In this document: positions 1 to 49,330 of the stretch, one piece after another
Layout of the letters: every line of letters begins with the position of its first letter
Position numbering within the stretch: the stretch's first letter is position 1
Made by a program: the position numbers and the translations under genes
DNA from: Kribbella turkmenica
Lineage (GTDB): Bacteria; Actinomycetota; Actinomycetes; Propionibacteriales; Kribbellaceae
Reading direction: 5' to 3'
Assembly (NCBI RefSeq): GCF_004348725.1
Contig: NZ_SMKR01000033.1
Location: forward strand, 1 to 49,330
DNA: 49,330 nucleotides
Notes under the pieces: model-generated
Seen by the model: only the letters and a program-made list of their open reading frames with translations
Databases searched by the model: none
Told to the model about the DNA's origin: nothing

Positions 1-285
1 CACCCGGTGTGGGTCACCTTGCAGCACCTCGGTCCCGGGCCGGGCGATCACCGGCCGGGACGCGACCACCAGTTTCCGCGCCCGATCCAGCGGAACGGCG
101 GCCGAGTGGTAGCGGGCCACGGAGGCGGAGTACTGCTCGAACGTGTTCCGCCCGAGCAGCACCGTCTCCGCCCCGGTCACCAATTGGTCGAGCACACCGC
201 CCGGTCCGGACGCGGGCAGCCAGTTCTCCGGCCGGTCCACGATCCCGTCCTCCGACATGCACAACCTGGCGATGATGGTCCGCAT
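1..285 (-). CDS. Dihydrofolate reductase-family (RibD C-terminal-like) protein, partial
   Basis: The minus-strand frame opens with ATG at 283-285 behind a clear AGGAG ribosome binding site (about 288-295) and stays open for 95 codons to the window edge, so the C-terminus is missing. The N-terminus begins MRTIIARLCMSEDG, followed by a GAETVLLGRNTFEQY segment and a RKLVVASRP strand, the pattern of the small RibD-C/DHFR-like proteins (NADPH-binding Rossmann-like fold) common in actinomycetes. Members are usually about 180-200 residues, so roughly half is present. The substrate is unknown; these stand-alone proteins are rarely true dihydrofolate reductases. The gene lies just downstream of a second member of the same family, which suggests a small paralogous pair. 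Confidence 0.8.
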   Translation of the reverse strand, partial: MRTIIARLCMSEDGIVDRPENWLPASGPGGVLDQLVTGAETVLLGRNTFEQYSASVARYHSAAVPLDRARKLVVASRPVIARPGTEVLQGDPHRV

Positions 286-340
286 CACTGCTCCTCCGAG
301 TCTCCTTACCAACCCAGATGCGGTCCTTGCCCGGAATGTT

Positions 341-880
341 TCAGGCTGGGCCGTAGACGGCGTGCAGTACGCCCGTCGAGAACGTCGTACTCGAGAGCAG
401 TGCCAGCGGCACGTGCTCGCCGCCGTCGAACAGGCGCGCGCCGGAGCCCAGGGCGATCGGGTGGATGAGCAGGTGCAGCTCGTCGACCAGCTTGGCCTGC
501 AACAGTGAGCGGGTCAGCGTGAGGCTGCCGCTCATGCTGATGGCCTTGCCCTCGCCGGCCTTCGCCTTCCTGACCGCCTCGATCGGGTCGCCCTCGAGCA
601 GGGTCGAGTTCAGCCAGGCATCGACGTTGTCCAGCGTGCTGGAGACGACGAGCTTGCGGGTGCCGTTCATCACGTCGGCCCCCTCGGCGTCCGGGTTCTG
701 CGGCCAGAAACCGGCGAACTCCTGCCAGGACTTCCGGCCCAGCAGCATGGTGTCCGACCGCGACCAGATCGCGTCCACGGCGGCGCCCATCTCGTCGTTG
801 AAGTACGGGAAGTGCCAGTCGGCCGGTGCCTCGGCGACGCCGTCCAACGAGATGAACAGGCCGGAGATGAGCTTCTTCAT
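341..880 (-). CDS. Dihydrofolate reductase-family (RibD C-terminal-like) protein
   Basis: This 179-residue protein starts MKKLISGLFISLDGV. I chose the ATG at 878-880 because a GAGGAG ribosome binding site lies about 8 bases upstream; a further in-frame start at 916 has no such site. The protein carries the family pattern: an N-terminal strand followed by SLDGV, then DTMLLGRKSWQEFAGFW, a RKLVVSSTL strand, a SMSGSLTLTRSLL nucleotide-binding loop, and a C-terminal DELHLLIHPIALGSG stretch typical of YyaP/YwjB-like RibD-C proteins. The reaction is probably an NAD(P)H-dependent reduction, with unknown substrate. It sits downstream of an ArsR-family regulator on the same strand (gap about 70 bp), an arrangement often seen for such pairs and suggestive of co-regulation. 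Confidence 0.88.
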   Translation of the reverse strand: MKKLISGLFISLDGVAEAPADWHFPYFNDEMGAAVDAIWSRSDTMLLGRKSWQEFAGFWPQNPDAEGADVMNGTRKLVVSSTLDNVDAWLNSTLLEGDPIEAVRKAKAGEGKAISMSGSLTLTRSLLQAKLVDELHLLIHPIALGSGARLFDGGEHVPLALLSSTTFSTGVLHAVYGPA

Positions 881-950
881 GGTGGTGACTCCTCGGGTGT
901 CAGCGGATGCTTTCACCGACGCGTCGAGGGGCCGGCCGCCGGATCGACAC

Positions 951-1280
951 TCAGGTCGCGGGATTTTTCCGGCCGCGGTGGATCTCGGTCTCGAGCGCGT
1001 CCAGCCGGTTGATCCAGAACTTGCGGTAGCGGTCCAGCCAGCCGTCGATCTCCCGCAGTGGTCCGGGGTCGACGGCGTACAGCCGCCGGGTGCCGTCGAC
1101 GGTCACGGTGGCGAAACCGTTGTCGCGGAGCACCTTGAGGTGCTGGGAGACGGCCGGCTGGCTGATGCCGAACTCGCTGCCGATGGCCGTGGCGATGCTG
1201 CCGGCCGGCAGCTCGCCGTCGGCCAGCAACTCCAGGATCCGGCGCCGGACCGGGTCGCCGAGGATGTCGAACGCATGCAC
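951..1280 (-). CDS. ArsR-family winged-helix transcriptional regulator
   Basis: This 109-residue protein has the N-terminus MHAFDILGDPVRRRILELL and a recognition region GISQPAVSQHLKVLRDNG (about residues 37-55), followed by a beta-wing RRLYAVDPGPL and a C-terminal dimerisation helix with IDGWLDRYRKFW. This is the SdpR/YczG-like branch of ArsR repressors, which lacks the metal-binding CVC motif, so metal sensing is not indicated. The start is GTG at 1278-1280 with no recognisable ribosome binding site; the transcript may be leaderless. It probably represses itself and the reductase-like gene(s) downstream on the same strand. The AT-rich stretch immediately upstream is the likely operator and promoter region. 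Confidence 0.9.
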   Translation of the reverse strand: MHAFDILGDPVRRRILELLADGELPAGSIATAIGSEFGISQPAVSQHLKVLRDNGFATVTVDGTRRLYAVDPGPLREIDGWLDRYRKFWINRLDALETEIHRGRKNPAT

Positions 1281-1287
1281 GCGGGCA

Positions 1288-1315
1288 GTATTTCAGTGAT
1301 GACTTATATGAACAA
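1288..1315 (-). promoter_or_regulatory. Candidate promoter/operator of the arsR gene
   Basis: This is an AT-rich island in very GC-rich DNA directly upstream of the ArsR start. It contains TTCA (1292-1295) and TGAA (1309-1312) separated by 13 bp, an imperfect dyad of the size ArsR dimers bind. The symmetry is weak (about 6 of 10 pairs), so this is a suggestion only. Confidence 0.3.
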
Positions 1316-1443
1316 GGCCCCTGTGCGACGGACGGTTTCCGGCCCGCGGCGGTGCCGGCCGTGGAACCTGCAGGCAGCCCGCGCCTCGGCCGGACGGACC
1401 GACCAGAGGCTGGTCAGCGGCTAGGCAACGAAACCGTCACGGC

Positions 1444-1449
1444 TAGAAT
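1444..1449 (+). promoter_or_regulatory. Candidate -10 box for the lysC-asd operon
   Basis: The hexamer TAGAAT matches the actinobacterial -10 pattern TANNNT and lies 71 bp upstream of the lysC GTG. I cannot find a convincing -35 box at 16-18 bp. It would give a leader of roughly 65 nt. I saw no obvious lysine riboswitch or attenuator fold in the leader. Confidence 0.35.
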
Positions 1450-1520
1450 GAGTGCCCGAGACTACGCCTGGTGCAACGCCGCAGGGCGTACCGCAACCAG
1501 TGGTTTGAGGAGACACACCT

Positions 1521-2789
1521 GTGGGACGCGTCGTGCACAAGTACGGCGGTTCTTCGGTCGCTGACGCCGAAAGCATCAAGCGCGTGGCCCAACGGATCGT
1601 CGCGACGAAGAAGGCCGGGAACGACGTGGTGGTGGTCATTTCGGCTATGGGCGACACCACCGACGAACTGATGGACCTGGCCCAGCAGGTCTCGCCGCTG
1701 CCGCCACCGCGCGAGCTGGACATGCTGCTCACCTCGGGTGAGCGGATCTCGGCCGCGCTGCTGGCGATGGCGATCGCCAACCTGGGCGACGAGGCGCGCT
1801 CGTTCACCGGCTCGCAGGCAGGCGTGATCACCACCTCCGCGCACGGCAACGCCCGCATCATCGACATCACGCCGGGCCGGATCGAGGAGGCGCTGGCCGA
1901 AGGCCACGTCGCGATCGTGGCCGGGTTCCAGGGCGTCGCCCAGGACACCAAGGACATCACCACGATGGGCCGCGGCGCGTCCGACACCACCGCGGTCGCG
2001 CTGGCCGCCGCACTGGAGGCGGACTACTGCGAGATCTACACCGACGTGGACGGCATCTTCACCGCCGACCCGCGGATCGTGCCGGCGGCGCGGCAGATCC
2101 CGAAGATCTCCTACGAGGAGATGCTCGAGATGGCCGCCTGCGGCGCCAAGGTGCTGCACCTGCGCTGCGTCGAGTACGCGCGGCGCTACAACGTCCCCGT
2201 CCACGTGCGCTCCTCCTTCTCGCAGAAGGAAGGCACCTGGGTCGTCGATGCGAAGGAACTGGAACAGATGGAACAGGCGATCATCTCCGGCGTGGCCCAC
2301 GACCGCAGCGAGGCCAAGATCACCGTGGTCGGCGTGCCCGACAAGCCCGGTGAGGCGGCCCGCATCTTCGAGACGGTCGCCGGCGCCGAGACCAACATCG
2401 ACATGATCGTGCAGAACGTCTCCGCGGTCGCCACCAACCGCACGGACATCTCCTTCACGCTGCCCCGCGCCGACGGCGCCCGGGCGATGTCCGCCCTCGC
2501 CCGGATGAAGGACGAGGTCGGCTACGAGCAGTTGCTGTACGACGACCAGATCGGCAAGGTCTCGGTGGTCGGTGTCGGAATGCGCTCGCACCCGGGCGTG
2601 TCCGCGAAATTCTTCTCCGCGCTCGCCGACGCCGGCGTGAACATCGAGATGATCTCCACCTCGGAGATCCGGATCTCGGTGGTCGTGGACGAGAACCTGG
2701 TGGACGCCGCCGTGACCGCGGCGCACACCGCATTCGACCTGGACGACGAGCACACCCAGGCTGTCGTGTACGGAGGAACTGGACGGTGA
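1521..2789 (+). CDS. lysC: Aspartate kinase (alpha subunit reading frame)
   Basis: Aspartokinase phosphorylates L-aspartate with ATP, the first step toward lysine/diaminopimelate, threonine, methionine and isoleucine. The 422-residue protein starts at GTG behind GAGGAG (about 1508-1513) and opens with the ATP-site motif KYGGSSVAD (residues 7-15). The kinase domain continues with [25 protein letters not shown] and [13 protein letters not shown]. Two ACT regulatory domains follow (about 265-335 and 345-415), including the [18 protein letters not shown] and [12 protein letters not shown] segments seen in lysine/threonine-feedback-regulated actinobacterial LysC. Length and architecture match Corynebacterium LysC. 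The frame overlaps asd by 4 bases, so the two are co-transcribed and probably translationally coupled. An internal start at 2268 may yield a separate beta subunit. Confidence 0.97.
2253..2270 (+). promoter_or_regulatory. Internal ribosome binding site and start for a LysC beta subunit
   Basis: AAGGA at 2253-2257 lies 10 bases before an in-frame ATG at 2268-2270, codon 250 of lysC. Initiation there would make a 173-residue protein consisting only of the two ACT domains. In Corynebacterium glutamicum the beta subunit of the alpha2beta2 aspartokinase starts at the equivalent methionine in front of a homologous ISGVA/LTGVA-type sequence. The functional reading is by analogy. Confidence 0.6.
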
Positions 2790-3889
2790 CCCCTGTGAGC
2801 GCATTGGACAACGAGACCGAGGACCGGACGGGCCTGCCCTCGCTGGCGGTGGTCGGTGCGACCGGCGCCGTCGGGACGGTGATGCTGGCCCTGCTCTCCA
2901 CCCGGGAGAACGTCTGGGGAGAGATCCGGCTGATCGCGTCCGAGCGCTCCGCGGGCAAGAAGCTCAAGGTCCGCGGCGAGGAGGTCGAGGTCGTCGCGAT
3001 CAGCGAGGAGGCCTTCGACGGCATCGACGTGGCGATGTTCGACGTCCCGGACGAGGTGTCGGCGCAGTGGGCGCCGGTCGCGGCCGCCCGCGGCGCCGTC
3101 GTGGTGGACAACTCCGGCGCCTTCCGGATGGACCCGGACGTCCCGCTGGTGGTGCCCGAGGTGAACGCCGAGGCGGCCCGGAACCGGCCGAAGGGCATCA
3201 TCTCCAACCCGAACTGCACGACCCTGTCGATGATCGTGGCGATGGGTGCGCTGCACCACCGCTACGAGCTCGAGCAGTTGGTGGTGGCGTCGTACCAGGC
3301 CGCCTCCGGGGCCGGTCAGGACGGCATCGACGCGCTCTACGACCAGCTGATGAAGGTGGCCGGCAATCGCGACCTGGGGACCACGCCGGGCGACGTCCGG
3401 CGGGTGATCGGCAACGCGCTCGGCCCGTTCCCGGCGCCGCTGGCGCTGAACGTCGTCCCGTGGGCCGGCTCGCTCAAGGACGAGGGCTGGTCGTCGGAGG
3501 AGCTGAAGGTCCGCAACGAGTCGCGGAAGATCCTCGGCCTGCCCGACCTGAAGGTGTCCGCGACCTGCGTCCGGGTGCCGGTGATCACCACCCACTCGCT
3601 GTCGGTGCACGCCCGGTTCACCCAGGAGGTCGACGCCGACGAGGCCCGGGAGGTACTGCGCGACGCGCCGGGCGTGCTGGTGTTCGACAACCCGGCCGAG
3701 GGCGAGTTCCCGACGCCGGCCGACGTGGTCGGCACCGACCCGACCTGGGTCGGCCGGATCCGCAAGTCCCTGGACGACCCGAACGCGCTCGAACTGTTCG
3801 TCTGCGGCGACAACCTGCGCAAGGGCGCCGCCCTGAACACCGCTCAGATCGCCGAGGTCGTGGCCCGGGAGCTCACCGCCGCGTCCTGA
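2786..3889 (+). CDS. asd: Aspartate-semialdehyde dehydrogenase
   Basis: This enzyme reduces 4-aspartyl phosphate to aspartate semialdehyde with NADPH, directly after LysC. The 367-residue protein has the Rossmann motif VVGATGAVG (about 22-30), the active-site SNPNCTT with the nucleophilic Cys at residue 144, and the substrate-binding regions [13 protein letters not shown] and [15 protein letters not shown]. The start is GTG at 2786, overlapping the lysC stop by 4 bases; another GTG at 2795 is possible. The N-terminal 17 residues look like a variable extension before the first beta strand. A strong hairpin 11 bases after the stop ends the operon. Confidence 0.96.
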
Positions 3890-3900
3890 AACTCGAACGC

Positions 3901-3930
3901 ACAAAGGGCTCCCGAGCGGGAGCCCTTTGT
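3901..3930. terminator. Bidirectional intrinsic terminator between asd and the TrmB/LuxR gene
   Basis: This is a perfect palindrome with arms of 13 bp (3901-3913 and 3918-3930) around a GAGC loop. The outer end is ACAAA/TTTGT, so each strand gets a short T-rich tail. It lies between two convergent genes (stops at 3889 and 3948) and should terminate both. Confidence 0.9.
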
Positions 3931-3947
3931 TGTTGACGGCAACTGGT

Positions 3948-4937
3948 CTACAGCCAGTTCTCCCGGGCCGCGTGCAGGGCCAGCTGGAAGCGCGTGCTGG
4001 CGCCGGTGCGGTTCATCAGCCGCTCGAGGTAGCGGAAGAACGTCCGGCGGCTGATGCCGAGGGTGCGCGCGATGGTGTCGTCCGCGGCGCCGGTGGCCAG
4101 CAGCGCGAGCAGGCGGCGCTCGATCGGCTCCAGCCGGTCGTCCTCGGTGCCGACCGAGGCGTGCAGCGGCAGCGCGTTGCGCCAGCACAGCTCGAACATG
4201 CCGATCAACGCGGTCAGCAGGCTGCTCGGTCGGATGATCAGCAGCGACCGGTTCACGTCGGTGTCGCGCACCGACATCGACACGAACGCGATCGAGCCGT
4301 CGATGATGGTCAGCTTCGCCGGTACGTCGGGCAGTACCCGGGCCTGCTCGCCGGCCTCTACGCACGGGAGGATGTTCTCGGTCAGGTAGCCGGGCACCTC
4401 GACCGACTCCGGCGAGTACACCACCCGGTAGGAGACCCCACGCTTGAGGTGGTCGATCTCCTCCTGGTTCGGGCCGCCGATGTAGTACGGCGGGGAGTCG
4501 ATGGCCAGGATCTCCCGCTGCGCCCCGCCCTTGATCTGTCGGATCCGCTCGACGATCGCGTTGCCGGTGACGACCTCGATCAGGTGCGTGGTCGACTCGT
4601 TGTGCACGGTCCGGCGGAACTCGTCGTACGCGTTCAGTACCTCGATTCGAGCCTGCTTCAGCTCGGACTCACGGCGTAGCGTCATCGCCTCCAGACCGGC
4701 GTCCGGAGGCACCGGCAGGTACCGGGAGTGGTCCGAGCCGGACCGCCGGGCCAGACCGGCCTGCACCAGTCCGCCGAGGGTGGCGTCGATACTCGCGGCG
4801 CGGTCGGGGACCGCCTCGTCCAGTTCGGTGACCGACGACGGACCGGTCCGCAACAGGTGCTGGTAGACCTTGATCTCGTCGTCGCTGAGCCCGAGCACAC
4901 GCAGATGATCGGCACGCTCCGTGTCGGTGGTGCTCAC
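3948..4937 (-). CDS. TrmB-like/LuxR-type helix-turn-helix transcriptional regulator
   Basis: This 329-residue protein has an N-terminal winged-helix region of the TrmB kind (about residues 10-75, LGLSDDEIKVYQHLLRTGPS), a helical linker and central sensor-like segment (about 100-240), and a C-terminal LuxR/GerE helix-turn-helix (about 265-325, with TGAADDTIARTLGISRRTFF). I place the start at GTG 4935-4937 because GGAGGGGAGGG lies just upstream; an in-frame ATG at 4967 lacks one. Actinomycetes carry many such orphan regulators with unknown signals. It is separated from asd by a terminator and has no operon partner. The only candidate neighbour target is the short ORF at 5339, which is speculative. 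Confidence 0.88.
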   Translation of the reverse strand: MSTTDTERADHLRVLGLSDDEIKVYQHLLRTGPSSVTELDEAVPDRAASIDATLGGLVQAGLARRSGSDHSRYLPVPPDAGLEAMTLRRESELKQARIEVLNAYDEFRRTVHNESTTHLIEVVTGNAIVERIRQIKGGAQREILAIDSPPYYIGGPNQEEIDHLKRGVSYRVVYSPESVEVPGYLTENILPCVEAGEQARVLPDVPAKLTIIDGSIAFVSMSVRDTDVNRSLLIIRPSSLLTALIGMFELCWRNALPLHASVGTEDDRLEPIERRLLALLATGAADDTIARTLGISRRTFFRYLERLMNRTGASTRFQLALHAARENWL

Positions 4938-5338
4938 TACCCTCCCCTCCCTTCCGAGCGCGGTCACTGTCCGCTACCGCCCCTCCAGCCTAGGAGGGCC
5001 GTTCCAACGCGGCGTGCACTGTCTGTGTCGACGTGGTTGCATCCAGCAATATTTGTTGTCTTGTCAGCATTCTTGTGCCGTGTCACCATCTGGCCACCAT
5101 TTCCGCGCAGTTGTGAGCGAGAATTGAGGTCCAGCAGCCCGGCGACGGACCACCTGAGCGCCGCCGGGCTGCTGTTCCAATTCTGGCCTGAGTTCGCTGT
5201 CACGTCAGCGGAGCCCGTTTCGGTTGGGTCTCGATCCCGGCGCATCGGTGCCCTCGCACCTTAGTGCCATCACCGGCTGTGCTGGAGGGTGTACAAACTG
5301 TGCATCTCCATCGTGAGGCCGATGAGGAGGAGAGCCCG
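4938..5338. other. 401-bp stretch without a convincing gene
   Basis: This region is the upstream of the minus-strand TrmB/LuxR gene. It is less GC-rich than its surroundings around 5035-5130, as expected for promoter DNA. It holds the 13-bp inverted repeat at 5132-5174. Short open frames on both strands here have codon composition unlike the true genes and no supported starts. Confidence 0.5.
5132..5174. repeat. 13-bp perfect inverted repeat
   Basis: The arms CAGCAGCCCGGCG (5132-5144) and its reverse complement (5162-5174) flank a 17-bp spacer. It could be a regulator operator or a terminator-like hairpin for an unseen small transcript. No annotated gene ends next to it. Confidence 0.55.
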
Positions 5339-5689
5339 ATGCACAACGACGCGTTGGCGCCGTCCCGCCCTCCCGTCGACCTCGGCGCGATGACCGCCGC
5401 CCTGGTCATCGTGCCGGCCGATCCGGCGTGCGCAGCGTCCGCTTCCGCCCATGGCGGACGGGCCCCCGGATCGTCGGTGAGGGCCGTGTCCGCCCGGACG
5501 CGGCCCGGGCCCCGGGAGGTGCGCAGCGGAGCTCCGTGGATGGTGAGGCTGTCCATGGGGAGCGGGGACCTGACGTCCCCGTCCCGGCTCGCCCCGGCCA
5601 GCACGCACCCCCTGGGGCCCTCACCGCCGGACGCCGGCGGGCGGGATCAGTTCTCGGTGAGGAACGACGAGAGCGTGGTGGCCGAGTAG
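5339..5689 (+). CDS. Possible small ORF of unknown function
   Basis: The ATG at 5339 is preceded by a very good ribosome binding site (GAGGAGGAGAG at about 5322-5332), the main reason for listing it. The first 40 or so residues (starting MHNDALAPSRPPVDL, then a short hydrophobic stretch MTAALVIVPADP and a single Cys) could be a peptide. The rest, rich in Arg, Pro and Ser, looks like ordinary non-coding high-GC sequence read in a frame, and the end overlaps the convergent glycosyltransferase by 43 bp. The true product could be shorter through a frameshift, or absent. I recognise no family. Confidence 0.25.
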   Translation: MHNDALAPSRPPVDLGAMTAALVIVPADPACAASASAHGGRAPGSSVRAVSARTRPGPREVRSGAPWMVRLSMGSGDLTSPSRLAPASTHPLGPSPPDAGGRDQFSVRNDESVVAE

Positions 5690-6945
5690 CTGCCGTCGTG
5701 CAGCCGCCGGACGAAGCCCGGGCCCTGCGCCGCGATCTTCTGGGCCCGGCCGCGGTCCTCGAGCAGCTCGAGCACGACCTCCCGGATGTTCTCGACCGTC
5801 GTCTCGACGACCGGGAGCTCGTCACCGGCCGCCTCGTGCACCCGCCGCCGGTTGTGCTCCGCGACGTGGCCCAGCACGACCCGGCCGGCCGCCATGGCCT
5901 CACAGGCGGTGGCGCCGTAGCTGCCCAGGCGGAACTGGTCGAGCACGAGGTCGGCCGAGCCGATGATCCGGCGCACCTCCTCGGGCGAGACGCCCTGGAT
6001 GCGCTGGTACTCGATCAACCCGCGCTCGTGCAGGTCCGTCATCGCCTCGTCGACCTGGTCGGAACCCTTGAACTTCGAGCTGGTGGGCGCGTGCACCGCC
6101 ACCGGCCGCGGCCGTTCCAGTGGCGGCTCCGGGGTCTCCCACAGGGCGGGGTCGATGACCACCGGGCACCACGTGGCGTCGGGGAGGTCGTCGAGAAGGT
6201 CCGGCGTGGACACGAAGGTCGGCAGATCCAGTGAGGCCAGACCGGCGAGATTGCGGCGGACCTGGCGCTCGAGCACGTCGACCTCGGCCCACTCCTCCGG
6301 CAGGTACGGCGACCAGGGGTAGTTCTCGCGGTGCAGGCTCGGCAGGCGGACGTCGCGGCCGTGCGCGATGGTGGCGACCCGCAGCCCGTACCCGGTCAGC
6401 ACCCGCGCCTCGGTGAAGGCGTTGGAGCTGAACAGCGACCCGAACATCGGCCGCTGCGCCTCGATCAGCGCGTGCGTGAAGCCCTGCCTGACGTACTCGA
6501 ACTGCTCGCTCTGCCACTCGGCCGAGCGCAGGTAGACCTGGTCGGGCACGTGGTGGTCGGAGGAGAACCGGAAGCCACTGGGGATGCCGACCATGGTGAC
6601 GGCGCCGACGCCGGTCAGCTGCCGCTCCACCGCGCGCGCCCAGAGCCAGCCCTGCCCGGCGAAGTTGGCCGGTGCCACGTACAGCCTTGTCGGGGTGTCC
6701 GGTACGGGTGGGCGGCTCGCCCGCGCCTGCTCGACGAGCTCGGGCGGGACCGGCGGAGCGACCGGCCGGGCCACCGGCGGCGGATTCAGCAGACGGGTGA
6801 GGTAGACGTTCACCCGGCGCGGCAGCCGGCGCCGCACTGCCCTGATCTGCGGACGAAACGGGCGGAGGAGCGCTCGGACTGGGCCGCGGAGCGCGCGGAG
6901 CACGAGGCGACGTGGCGCGCGAACCATGGTCTTGAGCTGCGACAT
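5647..6945 (-). CDS. Glycosyltransferase of the GPxNxAGQ family (paralogue A)
   Basis: This 432-residue, probably cytoplasmic protein has a basic N-terminus (about residues 1-45, Arg-rich) and then a GT-B-like module. It shares a distinct motif series with the proteins at 17399-18595 and 24919-27537: VAPANFAGQGWLWARA (about 90-105), THALIEAQRPMFGS, AHGRDVRLPSLH, PTFVSTPDLLDDLPDA, VHAPTSSKFKGSDQVD and DQFRLGSYGATACEAMAAGR (about 350-370). The last block resembles the nucleotide-sugar-binding E-x-x-A-x-G region of GT4-type enzymes. Donor and acceptor are unknown. It is divergent from wecC and at the left edge of the polymer locus. The start lacks a clear ribosome binding site; a second ATG lies at 6927. 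Confidence 0.78.
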   Translation of the reverse strand: MSQLKTMVRAPRRLVLRALRGPVRALLRPFRPQIRAVRRRLPRRVNVYLTRLLNPPPVARPVAPPVPPELVEQARASRPPVPDTPTRLYVAPANFAGQGWLWARAVERQLTGVGAVTMVGIPSGFRFSSDHHVPDQVYLRSAEWQSEQFEYVRQGFTHALIEAQRPMFGSLFSSNAFTEARVLTGYGLRVATIAHGRDVRLPSLHRENYPWSPYLPEEWAEVDVLERQVRRNLAGLASLDLPTFVSTPDLLDDLPDATWCPVVIDPALWETPEPPLERPRPVAVHAPTSSKFKGSDQVDEAMTDLHERGLIEYQRIQGVSPEEVRRIIGSADLVLDQFRLGSYGATACEAMAAGRVVLGHVAEHNRRRVHEAAGDELPVVETTVENIREVVLELLEDRGRAQKIAAQGPGFVRRLHDGSYSATTLSSFLTEN

Positions 6946-7010
6946 CGAATGGCTTTCGTCGGAGGGACTGGCAAGGCAGGCGAGTGTCGTCGGTCCGCCC
7001 GGTCGGTGCT

Positions 7011-7037
7011 TAGACTACCCCGCTCGGCGCATAGACT
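7011..7037 (+). promoter_or_regulatory. Twin TAGACT boxes upstream of wecC
   Basis: TAGACT occurs at 7011-7016 and again at 7032-7037, each followed by AC, with 21 bp between equivalent positions (two helical turns). Each fits the TANNNT -10 pattern, so they may be tandem promoters, or together a repeated operator site. The wecC ATG is 60 bp downstream of the second box. Confidence 0.4.
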
Positions 7038-7096
7038 ACGTCGGGACAATGCGCTCCAGTGGGGGCGTCGCAGCCACCTTCTGAGGAGAGAACGAT

Positions 7097-8344
7097 ATGA
7101 ATGCGCAGTCGCGCATCGTGGTGCTCGGGCTCGGTTACATCGGCCTGCCTACCGCCGTTGTACTGGCCCGCGCGGGCTGCCGGGTCACCGGCGTCGACCT
7201 CGACCGGCGGAAGGTCGAGGCGGTCAACAACGGCGCTCTGCCGTTCGTCGAGCCCGATCTCGACCACGTGTTGCGCGATGTCGTCGCCGCGGGCTCGCTC
7301 GACGCCACCACCGAGCCGCCGGCCGCCGACGCGTACATCGTCGCCGTTCCCACGCCCTTCCAGGAGGACAAGACCGCCGACCTGAGCCACGTGCTGTCCG
7401 CGGCCCGGTCGATCGCGCCGAAGCTGACCGGCGGTGAGCTCGTCATTCTCGAGTCCACCTCGCCGCCCGGCACGACGCAGCGGATGGCCGAGGAGATCCT
7501 GGCGACCAACCCCGCCCTGAGCCTCGACGGCGCGGACGGCCGGCCGGTCATCCACGTGTCCTACTGCCCGGAGCGGGTCCTGCCCGGCCGCATCATGACC
7601 GAGCTGGTCGAGAACGACCGCATCATCGGCGGCCTCACCGAGGAGGCCGCGCGCCGGGCCAAGGAGCTCTACGAGCGCTTCTGCCGCGGCGAGCTGCTGC
7701 TCACCGACGCCGTGACCGCCGAGATGGCCAAGCTCACCGAGAACTCCTTCCGCGACGTCAACATCGCCTTCGCCAACGAGCTGTCGCTGATCTGCGACCG
7801 CCTGGGCGTCGACGTGTGGCGGCTCATCGAGCTGGCCAACCACCACCCGCGGGTGAACGTCCTGCAGCCCGGGCCGGGCGTCGGCGGGCACTGCATCGCC
7901 GTCGACCCCTGGTTCATCGTGTCGGCGGCGCCCGAGGAGGCGACGCTGATCCGCACGGCGCGGCAGGTCAACGACGGCAAGTCCGGGTACGTCGTCGGCC
8001 GGGTGGCCGAGGCGGTCGCCGGCACCGGGGCCTCGACGGTGGCCGCGCTGGGGCTGGCGTTCAAGGCCAACATCGACGACCTCCGCGAGTCGCCGGCCCG
8101 CCAGATCGTCCGCGACCTGGCCGCCGAGCTGCCGGACTGCAAGGTGCTCGCGGTCGAGCCGCACATCGAGAAGCTGCCGGCCGACCTCGCCGGGCTGCCC
8201 AACGTCGACCTGGCCGACGCGACCGGCGCGATCGCGGCCGCCGACGTGGTCGTGCTGCTGGTCGACCACGACGAGTTCCGCGGTGTCGACCGGTCGATGC
8301 TGGAAGGCAAGCGCGTCATCGACACGAAGGGCCTCTGGCGCTGA
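7097..8344 (+). CDS. wecC: UDP-N-acetyl-D-mannosaminuronate dehydrogenase (WecC type)
   Basis: This enzyme oxidises C6 of UDP-ManNAc twice with NAD to give UDP-ManNAcA. The 415-residue protein has the N-terminal dinucleotide-binding GLGYIGLPTA (about 12-21), VAVPTPF and ESTSPPGTT in the NAD domain, the central TENSFRDVNIAFANEL helix, and the catalytic-Cys motif GVGGHCIAVDPWF with Cys at residue 266. It ends with a UDP-binding C-terminal domain (GLAFKANIDDLRESPA). The GGHCIAVDPWF form and the nearby WecB-type epimerase favour ManNAc over GlcNAc or glucose as substrate. The start ATG has GAGGAGAG upstream (7083-7090). The stop overlaps the next start by one base, making a three-gene operon to 11168. 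Confidence 0.9.
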   Translation: MNAQSRIVVLGLGYIGLPTAVVLARAGCRVTGVDLDRRKVEAVNNGALPFVEPDLDHVLRDVVAAGSLDATTEPPAADAYIVAVPTPFQEDKTADLSHVLSAARSIAPKLTGGELVILESTSPPGTTQRMAEEILATNPALSLDGADGRPVIHVSYCPERVLPGRIMTELVENDRIIGGLTEEAARRAKELYERFCRGELLLTDAVTAEMAKLTENSFRDVNIAFANELSLICDRLGVDVWRLIELANHHPRVNVLQPGPGVGGHCIAVDPWFIVSAAPEEATLIRTARQVNDGKSGYVVGRVAEAVAGTGASTVAALGLAFKANIDDLRESPARQIVRDLAAELPDCKVLAVEPHIEKLPADLAGLPNVDLADATGAIAAADVVVLLVDHDEFRGVDRSMLEGKRVIDTKGLWR

Positions 8345-8994
8345 TGCCCGCTTCGCTGCCCACGCGCGCCGTCCGCAAGGCCCGACGTATCGTCCGCGGC
8401 CGACGTCGTGTGCACGAGGTCCCCGACTCGCCGTCGCGCGCGGCCGAGCGGATTCTGTCCCTGCGTTACCCCGAGCACCTGGTCGCCGAACCGCAGGACG
8501 AGCCCGAGGCCGAGGAAGCACCGGACGCCGAAGCAGATCAGTCCGACGCCCGCCGCGAGCCGGCGTCGGTCACCCGGGTCGTCGGCGTGCTGACCGGCGC
8601 GACGGCGCGGCGGCTGGGCGACGACCTGGCTGTCGCCGCGGTGACGCCGGGGGCGCGGGCGTTCGGCACGATGATCGAGCCGGGCGACGTGCTGGTGGTC
8701 GAGCGGGCCGCCCTGCAGTCCGGCCCCTGGAGCACCGCCGAGACGTCGTCCGGTACGGCGCTGCTGCTCGAGATCCTGGAGTGGACCGACGAGGCGCGCG
8801 AACACGGCGCGGCCGTCGTCCTGCTCGACTCCGCCGACGCGCCGAACGTCGGCACCAATCTGCTGCGCGGCGCCGCCGACGTGGTCCTCCCGCTCGCCCA
8901 GCAGGCCGACCCCGTCCTCGGCCCCGTGCCCCTGTCCCCGGTCGTGAGCCTGCTCGACCGAGTCGCCCGCGCCGCCGTCGAGGGAGATCGATGA
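8344..8994 (+). CDS. Small protein resembling a detached N-terminal domain of CgeB-like glycosyltransferases
   Basis: This 216-residue protein of unknown function starts at the ATG overlapping the wecC stop (TGATG) and ends overlapping the next start (ATGA). The N-terminal 40 residues are rich in Arg, and residues of about 45-70 are strongly acidic and probably disordered. From about residue 75 there is one alpha/beta domain. Its order (GDVLVVERAALQSGPW, then LLLEILEWTDEAREHGAAVV, then a NVGTNLLRGAADVVLPL strand) resembles the PDLLLVES-W / W-x-x-IPTVFWNKEDP region of CgeB/DUF3880-type N-terminal domains. No nucleotide-sugar domain is present. It may be an accessory subunit of the double glycosyltransferase encoded next. 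The similarity is by eye only. Confidence 0.7.
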   Translation: MPASLPTRAVRKARRIVRGRRRVHEVPDSPSRAAERILSLRYPEHLVAEPQDEPEAEEAPDAEADQSDARREPASVTRVVGVLTGATARRLGDDLAVAAVTPGARAFGTMIEPGDVLVVERAALQSGPWSTAETSSGTALLLEILEWTDEAREHGAAVVLLDSADAPNVGTNLLRGAADVVLPLAQQADPVLGPVPLSPVVSLLDRVARAAVEGDR

Positions 8995-11168
8995 CCCCCC
9001 AGCCGACCCCCGTGGAGCGCCGCGTCCTGCTCTACGGAGACGGGAACATCAACCTCATCGACGGGTCGACCATCTGGCTGGTCTCCATGGCCCAGGTGCT
9101 CGCGCGGACGAACTCCCACGTCACCTTGTTGCTCAAGGCACGGATCATCTCGCGGAAGATGCTCGAGCCGCTCGCCGGCCTCGACAACGTCACCGTGGTC
9201 GACCCGTTCGAGGGCCTCGGCGACGCCGTCCCGCCGTCGAGACTGCTGTCGGTGAAGGAGGTCGCGGAGCGCGTCGTCGAACTCGACCGCGCCCACCGCT
9301 TCGACAAGATCATCTCGCGCGGCTTCGCCATCTCGAACGAGCTGGCCCGGACGCGCGCGTTCGACGGCCGGTTCTGGCCGTACGTCATCGACCTTCCCGA
9401 GCCGGGCGCGGAACCCACCCCGGAGCGGCTGCGCGACCTCGAGGAGATCTCGCTGGCCTCCGAGCGCATGCTGGTGCAGACCGAGGACTCCCGTTCCTAC
9501 ATGGAGTACCGGGTGCCCGCGTCGGTCGGGAAGTGCGTCGTCATCAACCCGATGATCCCCGACGACCTCGGCCCACTGCGCGGCCGCTCGGCGCCGGCCG
9601 GCCGGCTGAAGGGCGTCTACGCCGGCAAATTCGCCGAGGGCTGGAAGACGCTCGAGCTGTGCGACGTGCCCCGGCTGCTGGCAGAGCGCGGCGTCGAACT
9701 GTCGCTGTCGATGATCGGCGACAAGATCATGCACTCCACCCGCACGCCCACCTGGCGTGCCCGCATGCGGGCCGCCGTCACGTCCAGCCCGGGCGTTGAG
9801 TGGGCCGGCGGGCTCTCCCGCGACGACGCCATGGCGTACTCCAAGACGGCCGACATCGGGTTCAGCTGGCGTGCGCAGGAGCTCGACTCCACCCATGAGC
9901 TGTCCACCAAGGTGCTCGAGTACTGCGCCATGGGCGTGGCCCCGGTGGTCAACCGCATCGCCGCGCACGTCGAGCTGCTGGGCGAGGACTACCCGCTGTT
10001 CGTCGACGCCTCCCTCGAGTCGGTGCTCGACGCCGTCGAACGGGTCGCCCGCGACCGCGACCTGCTCGAGGACGCGCGCAAGAAGGCGATGGACGCCATC
10101 GACCAGTACCGCATGGCCAACACCGTCGAGCGCATCCACGCGGCACTCCGGGCGACCGAGGTCCGGCCGAGCGTCACGCTCACCGGTGGGCGCCCGCTGT
10201 TGCTCGTCGGCAGCGACCTGGGGACGACGCGTGGCACGCACACCGTGCTGCGGCAGTGCGCCGGCAACGTCCGCGTCGCCCAGTGGGACCCGACGCTGAC
10301 GGGCCAGGAGGAACCCCGGCTCGGCGAGCTGTCCGCCGCCGGCACCGTCGTCGTCGAGGACGCGACGCCGTACCTGCCGTGGGCCACTCGCCGCAAGGCT
10401 ACCGGCCAGCGGCTGATCGCGCACGTCCGCGACCTGCGCACCGACGAGCCCGCGCTGCGCGAGGCGAGGCTCGACGAGGTCGACGCCTTCGTGTTCCAGA
10501 CCGAGCCCGACCTGGCGGCGTTCTCGGCCGCCTTCGACGTTCCGGCCGAGCGCCTGCACCATGCTCCGCTTCCGGTCGACACCGCGTACGTCGACCGGCC
10601 GGGGCTAACCGGCCGCCGGTACCGGGTCGGCGTTCTCGACCTGAGCCCGTCCGCCCGGCCCGACGCCGCCGTGACGGCGCTGCGCGGCCTGCTCGCCGCC
10701 GACGAACAGTTCAGCCTGCACGTCCGCGATCGACTGCCGTGGGAGGCCGACGACCTCCCGGCCGACCAGCTCGAACGCAGCTACTACCAGGCCCTCGTCG
10801 CCGAGCTCGGGGCGACGCCCGAGGTCGCCGCACGGGTGGCGTTCGAGTACCCGGACAGCGACCTCCCCAGCTGGTACCGCAAGATCGGCTGGCTGCTGGT
10901 CCCGCGCCGCCGCGGCCGCCTCGATCAGCGGGTCGTGGAGGCCCAGGCCGCGGGCGTGGTGGTGCTGACCCCGGCCGAGCACGGCTCGGCCGACCTGTAC
11001 GGACCGGACGCGTCGTACGACTCGATCGACGCACTGGTCCGGACGATCGCCGCCGCGGCCGCCGACCCGGCGGAGTTCGCCAAGCGCAGCGCCGCCTCCC
11101 GCCTCCACGGCGGCCGGCACGACCTCGCCGTCGTCCGCGCGGCCTGGGCGGCCGCGCTGACGGGCTGA
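8991..11168 (+). CDS. Large double-domain glycosyltransferase
   Basis: This 725-residue protein starts at ATG 8991 overlapping the previous stop; a longer upstream open frame is only a shadow. Residues of about 10-390 form one GT-B unit: an N-terminal GDGNINLIDGSTIWLVSMA segment, a LKGVYAGKFAEGWKTLEL start of the donor domain, and STKVLEYCAMGVAPVVN, the GT4-type E-x(7)-region. Residues of about 400-725 form a second, weaker GT-like unit (LLLVGSDLGTTRGTH, VDAFVFQTEPDLAAFSAAF, RVVEAQAAGVVVLTPAEHGS). It may add two sugars or be a processive enzyme. It is the last gene of the wecC operon and converges on wecB, with an 18-bp gap. Confidence 0.85.
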   Translation: MTPQPTPVERRVLLYGDGNINLIDGSTIWLVSMAQVLARTNSHVTLLLKARIISRKMLEPLAGLDNVTVVDPFEGLGDAVPPSRLLSVKEVAERVVELDRAHRFDKIISRGFAISNELARTRAFDGRFWPYVIDLPEPGAEPTPERLRDLEEISLASERMLVQTEDSRSYMEYRVPASVGKCVVINPMIPDDLGPLRGRSAPAGRLKGVYAGKFAEGWKTLELCDVPRLLAERGVELSLSMIGDKIMHSTRTPTWRARMRAAVTSSPGVEWAGGLSRDDAMAYSKTADIGFSWRAQELDSTHELSTKVLEYCAMGVAPVVNRIAAHVELLGEDYPLFVDASLESVLDAVERVARDRDLLEDARKKAMDAIDQYRMANTVERIHAALRATEVRPSVTLTGGRPLLLVGSDLGTTRGTHTVLRQCAGNVRVAQWDPTLTGQEEPRLGELSAAGTVVVEDATPYLPWATRRKATGQRLIAHVRDLRTDEPALREARLDEVDAFVFQTEPDLAAFSAAFDVPAERLHHAPLPVDTAYVDRPGLTGRRYRVGVLDLSPSARPDAAVTALRGLLAADEQFSLHVRDRLPWEADDLPADQLERSYYQALVAELGATPEVAARVAFEYPDSDLPSWYRKIGWLLVPRRRGRLDQRVVEAQAAGVVVLTPAEHGSADLYGPDASYDSIDALVRTIAAAAADPAEFAKRSAASRLHGGRHDLAVVRAAWAAALTG

Positions 11169-11191
11169 TCCCGCAGCCGGGTCCCGTCAGC
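11156..11191. terminator. Hairpin spanning the convergent ends of the double glycosyltransferase gene and wecB
   Basis: GCTGACGGG (11156-11164) pairs perfectly with CCCGTCAGC (11183-11191) around an 18-nt loop that contains the plus-strand stop codon. Both arms lie in or at coding ends. With no T-tract it may be only a weak bidirectional terminator. Confidence 0.45.
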
Positions 11192-12329
11192 CGGTGAAGT
11201 CGGGGAGCCGGCTGCCGAGGCCGAACAGCGCCCGGACGGCGGCGATGGTACGGGCGGTTGCCTGCCCGTCGCCGTACGGGTTGACCGCCTGCGCCATGGC
11301 CGAGTAGGCCGCCGGGTCGAGGTGCAGCCGCTCGACCTCCTTGACGACGCGGTCCTCGTCGGTGCCGATGAGACGGACGGTGCCGGCGTCGACCGCCTCC
11401 GGGCGCTCGGTGTTCTCGCGCATGACCAGGACCGGCTTGCCCAGGCTGGGCGCCTCCTCCTGGATGCCGCCGGAGTCGGTGAGAACGATGCGGGCGGCGG
11501 CGAGGACGGTGGCGAACTCCGCGTAGGACAGCGGCTCGGTGACCACGACGTTCGGATGTCCGTCCAGCACGGGCAGCAGGGCCGCGCGGACCACCGGGTT
11601 GCGGTGCACCGGAAGGACGACGGTGAGCTCCGGGTGCGCGGCCGCGATCCGCGCCAGCGCCCGGCCGACGCCTTCCATCGCGGCGCCCCAGCTCTCCCGG
11701 CGGTGGCTGGTGACCAGCAGGATCGGGGCGTCCGCCGCGACCAGCGCGGCCAGCTGCGGATCGGTCAGCGGTACGGGGCTGGCGGCGGTGGCGAGCAGCG
11801 CGTCGATCACGGTGTTGCCGGTGACCACGACGGTCGCGGGGCCGACGCCCTCGCGGAGGAGGTTGTCCCGGCTGCGTGACGTGGGCGCCAGGTGCAGGGT
11901 GGTGATCTGCGAGGTCAGCCGGCGGTTCGCCTCCTCGGGGAACGGCGAGTTGATGTCGCCGCTCCGCAGTCCGGCCTCGACGTGGACGACCGGGATGCCG
12001 CGGTAGAACGCCGCCAGCGCGGCCGCGGTCGAGGTCGTGGTGTCGCCCTGGACGATCACCACACCGGGCTTCTCCTCGGCGAGGACCGGGTCGAAACGCT
12101 CCATGATGCGCGCGGTGATGCCGGCCAGGGTCTGCCCCGGCTGCAGGATGTCGAGATCGTGCCGCGGGACGATGCCGAACAGTTCGTTGACCTGGTCGAG
12201 CATCTCGCGGTGCTGGCCGGTGACCACCGGCACCGACTCGATGTCGGGCTCGGCCTCGAGCGCCGTCAGGACGGGTGCGACCTTGATCGCCTCGGGACGG
12301 GTCCCGTAGACCGTCATGATCTTCAACAC
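11187..12329 (-). CDS. wecB: UDP-N-acetylglucosamine 2-epimerase, non-hydrolysing (WecB type)
   Basis: This enzyme interconverts UDP-GlcNAc and UDP-ManNAc, supplying the WecC-type dehydrogenase at 7097. The 380-residue protein starts at GTG 12327-12329 (VLKIMTVYGTRPEAIK), with an AGAGAGG-like ribosome binding site; a long upstream extension of the frame has no family similarity. Diagnostic motifs are VVTGQHREMLDQV, VQGDTTTSTAAALAAFY, HVEAGLRSGDINSPFPEEANR, LVTSHRRESWG and LTDSGGIQEEAPSLGKPVLV followed by MRENTERPEAV. The ENTERPE ending separates it from the second epimerase at 21297, which has TETEW. It is transcribed alone, convergent to the wecC operon and divergent from the exporter operon. 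Confidence 0.93.
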   Translation of the reverse strand: MLKIMTVYGTRPEAIKVAPVLTALEAEPDIESVPVVTGQHREMLDQVNELFGIVPRHDLDILQPGQTLAGITARIMERFDPVLAEEKPGVVIVQGDTTTSTAAALAAFYRGIPVVHVEAGLRSGDINSPFPEEANRRLTSQITTLHLAPTSRSRDNLLREGVGPATVVVTGNTVIDALLATAASPVPLTDPQLAALVAADAPILLVTSHRRESWGAAMEGVGRALARIAAAHPELTVVLPVHRNPVVRAALLPVLDGHPNVVVTEPLSYAEFATVLAAARIVLTDSGGIQEEAPSLGKPVLVMRENTERPEAVDAGTVRLIGTDEDRVVKEVERLHLDPAAYSAMAQAVNPYGDGQATARTIAAVRALFGLGSRLPDFTG

Positions 12330-12760
12330 GGGGCTGCCTCTCTTCTGCGTGGGTTGTAGCCGCCCTACGGTAACCGCCGCCGCAGCCGAGTGCCGCACGG
12401 CGCCAACGGGCAGAGGCCCCGGAGCGCATCCTCCGGAACCGGACCGCCGCTCGATCGGGCGCGTGCGGCAGATCACGCCCGGCGCGCGAACTTCCGGGGT
12501 ACCCGGGGCGTCGTACCGCTGAATTGGTCGTTCAAGGCCGTCAAATGTATATTCCAGATAACGATCGGCGAAGAAACGACTCATCGGTCGGTTGCACAGT
12601 CGGGCGCGACGTTTGGTAGCCGTCTGTACGTCGTTGCTCACTATGGAGGACCACTGTGTCGTCGGCCCTGATGCCGATCCGCTACTCTGCTTCTCGGTCT
12701 GCGTGGCCGCCGCCGTACCGGGCGGCGACACGACTTCTGGCAGAGAGAGGCGTCGCCTGA
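12330..12760. other. 431-bp divergent intergenic region between wecB and the exporter operon
   Basis: I see no gene here. The plus half (about 12520-12610) is clearly richer in A and T than the flanks, as expected of a promoter region for the long operon beginning at 12761. The leader of that operon would be about 200 nt. No riboswitch-like fold was recognised. Confidence 0.5.
12524..12553 (+). promoter_or_regulatory. Candidate promoter of the glycopolymer export/biosynthesis operon
   Basis: TTGGTC (12524-12529) and TATATT (12548-12553) are spaced by 18 bp and resemble -35 and -10 boxes for the primary sigma factor, in the only AT-rich part of the intergenic region. Transcription from here would leave a leader of about 200 nt before the ATG at 12761. 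Confidence 0.35.
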
Positions 12761-13627
12761 ATGAACGCGACTAGCGTCGACGAGGAGTTCAACCCGTCGG
12801 TGCACGTGTACGAACCGCACAAGGTCGGCCTGCCGCCGCTGCGTCCCTATTTCAAGGCGCTCTGGCAACGGCGGGAGTTCGCGGCCGAGATGTCCCGGAC
12901 CAACATCCGGGCGGCGAACACGAACACCTTCTTCGGCCAGGTGTGGCTGGTGCTGAACCCGCTGCTGCTGGCCGGCGTCTACTACGTGCTCGTCGACATC
13001 CTCAGCGGCGCGGGTTCGCGGGACGACGCGACCGCACGGTTCGTCCACCTCTGTGCGGGTCTGTTCGCGTTCTACTACTTCTCGGGCGCGATGACGACCG
13101 GGGCGTCGAGCGTGGTCGGCGGCGGCAAGCTGCTGATGAACATGTCGTTCCCGCGGATGCTGCTCCCGCTGTCGGCGCTGCGGACGGCGTTCTTCCGCTT
13201 CCTGCCGACGATGATCGTGTACGGCGTCATCCACCTGGTCACGCGGCAGCCGCTGAAGTGGGAGATGCTGCTGGCCCCGGTGTTCCTGCTCATGCTGACG
13301 GTCTTCGCCGCCGGGATGGGGATGATCTTCGCCGCGTTGCAGGTGTACTTCCGCGACACCACCAGCTTCCTGCCGTACTTCGTCCGGATCTGGCTGTACC
13401 TGTCGCCGGTGCTGTGGTTCGCCGAGGACGCGCCGGAGCGGTTCCAGAAGTTCATGATGTTCAACCCGCTCTACTCCCTGCTCGGCGGCTGGACCGACCT
13501 GCTCGTCCGCGGCACCATCCCGGAGGCGGGGTACTGGATCGGCGGGGTGGCCTGGGCGGCCGCCGCGGCCGTGATCGGTGGCTTGTTCTTCATGTCGAGG
13601 GAGCGTGAGTTCGTTGTCCGTCTCTGA
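12761..13627 (+). CDS. ABC-2 type polysaccharide exporter permease (Wzm/TagG type)
   Basis: This is the membrane subunit of an ABC exporter that moves a lipid-linked glycan across the membrane. The 288-residue protein has a soluble N-terminus of about 50 residues, including the amphipathic REFAAEMSRTNIRAANTNTFFGQVW segment typical of the ABC2 membrane family, then six predicted membrane helices: WLVLNPLLLAGVYYVL, a helix at AGLFAFYYFSGAM, two around FRFLPTMIVYGVI and LLAPVFLLMLTVFAAGMGM, then IWLYLSPVLWF and a final WAAAAAVIGGLFFM. Start ATG 12761 has GAGAGAGG upstream. It begins an operon with the ATPase gene next, so export is of the Wzm-Wzt (not Wzx-Wzy) kind. No polymerase gene is visible in the window. 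Confidence 0.92.
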   Translation: MNATSVDEEFNPSVHVYEPHKVGLPPLRPYFKALWQRREFAAEMSRTNIRAANTNTFFGQVWLVLNPLLLAGVYYVLVDILSGAGSRDDATARFVHLCAGLFAFYYFSGAMTTGASSVVGGGKLLMNMSFPRMLLPLSALRTAFFRFLPTMIVYGVIHLVTRQPLKWEMLLAPVFLLMLTVFAAGMGMIFAALQVYFRDTTSFLPYFVRIWLYLSPVLWFAEDAPERFQKFMMFNPLYSLLGGWTDLLVRGTIPEAGYWIGGVAWAAAAAVIGGLFFMSREREFVVRL

Positions 13628-14432
13628 GGCAGAGAAGAAGCCGATGCAGAAGACCCCAGCAGGCGTCCCCGCCGTCAAGGTCCAGGACGTGTCCATCACC
13701 TACCGGACCACGTTCGAGCGGGTGCCCACGTTCAAGAGCGCGATCGTCCGGTTCGGCCGCGGCGAGCGCGCCGTCCGCGAGGTCAAGGCCGTCCAGAATG
13801 TGTCCTTCGACGTCGACCACGGCACCACCATCGGCATCATCGGCGCGAACGGCGCCGGCAAGTCGACGCTGATGCGCTCGATCGCCGGCATCCTGCCGCC
13901 GACCTCGGGCCGGATCGAGGTGCACGGCCGGGTCTCCACCCTGCTGTCCCTCGGTGTCGGCTTCAACGCCGCGCTGTCCGGCCGGGAGAACGTCGTCCTC
14001 GGCGGTCTGGCCGCGGGCATGACCCGCAAGGAGATCCAGGCGCGGTACGAGGAGATCGCCGAGTTCGCCGAGCTCGGTGACTTCATGGAGATGCCGATGC
14101 GGACGTACTCGTCCGGCATGTTCAGCCGGCTGGCGTTCTCGGTCGCCGTGCACATGGACCCGGACATCCTGATGATCGACGAGGCGCTGTCCGCCGGTGA
14201 CGCCAAGTTCAAGACCAAGGCCGCGGCCAAGATGTCGGAGCTGGTCACCAACAGCCGGACGATGTTCCTGGTCAGCCACGCGATGAGCAGCGTCCGCGAC
14301 CTCTGCAACGACTGCATCTGGCTGCACAAGGGCAAGCTGATGATGCGCGGTCAGCCGGACGAGGTGATCGCGGCGTACACGAAGTTCCTGCAGGTCGGGG
14401 AAAAGGAATCCGTCTCACTCGAGGACCTCTGA
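13605..14432 (+). CDS. ABC exporter ATP-binding subunit (Wzt/TagH type, no C-terminal glycan-binding domain)
   Basis: This is the ATPase partner of the permease encoded immediately upstream. The 275-residue protein has the extended N-terminal TYRTTFERVPTFKSAIVRF region typical of polysaccharide/teichoic acid ABC ATPases, Walker A GANGAGKST, a GRVSTLLSLGVGFNAALSGREN Q-loop region, the signature YSSGMFSRLAFS, Walker B ILMIDEALSAGD and the H-loop FLVSHAM. It ends about 35 residues after the nucleotide-binding domain, so the carbohydrate-binding domain of E. coli O9a-type Wzt is absent. Start choice is uncertain: GTG 13605 overlaps the permease by 23 bp; ATG 13644, 16 bp after its stop, is the alternative. 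Confidence 0.92.
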   Translation: MSSLSVSEAEKKPMQKTPAGVPAVKVQDVSITYRTTFERVPTFKSAIVRFGRGERAVREVKAVQNVSFDVDHGTTIGIIGANGAGKSTLMRSIAGILPPTSGRIEVHGRVSTLLSLGVGFNAALSGRENVVLGGLAAGMTRKEIQARYEEIAEFAELGDFMEMPMRTYSSGMFSRLAFSVAVHMDPDILMIDEALSAGDAKFKTKAAAKMSELVTNSRTMFLVSHAMSSVRDLCNDCIWLHKGKLMMRGQPDEVIAAYTKFLQVGEKESVSLEDL

Positions 14433-14435
14433 CCG

Positions 14436-15530
14436 ATGTCACGCAGTACGGCGCCGGACGTGGGGATCATCACGACCGGTCACGACGTGGCCGATGCCCG
14501 CCTGCACAAGATCACCGCGGCGCTGCAGCACCGGGACCTCAGTGTCGAGCTGTGGGGCCTGGGCGAGGCCGAGGGCGGGCCGGCCGGGGCGTCCGTACAC
14601 GCCGGACCGCGCGGCAGCCTGGTCCAGCGGCTGGCCCGGACGGCGGTGCTGCCCTGGCGCACCAAGGCCAAGGTGGTGATGACGGTGGACCCGGACATGA
14701 TCCCGGTCACCCGTCTGGTCACCACGCTGCGCCGCCGCAAGATGGTCGCCGACGTCCACGAGGACTACGACCGGCTGCTCGCCGACCGCGCCTGGGCGCA
14801 GGGGCTGGCCGGGCTGCCGGCCCGGCTGATCGTCCGGGCCGGCTCGAAGCTGGCCGCCGGTGCCGACCTGACCGTCGTCGCCGACTCCCACCTCGCCCCG
14901 CACCAGGCGAAGCGCCGGCTGGTCGTGCAGAACTTCCCCTACGTCGCATTCCTCACCCCGGCGCCGCCGTCGGGGACGCCGCGGGCGGTGTACGTCGGGG
15001 ACCTTCGCGCCAGCCGGGGCCTGTTCGACATGGTCGAGACCGTGGCCGGGGCGCCGGACTGGTCGCTCGACCTGATCGGCCCGGTCGCACCGTCGGACCG
15101 GGACCAGCTCGAAGCCCGGATCGCGAAGCCCGACCTGGCCGGCCGGGTCCGGCTGCACGGGCGGCAGCCACCGGCAGACGCGTGGCGGCTGACCGAAGGC
15201 GCCTGGGCGGGCCTGGCCATGCTCCAGCCGACGCCGGCCTTCGTCGAGGCGATGCCGTCCAAGATCTACGAGTACCTCGCCAGCGGTCTTCCCGTCCTGT
15301 CCACCCGGCTTCCCCGGCAGACCAAGGTGATCGAGGAGTCCGGCGGCGGCGTCCTGGTGGATTCGGTGGCGGAGGCGGCCGAGACGCTGCGGCGCTGGTC
15401 CGCGGAGCCCGGTGAGCTGGAGAAGCTGCGCGACCACGCGCTGCAGTGGGCAGCGGACCATCTGTCCGCGACCACGCCGTACGACGAACTGGCCGACGCG
15501 ATTCTCAGCCTGCTGAGAGGCAGGGCATGA
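14436..15530 (+). CDS. GT4-family glycosyltransferase
   Basis: This 364-residue GT-B enzyme has an N-terminal acceptor domain starting VGIITTGHDVADARLHKI (about 8-25) and a VVADVHEDYD strand-loop typical of GT4 enzymes. The donor domain opens with AVYVGDLRASRGLFDMVE and contains SKIYEYLASGLPVLSTRLP (about 270-290), the E-x(7) nucleotide-sugar-binding element. It begins 3 bases after the ATPase stop and overlaps the next gene by 4 bases. Donor and acceptor cannot be told from the sequence. The position right after the exporter suggests an assembly enzyme of the exported polymer. Confidence 0.85.
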   Translation: MSRSTAPDVGIITTGHDVADARLHKITAALQHRDLSVELWGLGEAEGGPAGASVHAGPRGSLVQRLARTAVLPWRTKAKVVMTVDPDMIPVTRLVTTLRRRKMVADVHEDYDRLLADRAWAQGLAGLPARLIVRAGSKLAAGADLTVVADSHLAPHQAKRRLVVQNFPYVAFLTPAPPSGTPRAVYVGDLRASRGLFDMVETVAGAPDWSLDLIGPVAPSDRDQLEARIAKPDLAGRVRLHGRQPPADAWRLTEGAWAGLAMLQPTPAFVEAMPSKIYEYLASGLPVLSTRLPRQTKVIEESGGGVLVDSVAEAAETLRRWSAEPGELEKLRDHALQWAADHLSATTPYDELADAILSLLRGRA

Positions 15531-16852
15531 CCGACCGCCGTCCCCACCTGCTGTACGTCGCCTGGGGTTTCCCGCCCTGCCGGGGCGGCGGCGTCTACCG
15601 GGCGCTGGCCACGACCAACCGGTTCGCCGCGCTCGGCTGGAAGGTGACCGTGCTGACGGCAGAACGCGAGACCTTCCAGCGGTTCACCGGGGTCGACCCG
15701 ACCCTCGAGGCGCGGATCGACCCGTCGGTCGAGGTCGTCCGGGTGCCGTTCGAGTGGCCGGTCCTCGAGGCCGACCTGCGCAAGTGGTCCAGGACCCGTG
15801 CGTCGAACCCGAAGCTCTGGAGCAAGTGGCGGACCAGGCAGGACCAGATCCCGTTCCCGGAGACCGGGTACGGGCCGTGGCGCTCGGTCGTCGAGCAGGC
15901 CGCCGAGCGGATCCACGCGGCCGACCCGGTCGACCTGACTCTGGCCACCGCGAACCCGCACGTCACGTTCACCGCGGCGTACCGGCTGCACAAGAAGCAC
16001 GGCGTGCCGTACGTGATGGACTACCGCGACGCCTGGCTGCTGGACGTCTTCACCGGCGACCGCCTGCACGAGCCGAACAGCCGTGCGGCCCGGTGGGAGA
16101 GGAAGCTGGTCGAGTCGGCGCACGAGGTCTGGTTCGTGAACGACCCGATCAAGGGCTGGCACGAGCGGCTCTACCCGGCCCAGGCCGGAAGGATGCACAC
16201 CGTCGCCAACGGTTTCGACGCCGATCTGGTGCCGGACACCCACGACCGCGGCGCGGTGACCGACCGCCCGCTGGTGTTCGGGTACGTCGGCACGGTCTCG
16301 ACGAAGGTGCCGCTGGCCGAGTTCGTCGAGGGCTGGGCACTGGCCACCTCGCGGTCCGAGGAGCTCGCGGGCGCGCGGGCGAAGATCCACGGCTACCTGG
16401 GGTTCTACGCCCAGCCGCGGGCGGACATGCTCGACACCATCAACACCGCGGCCGAGGCCGGTGTCAGCTACGAGGGCCCGGTCGGCAAGGGCGAGATCGC
16501 CACGGCGTACGACGACTTCGACGTCCAGCTGCTGATGCTCGGCAAGGGCCGGTGCGTGACCAGCGGCAAGGTGTTCGAGTACTTGGCGACCGGGTTGCCG
16601 ATCGTCTCGGTGCACGACCCGGAGAACGCGGCGTCCGACGTACTGCGCGGCCATCCGCTGTGGTTCCCGGTGTCCGAGGTGACGCCGGAGGCGATCGCGG
16701 CCGCGTTGATCGAGGCCGCGCACGCGGCCCGGACGGCCGACGAGGACATCCGGGCGAAGGCGCGGGAGTTCGGCGCGTCCTACCGGCGGGACCTGCAACT
16801 GGATCCGCGGATCGAGAGGCTGGCCGCCGCGGTGAAGGGGGCCCGGGCGTGA
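15527..16852 (+). CDS. GT4-family glycosyltransferase (WbuB-like)
   Basis: This 441-residue enzyme starts at the ATG overlapping the previous stop. The N-terminal LYVAWGFPPCRGGGVYRA (about 10-27) is the glycine-rich loop seen in WbuB/WcaI-type GT4 proteins, followed by VTVLTAE and a YVMDYRDAWLLD segment. The donor domain contains LVFGYVGTVSTKVPLAEF and the SGKVFEYLATGLPIVSVHDP nucleotide-sugar element (about 350-370). Its stop overlaps the next GTG by 4 bases. The specific linkage is unknown; being in the Wbp-pathway operon makes transfer of an acetamido-uronic acid plausible but not shown. Confidence 0.87.
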   Translation: MTDRRPHLLYVAWGFPPCRGGGVYRALATTNRFAALGWKVTVLTAERETFQRFTGVDPTLEARIDPSVEVVRVPFEWPVLEADLRKWSRTRASNPKLWSKWRTRQDQIPFPETGYGPWRSVVEQAAERIHAADPVDLTLATANPHVTFTAAYRLHKKHGVPYVMDYRDAWLLDVFTGDRLHEPNSRAARWERKLVESAHEVWFVNDPIKGWHERLYPAQAGRMHTVANGFDADLVPDTHDRGAVTDRPLVFGYVGTVSTKVPLAEFVEGWALATSRSEELAGARAKIHGYLGFYAQPRADMLDTINTAAEAGVSYEGPVGKGEIATAYDDFDVQLLMLGKGRCVTSGKVFEYLATGLPIVSVHDPENAASDVLRGHPLWFPVSEVTPEAIAAALIEAAHAARTADEDIRAKAREFGASYRRDLQLDPRIERLAAAVKGARA

Positions 16853-17406
16853 GCACGACCGTCGTGCTGCTGAGCACCCGCCGGCTTCCGCCGGCGTTCT
16901 TCGACACCGTCCGCGAGGACCTCGGTGACCCGGAGGTCACGCTGGCCGTGATCAGCTGGGTCGCCGCCCCTGCCGATCTGGACGCCGGCAAGGTCAGCAC
17001 CTTCACCATCATCGGGCCGCGGGGAGCCGGTGAGCCGGAAGCCGTCGCGCCGAGGCCCGAACCGACCGGAACGACGCCGCCGGCCGCGACTGTCGCCGGG
17101 CGGAACCGGGGCGCCCGGAAGGTTGCCGAAGGCATGTTGCCTAAGGCAATCAAAACCGGCCTGAAGTTCCTCCGGTCGCACCGCGCCGACAAGGAACTCG
17201 GAAAGGCCTTCTGGGACAGGGTTCTGAGCCACCGCGACGCGCTGAGCACGATCGGCACCGCCGATGTCGTGATCGCGCTCGACGCCGGTGCGATCTGGGC
17301 CGGCTGGAACCTCGGCCGCCGAAAGGCGAGCACTCCGGTGGTTCTCGGCATCCCGGCCGCCCGCCGCGAGTTGGACATGCTGAAGGTGCCGGCGGGCCAT
17401 GGGTGA
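16849..17406 (+). CDS. Unrecognised 185-residue protein in the glycosyltransferase operon
   Basis: It starts at GTG 16849 (overlapping the previous stop) and ends 8 bases inside the next gene, so it is translated as part of the operon. I recognise no family. There is an N-terminal strand TVVLLSTRRLPPAFFDTV, a flexible Pro/Ala/Gly-rich middle (about residues 58-85), a basic helix, and a C-terminal half with AFWDRVLSHRDAL followed by a hydrophobic strand ADVVIALDAGAIWAGWNLG. The last part resembles the late N-terminal strand of GT-B transferases, so it may be a reduced or partner domain lacking any donor-binding part. There is no signal peptide or membrane helix. Confidence 0.72.
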   Translation: MSTTVVLLSTRRLPPAFFDTVREDLGDPEVTLAVISWVAAPADLDAGKVSTFTIIGPRGAGEPEAVAPRPEPTGTTPPAATVAGRNRGARKVAEGMLPKAIKTGLKFLRSHRADKELGKAFWDRVLSHRDALSTIGTADVVIALDAGAIWAGWNLGRRKASTPVVLGIPAARRELDMLKVPAGHG

Positions 17407-18595
17407 TTCGATGACGGTGTCGCGTTCGCTCCGCGAGCATCTGCCGGCGCCATTCGCCCGGACCGCGGGAGCGGTCCGGCGGCGCCTGCGTGGTCTGCGG
17501 TACTCCTACGCGCAGCTGCCGGCGTTCCCGCCGGTGGCGCCGGCGCGGACGCGGCTGCTGGTCGGTCCGACCAACTCCGCCGGTCAGGGCCACGCCTGGG
17601 CCCAGGCCGCCACGACGCTGCCCGACGTCGACGCCGTCTCGTTCGTCCTGCACCGCAAGGGACAGTTCCGGTTCGCCACCGACTATGGCGTTCCGCTCGC
17701 CTGGTTCGCCCAGCCCCGGTGGCAGCGCGCCCAGGAGCAGTACGTCGCCTCGTACACCCACGTCCTGGTGGAGTCGTTGCGCCCGCTGCTCGGCGCCCGC
17801 GGCTACCCGGACGCGGCCGCGGACATCGCCGCGCTGCGAGCCGCCGGCGTCGACGTCGGCCTGCTGTTCCACGGCTCCGACATCCGCCTGCCGAGCCGGC
17901 ACGCGGCGCGCGAGCGCTGGTCGCCGTTCACACCGGGTGACGATCTGACCGAGCGGCTGGAGAAGCAGGCCCGTCGGCACGCCGAGCTGGTCGAGAGTCT
18001 CGGCCTGCCGGTCTTCGTGTCCACGGTCGACCTGCTGGACGACGTACCGGACGCGCAGTGGTTGCCGGTCGCGATCGATCCGGCGCCATGGCTGCGGGCA
18101 GCACGTCCGTTGTTCAGCACCGAGCGTCCGGTGGTCGTCCATGTGCCGTCGAACGCGCAGCTCAAGGGCACCGGCCGGATCGACGCCGTCCTGACGGACC
18201 TGCACGACCGCGGCGTCCTGGAGTACCGCCGGGTCACCGGCGTGCAGCACAGCGGCATGCCGGCCGTCGTCGGCGACGCTGACATCGTTGTAGACCAGCT
18301 GAGAATCGGTCTGTACGGCGTGGCGGCCGCCGAAGCGCTCGCCGCCGGGCGGATCGTCGTCTCGTACGTCGGTGACAGTGTGCGCCAGAAGGTGCGTACT
18401 CTGACTGGGCGAGAGGTGCCGATCGTGGAGGCGGATCCCGAGACGCTGGGTGATGTCGTCACCGGCCTGATCGCAGATCGTGACACCGCCGCCGACCGGG
18501 CGGCCGCCGGCCACGGGTACGTGGCGGAGCTGCACGACGGAAATCGCTCGGCCCGAGCACTCACCAGCTGGCTCAGTTCGAAGGAGACCCTGTGA
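17399..18595 (+). CDS. Glycosyltransferase of the GPxNxAGQ family (paralogue B)
   Basis: This 398-residue protein has the same motif series as the proteins at 5647-6945 and 24919-27537: LLVGPTNSAGQGHAWAQA (about 53-70), THVLVESLRPLLGA, FHGSDIRLPSRH (about 160-172), PVFVSTVDLLDDVPDAQW, VHVPSNAQLKGTGRID and VDQLRIGLYGVAAAEALAAG (about 300-320). A basic N-terminus precedes the first motif, as in paralogue A. The fold is probably GT-B with an unknown donor. It overlaps the upstream unrecognised gene by 8 bp and the downstream acetyltransferase by 4 bp. GTG/ATG alternatives exist a few codons in (ATG 17411). Confidence 0.8.
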   Translation: MGDSMTVSRSLREHLPAPFARTAGAVRRRLRGLRYSYAQLPAFPPVAPARTRLLVGPTNSAGQGHAWAQAATTLPDVDAVSFVLHRKGQFRFATDYGVPLAWFAQPRWQRAQEQYVASYTHVLVESLRPLLGARGYPDAAADIAALRAAGVDVGLLFHGSDIRLPSRHAARERWSPFTPGDDLTERLEKQARRHAELVESLGLPVFVSTVDLLDDVPDAQWLPVAIDPAPWLRAARPLFSTERPVVVHVPSNAQLKGTGRIDAVLTDLHDRGVLEYRRVTGVQHSGMPAVVGDADIVVDQLRIGLYGVAAAEALAAGRIVVSYVGDSVRQKVRTLTGREVPIVEADPETLGDVVTGLIADRDTAADRAAAGHGYVAELHDGNRSARALTSWLSSKETL

Positions 18596-19203
18596 CGTCC
18601 CGCATCGCGCCATCCGCCGACGTCGACGACCGCGCCACGATCGGCGACGGGTCGTCGGTCTGGCACCTGGCCCAGATCCGCGAGCACGCGGTCCTGGGCG
18701 AGAACTGCGTCGTCGGCCGCGGCGCCTACGTCGGGACCGGGGTCACGATGGGCGACAACTGCAAGATCCAGAACTACGCCCTGGTCTACGAGCCGGCGTC
18801 GCTCGAGGACGGTGTGTTCATCGGCCCGGCGGTGGTGCTGACCAACGACTACTTCCCGCGGGCGGTCACCCCGGACGGTACGCCGAAGAGCGGCCACGAC
18901 TGGGAGCCGGTCGGGGTCACCCTGAAGGAGGGCTGCTCGCTCGGCGCGCGCAGCGTCTGCGTGGCCCCGGTCACGGTCGGCCGCTGGGCGACCGTCGCCG
19001 CGGGTGCGGTGGTGACCAAGGACGTGCCAGACTTCGCGCTGGTCGCGGGGGTCCCGGCGCGGCGGATCAAGTGGGTCGGCCGGGCCGGAGTGCCGTTGCT
19101 GGAGGTCGGCAACGGCGAGTGGAAGTGCCCGAGCACGGGTGAGATGTACATCGAGATCGACGGGCGGCTGCGGCCGGCCGCTGAAGACATGGAGGAGAAC
19201 TGA
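18592..19203 (+). CDS. wbpD: UDP-2-acetamido-3-amino-2,3-dideoxy-glucuronate N-acetyltransferase (WbpD/WlbB type)
   Basis: This enzyme uses acetyl-CoA to acetylate the 3-amino group of UDP-GlcNAc(3NH2)A. The 203-residue protein is a left-handed beta-helix acyltransferase with hexapeptide repeats (ATIGDGSSV, AVLGENCVVGRGAYVG) and the WbpD-type hallmark GVFIGPAVVLTNDYFPRA (about 65-82). A final ATVAAGAVVTKDVPDFALVAGVPARRI turn is followed by a short C-terminal tail with Cys (NGEWKCPSTGEMY) also seen in WlbB-like enzymes. Start is GTG 18592. It precedes genes for the matching aminotransferase and dehydrogenase, which strongly supports this specificity over a generic sugar acetyltransferase. Confidence 0.92.
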   Translation: MTSRIAPSADVDDRATIGDGSSVWHLAQIREHAVLGENCVVGRGAYVGTGVTMGDNCKIQNYALVYEPASLEDGVFIGPAVVLTNDYFPRAVTPDGTPKSGHDWEPVGVTLKEGCSLGARSVCVAPVTVGRWATVAAGAVVTKDVPDFALVAGVPARRIKWVGRAGVPLLEVGNGEWKCPSTGEMYIEIDGRLRPAAEDMEEN

Positions 19204-20291
19204 TGGTGCAGCCGATTCCGGCCGCGAAGCCGATCATCGGGAAGGAGGAGCGCGAGGCCGTCGACCGGGTCATGCAGTCCGGGATGCTGGCCCAGGGCCC
19301 CGAGGTGGCGGCGTTCGAGCAGGAGTTCGGCGCAGCGCTGGTCGCCGGACGGAGTTGTGTGGCGACGAACTCGGGCACGTCGGGTCTCCACCTGGGGCTG
19401 CTGGCCGCGGGTGTCGGACCGGGTGACGAGGTCATCGTCCCGTCCTTCACCTTCGCCGCGACCGCGAACAGCGTCGCGCTGACCGGCGCCACCCCGGTGT
19501 TCGCCGACATCGAGCCGACGTACTTCTGCCTGGACCCGGCCGCGGTCGAGGCCGCCATCACCGAGAAGACCAAGGCCGTCATGCCGGTGCACCTGTTCGG
19601 TCACCCGGCGAACCTGACCGCGCTGCAGGCCATCGCCGACAAGCACGGCATCGAGATCTACGAGGACGCCGCGCAGGCGCACGGCGCCACCTGGAACGGT
19701 GCGCCGGTCGGCACCTTCGGCGAGTTCGCCATGTTCAGCCTGTACCCGACCAAGAACATGACGTCCGGTGAGGGCGGCATGAACTCGGTCGGGAACGCCG
19801 ACCTCGAGCGCCGGATGCGGCTGTTCCGCAACCAGGGCATGCTCAAGCAGTACGAGAACGAGGTCGTCGGCCTGAACAACCGGATGACCGACCTGCACGC
19901 GGCCATCGGCCGGGTGCAGCTGACCAAGCTGGCCGGCTGGACCAAGCAGCGGCAGGAGAACGCGGCCTTCCTGGACGCGAACCTGCAGGGTGTCGCGGTG
20001 CCGACCGTGGCCGCCGAGGCGACCCACGTCTACCACCAGTACACGATCCGCGTGACCGAGGACCGGGACGGCTTCGCCGACGCGCTGCGCACCGAGCACG
20101 GCGTCGGCTGCGGCGTGTACTACCCGATCCCGAACCACCGGCTGCCGTCGTTCCGGCGCGAGCTGGACCTGGCGGAGACCGAGAAGGCCGCGGCCGAGGT
20201 GCTCTCGCTGCCGGTCCACCCCTCGCTGTCCGAGGAGGACCTGAACCGGATCGTGTCCGCGGTGAACACCGTCGCGAAGGCTGGTGCGTGA
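19203..20291 (+). CDS. wbpE: UDP-2-acetamido-2-deoxy-3-oxo-glucuronate aminotransferase (WbpE/WlbC type)
   Basis: This PLP enzyme transfers an amino group from glutamate to the 3-keto sugar made by WbpB. The 362-residue protein belongs to the DegT/DnrJ/EryC1 family. Visible elements are SGTSGLHLGLLAAGVGPGDE (cofactor phosphate binding), VPSFTFAATANSV, EDAAQAHGATWNG with the Asp for the pyridine nitrogen, and FSLYPTKNMTSGEGGM, whose Lys (about residue 184) forms the Schiff base. The C-terminus contains YHQYTIRV and YYPIPNHRLPSF, typical of WbpE-like members. The start ATG overlaps the wbpD stop by one base, and the end overlaps wbpB by 8 bases. Confidence 0.94.
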   Translation: MVQPIPAAKPIIGKEEREAVDRVMQSGMLAQGPEVAAFEQEFGAALVAGRSCVATNSGTSGLHLGLLAAGVGPGDEVIVPSFTFAATANSVALTGATPVFADIEPTYFCLDPAAVEAAITEKTKAVMPVHLFGHPANLTALQAIADKHGIEIYEDAAQAHGATWNGAPVGTFGEFAMFSLYPTKNMTSGEGGMNSVGNADLERRMRLFRNQGMLKQYENEVVGLNNRMTDLHAAIGRVQLTKLAGWTKQRQENAAFLDANLQGVAVPTVAAEATHVYHQYTIRVTEDRDGFADALRTEHGVGCGVYYPIPNHRLPSFRRELDLAETEKAAAEVLSLPVHPSLSEEDLNRIVSAVNTVAKAGA

Positions 20292-21294
20292 GATGGCGAA
20301 CCTGAGAGCCGGCCTGATCGGCCTGGGCATGATGGGCCGCCACCACGCCCGTGTGCTGTCCTCCCTGGAGGGCGTCGACCTGGTCGCCGTCGCGGACCCG
20401 GGCGGTGACAAGTTCGGCGTGGCCGGCGGTCGCCCGGTGCACGAGAACATCGACCAGTTGATTGCCGAGGGCATCGACTACTGCATGGTCGCGGTGCCGA
20501 CGCAGTACCACGCCGAGACCGCGAAGGCACTGGCCGAGGCCGGCGTGCACGCGATGATCGAAAAGCCGCTGGCCGGGTCCACCGCCGAGGCGGCCGAGAT
20601 CGCCAAGGCGTTCGAGGCGGCCGGCGTGATCGGCGCGGTCGGCCACATCGAGCGGTACAACCCGGCGCTGCAGGCGCTGCGGGCGCGGCTGGAGAACGGC
20701 GAGCTGGGTGACATCTACCAGATGACCACCCGGCGCCAGGGCCCGTTCCCGGCCCGGATCGCCGACGTCGGCGTGACCCTCGACCTGGCCACCCACGACA
20801 TCGACCTGACCGCCTGGGTGACCCAGTCGCCGTTCGTCTCCGTGGCCGCGCAGACCGCGCACAAGTCCGGCCGCCAGTTCGAGGACCTGATCGCCGTGAC
20901 CGGCAAGCTGGCCGACGGCACCGTCACCAGCCACCTGGTCAACTGGCTGTCGCCGATGAAGGAGCGGCTCACCGTCGTCACCGGCGAGAGGGGCGCGTTC
21001 ATCGCGGACACGCTGCTGGCCGACCTGTCCTTCCACGCCAACGGCACGGTCGCCACCGCCTGGGACGACGTCGCGCACTTCCGCGGGGTCAGCGAGGGCG
21101 ACATGATCCGCTACGCGATCAGCAAGCCCGAGCCGCTGCGCACCGAGCACGAGGCGTTCCGGGACGCGGTCCTGGGCAAGGAAGCCGACATCGTCACGCT
21201 GCAGCAGGGCCTGGCCACCGTGCAGGTCGCCGAGGCCGCGCTGCAGTCGGCGGCCGAGGCCCGAACCGTGGCGATCACCATGGAGTCGCAGTAG
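20284..21294 (+). CDS. wbpB: UDP-N-acetyl-2-amino-2-deoxyglucuronate 3-dehydrogenase (WbpB/WlbA type)
   Basis: This Gfo/Idh/MocA oxidoreductase oxidises C3 of UDP-GlcNAcA to the 3-keto form. The 336-residue protein has the N-terminal Rossmann loop GLIGLGMMGRHHARVL (about 10-25), VAVPTQYHAE, and the family catalytic motif HAMIEKPLAGS with the Lys (about residue 97), then GVTLDLATHDIDLTAWV, whose Asp/His pair fits the sugar-oxidising site. The start is GTG 20284, overlapping wbpE; ATG 20293 is the alternative and neither has ideal ribosome binding site spacing. Because it sits between wbpE and wbpI-type genes I favour this substrate over inositol or other sugars used by the family. Confidence 0.9.
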   Translation: MREMANLRAGLIGLGMMGRHHARVLSSLEGVDLVAVADPGGDKFGVAGGRPVHENIDQLIAEGIDYCMVAVPTQYHAETAKALAEAGVHAMIEKPLAGSTAEAAEIAKAFEAAGVIGAVGHIERYNPALQALRARLENGELGDIYQMTTRRQGPFPARIADVGVTLDLATHDIDLTAWVTQSPFVSVAAQTAHKSGRQFEDLIAVTGKLADGTVTSHLVNWLSPMKERLTVVTGERGAFIADTLLADLSFHANGTVATAWDDVAHFRGVSEGDMIRYAISKPEPLRTEHEAFRDAVLGKEADIVTLQQGLATVQVAEAALQSAAEARTVAITMESQ

Positions 21295-21296
21295 TC

Positions 21297-22361
21297 ATGA
21301 AGGTCCTGAGCGTCGTCGGGGCCCGACCGCAGTTCGTCAAGCTGGCGCCGGTGGCGGAGGCGTTCGCCGCCACCGACCACGAGCACGTGATCGTGCACAC
21401 CGGCCAGCACTACGACAAGAACATGTCCGACGTGTTCTTCGCCGACCTGCGGATCCCGGACCCGGACGTCCACCTCGGTGTCGGGTCGGGCAGCCACGGC
21501 GTCCAGACCGGCGCGATGCTGTCCGCGCTGGACGCCGTACTGGACGAGCACCGGCCGGACTGGGTGCTCGTGTACGGCGACACCAACTCGACGCTCGCCG
21601 GGACGCTGTCGGCGGTGAAGATGCACCTGCCGGTGGCGCACCTGGAGGCCGGGCTGCGCTCGTTCAACCGGCGGATGCCGGAGGAGCACAACCGGGTCCT
21701 GACCGACCACGCGGCCGACATCCTGCTGGCCCCGACCCAGGTGGCCATGGACCACCTGGCCACCGAGGGCCTGTCGGCGCGGGCGCGGCTGATCGGCGAC
21801 GTGATGACCGACGTCTGCTTCCGGGTCCGCGACGCGGTCCGTGACAAGTCCCTGGGCAAGCCGCTGGACGTTCCCTTCAAGTCTGGCGAGTATGTCGTGT
21901 CGACCATCCACCGGGCCGAGAACACCGACGACCCGGAGCGGCTGGCCGCGCTCGTCGAGGGTCTCGCCGCGGCCGGTACGCCGGTGCTGCTGCTGGCGCA
22001 CCCCCGGCTCGTCGCCAAGTGCGCGGAGCACGGCATCAAGCTGGAGCGCCCCGACGGCTCGCTGCATGTGCACGAGCCGCTGGCGTATCCGGAGATGGTC
22101 GCGGCCGTGCTCGGCTCGGCCGGTGTGGTCACCGACTCCGGTGGCCTGCAGAAGGAGGCCTTTCTTCTCGGCCGGGTCTGCACCACGCTGCGCACCGAGA
22201 CCGAGTGGGTCGAGACGCTCGAGGACGGCTGGAACGTCCTCACGTCCGACGTGAGCAAACTGCCCGAGCTGGCCGCCCGCCCGGCGCCGGCATCCGACCG
22301 CCCCATGCCCTACGGTGACGGTCACGCCGCCGGGCGTGTCGTCACCGCTCTCACGGAGTAG
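21297..22361 (+). CDS. wbpI: UDP-2,3-diacetamido-2,3-dideoxy-glucuronate 2-epimerase (WbpI type)
   Basis: This non-hydrolysing epimerase is predicted to convert UDP-GlcNAc(3NAc)A to UDP-ManNAc(3NAc)A, the last step of the pathway. The 354-residue protein starts MKVLSVVGARPQFVKLAP and has VHTGQHYDKNMSDVF, YGDTNSTLAGTLSA, HLEAGLRSFNRRMPEEHNR, STIHRAENTDD and TDSGGLQKEAFLLGRVC, followed by LRTETEWVETLEDGWN. The Q-K-E-A and T-E-W-x-E-T signatures are those of WbpI/WlbD enzymes; WecB-type enzymes have QEEA and TERPE, as in the gene at 11187. It starts 2 bases after wbpB. Four other pathway genes are in the same operon. Confidence 0.92.
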   Translation: MKVLSVVGARPQFVKLAPVAEAFAATDHEHVIVHTGQHYDKNMSDVFFADLRIPDPDVHLGVGSGSHGVQTGAMLSALDAVLDEHRPDWVLVYGDTNSTLAGTLSAVKMHLPVAHLEAGLRSFNRRMPEEHNRVLTDHAADILLAPTQVAMDHLATEGLSARARLIGDVMTDVCFRVRDAVRDKSLGKPLDVPFKSGEYVVSTIHRAENTDDPERLAALVEGLAAAGTPVLLLAHPRLVAKCAEHGIKLERPDGSLHVHEPLAYPEMVAAVLGSAGVVTDSGGLQKEAFLLGRVCTTLRTETEWVETLEDGWNVLTSDVSKLPELAARPAPASDRPMPYGDGHAAGRVVTALTE

Positions 22362-22365
22362 CCAC

Positions 22366-23595
22366 GTGCCCAAAGCCGCCGAAGAACAGAACCAGTCGCC
22401 CGCCCCGGGCTCTCCGGGGCCGGCGGCTTCGGTCCTGACGTCCACCGACACGGCCACACCGCCTCCGGGCGCGCCGGTCAGTGGCTTCCCGGGTGAGTCC
22501 GGGCCGCCGCCGGCCGAGCCCCGCAAGCGACTGCCGCGGGTGGAGTCGCTCACCGGCCTGCGCTGGTGGGCGGCGTTCTTCGTTTTCGCGCACCACATGA
22601 CCAACCTGGCGCCGCTGCCGATCCACGACTTCCTGAAGTACGGCACGTCCGGGGTGACGTTCTTCTTCGTACTGTCCGGATTCGTGCTGACCTGGTCGGC
22701 CCAGCCGGGCACGAGGTTCCGGACCTTCTACCGCCGCCGGTTCGCCCGGATCTGGCCGGCCCACATGATCGCGCTGATCGCGGCGGTCTTCGTGTTCTAC
22801 CGCTTCGATCCGCCCGAGAACATGTGGTGGATCAAGCCGGTCTCGGTCACCGTCATCGTCTTGTCGGTGTTCCTGCTGCACGGCTGGTCGAACGACCCGA
22901 CCGTCCTGTACGGCGGCAACCCGGCGTCCTGGACGCTGTCCGTGGAGGCGTTCTTCTACGCGTACTTCCCGTTCGTCTGGCGGGCCACGAAACGGCTCAA
23001 GCTGGCCGGCGGCCTGATCCTGTGTGCCGCGGTGATCGTGGTCGGTGGGGCCTACCGGCTGGCGTTGTTCCACTACAAGGACGTCGTCCCGGTGCTGCCG
23101 CAGCCGATCCTGCACTCGGTGGCGTTCCTGTTCGGCATCGGTCTGGCGATCGCGCTGCGGACCGGCTGGAAGCCGCGGATCCCGGTCTGGTTCGCCTTCC
23201 TGGTCACCGCCGGCGGCCTGTTCACGCTGTGGTACTCCGGCGAGCACCCGGCCCAGGTCCCGTTCGCGATCACCATGAGCCTGACCCAGAAGGAAGTCCT
23301 CACGCTGCTGTACGGCTTCCTCATCCTGGCCGTCGCCTCCCGGGACACCCAGGGCGGGCGGTCGCTGCTGCGCAGCCGTCCGCTGGTCGCCCTCGGCCAG
23401 TGGTCGTACGCCTTCTACCTGGTGCACGCCACCATCCTGTACGCGATCAAGGAGTACCACGGTGTGGCCGGGCCGACCGGCTGGGCCAACCTGATTTGGT
23501 ACGCCGGGATCTGCGCCCTCTCGATTCTCGTCTCCTGGCTGCTGTACAAGTTCGTCGAGCACCCGCTGGAACGGAAGCTGCGAGGGCCCCGATGA
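22366..23595 (+). CDS. Acyltransferase 3 family membrane protein
   Basis: This 409-residue integral membrane enzyme probably acetylates (or otherwise acylates) the polymer. A disordered Pro/Ala-rich cytoplasmic N-terminus of about 60 residues precedes SLTGLRWWAAFFVFAHHM, the family's first helix with the catalytic His. Then come TSGVTFFFVLSGFVLTW, FYRRRFARIWPAHMI (the conserved R-x-x-R-I-x-P element) and SWTLSVEAFFYAYFP. About ten membrane helices are visible in all, ending FVEHPLERKLRGPR. Start is GTG 22366 with GGAG 7 bases upstream. It lies between wbpI and wbpA, so its acceptor is presumably the wall polymer or a lipid-linked precursor. Confidence 0.9.
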   Translation: MPKAAEEQNQSPAPGSPGPAASVLTSTDTATPPPGAPVSGFPGESGPPPAEPRKRLPRVESLTGLRWWAAFFVFAHHMTNLAPLPIHDFLKYGTSGVTFFFVLSGFVLTWSAQPGTRFRTFYRRRFARIWPAHMIALIAAVFVFYRFDPPENMWWIKPVSVTVIVLSVFLLHGWSNDPTVLYGGNPASWTLSVEAFFYAYFPFVWRATKRLKLAGGLILCAAVIVVGGAYRLALFHYKDVVPVLPQPILHSVAFLFGIGLAIALRTGWKPRIPVWFAFLVTAGGLFTLWYSGEHPAQVPFAITMSLTQKEVLTLLYGFLILAVASRDTQGGRSLLRSRPLVALGQWSYAFYLVHATILYAIKEYHGVAGPTGWANLIWYAGICALSILVSWLLYKFVEHPLERKLRGPR

Positions 23596-23620
23596 AGAAT
23601 CACTACCTAGGGGAGTTCCC

Positions 23621-24922
23621 GTGCGTGTCAGTGTTGTTGCCTTAGGCAAGATCGGGCTGCCGTTGGCGGTCCAGTTCGCGGCCAAGGGTCATCAGGTCGT
23701 CGGCGTCGACATCAACCCGGCGACGGTCGAGCAGGTGAACGCCGGGCAGGAGCCGTTCCCGGGCGAGGCACACCTGGCCGAGCTGCTCGCCGAGACCGTG
23801 GCCGCCGGCCGGCTGCGGGCGACCACGGACTACGCGGACGCCATCCCCGGCAGTGACGCGGTGGTGCTGGTCGTGCCGCTGTTCGTCGACGAGCGGACCG
23901 GTGAGCCGGAGTTCGGCTGGATGGAGAGCGCGACCCGCTCGCTGGCCGAGCACCTCACCCCGGGCACCCTGGTCAGCTACGAGACCACCCTGCCGGTCGG
24001 CACCACCCGCACCCGGTGGAAGCCGCTGCTGGAGGAGGTCTCGGGCCTGAAGGAGGGGGCGGACTTCCACCTGGTGTTCTCGCCGGAGCGGGTGCTCACC
24101 GGACGCGTGTTCGCGGACCTGCGCAAGTACCCGAAGCTCGTCGGCGGCCTGTCCGAGGAGGGCGCCAAGCGCGCCACCGCGTTCTACGAGGCCGTGCTGG
24201 ACTTCGACGAGCGCCCGGACCTGGAGCGCGGCAACGGCGTCTGGGACCTGGGGTCGGCCGAGGCGGCCGAGCTGGCGAAGCTGGCCGAGACGACCTACCG
24301 CGACGTGAACATCGGCCTGGCGAACCAGTTCGCCCGGTTCGCCGGTGAGCACGGGATCGACGTGCACCAGGTGATCGAGGCGTCGAACTCGCAGCCCTAC
24401 AGTCACATCCACCGGCCCGGGATCGCGGTCGGCGGCCACTGCATCCCGGTCTACCCGCGGCTCTACCTGTGGACCGACCCGGACGCCACCGTCGTCCGGG
24501 CCGCCCGCGAGGCGAACCTCGGCATGCCCGACTACACCATCGGCCTGCTCGAGGGCGCGTACGGCGACCTGACCGGGGCCGAGGTGGTCGTGCTCGGCGC
24601 GGCGTACCGCGGTGGCGTCAAGGAGACCGCGCTCTCCGGCGTCTTCCCGGCCGTGGAAGCGTTGAAGTCCCGTGGTGCGGAGGTGTCCGTGCACGACCCG
24701 CTGTACACCGACGAGGAGCTCCGTCGGCTCGGCTTCACGCCGTACGCGCTGGGCGCGCCGGTGGACGCCGCCGTGCTGCAGGCGGACCACCCGGAATACG
24801 CGCAGTTGACCCCGGCCGACCTGCCAGGGGTGCAGGTGCTCGTCGACGGCCGTGACCGCACCGACCCGGCTCGCTGGGTGGGCGTACGCCGGATCGTGAT
24901 CGGAAGGCCGGTTCGAGGGTGA
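23621..24922 (+). CDS. wbpA: UDP-N-acetyl-D-glucosamine 6-dehydrogenase (WbpA type)
   Basis: This enzyme oxidises UDP-GlcNAc to UDP-GlcNAcA, the entry step of the pathway. The 433-residue protein starts at GTG with GGGGAG upstream and opens MRVSVVALGKIGLPLAVQFA, with K in place of the usual Y in the G-x-I-G-L-P loop. Other features are YETTLPVGTTRTRW, VFSPERVLTGRVF, AETTYRDVNIGLANQFARF, the catalytic-Cys motif GIAVGGHCIPVYP with Cys at 274, and a C-terminal domain with LGAAYRGGVKETALSG. The GGHCIPVYP form is typical of the WbpA/TviB/VpsB group rather than WecC. The start lies 25 bp after the acyltransferase; the stop overlaps the next GTG. Confidence 0.87.
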   Translation: MRVSVVALGKIGLPLAVQFAAKGHQVVGVDINPATVEQVNAGQEPFPGEAHLAELLAETVAAGRLRATTDYADAIPGSDAVVLVVPLFVDERTGEPEFGWMESATRSLAEHLTPGTLVSYETTLPVGTTRTRWKPLLEEVSGLKEGADFHLVFSPERVLTGRVFADLRKYPKLVGGLSEEGAKRATAFYEAVLDFDERPDLERGNGVWDLGSAEAAELAKLAETTYRDVNIGLANQFARFAGEHGIDVHQVIEASNSQPYSHIHRPGIAVGGHCIPVYPRLYLWTDPDATVVRAAREANLGMPDYTIGLLEGAYGDLTGAEVVVLGAAYRGGVKETALSGVFPAVEALKSRGAEVSVHDPLYTDEELRRLGFTPYALGAPVDAAVLQADHPEYAQLTPADLPGVQVLVDGRDRTDPARWVGVRRIVIGRPVRG

Positions 24923-27537
24923 CAGCTGCCGACCTGCGGGTCGTGATGATGGTCGCGAACGACGTCACCAACGACAGCCGGGTCCGCAAGGAGGCGGCCG
25001 CACTGGCCGAGACCGGGGCAGAGGTGACTGTGCTCGGGGTCTCGGCCGGCGATCTGCCGTCGAGGGAGGTTCTCGACGGCGCGCTGATCGTCCGGGTGGC
25101 GGTTCCGTTCAGCCTCCGGGAGGAACGGAAGCGGAGCCGGGCGGCCCGCCGGGCCTGGCGCCCGCCCCTGGTGGGGTACAGGAACACGTCGACCTACACC
25201 GCCCGCAGCCGGCGGATCGAGGCCGAGCTGAGGGCACTGAAGGCCGACTCCGGGCACGCCGTCGCGGCGGCGAAGGAGGGGAAGCGCAACCCGCTCGGGT
25301 TCAAGCTCGGAGTGGCCACCCGGCTGCTGCGCCGGGGGCGCTGGCAGGCGGCCCAGAAGGCCGCCTGGGTCCGCCAGGGGGTCGGCCGGAAGGCCGACGG
25401 AACGTTCAAGTTCGGCTGGCGTGCCTACGACGGCGTGATCCACCGGATGCCGTGGCCGGCGCCGTGGCGCCGACTGCACCCGGAAGCACTCGACCTCGAG
25501 ATGGCCTTCGGTGACCTGATCGACCGGCTCGAGCCCGACGTGGTGCACGCGCACGACATGCACGTCATCGGTGTCGCCACCCGTGCCGCCGGCCGGGCGA
25601 AGCTGCGCGGCAAGCACCTGAAGGTCGTCTACGACGCGCACGAGTACGTCGCCGGCCTGTCCCGGTACGGCGGCCGGACCCGCCGGTCGATCGCGGCCTG
25701 GGCGAACCACGAGCGCGAGTACATCGGCCAGGCCGACCTGGTGATCACCGTCAGCCCGGCGATCGCGCACCGCCTGCGGCAGGAGCACAAGCTCGGCCAC
25801 GAGCCCGCGGTGATCATGAACACGCCGAACCCGGCGGACGTGTCGGTCGAGGTGACCGACGTCCGCAGCCGGATCGGGCTGCCTCCGGAGGTCCCCCTGC
25901 TGGTCTACAGCGGCGGCGTCACCCGGGCCCGTGGGGTGGAGTCCGCCGTCCAGGCGCTGGTGGAACTGCCGGACGCGCACCTGGCCGTCGTCTGCGTGCC
26001 GGGGATCGCGACGGACGCCGTCCGGGCGCTGCAGGCGCTGGCCGCGACACTCGGCGTGGAGAACCGGCTGCACTGCCTCGATCCGGTGAAGCCGGACGAG
26101 GTGGTCGCGTTCCTGCGGACGGCGGACGTCGGGCTGATCCCGATCCTGCGCTACCCGAGCCACGAGATGGCGCTGCCGAACAAGCTCTTCGAGTACGCCT
26201 TCGCCGGGCTGCCGGTGGTGGTCAGCGACATGCCGAGCATGAAGGAGTTCGTCGACCGGACCCGGATCGGCGAGGTGTTCGTCGCGGCCGACCCGCACGA
26301 CCTGGCGTCGAAGGTGCGCACGGTCCTCGGCGACCTGGACAGCTACCGCGAGCGCGTGGCGCACCCTGGGTACCAGCAGGAGGTCTCCTGGGCCGGGCAG
26401 GCCGACAAGCTGCGCAGCCTGTACGGCGAGCTGGTCGGCCGGCGGCTGACGGTCTCCGAGCCCGCTGACCGGGTGGCGAAGAAGCAGCCTCACCTGCTGA
26501 TCGGCCCGGTCAACAGCGCCGGCCAGGCGTGGTTGTGGTCCACCGCGCTGGAGCGTGCGGAGCCGGGGCTGGTCGCGGAGTCGCTTACGACGGGCAGCGG
26601 CGCGTTCGGCTTCCAAGCGCACCGGACGGGCACGTACCGGCAGTACCGCTCGGACCTGCGCTGGCAGTTGGAGCTCACCGCGTACACATTGCGCACAGTG
26701 ACCCACGTGCTGTTCGAGGCGGGCCGCCCGATGTTCGGGCAGGAGCGCGGCGCCCTGTGGACGACCGACGTACCCGTGCTCGACTCGGCCGGGATCAAGC
26801 ACGGCGTGATCTTCCACGGCTCGGACATCCGCGATCCCGCGCGGCACCGGGCGAAGTACCGGTACTCGCCGTTCAGGGACCGCGACGAGGAGCTGACGCA
26901 GCGCCTGCAGTCCGCCAACGACGTCATGCGCCGCCACCTCGCGGACTACGAGGGCCCGGTGTTCGTCACCACGCCGGACCTGCTGGAGTTCGTCGAGAAC
27001 GCCGTCTGGCTCCCGCTGACTGTCGACGGTGAGGAGTTCAGCTCGGCCGAGCCGGTGCTCGAGCGGAAGGTTCCGGTGGTGCTGCACGCACCGTCGGCCA
27101 GTGCGCTGAAGGGGTCGGCGTACGTCGACCCGGTGCTCACCGACCTGGACGCGCGCGGCCTGATCACGTACCAGCGGGTCGAGGACGTGCCGCACACCGA
27201 GCTGGCGGAGATGGTCCGGAACGCCGACGTCGTGGTCGACCAGCTGCTGCTCGGCTCGTACGGCGTGCTCGCGTGCGAGGCGATGGCGGCTGGACGGCTC
27301 ACCGTCGGGCACGTCGCGGACTCGGTCCGCGAGCTGCTGCCGACCGACCTGCCGATCGCGGAGGCGACCCCGGACGACCTGGCCGAGGTGATCGAGCGGC
27401 TGGTCGCCGAACGCGACCCGGCCCGCAAGCTCGCCGACGCGGGGCCGACGTACGTCCGGGAGCTGCACGACGGCCGGAAGTCCGTCGAGGTCCTGCTGCC
27501 GTTCGTGAACGGCGAACCCGAGAACGGCGAGGTTTGA
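24919..27537 (+). CDS. Two-domain glycosyltransferase: GT4 fused to a GPxNxAGQ module (paralogue C)
   Basis: This 872-residue fusion starts at GTG 24919. Residues of about 1-515 are a GT4 enzyme: VVMMVANDVTNDSRVRKEA (N-terminal loop), DVVHAHDMHVIGVA, VVYDAHEYVAGLS, LLVYSGGVTRARGVES and LPNKLFEYAFAGLPVVVSD (about 415-433). Residues of about 518-872 repeat the motif series of paralogues A and B: LLIGPVNSAGQAWLWSTA, THVLFEAGRPMFG, FHGSDIRDPARH, PVFVTTPDLLEFVENAVW, LHAPSASALKGSAYVD and VDQLLLGSYGVLACEAMAAG. Two transfers by one polypeptide is the simple reading. It overlaps wbpA by 4 bp and the next gene follows without a gap. Confidence 0.87.
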   Translation: MTAADLRVVMMVANDVTNDSRVRKEAAALAETGAEVTVLGVSAGDLPSREVLDGALIVRVAVPFSLREERKRSRAARRAWRPPLVGYRNTSTYTARSRRIEAELRALKADSGHAVAAAKEGKRNPLGFKLGVATRLLRRGRWQAAQKAAWVRQGVGRKADGTFKFGWRAYDGVIHRMPWPAPWRRLHPEALDLEMAFGDLIDRLEPDVVHAHDMHVIGVATRAAGRAKLRGKHLKVVYDAHEYVAGLSRYGGRTRRSIAAWANHEREYIGQADLVITVSPAIAHRLRQEHKLGHEPAVIMNTPNPADVSVEVTDVRSRIGLPPEVPLLVYSGGVTRARGVESAVQALVELPDAHLAVVCVPGIATDAVRALQALAATLGVENRLHCLDPVKPDEVVAFLRTADVGLIPILRYPSHEMALPNKLFEYAFAGLPVVVSDMPSMKEFVDRTRIGEVFVAADPHDLASKVRTVLGDLDSYRERVAHPGYQQEVSWAGQADKLRSLYGELVGRRLTVSEPADRVAKKQPHLLIGPVNSAGQAWLWSTALERAEPGLVAESLTTGSGAFGFQAHRTGTYRQYRSDLRWQLELTAYTLRTVTHVLFEAGRPMFGQERGALWTTDVPVLDSAGIKHGVIFHGSDIRDPARHRAKYRYSPFRDRDEELTQRLQSANDVMRRHLADYEGPVFVTTPDLLEFVENAVWLPLTVDGEEFSSAEPVLERKVPVVLHAPSASALKGSAYVDPVLTDLDARGLITYQRVEDVPHTELAEMVRNADVVVDQLLLGSYGVLACEAMAAGRLTVGHVADSVRELLPTDLPIAEATPDDLAEVIERLVAERDPARKLADAGPTYVRELHDGRKSVEVLLPFVNGEPENGEV

Positions 27538-28713
27538 GTGCGGATTCTGATGATCGCGCAGTCCCCGATCGCCGGAGACTCGCGGATCCTCCGGGAGGCG
27601 ACGGCGCTGGCCGCGGCCGGTCACGAGGTGCACGTGATCGGCCGGGATGTGCCCGATGCCTGGCTGGAGAACCAGCACAGCGAGGTCGGACCGGGAGTGA
27701 CGGTCGAGTCGGTCTCCCGGTCGGCCGGACTCCGGGGCAGCAACGGCGGACCCGCGGTCGGGCACGGCCGGAACGGGCCGAAGGTGCTGGTCCAGCGGTT
27801 CGGCCGGTGGCTGCTGCTGCCGGAGCACCGGAACCGGACCGAGAAGCAGTGGCGGATCGCGGCGGCGCCGCGGGTGGCGGCTGCCGGCCCGTTCGACGTC
27901 GTGCACGCGCACGACTTCAACACGCTCGAGCTGGCTGCCTCCTTCGCCGGGCAGTGGTCGGCGGAGCTGGTCTACGACACCCATGAGCTGTGGTTCGACC
28001 GGGCGCTTCCCGGCCGCCCGACGCCGTTGTGGCGGGCGCGCGGCCGGCGGTTCGAGGCTGCCTTGGCCGGCAAGGCGCGGCTCGTCATCACGGTGTCCGA
28101 CGGGATCGCGCAACGGTTGCGGGAACGCGGGCTGGCTGACGTGCGCGTCGTCCGGAACACGTTCCCCCGGGCCGACGAGGTGCCTGCGGCGCTCGACCGG
28201 CCGGAGGGACTGCTGTACGCCGGTCGCGTCGGCGCGGGGCGTGATCTGCCGACCGTGGTGGCCGCGGCCCGGCGGTTGGCGCCGTTCCGGACGGTGCTGA
28301 TGGGGTCGGTGGATCCCAACTACCGCTTGGATCTGGGCCCGGTGGAGAAGGTGGCGGAGCGCTCGATCGACGAGGTCGACGACACGCTGCGGTCCTACGG
28401 CATCTCGCTGGTCACGCTCACCAACACCTGCGAGAACCACCGGCTGGCCCTGCCGAACAAGCTCTTCCACGCTGTCCGGGCCGGCGTACCGGTGGTCGCC
28501 GCCGATCTTCCGGAGATGCGTGCGGTCGTCACGCAGTACAAGCTCGGAACCCTTTACACACCAGGAGATCCGGCGTCGTTGACCGCGGCCGTGCGTGACG
28601 TGATCGACAACTACGGCACCTACGCCGACGGTGCCCGCTCCGCCGCGGCCGAACTCAACTGGGAGAAGGACTCCGCCACCCTCGTCACCGCCTACGCCGA
28701 ACTCACCCGCTGA
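27538..28713 (+). CDS. GT4-family glycosyltransferase
   Basis: This 391-residue enzyme starts at GTG directly after the previous stop. The N-terminus MRILMIAQSPIAGDSRILRE resembles that of the GT4 half of the preceding fusion (VANDVTNDSRVRKE), so the two are likely related. Further motifs are DVVHAHDFNTLEL, LVYDTHELWFDR, LVITVSDGIAQRL, GLLYAGRVGAGRDLPTVV and LPNKLFHAVRAGVPVVAADLPEM (about 300-320; the usual Glu of the F-E-Y element is a His here). It is the last gene of the operon, which is closed by two strong palindromes. Confidence 0.87.
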   Translation: MRILMIAQSPIAGDSRILREATALAAAGHEVHVIGRDVPDAWLENQHSEVGPGVTVESVSRSAGLRGSNGGPAVGHGRNGPKVLVQRFGRWLLLPEHRNRTEKQWRIAAAPRVAAAGPFDVVHAHDFNTLELAASFAGQWSAELVYDTHELWFDRALPGRPTPLWRARGRRFEAALAGKARLVITVSDGIAQRLRERGLADVRVVRNTFPRADEVPAALDRPEGLLYAGRVGAGRDLPTVVAAARRLAPFRTVLMGSVDPNYRLDLGPVEKVAERSIDEVDDTLRSYGISLVTLTNTCENHRLALPNKLFHAVRAGVPVVAADLPEMRAVVTQYKLGTLYTPGDPASLTAAVRDVIDNYGTYADGARSAAAELNWEKDSATLVTAYAELTR

Positions 28714-28730
28714 CCTCCCAGCCCGCCACA

Positions 28731-28766
28731 CCCACAGTCTGGTGGGTCAGCCCACCAGACTGTGGG
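28731..28766. terminator. Bidirectional terminator, 16-bp perfect stem
   Basis: CCCACAGTCTGGTGGG (28731-28746) pairs with its exact reverse complement (28751-28766) around TCAG. It lies 17 bp after the end of the glycopolymer operon and before the convergent peptidase gene. No T-tract is present, common for actinobacterial terminators. Confidence 0.85.
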
Positions 28767-28798
28767 TCAGCTACCTGGAATCCGGTGGGCCAACCCTG

Positions 28799-28824
28799 AC
28801 TCTGGTGGGCTGACCCACCAGAGT
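28799..28824. terminator. Second bidirectional terminator, 11-bp perfect stem
   Basis: ACTCTGGTGGG (28799-28809) and its reverse complement (28814-28824) flank CTGA. It shares the CTGGTGGG core with the hairpin at 28731 but has the opposite loop (CTGA is the reverse complement of TCAG). It is 10 bp from the end of the minus-strand peptidase gene. Confidence 0.8.
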
Positions 28825-28834
28825 GGGATGGGTG

Positions 28835-30775
28835 TCAGCGGGATGCCTCCACCATCTGGCGCATGAGTTCGGCCGGGTCCTTCTCCGGCTCGGGTTGGGC
28901 GAGGCGGGTGGCGGGTATCCGGGACTGCGGGGGTGCCGCGGTCTGCAGGGCCGCGGTGTAGCCGGTGAGCGGCAGGGTGAGGGACGAACGGGCCGGGTCG
29001 AGGGTGATGGTGGCGCCGGTGAACGGGATCGACGGGTTGTCGGGTTCGACCGTCAGGACGAGACCCAGCCGATGGCCGGGCCCGAAGACGACGTCGTCGG
29101 CGTTCAGCTCGAACGTCAGGTCGTACCACTGGCCCGCCCGCAGCGATTCCTTGGTGTACACGGACCTGTAGTGCCCGACGTCCGCCAGTGTGCGGACGAC
29201 GACCGACGTGTCCGAGACCGCCGTGTTGACCTGCGTGTCGGCGTAGCACCCGGTGTCGAGCTCGTTCCCGTCACCCCAGCACACCCGGGTGTTCGGCACG
29301 TTGGTGACGTTGGTGTACCGGTTCGCCGTACCGTAGTCGACCAGCCGCGCCTTGATGCCGGCGGCAACCTTGTCGACCTTGACCCGGACCGACACCTTCC
29401 CGGTCCCGGTGACCCGGACCGCCTTGTCCAGCTCGTCGCTCAGGAACACCGCCCGATCCGGCCGGGCCGTGGCCGGATCGAGAACGACGGTGTCCGCGGA
29501 CGGCTCGTCCGTCCCGGTGAAGCTCACCGGGTCGCTCGACGCCGCGGCGATCGACAGTCCGCCGGTTCTCGCGCCGGACGCCTTGCTGAGCCTCAAGGTG
29601 GTCTGCCTCGCACCGACCGCCGGCCAGCGCGGCTCGTCGTGGAAGGTGCCGTCCTCGCGCTGGACGGTCGCTTGCGGAGTCTGCATGACGCCGTTCTGCA
29701 GGCCCTGCAGCCAGTAGTCGAACCACGGGTGCAGCTTGTCCACCCACTGGTCGCGGAAGCTGAAGCCGTCCAGGTGCACGCCCTGGTGCAGGAAGATCTT
29801 CCGCGGCACGTCGTAGCGGGCCAGCTGGTCCCACCACTCCCCGAAGTGCCGGGTCTTCACGTTTTCGTCGCCGAGACCGTGGACGACGTACACACTGGCG
29901 TGCACGTTGCGCGCGTCCAGGTTGTAGTTGCGCGGGTCCCACCACGTGCTGTAGCTGCCGGTGCGGGTGTCGGAGTCCTGCTCGATCTCGTTCGTCAGCT
30001 CGACGCAGCGCGGTGACGCGTCGTTGCTGACGTAGTCGTGCAGGAAGCCCATGTACTCGTCGTAGAAGGGCACACCGAAGCTGCGGGTGTAGTCGTACCA
30101 GCTGGAGATCGCGGCGATCGGGACGATGGTCTCGAGGCCGCGGACGCCGGTACTGGCGACCGAGTTGGCGATGGTGCCGTTCCAGGAGACGCCGATCATG
30201 CCGGCCTTCCCGGTGGACCAGTCGGCCTCGGCGCGGCCGCCGTCGGCGTTGTAGCCGGGCACTCGGTGGTTCAGCCAGTCGATCACGGCCTTGGTGCCGA
30301 GCACCTCCAGGTCCGCGCCGACGTCGCTGCAGCCGGTCGACCGGAACGTGCCGGGCATGTCGACGAATGCGACGGCGTACCCGCGCGGCACGAAGTAGTT
30401 GTCCAGCCAGCTGCCGAACACCTGGCGGACACCGTTGCCGTCGAAGTAGGCCTTGTCGTCCCGGGCGTAGTACGGCGAGGCCTGGACGATGACCGGGACG
30501 TCGACCTCGGCCTCGGCGGCCTCACCCGGCCGGATCACGTCGACGGTGATCCGGTCGGCGACGCCGTTGGCGTCCCCGTCCAGCTTCGGCACGTCCACCT
30601 CGATCCGCTCGTGGATCGCGTTGTCGTAGTCGTACGCCGGCACCGTGGTGGTGCCCTGGACGAACGGTTTGGCGGGTACGGCGGCAGGTCCGGCGGTCGC
30701 GGTCAACGCGGCCGGCGGGACCAGCGCGGCGGCGACCAGAAGAGTGATCCCGGTCCGGAACCGAATTCTGCGCAT
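28835..30775 (-). CDS. Secreted S15-family (Xaa-Pro dipeptidyl-peptidase/CocE-like) hydrolase
   Basis: This 646-residue protein starts at ATG 30775 with GGGGGAG upstream, giving the signal peptide MRRIRFRTGITLLVAAALVP ending near ATAGPAA; a longer frame upstream lacks any signal. The alpha/beta-hydrolase domain has VIVQASPYYARDDK, the nucleophile elbow GMIGVSWNGTIAN (Ser in G-x-S-x-x-G, about residue 247), a likely acid in VVHGLGDENVK and a His in FLHQGVHLDGF. The C-terminal jelly-roll, found in Xaa-Pro peptidases and cocaine esterases, follows from about residue 420. It is probably exported and cleaves X-Pro peptides or esters outside the cell. It faces the polymer operon across two terminators. 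Confidence 0.9.
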   Translation of the reverse strand: MRRIRFRTGITLLVAAALVPPAALTATAGPAAVPAKPFVQGTTTVPAYDYDNAIHERIEVDVPKLDGDANGVADRITVDVIRPGEAAEAEVDVPVIVQASPYYARDDKAYFDGNGVRQVFGSWLDNYFVPRGYAVAFVDMPGTFRSTGCSDVGADLEVLGTKAVIDWLNHRVPGYNADGGRAEADWSTGKAGMIGVSWNGTIANSVASTGVRGLETIVPIAAISSWYDYTRSFGVPFYDEYMGFLHDYVSNDASPRCVELTNEIEQDSDTRTGSYSTWWDPRNYNLDARNVHASVYVVHGLGDENVKTRHFGEWWDQLARYDVPRKIFLHQGVHLDGFSFRDQWVDKLHPWFDYWLQGLQNGVMQTPQATVQREDGTFHDEPRWPAVGARQTTLRLSKASGARTGGLSIAAASSDPVSFTGTDEPSADTVVLDPATARPDRAVFLSDELDKAVRVTGTGKVSVRVKVDKVAAGIKARLVDYGTANRYTNVTNVPNTRVCWGDGNELDTGCYADTQVNTAVSDTSVVVRTLADVGHYRSVYTKESLRAGQWYDLTFELNADDVVFGPGHRLGLVLTVEPDNPSIPFTGATITLDPARSSLTLPLTGYTAALQTAAPPQSRIPATRLAQPEPEKDPAELMRQMVEASR

Positions 30776-30927
30776 GCGTGCTCCCCCTATGGGCGGTAGG
30801 TGAAGACCCATTCTGTCCACAGAACTCATCCAGTTGATCACTTCCTGTGCACAACACGGGAAAACACTCACGCCGTCCGGCGCATCTGGGGAGGTAGGGG
30901 ACCACCGGGCTGGAGGGAAGCAGGGAC

Positions 30928-31172
30928 ATGAGGCGAAGGTTGATCGGCGCGGGGCTCGGTGTCGTACTCGCGGTGGGGCTGATGCCTCCGACTTCGCACC
31001 GGCGTCGGAGGCGAGTGGTACGGCGGCCGGCGCGACGTGTGCCGTCGGCCACGCGAACGGCACCGCCACGGTGATCAACAGCCTCGGCAAGGTCGGCAAC
31101 GCCACCTTCGCCGACCCGATCGACTTCCGCTGGGCATGGGTGGACTTCGCCGAGGACCTGAACGGCGAGTGA
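30928..31172 (+). pseudogene. Small secreted protein gene with a one-base frameshift
   Basis: ATG 30928 encodes a clear signal peptide (MRRRLIGAGLGVVLAVG) but this frame then degenerates into an Arg-rich tail. From about 30979 the coding-like sequence continues in another frame (ASDFAPASEASGTAAGATC ... WVDFAEDLNGE, stop 31170-31172). Adding one G to the GGGG run at 30975-30978 would join them into an 81-residue secreted protein with a normal Ala-x-Ala-type cleavage region. It is either a recent pseudogene or a sequencing error in a homopolymer. The mature part resembles no family I know. Confidence 0.6.
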
Positions 31173-31419
31173 TCCAGGTGGGGCGACGACTGGTGGGCGC
31201 GGGACGTGGTGCGGTCCTTGCACTGGCGGTGGCCGCCGGCCGCGGAGGCAGTTGTGACCGCACCGCTGTCTCTGCATCCCCCGACGACCCGCGGTTGACC
31301 TCCAGCCGGCGTGAGGTGCTCTCCTCCCGCAGGACGGCCCGCGCGAGACCGGAGCGGACCTCCCCGCAGTCGGTCGTCGATTTGCGTGCTGTTCGCGGTC
31401 GGTCAGCCGCGGGTCTGCT

Positions 31420-32313
31420 TCATCCGAGCGCTCTACTTCGAACCGCCAGCTCCTCGGCGGTGATCAGGTCGGTGTGCGTGCCGGGAGAGCCGCAGGCCCA
31501 GGCGCCGGCGATCGATCCGGCGAGGGCGGCGTCGTACCAGCCGACGCCGTCGAGCCGCCGGGCCAGGAAGGCCGCGACGTAGGCGTCACCGGCGCCGTTC
31601 GTGTCGACGACGGGTCGGTCGGGCAGGTCGACGGCCGGGATGTGCAGCGGGGCTCGGTCGCGGACGTGCAGGTAGCTGCCGTCGGCGCCGGACATCGCGA
31701 CCACCACCTCGGCGCGGCCGTTGGCGAAGATCCAGTCGACCGCGTCGGCCCGCAGCGCGCTGGTGGAGACGAAGACGATGTCGGCGGCGGTCGCGAAGTC
31801 CTTGTGATAGTCGTTCCGGCCGTCCCAGTCGTGCAGGTCGGTGGAGATCGTGCAGTCCGCGGCCAGTGCGTCGGACAGCGCGTCCCGGGCGAAGTCCATG
31901 ATCGAGACGTGCACGTGGGTCGCGTGGGCGACGTTCGTGCGCCAGAGGTCGGGGTCGACGCGCAGTCCGGCCGGGTGGCGGGCGTCGTACAGGGCGAGGC
32001 GCCCGCCGTCGGGGGTGACCAGGTTCACCGATCGACGGGTACCGCTCGGATGGAGCGCGACGTGCAGCGGCATGCGGAGGTCGTCGTACAGGCGGCGGAT
32101 GCGGTAGCCCTCGGCGTCGTCGCCGATCACGTCCGCGAGACCGGCGCGCAGCCCGAGCAGGTGGCAGCCGAGCGCGACGCCGTGGCCGGTGTGGCCGACG
32201 TACGACTCGACCGGGTCGACGTGGATCGTCTCGACGGCGGGCAGCGGCAGCGCCGGAACCCGCACGACGGTGTCGACCCCGACACCGCCGATCACGAACA
32301 CGTCCAGTTCCAT
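31420..32313 (-). CDS. PfkB-family carbohydrate/nucleoside kinase
   Basis: This 297-residue cytoplasmic kinase starts at ATG 32313 (MELDVFVIGGVGVDTVV) behind a G-rich ribosome binding site; 17 further upstream codons are open but look non-coding. The N-terminal GGVGVDTVVRVPALP and the HTGHGVALGCHLLGL region match the first PfkB signature (the usual GG-A-N replaced by GHTGHG). The C-terminal signature DTNGAGDAYVAAFLARR (about 240-256) holds the catalytic Asp and anion hole. The substrate could be ribose, adenosine, fructose or another sugar; nothing nearby decides it. It is transcribed on its own. Confidence 0.87.
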   Translation of the reverse strand: MELDVFVIGGVGVDTVVRVPALPLPAVETIHVDPVESYVGHTGHGVALGCHLLGLRAGLADVIGDDAEGYRIRRLYDDLRMPLHVALHPSGTRRSVNLVTPDGGRLALYDARHPAGLRVDPDLWRTNVAHATHVHVSIMDFARDALSDALAADCTISTDLHDWDGRNDYHKDFATAADIVFVSTSALRADAVDWIFANGRAEVVVAMSGADGSYLHVRDRAPLHIPAVDLPDRPVVDTNGAGDAYVAAFLARRLDGVGWYDAALAGSIAGAWACGSPGTHTDLITAEELAVRSRALG

Positions 32314-32556
32314 ACCCCCGTCATACCCGACTTCCGCCAGGGGTGACAGGTGCCGTTCGTGCATGTGGACAGCGGCAAGCTCGCCTCATGGTGGGCGCAC
32401 ACACCATCCGGTGGACGCGTACAGGAAATAGCCTGGGGCAAGCCACCAGACCCTGTGCGAGCCCTCGCTATGCGGTCGCCGCTCCCACCCGAACCAACCA
32501 CACCCGCCCCGGAGCGTGCGGCGACACTGTGCGTCACCGCACGCCCGGCGTACCGG

Positions 32557-33186
32557 TTACTGCTTGATCGGGGCGCCGGTCTTGGACTGGAGGTCGTCGA
32601 AGGTGACGCCGTCGGCGAGCTCGACCAGTTCCAGCCCTTCCTCGGTGACGTCCAGGACGGCGAGGTCGGTGATGATCCGGTCGACCACCCCGCGGCCGGT
32701 GTACGGCAGGTCGCATTCGGTGAGGATCTTGTGCGAGCCGTCCTTCGCGACGTGCTCCATCAGCACGATCACCTTCTTGGCGCCGTGCACCAGGTCCATC
32801 GCGCCGCCCATGCCCTTGACCATCTTCCCGGGGATCATCCAGTTCGACAGGTCGCCGGTGGCCGACACCTGCATGGCGCCCAGGATGGCCGCGTCGATCG
32901 CGCCGCCGCGGATCATCCCGAACGACAGCGACGAGTCGAAGAACGATGCCCCCGGCAACGTCGTGACGGTCTCCTTGCCGGCGTTGATCAGGTCCGGGTC
33001 CTCGTCCCCCTCGACCGGGTACGGGCCGACGCCGAGGATGCCGTTCTCGCTCTGGAGGACGACGGTGACGCCGTCCGGGATGTAGTTCGGCACCAGCGTC
33101 GGCAGGCCGATGCCGAGGTTCACGTACGAGCCGTCCTCGAGCTCGGCGGCGGCCCGGGCGGCCATCTGCTCACGGGTGAGCGGCAT
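32557..33186 (-). CDS. scoB: 3-oxoacid CoA-transferase, subunit B
   Basis: Subunit B carries the catalytic Glu of the succinyl-CoA:3-ketoacid CoA-transferase, which moves CoA between succinyl-CoA and acetoacetate. The 209-residue protein has [15 protein letters not shown] and [16 protein letters not shown], in which the Glu of S-E-N-G (about residue 47) is the nucleophile. It also has [21 protein letters not shown] and [18 protein letters not shown], all typical of ScoB/AtoA. The start ATG lies one base after the subunit A stop (TGAGATG), so the pair is coupled. Longer readings into the subunit A gene are shadows. Confidence 0.95.
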
Positions 33187-33187
33187 C

Positions 33188-33976
33188 TCAGGCCTCCATC
33201 TTCTCGCGCTGGGCCTCGTAGGCCTCGCGGGGCTGTACCGTGCGCTTCTCGATCCGCTTCTCGATGTCCTTGCCGACGGCAACGACCCGCTGGACGTAGA
33301 CGCCCGGCAGGTGGATCTCGTCCGGGTCCAGCTCACCAGGCTGGACCAGCTCCTCGACCTGGGCGATGGTGACCCGGCCGGCCATCGCGGCCAGCGGGTT
33401 GAAGTTCCGCGCGCTCCGGTCGAACACCAGGTTGCCGTGGGTGTCGCCCTTCAGCGCGTGCACCAGGCCGAAGTCGGTGGTGATCGACTCCTCCAGCACG
33501 TAGGTGGTGCCGTTGATCTCCCGGGTCTCCTTCGGCTCCGAGGCCTTCGCGACCGAGCCGTCGGTGTTGTACTTCTGCGGCAACCCGCCCTCGGCGACCT
33601 GCGTGCCGACACCGGCGGGCGTGAAGAAGGCGGCGATCCCGCAGCCGCCGGCCCGCAGCTTCTCGGCCAGCGTGCCCTGCGGCGTCAGCTCGACCTCGAG
33701 CTCACCGGACAGGAACTGCCGGGCGAACTCCTTGTTCTCCCCGACGTACGACGACGTCATCTTGGCGATCCGCTTGTCCGCGAGCAGGATTCCCAGGCCC
33801 CAGTCGTCGACACCGCAGTTGTTCGACACCACGCTCAGCCCGGTCACCCCCTTGGCGTGCAGGGCGCTGATCAGCTCCATCGGGTTGCCGCACAGCCCGA
33901 AGCCGCCGACCGCGAGGCTCGCGCCGTCGCCGATGTCGTCGACCGCGGCCTGCGGCGAGTCGTACGTCTTGTCCAT
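33188..33976 (-). CDS. scoA: 3-oxoacid CoA-transferase, subunit A
   Basis: This 262-residue subunit starts at ATG 33976 with GGAG 8 bases upstream (32 codons further upstream are open but look non-coding). It has the glycine-rich CoA-binding [17 protein letters not shown] (about 22-38), [35 protein letters not shown], a [22 protein letters not shown] loop and [20 protein letters not shown]. Together with subunit B it forms the heterodimer or heterotetramer that activates acetoacetate for use as a carbon source, or works in the reverse direction in fatty acid/ketone metabolism. No regulator gene is adjacent. Confidence 0.95.
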
Positions 33977-34110
33977 CCGGCTGCTCCGTTGCAGTGTCGA
34001 GGGCTGGGTCGCTCTCGACTCTAACCAGCCGTCCGGGACTCCGGCGAGAGCCACCTGTGTGGCCGCTGCCACAGGTGTGCCGGCGTCCTACAGCGAAGTG
34101 TGCCGAGGTC

Positions 34111-35046
34111 CTATGCGGAGGCTTCGGAGTTGATCAGCAGGTTCAGCTCGTGCATGGCTTCGTAGCGCGCGTCTTCCAGTTCGTCGGAGTCGCGGGACAG
34201 TACGACGGCAAGATGCTCCCTCGCGGTCAGCAGGTCGCCGCTGCACCGCGCGGTTCGGGCGAGGCCGATGTGAGCCGCGGCCGCCGTCTCCGGCAGGTCG
34301 GCGTGCTCGGCCAGGGCCAGTGCCCAGCTGAAGTCCTCGCCGGCCGCGTCCAGGTCGCCCTGGTGCCGGTGGAGCTCACCGCGTTGGCACAGCAGCAGCC
34401 CGGACTCCTCGTCGGCCCGGAGCTTCTCGGCCAGCTCCAGTGCCTCGCTGATGACCTCGACCGGGTCGTCGACGACGTCCCTGAGGGCTGTCAGCGCCAG
34501 GAACATCCCCCAGCGGTCGTCGAGCATCCGGAAGCGACCCAGCGCCGTACGGAGGGCTTGGGCGGCCTCGCCCGGGATCGCGCCGGTCAGACCGGGGTAG
34601 CCGCGGCACAGCTCGACCGCGGCCCGGGTCCAGGCGTCACCGTCCTCGTTGCGCTCGAGGACCTCCTCCACCACCGCTTGGGACTCGAACGGCCCGAACA
34701 CGAGCGCCCACAGCAGCACGGTCACGGAGTACTTGAAGGGGCCTGTCGTGGCGGCAACGATCTGCTGGGCGAGCTCCAGCTGCTCCTGCTCGGCCGACGC
34801 TGCGCCGTGCAGCACGGTCAGCAGGTACTCCTCGTCGAGCCCGACAGGCACCGTCCGGCCCAGGATGCTCAGTACGCGCTCGGCAGCCGCGGCGGCCTCG
34901 TCCTGCAGGCCGCTCGACCACCAGTAGCCGGAGTACTCCGCGACCAGTCGCAGGGCGGTGCGGGGATCGGTGTCGCAGGCGTGCTCGATAGAGCTCACGA
35001 CCTGCTCGTCGTACCCGCCGCCACCCCCGAAGTCCACGTGACTCAT
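34111..35046 (-). CDS. TPR-rich protein resembling the C-terminal part of AfsR/BTAD-type regulators
   Basis: This protein of 311 residues is almost wholly helical with degenerate TPR units. The GYWWSSGLQDEAAAAAERVL segment near residue 45 matches the start of the TPR region that follows the ATPase domain in AfsR/SARP-type and LuxR-type large regulators. Later units include LLLCQRGELHRHQGDLDAA and AAAHIGLARTARCSGDLLTA. There is no DNA-binding domain and no P-loop, so it is either a remnant of a large regulator or a stand-alone TPR adaptor. I use ATG 35046; GTG 35076 is an equally open start with no better ribosome binding site. It begins soon after the CBM9-like gene on the same strand. Confidence 0.7.
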   Translation of the reverse strand: MSHVDFGGGGGYDEQVVSSIEHACDTDPRTALRLVAEYSGYWWSSGLQDEAAAAAERVLSILGRTVPVGLDEEYLLTVLHGAASAEQEQLELAQQIVAATTGPFKYSVTVLLWALVFGPFESQAVVEEVLERNEDGDAWTRAAVELCRGYPGLTGAIPGEAAQALRTALGRFRMLDDRWGMFLALTALRDVVDDPVEVISEALELAEKLRADEESGLLLCQRGELHRHQGDLDAAGEDFSWALALAEHADLPETAAAAHIGLARTARCSGDLLTAREHLAVVLSRDSDELEDARYEAMHELNLLINSEASA

Positions 35047-35082
35047 TGTCACCCCGAGGGGTGGACGGCGAGTCACCGGGGC

Positions 35083-35784
35083 TCAGAAGCGCAGGACGCC
35101 CCAGCGGTCCGGTCGGTGCATATCGGCCACGTACTGCGGCGACCACACCCAGAAGTCGAGCTCGCTGCCCTTCACGTAGGCACCGTCGACGACCTCGTGC
35201 GGCCACTCGCAGCGCATCAGGTTCATCCGCCACTCGTCACCCGGGTTCGGCGGGGTGGCCCGGCCCTCGTTGTACGACGCCAGGTCGGCCCACGGTACGG
35301 CGAGCTCCACCGACCAGCCGGTGTCCGTGTCGGACGGGTCGTTGAGGGTGCCGTCGATGTGCAACGCGGTCCGCAGGCCCGGCAGGTTGGTCGGGTCCAC
35401 CGGGACGCCGCCGTCGACGTACGGCTTCGGCAGGGTGAGCTCCCAGATCGTGCCGAGCGGGTTGATCTCGAACTCGTAGTAGTTCAGCCCGTCGCCGTCC
35501 GGGTCGAGGAACAGCTCGAAGTTGTTCTCCTCGAACAGCTTGGTGTTCTTCTCCCTCATCGTCGACCAGACGTGCGGCTCCTCGAGCAGACCGCCGACGT
35601 AGAGGTACTCGTCGTCGTACATCAGCTTCGCCCGGGTCCGTAACCGCGGCCGCGGACCCTCGCCGGTGATGTCGACGAAGTCGGTCGTCCAGGGCGCGAC
35701 CTCCCAGGCCGGGTCGGTCAGGGTCCCGTCGAGGGCCGGGGCGGCCGGCGTACGCGGGCAGTCGTAGACGGGCAGGTCAGGCAT
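35083..35784 (-). CDS. CBM9-like (DOMON-fold) carbohydrate-binding protein, cytoplasmic form
   Basis: This 233-residue protein is one beta-sandwich of the carbohydrate-binding family 9-like type: ALDGTLTDPAWEVAPWTTDFVD at the N-terminus, then AKLMYDDEYLYVGGLLEEPHVW, FELFLDPDGDGLNYYEFEINP, and WSVELAVPWADLASY, ending DRWGVLRF. These motifs are the standard pattern for CBM9_1-like proteins. No signal peptide or catalytic domain is present, so sugar binding in the cytoplasm, or no binding at all, is possible. I chose ATG 35784 because GGAG lies 7 bases upstream; it overlaps the end of the membrane-protein gene by 8 bases. Confidence 0.82.
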   Translation of the reverse strand: MPDLPVYDCPRTPAAPALDGTLTDPAWEVAPWTTDFVDITGEGPRPRLRTRAKLMYDDEYLYVGGLLEEPHVWSTMREKNTKLFEENNFELFLDPDGDGLNYYEFEINPLGTIWELTLPKPYVDGGVPVDPTNLPGLRTALHIDGTLNDPSDTDTGWSVELAVPWADLASYNEGRATPPNPGDEWRMNLMRCEWPHEVVDGAYVKGSELDFWVWSPQYVADMHRPDRWGVLRF

Positions 35785-36265
35785 CGGCACGCTCCAGCAG
35801 TCGGGCGACGAGGTTGGCGACGAGGAAGGTGATCGTGGTCAGCGCCGGCACGACGGCCAGGGCCCACGGCGAGGACAGGTGCTCGGTGAGGAAGGCGAGG
35901 ACGACGACCAGCATGAAGGCGACGCCGAGGAACGCCACCAGCCTGGGATGCGGCATCGCCAGCCGGCTCAGGGCGAGCCCGCCGAGGACGATCGTGACGA
36001 CCACGATCAGCACGAGCAGGGGGAGGCCGAGCGCGCCGCAGTTCGAGGTGTCGCGGACGCGCTCGCAGCCGCGCTCACTCAGCCACACCAGCGCGACGGT
36101 CGCGAAACCGCACAGCAGCCCGACGACGGCGAGGATGAGCGCCGGCGGCAGCGGCGGGCCGTCGTACCGGCCCTCGTCCGCCTCGTCGGCCCGGTCCTCG
36201 TCGGCCGCTTCCAGCACGGCCTCCAGGTCGGCTGGCATCCGGCCGTCGTCGTCCTCTGAGCTCAT
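35777..36265 (-). CDS. Membrane protein of unknown function, four predicted helices
   Basis: This 162-residue protein has an acidic cytoplasmic N-terminus of about 35 residues and then four hydrophobic helices: LILAVVGLLCGFATVALVWL, LPLLVLIVVVTIVLGGLAL, VAFLGVAFMLVVVLAFL and a final ALAVVPALTTITFLVANLVA. Two Cys in the first loop (GCERVRDTSNCG) could form an extracellular disulphide. I recognise no family. It overlaps the CBM9-like gene, and lies 17 bp downstream of lipB on the same strand. Confidence 0.8.
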   Translation of the reverse strand: MSSEDDDGRMPADLEAVLEAADEDRADEADEGRYDGPPLPPALILAVVGLLCGFATVALVWLSERGCERVRDTSNCGALGLPLLVLIVVVTIVLGGLALSRLAMPHPRLVAFLGVAFMLVVVLAFLTEHLSSPWALAVVPALTTITFLVANLVARLLERADA

Positions 36266-36282
36266 TGCCGCAGGCTACCGAC

Positions 36283-36912
36283 TCAGGCTGCGCCAAGCGA
36301 TCGTGCGATCGCGTCCCGTACGGCGGTGTCGGTCGGGGCCGGCACACCGCGCTCGGCCGCGAGCTCTGCCAGCGAGACCATCGTCACGTCGTGCAGGCCA
36401 CAGCTCGTGAACGTGTGAAACACGGTCAGGTCGGGGTCGACGTTCACGGAGAAGCCGTGGCTGGTGACCCCGCGCCGGATCCGCATCCCGATCGAGCACA
36501 GTTTCCGCCCGTCCTCGGTCCACACCCCGACGAGACTGCGCGCGCCTTTCGGCGTGTCCCGTCGTACCAGCGGGAACCCGAGCGAACCGAGCGCCTCGAT
36601 CAGCCCGTTCTCCACCCACCGCACGACGTCCACCGGCCCTCGCTGCTTCAGGTCGATCACCAGGTAGCCGACCAGCTGACCCGGCCCGTGGTACGTGGCG
36701 AACCCGCCACGATCCACCGCGACCGCCGGAATCCCGGCCGCCTCCGCCGGCAGGTCGTCCAGCACGGTCCGCGGTCCGTACGTGATCACCGGCGGATGAC
36801 TCAGCAGGAACAACCGGTCCCCGGCCGTCCCCGCCAGCCGCTCCTCGACCCAGCCCTGCATCTCCTTGGCCGCGACGTCGTACTCGACCTGACCCAGCTC
36901 CACACGCTGCAC
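36283..36912 (-). CDS. lipB: Octanoyl-[ACP]:protein N-octanoyltransferase
   Basis: LipB moves octanoyl from acyl carrier protein to the lipoyl domains of 2-oxoacid dehydrogenases and the glycine cleavage H protein. The 209-residue protein has the substrate-loop RGGFATYHGPGQLVGYLVID (about 68-87), the catalytic Lys in GRKLCSIGMRIRRGVTSHGF and the catalytic Cys in FHTFTSCGLHDVT (about residue 171). The start is GTG 36912 with no strong ribosome binding site. lipA, often the next gene in actinomycetes, is not downstream here; an unrelated membrane protein gene follows. Confidence 0.96.
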   Translation of the reverse strand: MQRVELGQVEYDVAAKEMQGWVEERLAGTAGDRLFLLSHPPVITYGPRTVLDDLPAEAAGIPAVAVDRGGFATYHGPGQLVGYLVIDLKQRGPVDVVRWVENGLIEALGSLGFPLVRRDTPKGARSLVGVWTEDGRKLCSIGMRIRRGVTSHGFSVNVDPDLTVFHTFTSCGLHDVTMVSLAELAAERGVPAPTDTAVRDAIARSLGAA

Positions 36913-36927
36913 GGATCCAGCAAAGCA

Positions 36928-36957
36928 CGAGGGCGGTGACCGGAGTCACCGCCCTCG
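36928..36957 (-). terminator. Intrinsic terminator downstream of tRNA-Pro
   Basis: The arms CGAGGGCGGTGAC (36928-36940) and its complement (36945-36957) give a 13-bp perfect stem with a 4-nt loop. On the minus strand it starts 2 bases after the CCA end of the tRNA and is followed by a short T-containing stretch, so it should end the tRNA transcript before lipB. Confidence 0.85.
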
Positions 36958-36959
36958 AT

Positions 36960-37036
<77 letters not shown>

Positions 37037-37045
37037 AAGCCGGAG

Positions 37046-38005
37046 TTAGCTTACATGCGCCTGCGGCTGGGACGAAATCGGGTTGTTTCGCGGGACCAGG
37101 GTGAGCAGGGTCGCCTCGGGTCGGCAGGCGAATCGGACCGGCGCGTACGGCGACGTACCCAGGCCGGCGGAGACGTGCAGAGCCGCCTGACGGCCGTCGT
37201 GGCCCCAAGTGGACAGGCCCTTGACCCGGGACGTGTCCAGGTCGCAGTTGGTCACCAGCGCCCCGTAGAACGGCACTGCCAACTGACCGCCGTGCGTGTG
37301 CCCGGCCAGGACCAGCGGATACCCGTCGCCGACGAATCCGTTCAGCACCCGCTGGTACGGCGCGTGCGTGACGCCGATGGACACGTCGGCCGACGGGTCC
37401 ACCTCGCCCGCGACCTCGTCGTACCGGTCGCGCTTGATATGCGGGTCGTCGGTGCCGGCGAAGTCCAGCCGGAGCCCGTTCACCTTCAACGTCGCCTTCG
37501 CGTTGTTCAGGTCGGTCCAGCCGGCGCCGGTGAAGGCGCGGCGCATCTTCTCGAACGGCAGGTCCGGGCCGTGCGGCTTGTGCCGCTGCTTGTGCGCGGG
37601 CAGCAGGTACTTCCCCGGGTTCTTGAAGTGCGGCTTCCAGTAGTCGTTGGAGCCGAACACGAACACGCCCGGGAGGTCGAGCAGGTCGCCGTACGCCCGG
37701 AGCAGCGGCGGCACCGACCGCTCGTGCGCCAGGTTGTCGCCGGTGTTCACGATCAGATCGGGCTCGAGCGCGGCCAGCTCGTTGACCCAGGCGATCTTGC
37801 GCTCCTGCGCCGGCATCAGGTGCAGGTCGGACAGGTGCAGGACCTTCAGCGGGTCCGCGCCCTGCGGCAGCACCGGGACGGTCACTCTGCGCAGCGCGAA
37901 CCACCGCACCTCGACGCCGGCCGCGTACGCGACGCAGGCGGCGCCCACGGCGCCCACGACCGCCGTGGCCTTGAGGGTGGTGGTGGCAAGCCCGCTCAAA
38001 CTCAT
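37046..38005 (-). CDS. Metallophosphoesterase, membrane-anchored (YkuE/Rv3683-like)
   Basis: This 319-residue protein starts at ATG 38005 and has one N-terminal hydrophobic helix (TAVVGAVGAACVAYAAG, about 13-29). The calcineurin-like domain has all metal-site motifs: VLHLSDLHL (about 56-64), LIVNTGDNLAH, VFGSNDYW (the GNHD box with Ser for Gly-Asn), VTHAPYQ and VLAGHTHGGQL (about 236-246). These proteins hydrolyse phosphomono- or diesters at the membrane; the substrate is unknown. It is divergent from the YqeY gene (26 bp between starts) and lies in the same neighbourhood as the penicillin-binding protein, as in mycobacteria (Rv3683 next to ponA2). Confidence 0.92.
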   Translation of the reverse strand: MSLSGLATTTLKATAVVGAVGAACVAYAAGVEVRWFALRRVTVPVLPQGADPLKVLHLSDLHLMPAQERKIAWVNELAALEPDLIVNTGDNLAHERSVPPLLRAYGDLLDLPGVFVFGSNDYWKPHFKNPGKYLLPAHKQRHKPHGPDLPFEKMRRAFTGAGWTDLNNAKATLKVNGLRLDFAGTDDPHIKRDRYDEVAGEVDPSADVSIGVTHAPYQRVLNGFVGDGYPLVLAGHTHGGQLAVPFYGALVTNCDLDTSRVKGLSTWGHDGRQAALHVSAGLGTSPYAPVRFACRPEATLLTLVPRNNPISSQPQAHVS

Positions 38006-38031
38006 TTCACCAGCCTGCCACAATCTCAGGT

Positions 38032-38499
38032 ATGTCCAACTCCGATATGAAGCAGCGGCTGCACGACGACATGACCGCCGCCCTGAAGGCACGTGACGAG
38101 ATCCGCAAGTCGACCCTGCGGATGGCGCTGACCGCGGTCACCAAGGCGGAGGTGGCCGGCAAGGAGGCCCGCGACCTCAGCGACGCCGAGATCGTCGACG
38201 TGCTCAGCGCGGAGGCGAAGAAGCGCCGCGAGTCCGTCACCGCGTACCGCGAGGCCGGCCGCGACGAGCTCGCCGACAAGGAACAGGCCGAGGCGGACAT
38301 CCTGGCCGAGTACCTGCCCGAGCAGCTCACCCAGGAGGAGATCGTCGCCCTGGTTACCGAGACCATCGCCGCGACCGGCGCCGCCGAGCTCGGCCCGCGC
38401 GGCATCGGCAAGGTCATGGGTGCCCTCCAGCCCAGGACCAAGGGCAAGGCCGACGGCGCCGTCGTCTCCGCCGAGGTGAAACGCCAGCTCGGCGCCTGA
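38032..38499 (+). CDS. YqeY/GatB C-terminal-like protein
   Basis: This 155-residue all-helical protein (MKQRLHDDMTAALKARDEIR start; GPRGIGKVMGALQPRTKGKADGA near the C-terminus) has the full length and motifs of the YqeY family, related to the tRNA-binding tail of GatB and glutaminyl-tRNA synthetase. Its biochemical role is not settled. Upstream there is no ribosome binding site but a CACAAT hexamer lies 7 bases before the ATG, so a leaderless transcript is possible. The stop is 5 bp from the convergent penicillin-binding protein gene. Confidence 0.93.
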   Translation: MSNSDMKQRLHDDMTAALKARDEIRKSTLRMALTAVTKAEVAGKEARDLSDAEIVDVLSAEAKKRRESVTAYREAGRDELADKEQAEADILAEYLPEQLTQEEIVALVTETIAATGAAELGPRGIGKVMGALQPRTKGKADGAVVSAEVKRQLGA

Positions 38500-38504
38500 C
38501 CGCC

Positions 38505-40904
38505 CTAACGCCGGCCGCAGTTCGGGTACTTCGGGTTCCAGGGCGGACAGTTCGGGTTGATCGTGGTGGGCGGCGCCGGGGGATTGGTGGTGTTCTGCGG
38601 CGGCCGCGGGGTGTTCTGCGGCTGGCTCTTCCGGGAGCCGTTGGAGATGTGGATGGTGACCGTCGAGCCCGCGGGTGCGCCGTCTCGCTGCCGCGGGGTG
38701 GTGTAGGCGACCGTGCCCGCGGTCTCCTCGGAATTCACCGTGCCCGGCGCGATCGCGGCCTCGAACCCCGCCTGGCGGAGCTTGTTCGCCGCGTCCTCCG
38801 GGCTCATCCCGTTGACGAACGGCAGGTCCTTCACGTCCCCGCGCACGGTCTTGTCCGAGGCCGCGGTGAACTTCGTCGCCGGGTAGTACCGCAGCGCGTT
38901 CTCCATCGCGGTCATCCACAGTGGACCGGCGGTCCCCGAACCGGACGCGTCGCGGATCTTCCTGCCGTCCAGCGTCAGCTTGGCCAGATCGACGTACGGC
39001 GGCGACGCGTCCGCGACGACGGAGGCGGCGGCGAGCTTGCTGGAGTAGCCCGCGTACCAGACGGCGCGGTTGCCCTGGATGGTTCCGGTCTTGCCGGCCA
39101 GGTCGCTCTTGCCGAACTTCAGCTTCGAACCGGTACCGCCAGGTTCCATCACCTGGTGCAGGACGGCGTTGACGCCGTCGGCGACCTCGGGGGCCAAGGC
39201 CTGCTTGCAGTCCGCGCCCGGGGCGTTGATCGACTTGCCGGTCGGGCCCTTGATGGCGGTCACCAGCCACGGCGTGCAGTACATGCCGCGCGCGGCGAAG
39301 GCGGCGTACGCGCTGGCCATCTGCACCGGGGTCACGTAGCCGACGCCGAGCGTCATCGAGACCACCTGGTCCAGCGGCTGACCGGTCTGGGCGTTGTAGA
39401 GCCCCAGGGACTGGGCGATCTTCGCGATCGGGCACAGCCCGACCTGCTGCGACAGCAGTAGGAAGTAGGTGTTGGTCGACTTCTGCGCCGCCTGGATCAT
39501 CGTCGGCACAGGCACGTTCGTGGTGGAGTTGCTCGGCGTGTACGAGTCGAAGGACTCGGTCGTGCCGTTGCAGGTGCTGAACTTCTTCCGGGTCAGGTCG
39601 ATCTCGTTCGGCGAGTTGATCTTGTAGTTCAGCGGGAAGCCCTTCTGGATCGCGGCGGCGATGGTGAAGGCCTTCATCGTCGAGCCGTTCTGGAACCCGC
39701 CGTAGCCACCGGCGTAGGACTTCTCGACGTTGTAGTTGTACGACGTCTGACCCTTCTTGTTGCCGTACGGCCGGCTCTGCACCATCCCCTTCACCAGGCC
39801 GGTGCCCGGTTCGACGATCGTGATCGCGGCGGCCGCGCTGTCGCCGGCCTTCGAATGCTCGTCGATCGACTTCTGGGCGGCGGCCTGGATCTTCGGGTCG
39901 AGCGACGTCCGGATGGTCAGGCCAGCGGTCTTGAGGTAGTTGCGCCGGTCGGTCTCGGACTTGCCGAAGGCCGGGTTCTTCGTCAGCTCGGCGACGACGT
40001 ACTCGCAGTAGAACGGGTACTTCGAGTTCGCGCAGCCGAGTTTGTTCGGGCGGATCTTGGCCGGGTCGACGACCGGGGTCTTGAGCGCGGCGTTGGCCTG
40101 CGTGGCCGAGATGACCTTGAGCTCGAGCATCCGCCGGATGACCACGTCGCGGCGGTCCTTGGCGCGCTTCATGTTGTTGGTCGGGTCGTAGCCGGTCGGG
40201 TTCTTCACCAGGCCGGCCAGCAGCGCGGCCTGCGGCAGGGTGAGCTGGGAGGCGTGCACCTGGAAGTAGTGCAGGGCCGCGGCCTCGATCCCCCAGGCGC
40301 CGTCACCGAAGTTGGCGAGGTTGAGGTACTTCTCCAGGATCTCGTTCTTGGAGTACTGCTTCTCGACCGCGATCGCGTACCGGAGCTCGGTGACCTTGCG
40401 CTGGTAGGTCTCGGCGGTGGCGGCCGCGACCTCCTCCGGCGTGTTCGCCTTCTCGACCAGGCTCATTTTCACGTACTGCTGGGTGATGCTCGAACCACCC
40501 TGCTGCACGGAGCCTTCGGACTGGTTCCGCAGCAGCGCGCGCAGGGTGCCCTTGAGGTCCAGCGCACCGTGCTCGTAGAACCGGTCGTCCTCGATCGCGA
40601 CCATCGCCTTCTGCATGATCGGCGCGACCTTGCTGAGCTTGACCGGTACCCGGTTCTGCTCGGCCAGGGTGGCAATCAGGGTGCCGTCGGCGGCCAGGAT
40701 GGTGCTCTTCTGCTTGAGCGGCACCTCGTCGAACTGCTGCGGCAGGTCCTGCAGGGTCTCGGAGGTCTTCTCGGTGGTGAAGCCGGCCAGACCGGCGAAC
40801 GGGATGGCGAGGCCGGCGGCCAACGCCCCCGACAGCACGCTCACCCCGAGGAACAGAACAACCGACTGGACGACTCCCCGGTCGCCCTTCTCCCTGACGC
40901 GCAT
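38505..40904 (-). CDS. Bifunctional penicillin-binding protein (GT51 + transpeptidase + PASTA; PonA2-like)
   Basis: This class A PBP polymerises and cross-links peptidoglycan outside the membrane. The 799-residue protein has one N-terminal membrane helix (VVLFLGVSVLSGALAAGLA). The glycosyltransferase domain has AIEDDRFYEHGALD (catalytic Glu), GGSSITQQYVK and EKYLNLANFGDGAWGIEAAA. The transpeptidase domain has the nucleophile in GSTMKAF (S-x-x-K), KSTNTYF (S-x-N) and AGKTGT. One PASTA repeat follows (about 695-760), then a Pro/Asn tail with two Cys. The start is ATG 40904; no ribosome binding site is visible, but a -10-like TAGTCT lies 8 bases upstream, suggesting leaderless translation. Confidence 0.95.
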   Translation of the reverse strand: MRVREKGDRGVVQSVVLFLGVSVLSGALAAGLAIPFAGLAGFTTEKTSETLQDLPQQFDEVPLKQKSTILAADGTLIATLAEQNRVPVKLSKVAPIMQKAMVAIEDDRFYEHGALDLKGTLRALLRNQSEGSVQQGGSSITQQYVKMSLVEKANTPEEVAAATAETYQRKVTELRYAIAVEKQYSKNEILEKYLNLANFGDGAWGIEAAALHYFQVHASQLTLPQAALLAGLVKNPTGYDPTNNMKRAKDRRDVVIRRMLELKVISATQANAALKTPVVDPAKIRPNKLGCANSKYPFYCEYVVAELTKNPAFGKSETDRRNYLKTAGLTIRTSLDPKIQAAAQKSIDEHSKAGDSAAAAITIVEPGTGLVKGMVQSRPYGNKKGQTSYNYNVEKSYAGGYGGFQNGSTMKAFTIAAAIQKGFPLNYKINSPNEIDLTRKKFSTCNGTTESFDSYTPSNSTTNVPVPTMIQAAQKSTNTYFLLLSQQVGLCPIAKIAQSLGLYNAQTGQPLDQVVSMTLGVGYVTPVQMASAYAAFAARGMYCTPWLVTAIKGPTGKSINAPGADCKQALAPEVADGVNAVLHQVMEPGGTGSKLKFGKSDLAGKTGTIQGNRAVWYAGYSSKLAAASVVADASPPYVDLAKLTLDGRKIRDASGSGTAGPLWMTAMENALRYYPATKFTAASDKTVRGDVKDLPFVNGMSPEDAANKLRQAGFEAAIAPGTVNSEETAGTVAYTTPRQRDGAPAGSTVTIHISNGSRKSQPQNTPRPPQNTTNPPAPPTTINPNCPPWNPKYPNCGRR

Positions 40905-40912
40905 GTGGATAA

Positions 40913-40918
40913 AGACTA
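40913..40918 (-). promoter_or_regulatory. Candidate -10 box for a leaderless penicillin-binding protein mRNA
   Basis: On the minus strand TAGTCT ends 8 bases before the ATG, the spacing expected if transcription starts at or next to the A of the start codon. No Shine-Dalgarno sequence is present. No clear -35 box was found. Confidence 0.4.
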
Positions 40919-41002
40919 CGGGATCGCTCGGTTGGGTTACCTCATCTCCTGTGAGTTCGGTCACCACCTGCCGGAGTGTTCCGGAGAAGTTCATCCCAAA
41001 GG

Positions 41003-41034
41003 AGGAGGGCCCGGGCGTGAGCCCGGGCCCTCCT
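41003..41034. terminator. Intrinsic terminator after lon
   Basis: AGGAGGGCCCGGGC (41003-41016) pairs perfectly over 14 bp with 41021-41034 around a GTGA loop. It lies 12 bp past the lon stop on the minus strand and upstream of the penicillin-binding protein promoter. Confidence 0.88.
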
Positions 41035-41046
41035 GTCGTCCGTCGG

Positions 41047-43401
41047 TCAGGCGGCGTACTGGTGTGCGTCCACCTGCGCCGGTACCAGCGCCAGGTCGAG
41101 AACCTCGCGGACGTCGCTGACCGGGTGCACCGTCAGCTCGGCCAGCACGGACTCCGGCACGTCCTCCAGGTCCGGCTCGTTCCGCTTCGGAATGAGGATC
41201 GTGGTCAGTCCGGCCCGGTGGGCGGCGAGCAGCTTCTGCTTAACCCCGCCGATCGGGAGGACCCGGCCGGTCAGCGAGACCTCACCGGTCATCGCGACCT
41301 CCGAGCGGACCGGCCGTCCGGACAGCAGCGACGCCAGCGCGGTCGTCATCGTGACGCCCGCCGACGGCCCGTCCTTCGGGACCGCTCCGGCCGGAACGTG
41401 GATGTGGGCGTTCCGCTCGGCCAGGTCGCCGACCGGCAGTCCCAGCTCCGCGCCGTGCGACCGCAGGTACGACAGGGCGATCTGCGCCGACTCCTTCATC
41501 ACGTCACCGAGCTGTCCGGTCAGCGTGACCCCGGTCGGGCCGGTCTCCTTGTCGGCCAGCGACGCCTCGACGAAGAGCACGTCACCACCCGCGCCGGTCA
41601 CCGCCAGCCCGGTCGCCACTCCGGGAAGCGCCGTACGCTCGGCCGACTCCGGAGTGAACTTCGGCGAACCCAGGTACCCCTTGAGGTCCCCGGAGCCGAT
41701 CCGCACCGACGCCGTCTCCGAACCGTCCAGCGCGAGCTGCGCGGTCACCTTGCGCAGGACCCGGGCGATCGACCGCTCGAGCTGCCGTACGCCGGCCTCC
41801 CGCGTGTACTCGCCCGCCAGCAGTCGCAGCGCCAAGTCGTCGACGGCCACCTCGTCCGCCGTCAGGCCCGCCCGCTCCAGCTGCCGCGGGAGCAGGTGGT
41901 CGCGGGCGATCGTGACCTTCTCGTCCTCGGTGTACCCGTCCAGCTGCACCAGTTCCATCCGGTCCAGCAGCGGCGCGGGGATGGAGTCCAGCACGTTCGC
42001 CGTGGCCAGGAAGACCACGTCGGACAGGTCCAGCTCGACCTCCAGGTAGTGGTCCCGGAAGGTGTGGTTCTGCGCCGGGTCGAGGACCTCCAGCAGGGCA
42101 GCGGTCGGGTCGCCGCGGTAGTCCGCACCCACCTTGTCGATCTCGTCCAGCAGGACGACGGGGTTCATCGAGCCGGCCTCGGTGATCGCCCGGACGATCC
42201 GGCCGGGCAGCGCACCGACGTACGTCCGCCGGTGGCCGCGGATCTCCGCCTCGTCCCGGACGCCGCCCAGCGCGACCCGGACGAACTTCCGGCCCATCGC
42301 CCGAGCCACGGACTCACCCAGCGAGGTCTTACCCACGCCTGGAGGACCGACCAGGGCCAGTACGGCGCCACTGCGGCGTCCGCCGACCACTCCGAGACCA
42401 CGGTCCGCGCGGCGGCGCCGTACGGCCAGGTACTCGGTGATGCGCTGCTTCACGTCGTCCAGGCCGGCGTGGTCCGCGTCCAGCACGGCCCTGGCCTCCC
42501 GGATGTCGTAGCTGTCCTCGGTCCGCTCGTTCCACGGCAGCTCCAGGACGGTGTCCAGCCAGGTCCGGATCCAGCCGACCTCGGGGGACTGCTCGGCGGT
42601 CCGCTCGAGCTTGTCGACCTCGGCGAGCGCGGCCTTGCGCACGTGCTCGGGCAGGTCGGCCGCCTCGACGCGGGCCCGGTAGTCCTCCTCCTCGGACTCG
42701 GCCTTGCCGTCCAGCTCGGCCAGTTCCTTGCGGATCGCGGCCATCTGCTGGCGCAGCAGGAACTCCCGCTGCTGCTTCTCCATGCCCTCCTGGACGTCCT
42801 TCTGGATCGTCTCGGACACCTCGAGCTCGGCAAGGTGGTCGCGGACCCAGCCGATCAGCTTCTCCAGCCGCTCGGACACGTTCGCGTTCTCGACCAGCCA
42901 GGACTTCTGCTCGTTGCTCAGGTACGACGCGTAGCCGGCCAGGTCGGACAGCTCGGACGGGTCGTTCACCTGCTTCACGGAGTCGATGACCTGCCAGGCG
43001 CCGCGACGCTGCAGCACCGAGGTCACCAGGGTCTTGTACTCGCGGGACAGTTCGGCGGACCGGGCGTCGGTGATCTCGTGCATCACCGTCGCGCCCACCC
43101 ACAGCGCCGCACCCGGGCCGGTGGTCCCGGCGCCGATCCGGACCCGCTGGGCCCCGCGGATCACGGCCGCCTGGGCACCGCCCGGCAGCCGGCCGATCTG
43201 CTCGATCTCACCGAGCACCCCGGCCTTGGCATATTTCCCGTCCAGCCGCGGCACCAGGAGAACCTGGTCCTGACCCGAGGCCTGCGCCGCGTCGATGGCC
43301 GCCCGGGCCTCGCTGTCGGCGAGTCGGACCGGCACGACCATCCCCGGCAGGACCACGGCGTCGTCCAGTGGCAGAACAGGAAGATTCAACGTATCGGTCA
43401 C
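41047..43401 (-). CDS. lon: ATP-dependent protease Lon
   Basis: Lon unfolds and degrades damaged and regulatory proteins in the cytoplasm. The 784-residue protein has an N-terminal LON substrate domain (LPVLPLDDAVVLPGMVVPV), a coiled-coil middle (about 200-250, EGMEKQQREFLLRQQMAAI), an AAA+ module with Walker A GPPGVGKTS and Walker B VVLLDEIDK plus the sensor LATANVLDSIP, and a protease domain with catalytic Ser about 680 in PKDGPSAGVTM and Lys about 723 in GGVKQKLLAAHRAG. The start is GTG 43401 with AAAGGG upstream. A HAIR-like inverted repeat just upstream points to HspR heat-shock control. Confidence 0.97.
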   Translation of the reverse strand: MTDTLNLPVLPLDDAVVLPGMVVPVRLADSEARAAIDAAQASGQDQVLLVPRLDGKYAKAGVLGEIEQIGRLPGGAQAAVIRGAQRVRIGAGTTGPGAALWVGATVMHEITDARSAELSREYKTLVTSVLQRRGAWQVIDSVKQVNDPSELSDLAGYASYLSNEQKSWLVENANVSERLEKLIGWVRDHLAELEVSETIQKDVQEGMEKQQREFLLRQQMAAIRKELAELDGKAESEEEDYRARVEAADLPEHVRKAALAEVDKLERTAEQSPEVGWIRTWLDTVLELPWNERTEDSYDIREARAVLDADHAGLDDVKQRITEYLAVRRRRADRGLGVVGGRRSGAVLALVGPPGVGKTSLGESVARAMGRKFVRVALGGVRDEAEIRGHRRTYVGALPGRIVRAITEAGSMNPVVLLDEIDKVGADYRGDPTAALLEVLDPAQNHTFRDHYLEVELDLSDVVFLATANVLDSIPAPLLDRMELVQLDGYTEDEKVTIARDHLLPRQLERAGLTADEVAVDDLALRLLAGEYTREAGVRQLERSIARVLRKVTAQLALDGSETASVRIGSGDLKGYLGSPKFTPESAERTALPGVATGLAVTGAGGDVLFVEASLADKETGPTGVTLTGQLGDVMKESAQIALSYLRSHGAELGLPVGDLAERNAHIHVPAGAVPKDGPSAGVTMTTALASLLSGRPVRSEVAMTGEVSLTGRVLPIGGVKQKLLAAHRAGLTTILIPKRNEPDLEDVPESVLAELTVHPVSDVREVLDLALVPAQVDAHQYAA

Positions 43402-43422
43402 GCTGTCACACCCTTTTCGAGA

Positions 43423-43441
43423 TTGAGTCTGACAGGCTCAA
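43423..43441. promoter_or_regulatory. HAIR-like operator (HspR site) upstream of lon
   Basis: TTGAGT (43423-43428), seven spacer bases, then GCTCAA (43436-43441). The HspR-associated inverted repeat consensus is CTTGAGT-N7-ACTCAAG. Here 10 of 12 core positions in TTGAGT/ACTCAA symmetry hold and the N7 spacing is exact. The site is 22 bp upstream of the lon GTG, so a bound repressor would cover the promoter. HspR control of lon is known in Streptomyces. Confidence 0.75.
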
Positions 43442-43504
43442 CCGTGGGTGCGACCAGGTCATTCCCGCCGTTCGCTGACGGTGAAACCGGGGAGTCCGGA
43501 CCCT

Positions 43505-43579
43505 CAGGCCATCACAATGCGCCTCCCGGCTCCCGTGTGAGCGCGACCATCCGCGTCCGACCCGCGTTGTGATGGCCTG
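43505..43579. repeat. 13-bp inverted repeat with 49-bp spacer between lon and the ArsA-like genes
   Basis: CAGGCCATCACAA (43505-43517) recurs as its exact reverse complement at 43567-43579. As RNA the stem extends to 17 bp with one G-U pair, leaving a loop of about 41 nt. It lies 11 bp after the last ArsA-like gene on the minus strand, so it may be a long-loop terminator. An operator or small RNA is also possible. Confidence 0.55.
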
Positions 43580-43590
43580 GCGGTCCGGTC

Positions 43591-44712
43591 TCAGGCCGTG
43601 AGCAGGTCGCCGATCTGGCGTAGACCGGTGAGGTCGTGCACGTCGTCGGCGAGCGCCGGCACCTCGACGGTCGGGATCGAGCGGTGACCGCGGCGGAAGC
43701 GGTCGGCCCGTTTGTGGTCGCCGACCACCTGCTGCATCTTGTCCGCGTGCAATCGCAGTACGGCGGCTGTCAGCGGTGACTTGTCACTCTCCTCGAGCCG
43801 CTCGGCCGCGGCGAGTGACCGCTCCGCCGACAGGTCCGGCGCATGGGTGCCCGTCACCCGGTTCAGCACGACGCCGGCCAGCGGCATGCTCTCCGCACGC
43901 AGACGCTCGGCGAAGTACGACGCTTCCCGCAGCGCGTCGTTCTGCGGTGCCGCCACCACCAGGAAGGCCGTGTGCGGCTCACGCAGCAGCGCCACCGTCT
44001 GCTCGGCCCGCTGCCGGAAGCCGCCGAACAACGTGTCGAAGGCGGCGACGAACGTCTGTACGTCGGTCAGCACCTGGGCGCCGAGCACCTTGTTCATCAC
44101 CGACATGGCCATATTCACCCCGGCCGACATCAGTTTGAACGGGCCGCGGGCCGGTGCGAGCAGCAACCGGAGGAACCGGCCCTCCAACAGCGACGCCAGC
44201 CGTTCGGGCGCGTCCAGGAAGTCCAGCGCCGACCGCGACGGCGGGGTGTCCACGACGATCAGGTCCCAGTCGCCCGAGCGCTCGGCCTGCTTGTGCAACT
44301 GGCCGAGCTTCTCCATCGCCATGTACTCCTGCGTCCCCGCGAACGACGACGACAGCGCCAGGTAGAACGGGTTGGCCAGGATCTGTTCGGCCTTCTCCGG
44401 GGTCGCGTGCGCGAGCACGACCTCGTCGAAGGTCCGCTTCATGTCCAGCATCATCGCGTCCAGCCGCCCGCCGTTGACGGCGCTCACCTCGGCCACGGCC
44501 CGCGGTGTGTTGTCCAGCTCGGTCAGCCCGAGCGACTGCGCCAGCCGCCGCGCCGGGTCGATCGTGAGTACGACGACCTTTCGTCCGCGCTCGGCGGCCC
44601 GCAGCCCGAGCGCCGCCGCCGTGGTCGTCTTCCCGACCCCACCCGCGCCACAGGTCACGATGATACGCGTGCCCGGATCGTCGATCAGGGCGTCCAGATC
44701 CAGCTCGCTCAC
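43591..44712 (-). CDS. ArsA/GET3-like anion-transporting ATPase, second subunit (Rv3680-like)
   Basis: This 373-residue P-loop ATPase of the deviant-Walker (SIMIBI) class has IIVTCGAGGVGKTTTAAALG (about 17-36), switch I around VLTIDPARRLAQSLGL and switch II in LIVVDTPPSRSALDFLDAP. There is no Cys-metal site, so arsenite transport is not indicated. It starts at GTG 44712, overlapping the stop of its partner by 4 bases; the much longer open frame upstream is a shadow of the partner. In mycobacteria the orthologous-looking pair Rv3679/Rv3680 form a heteromeric ATPase; here the same heteromer is inferred. Confidence 0.92.
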   Translation of the reverse strand: MSELDLDALIDDPGTRIIVTCGAGGVGKTTTAAALGLRAAERGRKVVVLTIDPARRLAQSLGLTELDNTPRAVAEVSAVNGGRLDAMMLDMKRTFDEVVLAHATPEKAEQILANPFYLALSSSFAGTQEYMAMEKLGQLHKQAERSGDWDLIVVDTPPSRSALDFLDAPERLASLLEGRFLRLLLAPARGPFKLMSAGVNMAMSVMNKVLGAQVLTDVQTFVAAFDTLFGGFRQRAEQTVALLREPHTAFLVVAAPQNDALREASYFAERLRAESMPLAGVVLNRVTGTHAPDLSAERSLAAAERLEESDKSPLTAAVLRLHADKMQQVVGDHKRADRFRRGHRSIPTVEVPALADDVHDLTGLRQIGDLLTA

Positions 44713-45659
44713 GCGCGCAACTCCTCGGCCAGGTCGAACAGGGCCCCTTGGTCGATGCCGTCGGGCAGCAGCGGCAGCGTCGTCACCTTCTTGCCCAGGG
44801 CATCTATCCGGTCGCGGTTCTCGCGTTCCAGGCCGACCCGGACGGCGTGGTCGCGGGCCTCGGCGACCAGCGTCGCGACGAGCCCCTTGCTGACCGCGAT
44901 CCCGGCCGAGCGCAGGCCCTTGCCGATCTCCGTCGCCGGCAGTTTCTCCTTCACCGCAAGGGCGAGCGCGTCGTCGTCGAGCGGGCTGTTGCGGACCATG
45001 TTGACCACGATCGAGCCGATCCGCAGGTCGAGCGCCTCCAGCTGGCCGACCGCGTCGAGGGTCTCCTGGACCGGCATCTCCTCGAGCAGCGTGACCAGGT
45101 GGATCCGGGTGACGTCCGACCGCAGCATGCCCATGATCGCGTCCGCCTGGTTGCGGATCGGCCCGACCTTGGCCAGGTCCGCGACCTCGTGGTTCACGTT
45201 CAGGAACGGCGCGATCCGCCCGGTCGGCGGCGCGTCCAGGACGACGGCGTCGTACGCGAGCCGGCCGTGCGACTTCCGCCGGGTGGCCTCGTAGACCTTG
45301 CCGGTGAGCAGTACGTCGCGCAGCCCCGGAGCGATCGTGGTGACGAAGTCGATCGCGCCGACCTTGTCGAGCGCCTTCCCGGCCCGGCCGAGGTGGTAGT
45401 ACATGTCGAGGTACTCCAGCAGGGCCGCCTCGGCGTCCACAGCCAGCGCGAACACGTCGCCGCCACCGGGACCTTGGGCGATCCGGCGTTCGACGTACGG
45501 CAGCGGCGGGACGTCGAACAGCTGGGCGAGCCCTTGCCGGCCCTCGACCTCGACGAGCAGGACGCGCTTGCCCTGCTCGGCCAGTGAGAGCGCCATGGCA
45601 GCCGCAACGGTCGTCTTCCCGGTGCCCCCCTTCCCGGTGACCACATGCAGCCTCGCCAT
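44709..45659 (-). CDS. ArsA/GET3-like anion-transporting ATPase, first subunit (Rv3679-like)
   Basis: This 316-residue ATPase starts MARLHVVTGKGGTGKTTVAA, a deviant Walker A at residues 9-18. It has VEVEGRQGLAQLFDVPPL (switch I) and YDAVVLDAPPTGRIAPFL (switch II), then LRIGSIVVNMVRNSPLDDDAL, a base-binding-like N-M-V-R element. The sequence differs enough from the second subunit to suggest an obligate heterodimer. A -10-like TACGCT ends 7 bases before the ATG and there is no ribosome binding site, so the mRNA is probably leaderless. The gene is divergent from the DUF4177 gene (96 bp apart). Confidence 0.92.
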   Translation of the reverse strand: MARLHVVTGKGGTGKTTVAAAMALSLAEQGKRVLLVEVEGRQGLAQLFDVPPLPYVERRIAQGPGGGDVFALAVDAEAALLEYLDMYYHLGRAGKALDKVGAIDFVTTIAPGLRDVLLTGKVYEATRRKSHGRLAYDAVVLDAPPTGRIAPFLNVNHEVADLAKVGPIRNQADAIMGMLRSDVTRIHLVTLLEEMPVQETLDAVGQLEALDLRIGSIVVNMVRNSPLDDDALALAVKEKLPATEIGKGLRSAGIAVSKGLVATLVAEARDHAVRVGLERENRDRIDALGKKVTTLPLLPDGIDQGALFDLAEELRA

Positions 45660-45666
45660 ACGGTCC

Positions 45667-45672
45667 AGCGTA
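45667..45672 (-). promoter_or_regulatory. Candidate -10 box, leaderless start of the ArsA-like operon
   Basis: TACGCT on the minus strand is followed by exactly 7 bases and then the ATG at 45659. No Shine-Dalgarno sequence is present, which fits transcription starting at the initiation codon. Confidence 0.5.
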
Positions 45673-45742
45673 GGACGTGGCCCGCAGCACACCGACCGGG
45701 GCGGTGGGGCGGGGAAGGGTATTTGGCTCAGCAGGCGCCCGT

Positions 45743-45748
45743 TAGAGT
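45743..45748 (+). promoter_or_regulatory. Candidate -10 box, leaderless start of the DUF4177 operon
   Basis: TAGAGT is followed by 7 bases and then the ATG at 45756; there is no Shine-Dalgarno sequence. The arrangement mirrors the divergent ArsA-like promoter. No good -35 box is seen. Confidence 0.5.
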
Positions 45749-45755
45749 CCCCATC

Positions 45756-45917
45756 ATGAAGAAGTTCGAGTACTTCACCGCGCCGCTGCTGGTCCACTCG
45801 ACCAAGGAGATCCTGGACAACTTCGGCCAGGACGGCTGGGAGCTGGTCCAGGTCGTCCCGGGCCTCAACCCGGAGAACCTGGTCGCCTACTTCAAGCGGG
45901 AGATCGAGGACAAATGA
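45756..45917 (+). CDS. DUF4177 family small protein
   Basis: This 53-residue protein (MKKFEYFTAPLLVHSTKEIL ... NFGQDGWELVQVVPG) has the DUF4177 pattern of a strand-rich start and the D-G-W-E-L-V-x-V core. Function is unknown. It starts an operon with RidA, Nudix and metallo-beta-lactamase-fold genes, and overlaps the RidA gene by 4 bases. The start has a leaderless-type promoter rather than a ribosome binding site. Confidence 0.88.
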   Translation: MKKFEYFTAPLLVHSTKEILDNFGQDGWELVQVVPGLNPENLVAYFKREIEDK

Positions 45918-46375
45918 GCCACCCCGAGGAGAAGCTGGCCGAGCTCGGCCTGAAGCTGCCCGAGGTGGCCAAGCCGGTCGCCGCGTACGTACCCGCGCTG
46001 CGGACCGGGAACCTGGTCTACACCTCCGGCCAGCTGCCGCTGCGTGACGGCACCCTGATCGCCACCGGCAAGGTCGGCGACGCCGTCAGCGCCGAGGTCG
46101 CGAGCGAATGCGCCCAGCAGTGCGCGCTGAACGGGCTGGCCGCGATCAAGGCCGAGATCGGCGACCTGGCGAACATCACGCGGATCGTCAAGGCGGTCGC
46201 GTTCATCGCCTCGACGCCGGACTTCACCGGTCAGCCGCAGGTCGCGAACGGCGCCTCGGAGCTGTTCGGCCAGGTCTTCGGCGCCGCCGGCCAGCACGCC
46301 CGCAGTGCGGTCGGCGTCCCGGTCCTGCCGCTGGACGCGCCGGTCGAGATCGAGCTGATCGTCGAGGTCGGCTGA
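45914..46375 (+). CDS. RidA/YjgF-family protein
   Basis: This 153-residue protein belongs to the Rid superfamily, whose RidA members hydrolyse reactive enamine/imine intermediates. Visible are NLVYTSGQLPLRDGTLIATG, AAIKAEIGDLANITRIVKAVAF and the end ARSAVGVPVLPLDAPVEIEL. The Arg that binds the substrate carboxylate in RidA is present in A-R-S-A-V. It is longer than canonical RidA (about 128 residues) and resembles the Rv3678c-type subgroup, so imine deaminase activity is likely but not certain. It overlaps the DUF4177 gene and is followed 7 bp later by the Nudix gene. Confidence 0.9.
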   Translation: MSHPEEKLAELGLKLPEVAKPVAAYVPALRTGNLVYTSGQLPLRDGTLIATGKVGDAVSAEVASECAQQCALNGLAAIKAEIGDLANITRIVKAVAFIASTPDFTGQPQVANGASELFGQVFGAAGQHARSAVGVPVLPLDAPVEIELIVEVG

Positions 46376-46382
46376 CGATCTC

Positions 46383-47210
46383 GTGCGGGATCTGACGTCC
46401 GAGCTCCTGTCCGGCCGGATGGCCGAGGCGGCACTCGACCATGTCCGGTCCGGCCGGACGCCGGCCGAGCCGCGGCCCGCGTCGACTGTGATCCTGCTGC
46501 GTGGCACTGCCGCCGGTCCGGAGGTCTACCTTCTCCGGCGGCAACGCACGATGGCGTTCGCGGCGGGGATGACGGTCTTCCCGGGCGGCCGGGTCGACGC
46601 CACCGACTCGACCGTTGCCGACTCCTGGTCCGGCCCGGCGCCGGCGTGGTTCGCGGACCGGCTGGGGTGCGACGAGCAGACGGCCTCGGCGTACGTCGCC
46701 GCCGCGGTGCGGGAGACGTTCGAGGAATCGGGGGTGCTGTTGGCCGGCCCGTCCACCGAGACGGTCGTCGGCGACACCACCGGTGACGACTGGGAGGCCG
46801 ACCGGGTCGCTCTGGAGGAGCGGTCCCTCGGGTTCGCCGACTTCCTGCACCGGCGGGGTCTGGTCCTCCGTGCCGATCTGCTGGGCCCGTGGGCGCACTG
46901 GATCACGCCGGAGTTCGAGCCCAGGCGGTACGACACCCGCTTCTTCGTCGCCGCCCTGCCGGCCGGCCAGGTGACCCGCGACGTGACGAGTGAGTCCGAC
47001 CAGGTGGCCTGGACGCGGCCGGCCGACGCGGTCGCGGCCGTCGACTTGGGCGAGATGCTGATGCTGCCCCCGACGTACGTCTGCTGCCGCGACCTCACGC
47101 CGTACGACGACGTCGCCGCGATCCTGACCGCCGCCGGCGAACGCGAGATCCGGCCGGTCCTGCCCACCGTCCGGGTGGCCGGCGACCAGGCATATCTGGA
47201 GACGACATGA
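46383..47210 (+). CDS. Nudix hydrolase with an insertion in the Nudix box (NUDT19-like)
   Basis: This 275-residue protein starts at GTG 46383. The Nudix fold begins STVILLRGTAAGPEVYLLRR and the Nudix box is split: FPGGRVDATDS (about 61-71), then some 30-35 inserted residues, then YVAAAVRETFEESGVLL (about 101-117) with the R-E-x-x-E-E-x-G metal-binding core. Such interrupted boxes occur in NUDT19/RP2-like CoA diphosphatases, so CoA or acyl-CoA is a candidate substrate. The C-terminus is followed by the metallo-beta-lactamase gene with a 4-base overlap. Confidence 0.9.
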   Translation: MRDLTSELLSGRMAEAALDHVRSGRTPAEPRPASTVILLRGTAAGPEVYLLRRQRTMAFAAGMTVFPGGRVDATDSTVADSWSGPAPAWFADRLGCDEQTASAYVAAAVRETFEESGVLLAGPSTETVVGDTTGDDWEADRVALEERSLGFADFLHRRGLVLRADLLGPWAHWITPEFEPRRYDTRFFVAALPAGQVTRDVTSESDQVAWTRPADAVAAVDLGEMLMLPPTYVCCRDLTPYDDVAAILTAAGEREIRPVLPTVRVAGDQAYLETT

Positions 47211-47971
47211 ACACCCAGTACGCGACGTTGGTGCGGGCCGGCAACCCCGGGCCGATGACGCTGGACGGGACGAACACCTGGATCCTGCGGGCGCCGGGCT
47301 CGGACCAGTCGGTGGTCGTCGACCCCGGGCCGATGCTCGAGGACCACCTGCGGGCCGTGCTCGACGCCGCCGGTGACGTGGCCGTCGTACTGCTGACCCA
47401 CAAGCACCCCGATCACTCCGAGGGTGCCTCCTGGTTCGCCAACCAGGCCGGCTGCGGCGTACGGGCGGTGGATCCGGCCTTCCGCATTCCGACCGACCAC
47501 GCCCACGGCCTCGCCGAGGGGGACGTGATCACTGCCGGCGGCCTCAGGATCGAGGTCCTGCCGACGCCCGGCCACACCATGGACTCGGTCTGCTTCTGGC
47601 TTCCGCAGGACGGCTCGCTGCTGACCGGCGACACCGTCCTCGGCCGCGGCACGTCCGTGGTGGCCCATCCGGACGGCGCCCTCGGGCCCTACCTCGAGTC
47701 CCTCGACCGCCTCCTGGCCTTCGCGAACTCAGCGGCCGGAGTCGACCGCCTGCTCCCGGGCCACGGGCCGGTCATCGAGGTTCCCACCGACGTCCTCACC
47801 TACTACATCGACCACCGGCGCGAGCGTCTGGACCAGGTCCGGGCAGCCGTCGCGGCCGGCCACACCACACCGGCAGCGGTCGTCGAACACGTCTACGCCG
47901 ACGTCGACCGCTCCCTCTGGCCCGCCGCCGAACGCTCGGTCCGGGCCCAGCTGGACTACTTGAACGGATAA
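47207..47971 (+). CDS. Metallo-beta-lactamase-fold hydrolase (Rv3677c-like)
   Basis: This 254-residue protein has the metal-binding motif LTHKHPDHSEG (about 63-73, H-x-H-x-D-H form), a third His in LPTPGHTMDSV, an Asp in LLTGDTVLG, and LLPGHGPVIEV. The C-terminal LDQVRAAVAAGHTTPAAVV helix region is that of the LACTB2-like/hydroxyacylglutathione hydrolase-like group. Possible substrates are thioesters or RNA ends; the sequence does not decide. It is the last gene of the operon. A weak hairpin (CCTTCTCC 47986-47993 with 48009-48016) follows. Confidence 0.92.
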   Translation: MNTQYATLVRAGNPGPMTLDGTNTWILRAPGSDQSVVVDPGPMLEDHLRAVLDAAGDVAVVLLTHKHPDHSEGASWFANQAGCGVRAVDPAFRIPTDHAHGLAEGDVITAGGLRIEVLPTPGHTMDSVCFWLPQDGSLLTGDTVLGRGTSVVAHPDGALGPYLESLDRLLAFANSAAGVDRLLPGHGPVIEVPTDVLTYYIDHRRERLDQVRAAVAAGHTTPAAVVEHVYADVDRSLWPAAERSVRAQLDYLNG

Positions 47972-48106
47972 CCCCTCGGGCCGCCCCTTCTCCCTTCGTG
48001 ACAGGAACGGAGAAGGCACACCACGGACGGATATCCGTTCATGGGTGTTGTCCACAGATCTGCGGTCGGGCGTCCGCGGAACGGGCCGGGCCGACATGCT
48101 GGTGAG

Positions 48107-49051
48107 GTGAATCCGAAACTCAGGATCATCGCCGGACGGCAAGGTGGCGTCTTCAGCCGACGACAGGCCATGGCGAGCGGATACACCCCGCGCCAGATCG
48201 TCGATCGCCTGGACGACGGCCGGTGGGAACGGATCAGGCGCGGGCAGTACGCCGAGCGGCTCGACACCAGCGCGTTGCCGCACTGGGAGAAGCAACGGAC
48301 TGCGCACATCCGTGCCATCCATGCTGTGCTGAACTCACTCCGCGATGGCTCGGTGGTGGTAAGCCACCAGTCCGCTCTTGCCCTGCACGGGCTGCCGCTG
48401 TGGGGTCTCGACCTCGCACGGGTCCACGTCACGCGGGTGAGCGATCGCTCCGGTGGCCTGGTCGCGGGAGTCGTGCACCATCTGGGCCGCCTCTCCCCGG
48501 CCGATCTGGTGCACGTCGACGTACCGGCGACGACCGCTCTCCGGGCAATGGTCGAAACGGCCTGTACGGCGCCCTTCAAGGCCGCAGTCGTCAGCGCGGA
48601 CGCCGTACTGCGTGCGCACGGGTCCGACGAGGAGAACTTGCGCCGGCTGATGCAGGAGTTCGAGTTCTGGCCGGGCAGTCCGACCGCGCGGGCTGCAGTC
48701 GGATTCGCCGATCCGCTGTCCGAGTCGGTCGGCGAATCGCGCTTGCGAGTGCTGATGCATCAGTTCGACCTGCCCAGGCCGATCCTTCAAGCCGAGTTCG
48801 CGGATGCCGACGGCTTCGTCGGCCGGGTCGACTTCTACTTCCCGTCGTACAACACGGTGGTCGAGTTCGACGGACTCCTCAAGTACGGCGGTGTGGGGTC
48901 GGAGGCGCTCGTCAGGGAGAAACACCGCGAGGACCGGTTGCGCGCGTTGGGTCTCGAGGTGGTCCGGTCCACCTGGTCGGACTTCGACCGGCCGGCGCAC
49001 CTGGCCGACAGGATCCGGCAAGCGTTCACCCGACCCAACCGCGCCGCATGA
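48107..49051 (+). CDS. DUF559/AbiEi-like protein (winged-helix N-terminus, endonuclease-like C-terminus)
   Basis: The 314-residue protein starts at GTG 48107 (NPKLRIIAGRQGGVFSRRQA), which looks like the AbiEi-type N-terminal winged helix (RQAMASGYTPRQIVDRL, then WERIRRGQYA). The C-terminal 110 residues look like a DUF559/Vsr-type nuclease fold: ESVGESRLRVLMHQFDLPRP, RVDFYFPSYNTVVEFDGLLKYG (Asp and Glu on adjacent strands) and KHREDRLRALGLEVVRSTW. Actinomycete genomes carry many solo copies of this type without a toxin partner. Function is unknown. No Shine-Dalgarno is seen; CATGCT 6 bases before the GTG allows leaderless reading. Its 3' end runs into a 35-bp tandem repeat. Confidence 0.85.
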   Translation: MNPKLRIIAGRQGGVFSRRQAMASGYTPRQIVDRLDDGRWERIRRGQYAERLDTSALPHWEKQRTAHIRAIHAVLNSLRDGSVVVSHQSALALHGLPLWGLDLARVHVTRVSDRSGGLVAGVVHHLGRLSPADLVHVDVPATTALRAMVETACTAPFKAAVVSADAVLRAHGSDEENLRRLMQEFEFWPGSPTARAAVGFADPLSESVGESRLRVLMHQFDLPRPILQAEFADADGFVGRVDFYFPSYNTVVEFDGLLKYGGVGSEALVREKHREDRLRALGLEVVRSTWSDFDRPAHLADRIRQAFTRPNRAA

Positions 49052-49151
49052 CCCGCTGCGCCGAGTGACCCAGCCGCGCCGCATGCCCCGCTGCGCCGAG
49101 TGACCCAGCCGCGCCGCATGCCCCGCTGCGCCGAGTGACCCAGCCGCGCCG
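49032..49151. repeat. 35-bp tandem repeat at the 3' end of the DUF559-like gene
   Basis: Units run 49032-49066 (three differences in its first part), 49067-49101 and 49102-49136 (these two identical), with a partial fourth from 49137 to about 49151. Each unit begins GACCCAGCCGCGCCG and ends GCTGCGCCGAGT. The first unit contains the last codons and the stop of the upstream gene, so the array looks like repeated duplication of that gene's tail. Confidence 0.9.
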
Positions 49152-49265
49152 AGTGCCTGCCTGACCTCCGCCGGGCTGAGCGCTGCCCGCCCCTCGCGCT
49201 CACACACGCGATGGGTTATCCGGCCGGGTTGCCCCTTCTCCGCCCCTGACACGAGGTGACAACCG

Positions 49266-49296
49266 GCAACTTGAGGGGAGAACCCATGCAAGTTGC
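49266..49296 (+). promoter_or_regulatory. Inverted repeat enclosing a ribosome binding site and start codon
   Basis: GCAACTTG (49266-49273) and CAAGTTGC (49289-49296) form a perfect 8-bp stem whose 15-nt loop holds GAGGGGAG's 3' part and the ATG at 49286. As RNA it could hide the start. It may also be a protein-binding dyad. Confidence 0.4.
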
Positions 49297-49330
49297 TGGC
49301 GCCGGTGCCGGCGGGTGCGGGGCGCCGGGG
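49286..49330 (+). CDS. Start of an unidentified gene, cut by the window edge
   Basis: ATG 49286 lies 5 bases after GAGGGGAG (about 49273-49280), a strong ribosome binding site. Only 15 codons are present (MQVAGAGAGGCGAPG), low in complexity and too short to identify. Confidence 0.4.
   Translation, partial: MQVAGAGAGGCGAPG

Follow-up and report, generated by a model that had tools for sequence, protein, structure and literature searches.

Which nucleotide sugar is supplied by the polysaccharide operon of the soil actinobacterium Kribbella turkmenica, and which enzymes make it, is the question raised by the 49,330-nucleotide stretch analysed here (the window). The first-pass annotation had read five of its genes as a complete Wbp-type pathway. 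In our analysis, the operon very probably makes UDP-ManNAc3NAcA from UDP-GlcNAc for an exported glycopolymer, with an actinobacterial (Utr-type) enzyme set. This rare acidic sugar is already known in actinobacteria, so its kind is not new; the enzyme lineages differ from those of textbook Pseudomonas in three of the five cases. How such loci are to be annotated and studied depends on knowing which enzymes make ManNAc3NAcA and on recognising that these are unlike those of Pseudomonas.

We labelled the five sugar-pathway genes D (18592-19203), E (19203-20291), B (20284-21294), I (21297-22361) and A (23621-24922). All are on the plus strand, are present and intact, and have a coding-like GC3 of 0.94-0.97. 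Their families are as follows: D is a hexapeptide acyltransferase, E a DegT/DnrJ/EryC1/StrS protein (PF01041, 405 bits), B a Gfo/Idh/MocA oxidoreductase, I an Epimerase_2 protein and A a UDP-sugar 6-dehydrogenase. In two congeners (G003 and G008) homologues with 83-94% identity to the five window proteins are encoded in the same order, which argues that the set is more than a chance grouping. Starting from UDP-GlcNAc, the predicted activities are C6 oxidation (A), NAD-dependent C3 oxidation (B), PLP-dependent C3 transamination in the role of WbpE (E), N-acetylation of the 3-amine (D) and C2 epimerisation (I).

The neighbouring genes on the same strand suggest how the sugar may be used. Glycosyltransferases clustered with the pathway would build it into a glycopolymer. 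Two are encoded at 14436-15530 (PF00534) and 15446-16852 (PF13439), an 872-aa glycosyltransferase at 24919-27537 that has a further, weaker glycosyltransferase-like stretch close to its C-terminus, and another by the last gene of the cluster (27538-28713, PF13439), after which comes a peptidase gene on the opposite strand. The product of 17399-18595 had no Pfam or NCBIfam match and shares 41-43% identity with part of the congeners' homologue of the 24919 protein. Export of the polymer may proceed through an ABC-2 exporter (12761-14432), consisting of a Wzm-like permease (12761-13627; PF01061, 35.9 bits) and a Wzt/TagH-like ATPase (13578-14432; PF00005). It counts against this role that both subunits score well below the NCBIfam exporter cut-offs: the top model for the permease, galactan Wzm, reached 45.8 bits for a cut-off of 380, and the top models for the ATPase were teichoic acid and galactan exporter ATPases. 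Between I and A lies an acyltransferase gene (PF01757; about 22315-23595, with an uncertain start at 22315, 22336 or 22366) that is conserved in the congeners and whose product may acylate the polymer, possibly by O-acylation. This gene was not mentioned in the first pass, and neither were the WecB-type epimerase and UDP-ManNAc dehydrogenase genes of the window.

The predicted end product is well supported by the nearest solved relatives of D and I. For D, ranked by bit score and not by a tree, the top solved relative is 3mqg (153.8 bits; the next has 86.3), which we take to be WlbB of Bordetella, and D is predicted to be an N-acetyltransferase of the WbpD/WlbB type (UtrJ role). With I as query, the PDB ranking placed the Thermus thermophilus UDP-GlcNAc3NAcA 2-epimerase (8sxv) at 335.8 bits versus 115.6 for E. 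coli WecB, with 53% identity to 8sxv over the compared fragment. I keeps Lys15, Tyr93, Asp95 and Trp304, the last of these belonging to the TETEW motif already seen in the first pass. The published specificity determinants of the Thermus enzyme are this Trp, the Tyr and Ala18 (PMC10622841), and I retains two of the three; it differs at Ala18, which is replaced by Leu16. UDP-GlcNAc epimerases have Leu at this position (PMC10622841), and so do 35 of 35 actinobacterial rows close to I, including that of the window. Also counting against the assignment, the NCBIfam wecB model TIGR00236 scores 246.3 bits on I, over its cut-off of 210.15. The first pass had asked whether this epimerase would fall among WecB proteins; although the WecB model cut-off is passed too, its nearest solved relative is 8sxv and we predict a 2-epimerase of the UDP-GlcNAc3NAcA type (WbpI/UtrH role).

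The C3 oxidoreductase B comes from another lineage than WbpB. Its best PDB sequence match is GnnA of Acidithiobacillus ferrooxidans (7bvj; 81.7 bits, about 25% identity). Within the WbpB group, 3o9z scored 22 bits versus 82 for GnnA, and 3oa2, presumably a Pseudomonas aeruginosa protein, gave no match at 1e-4; WlbA of Bordetella (3q2k), which is outside the tree, scored 57.5 bits. GnnA ranked third and WlbA 36th in a fold search, and such searches confirm only the superfamilies and the GnnA ranking. The best NCBIfam model of B is NF040723, UDP-GlcNAc 3-dehydrogenase, at 205.8 bits, below the cut-off of 450. In a tree limited to ORFs of at least 55 bits and excluding a fragment from L058, B and the WbpB group formed separate clades, and B and GnnA were not joined directly. 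B and GnnA share a C-terminal motif that is absent from all nine WbpB-type rows (seven locus rows and two solved WbpB), and this motif, composed after viewing these two proteins, is descriptive. At locus L044, the sole Gfo/Idh match is not of the window B type. B thus falls outside the WbpB group and is more like GnnA, a UDP-GlcNAc 3-dehydrogenase. The GnnA pathway serves lipid A.

The 6-dehydrogenase A belongs to a variant subfamily. Cys274 and Lys220 of the usual catalytic set are present, as in 52 of 52 aligned rows. At the position of the catalytic Asp of the class A has Tyr278, and at that of its Asn Thr224. The Tyr/Thr pair occurs in all 27 rows of the actinobacterial clade and Asp/Asn in all 24 comparison rows, in an alignment restricted to dehydrogenase ORFs longer than 390 aa (which excludes, e.g., L063 and L066). 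The Asp activates water and corresponds to human Asp280, and the nearby Asn to human Asn224 (roles from PMC3184952), with human numbering transferred via the Cys and Lys motifs to an alignment without a human row. In the tree, from which L090 was left out, A does not group with the 6-dehydrogenases of the WbpB-bearing Gram-negative loci L077, L082 and L089, which stand in for PAO1 WbpA, but falls in another clade. With a Tyr-type 6-dehydrogenase it can be tested directly to what extent this large enzyme class tolerates replacement of its catalytic Asp.

The aminotransferase E matched WbpE (3nyu) with 218 bits, but 7b0d with 276 and 2oga with 258. In its tree, from which six near-duplicate loci and matches under 280 residues were left out, the aminotransferases of Gram-negative loci formed a 100/100 clade that did not include E, the solved WbpE itself not being in the tree. 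Like A and B, E is in a 100/100 clade with Streptomyces sequences, namely those of S. halstedii and two other Streptomyces spp. (the E tree has two of the three), S. griseus not being among them. In the Utr-type set, the C3 oxidoreductase, the aminotransferase and the 6-dehydrogenase seem to form lineages of their own. The P. aeruginosa pathway WbpA-WbpB-WbpE-WbpD-WbpI, compared only via 3oa2, the WbpE matches and loci of Dyella, Luteimonas and Acidovorax, has the same five predicted activities and includes relatives of D and I, but differs in the other three enzymes. The description as Wbp-type was therefore half right: it suits D and I, and the naming of A, B and E as homologues of WbpA, WbpB and WbpE is correct at the level of the large families, but B is GnnA-like, A belongs to another clade with a changed active site, and E lies outside the Gram-negative locus clade.

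The variant Tyr/Thr active site of A and the GnnA-like character of B allow an order of steps in which C3 is oxidised first. Two orders fit within our best explanation. In the first, to which we give a nearly even chance, B, E and D would produce UDP-GlcNAc3NAc, after which A would oxidise C6 and I would epimerise the product. The likeness of B to GnnA in sequence, fold rank, motif and best NCBIfam model favours this order, as does the altered active site of A, but NF040723 falls short of its cut-off on B, the shared motif is unmatched by L068, L084, L092, L097 and L110, and L068 and L084 combine a related B with Asp-type dehydrogenases. Further support comes from the Anaerolineae locus L079, where the B row adjoins the actinobacterial B clade and D, E and I are nearby on a stretch without a 6-dehydrogenase match; yet L079 is one short contig, and a 6-dehydrogenase is possible elsewhere in the genome. 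The L079 epimerase has Gln in place of the Lys that the Thermus structure places near the C6 carboxylate, although the same Lys also bonds the C4 hydroxyl (PMC10622841). Substrate order, moreover, is not something that a sequence can reveal.

The second is the Pseudomonas order, C6 oxidation and then C3, carried out by diverged or replaced enzymes, which we consider a serious possibility at rather below an even chance. Bordetella WlbA, which has the same fold as B, was solved with UDP-GlcNAcA, and B and GnnA are only about 25% identical. D is WlbB-like, and the substrate of WlbB is the acid. In addition, PMC13274773 proposes the Utr pathway of S. griseus to be similar to that of Pseudomonas. 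This order is at variance with the absence of the post hoc B/GnnA motif from the WbpB-type rows and with the two active-site positions at which A differs from every comparison dehydrogenase. We put forward only tentatively that actinobacteria may have a separately assembled route to UDP-ManNAc3NAcA, in which a GnnA-like set would perform C3 oxidation, amination and acetylation, followed by C6 oxidation by a Tyr/Thr dehydrogenase with a new catalytic arrangement on the 2,3-diacetamido sugar.

We searched 58 related genomes for A, B, D and I. A was found in 41 and B (at least 58% identity) in exactly these; D occurs in them and in one further genome, and close I (at least 67%) in 37, all within the 41. 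In the genus, close A, B, D and I were found in 27 of 37 genomes and none of them in the other 10. Because of shared ancestry among the genomes, these counts carry no P-value. The co-occurrence suggests that A, B, D and I form a module, which adds support to the predicted end product; a module this tight could be a genome marker for predicting ManNAc3NAcA in actinobacteria. In four of the 58 genomes A, B and D occur but close I is missing, with a 43% relative in two cases; elsewhere, the pathway may therefore end at UDP-GlcNAc3NAcA. In a phylum sample of 149 genomes, A was over the threshold in five and B in eight, those five included. Three Actinomycetota genomes from other classes seemed to have B but no A. 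This reading was rejected for G178 and G097, in which B has a weaker Tyr-type A next to it; G180 showed only a fragment at a contig end. Stretches of relatives that lack B, D and E raised the possibility that A and I are a UDP-ManNAcA pair. This was rejected, since B and D are elsewhere in the same genomes and A accompanies B and D in genomes without close I.

The window also encodes both enzymes of the WecB/WecC route, which would imply that UDP-ManNAcA is made too. A WecC/Cap5O-type UDP-ManNAc dehydrogenase (7097-8344, plus strand) scores 557.9 bits with NF008286 (cut-off 459) and 345.9 bits with Cap5O, and is a variable add-on found in two of 37 genus genomes; G036 carries it, as does the strain of the window. 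A WecB-type UDP-GlcNAc 2-epimerase (PF02350) is encoded within 11187-12731 on the minus strand, with its true start inside the ORF, and matches E. coli WecB (1vgv) with 411 bits from residue 136. That I is WecB was rejected in view of this second epimerase, the PDB ranking and Trp304, despite the NCBIfam cut-off passed. The broader alternative, in which I is an ordinary UDP-GlcNAc 2-epimerase and the operon leads to UDP-GlcNAc3NAcA and separately to UDP-ManNAc(A), is very improbable: the TIGR00236 score and Leu16 (PMC10622841) speak for it, but a WecB-type epimerase is encoded elsewhere in the window, the residues Trp304 and Tyr93 match the diacetamido type, and none of the 58 genomes has close I without A, B and D.

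With UDP-ManNAc3NAcA as the preferred product, the polymer is most likely a teichuronic-acid-like wall polymer, by analogy with the one described in Streptomyces griseus. That study (PMC13274773, Cell 2025) reports a chemically shown, teichuronic-acid-like polymer of ManNAc3NAcA and predicts an equivalent set of Utr genes: a UDP-sugar dehydrogenase, an aminotransferase/oxidase pair, an N-acetyltransferase, a 2-epimerase and an acetyltransferase, all predicted in one locus. It also describes a Streptomyces umbrella toxin lectin that uses the ManNAc3NAcA polymer as receptor, and Utr loci that vary among themselves. The window differs from the Utr locus in its additional ABC exporter, WecB-type epimerase and UDP-ManNAc dehydrogenase, and none of its scanned ORFs had a Pfam match to UDP-glucose 4-epimerase, teichoic acid polymerase or linked wall teichoic acid genes. 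On wall polymers of Kribbella, we found nothing usable in the open-access literature.

A second actinobacterial precedent is the polysaccharide of Cutibacterium acnes, with two ManNAc3NAcA residues (PMC6598116, as far as its available text goes, in which no biosynthesis is assigned); the sugar is a component of the surface of this species. With these two records, the first-pass statement that the pathway is best known from Gram-negatives understates the actinobacterial side. The predicted sugar of the window is the same, and C. porci, whose locus with A and I is among the best 80 matches listed, and two close relatives encode close A and I. In these three, the operon is spread over a longer stretch than in the window.

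The first-pass annotation had read 18592-24922 as a complete Pseudomonas-type (Wbp) pathway. All five genes were found on the forward strand as uninterrupted ORFs of the expected families: an N-acetyltransferase (D, 18592), an aminotransferase (E, 19203), a C3 oxidoreductase (B, 20284), a 2-epimerase (I, 21297) and a 6-dehydrogenase (A, 23621). Together, these enzymes are predicted to make UDP-ManNAc3NAcA as the end product. The window has a GC content of 70% (49,330 bases, from a parent assembly of 7.45 Mb). In two congeners, G003 and G008, the five proteins are 83-94% identical and gene order is kept. The closest named locus is that of Kribbella catacumbae, which forms a four-row clade with the window and two congeners in both the A and B trees, and whose E is the partner of window E; this suggests Kribbella as the genus of the window.

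Membership of B in the WbpB group was not borne out. Its closest solved sequence is the UDP-GlcNAc 3-dehydrogenase GnnA (7bvj, 81.7 bits), with Bordetella WlbA (3q2k) at 57.5 bits. Of the solved WbpB structures, 3oa2 gave no match and 3o9z only 22 bits; a Luteimonas locus protein matched the same two at 422 and 342 bits, respectively. Phylogenetic analysis of 56 rows placed window B in a 22-row actinobacterial clade (100/100), adjoined by an Anaerolineae and a euryarchaeal row, and the branch that sets off nine WbpB-type rows is 4.46 changes per column in length. The position of GnnA in this tree is unsure, with a long branch and an open fork. The motif R..PF..R..D..V..DL..HD.D, composed after inspecting window B and GnnA, occurs in 21 of the clade's 22 rows, in GnnA, in the Chloroflexota locus L079 and in seven of eight further actinobacterial B proteins; the nine WbpB-type rows all lack it. 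L068, L084, L092, L097 and L110 do not match it either; some of them contain close variants. A fold search with the B structure model (pLDDT 91.5) ranked GnnA third; WlbA did not appear before rank 36, and WbpB was absent from the 50 top rows.

Window A carries Lys220, Thr224, Cys274 and Tyr278. In an alignment of 52 rows, Thr and Tyr were found in all 27 actinobacterial-clade rows, whereas all 24 comparison rows, including some other actinobacterial dehydrogenases and the second one in the window, have Asn and Asp. The Tyr form was found in nine further genomes. The remaining row, a haloarchaeal 6-dehydrogenase from Halolamina pelagica (L092, 6771-8162), has Gly at the first position and Tyr at the Asp position; its locus has B, D, E and I matches, and its join in the A tree was flagged with a long-branch warning. 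In human UDP-glucose dehydrogenase, water is described as activated by Asp280, with Asp280Asn being detrimental, and Cys276 as turning towards Asn224 (PMC3184952). Window E belongs to an actinobacterial clade of 17 rows that lies outside the clade of 24 rows (100/100) containing the Gram-negative locus enzymes, 2oga and 7b0d; its join with Chloroflexota and archaeal rows has weak support (82/77). A appears not to be of the Pseudomonas type, and E may likewise differ from it.

Window I scored 335.8 bits against the solved Thermus UDP-2,3-diacetamido-2,3-dideoxy-glucuronic acid 2-epimerase (8sxv) and 115.6 against E. coli WecB, which favours the diacetamido reading, yet it also passed the NCBIfam WecB cut-off, which counts against it. 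Three substitutions in the Thermus enzyme are described as fitting a bulkier substrate: Trp307 in place of Arg, Tyr96 in place of His/Gln and Ala18 in place of Leu/Met (PMC10622841). Window I keeps the Trp (304) and Tyr (93) and has Leu16 instead of Ala. Among 93 aligned epimerase rows, 39 have Ala at this position, Thermus among them, and 36 have Lys-Leu-Tyr-Asp-Trp, 35 of which are actinobacterial close epimerases, including those of Streptomyces and Cutibacterium. Since both genera have a chemically known polymer, Leu seems to be tolerated. The closest solved relative of D is 3mqg.

In Streptomyces griseus, a teichuronic-acid-like (Utr) polymer on wall teichoic acid is reported to consist of GalNAc and ManNAc3NAcA; structural modelling was used to place utrA, B, D, H and J in a Pseudomonas-like pathway (PMC13274773). 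The C. acnes polysaccharide contains two ManNAc3NAcA residues (PMC6598116). The five-gene set therefore belongs to a published kind. In the trees, actinobacterial A, B and E fall in lineages other than those of the Wbp-locus enzymes. As our searches of an open-access library turned up neither this separation nor the Asp-to-Tyr change in A, we call the window set a variant.

The similarity of B to GnnA and the altered active site of A suggest, from sequence, that C3 may be oxidised before C6. Conversely, L068 and L084 combine a related B with Asp-type dehydrogenases. A C3-only route would be expected to resemble the Chloroflexota loci L079, L097 and L110, which are short contigs with a related B, E and I. 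No 6-dehydrogenase match was found in these three stretches, and L097 also lacks D, which is present in the other two. In their epimerases, Gln takes the place of Thermus Lys17 and the residue corresponding to Tyr96 is altered, and the L097 epimerase is without the Trp as well; the Thermus Lys is described as lying within 3.2 Å of the carboxylate and also bonding the C4 hydroxyl (PMC10622841). These loci possibly encode a neutral UDP-2,3-diacetamido-mannose route. The opposite order, C6 before C3, fits the WlbB-like D and the published Utr proposal.

A, B, D and I, but not E, were each searched across the same 58 related genomes. A was found in 41 and B, at ≥58% identity, in the identical 41; weaker B matches (33-34%) occurred in five genus genomes, two of them without A. 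D was present in 42 (the 41 plus G046) and I, at ≥67% identity, in 37, all within the 41, with 43-47% matches in additional genomes. Of the 37 genomes in the genus, 27 carry all four proteins, and the remaining 10 have no close match to any of them. Outside the genus, four genomes (G039, G043, G048 and G049) had A, B and D with no close I in this search, consistent with a predicted end at UDP-GlcNAc3NAcA. In a phylum sample of 149 genomes, the window's own included, A exceeded the threshold in five and B in eight. Of the three with B but not A above it, G178 and G097 have a Tyr-type A, itself below threshold, beside B; in G180, just an A-like fragment, located where a contig ends, was seen. 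A and B thus occur in a minority of this sample.

Glycosyltransferases (14436, 15446, 24919 and 27538), an ABC-2 exporter (12761 and 13578) and a PF01757 acyltransferase (22315) would complete a polymer locus around the sugar genes. A second nucleotide-sugar pair, for UDP-ManNAcA, consists of a UDP-ManNAc dehydrogenase (7097-8344, forward strand) and a WecB-type epimerase (within 11187-12731, reverse strand). At E 1e-100, this dehydrogenase was found in 8/58 related genomes and, within the genus, in 2/37 (G000 and G036 only), so we regard it as an add-on, in agreement with the variation between loci that has been described in Streptomyces. The 961-aa ORF at 8283-11168 (forward strand) has two glycosyltransferase-like regions and overlaps its neighbour; its true start is probably further in. 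The ORF at 17399-18595 had no Pfam or NCBIfam match and shares 41-43% identity with a portion of the 24919-27537 homologue in congeners; it is likely an unmodelled glycosyltransferase type. In L060, L067, L076, L078, L080 and L090, from several phyla, a Gfo/Idh oxidoreductase and a WbpD-like acetyltransferase are naturally fused in a single ORF of 517-578 aa.
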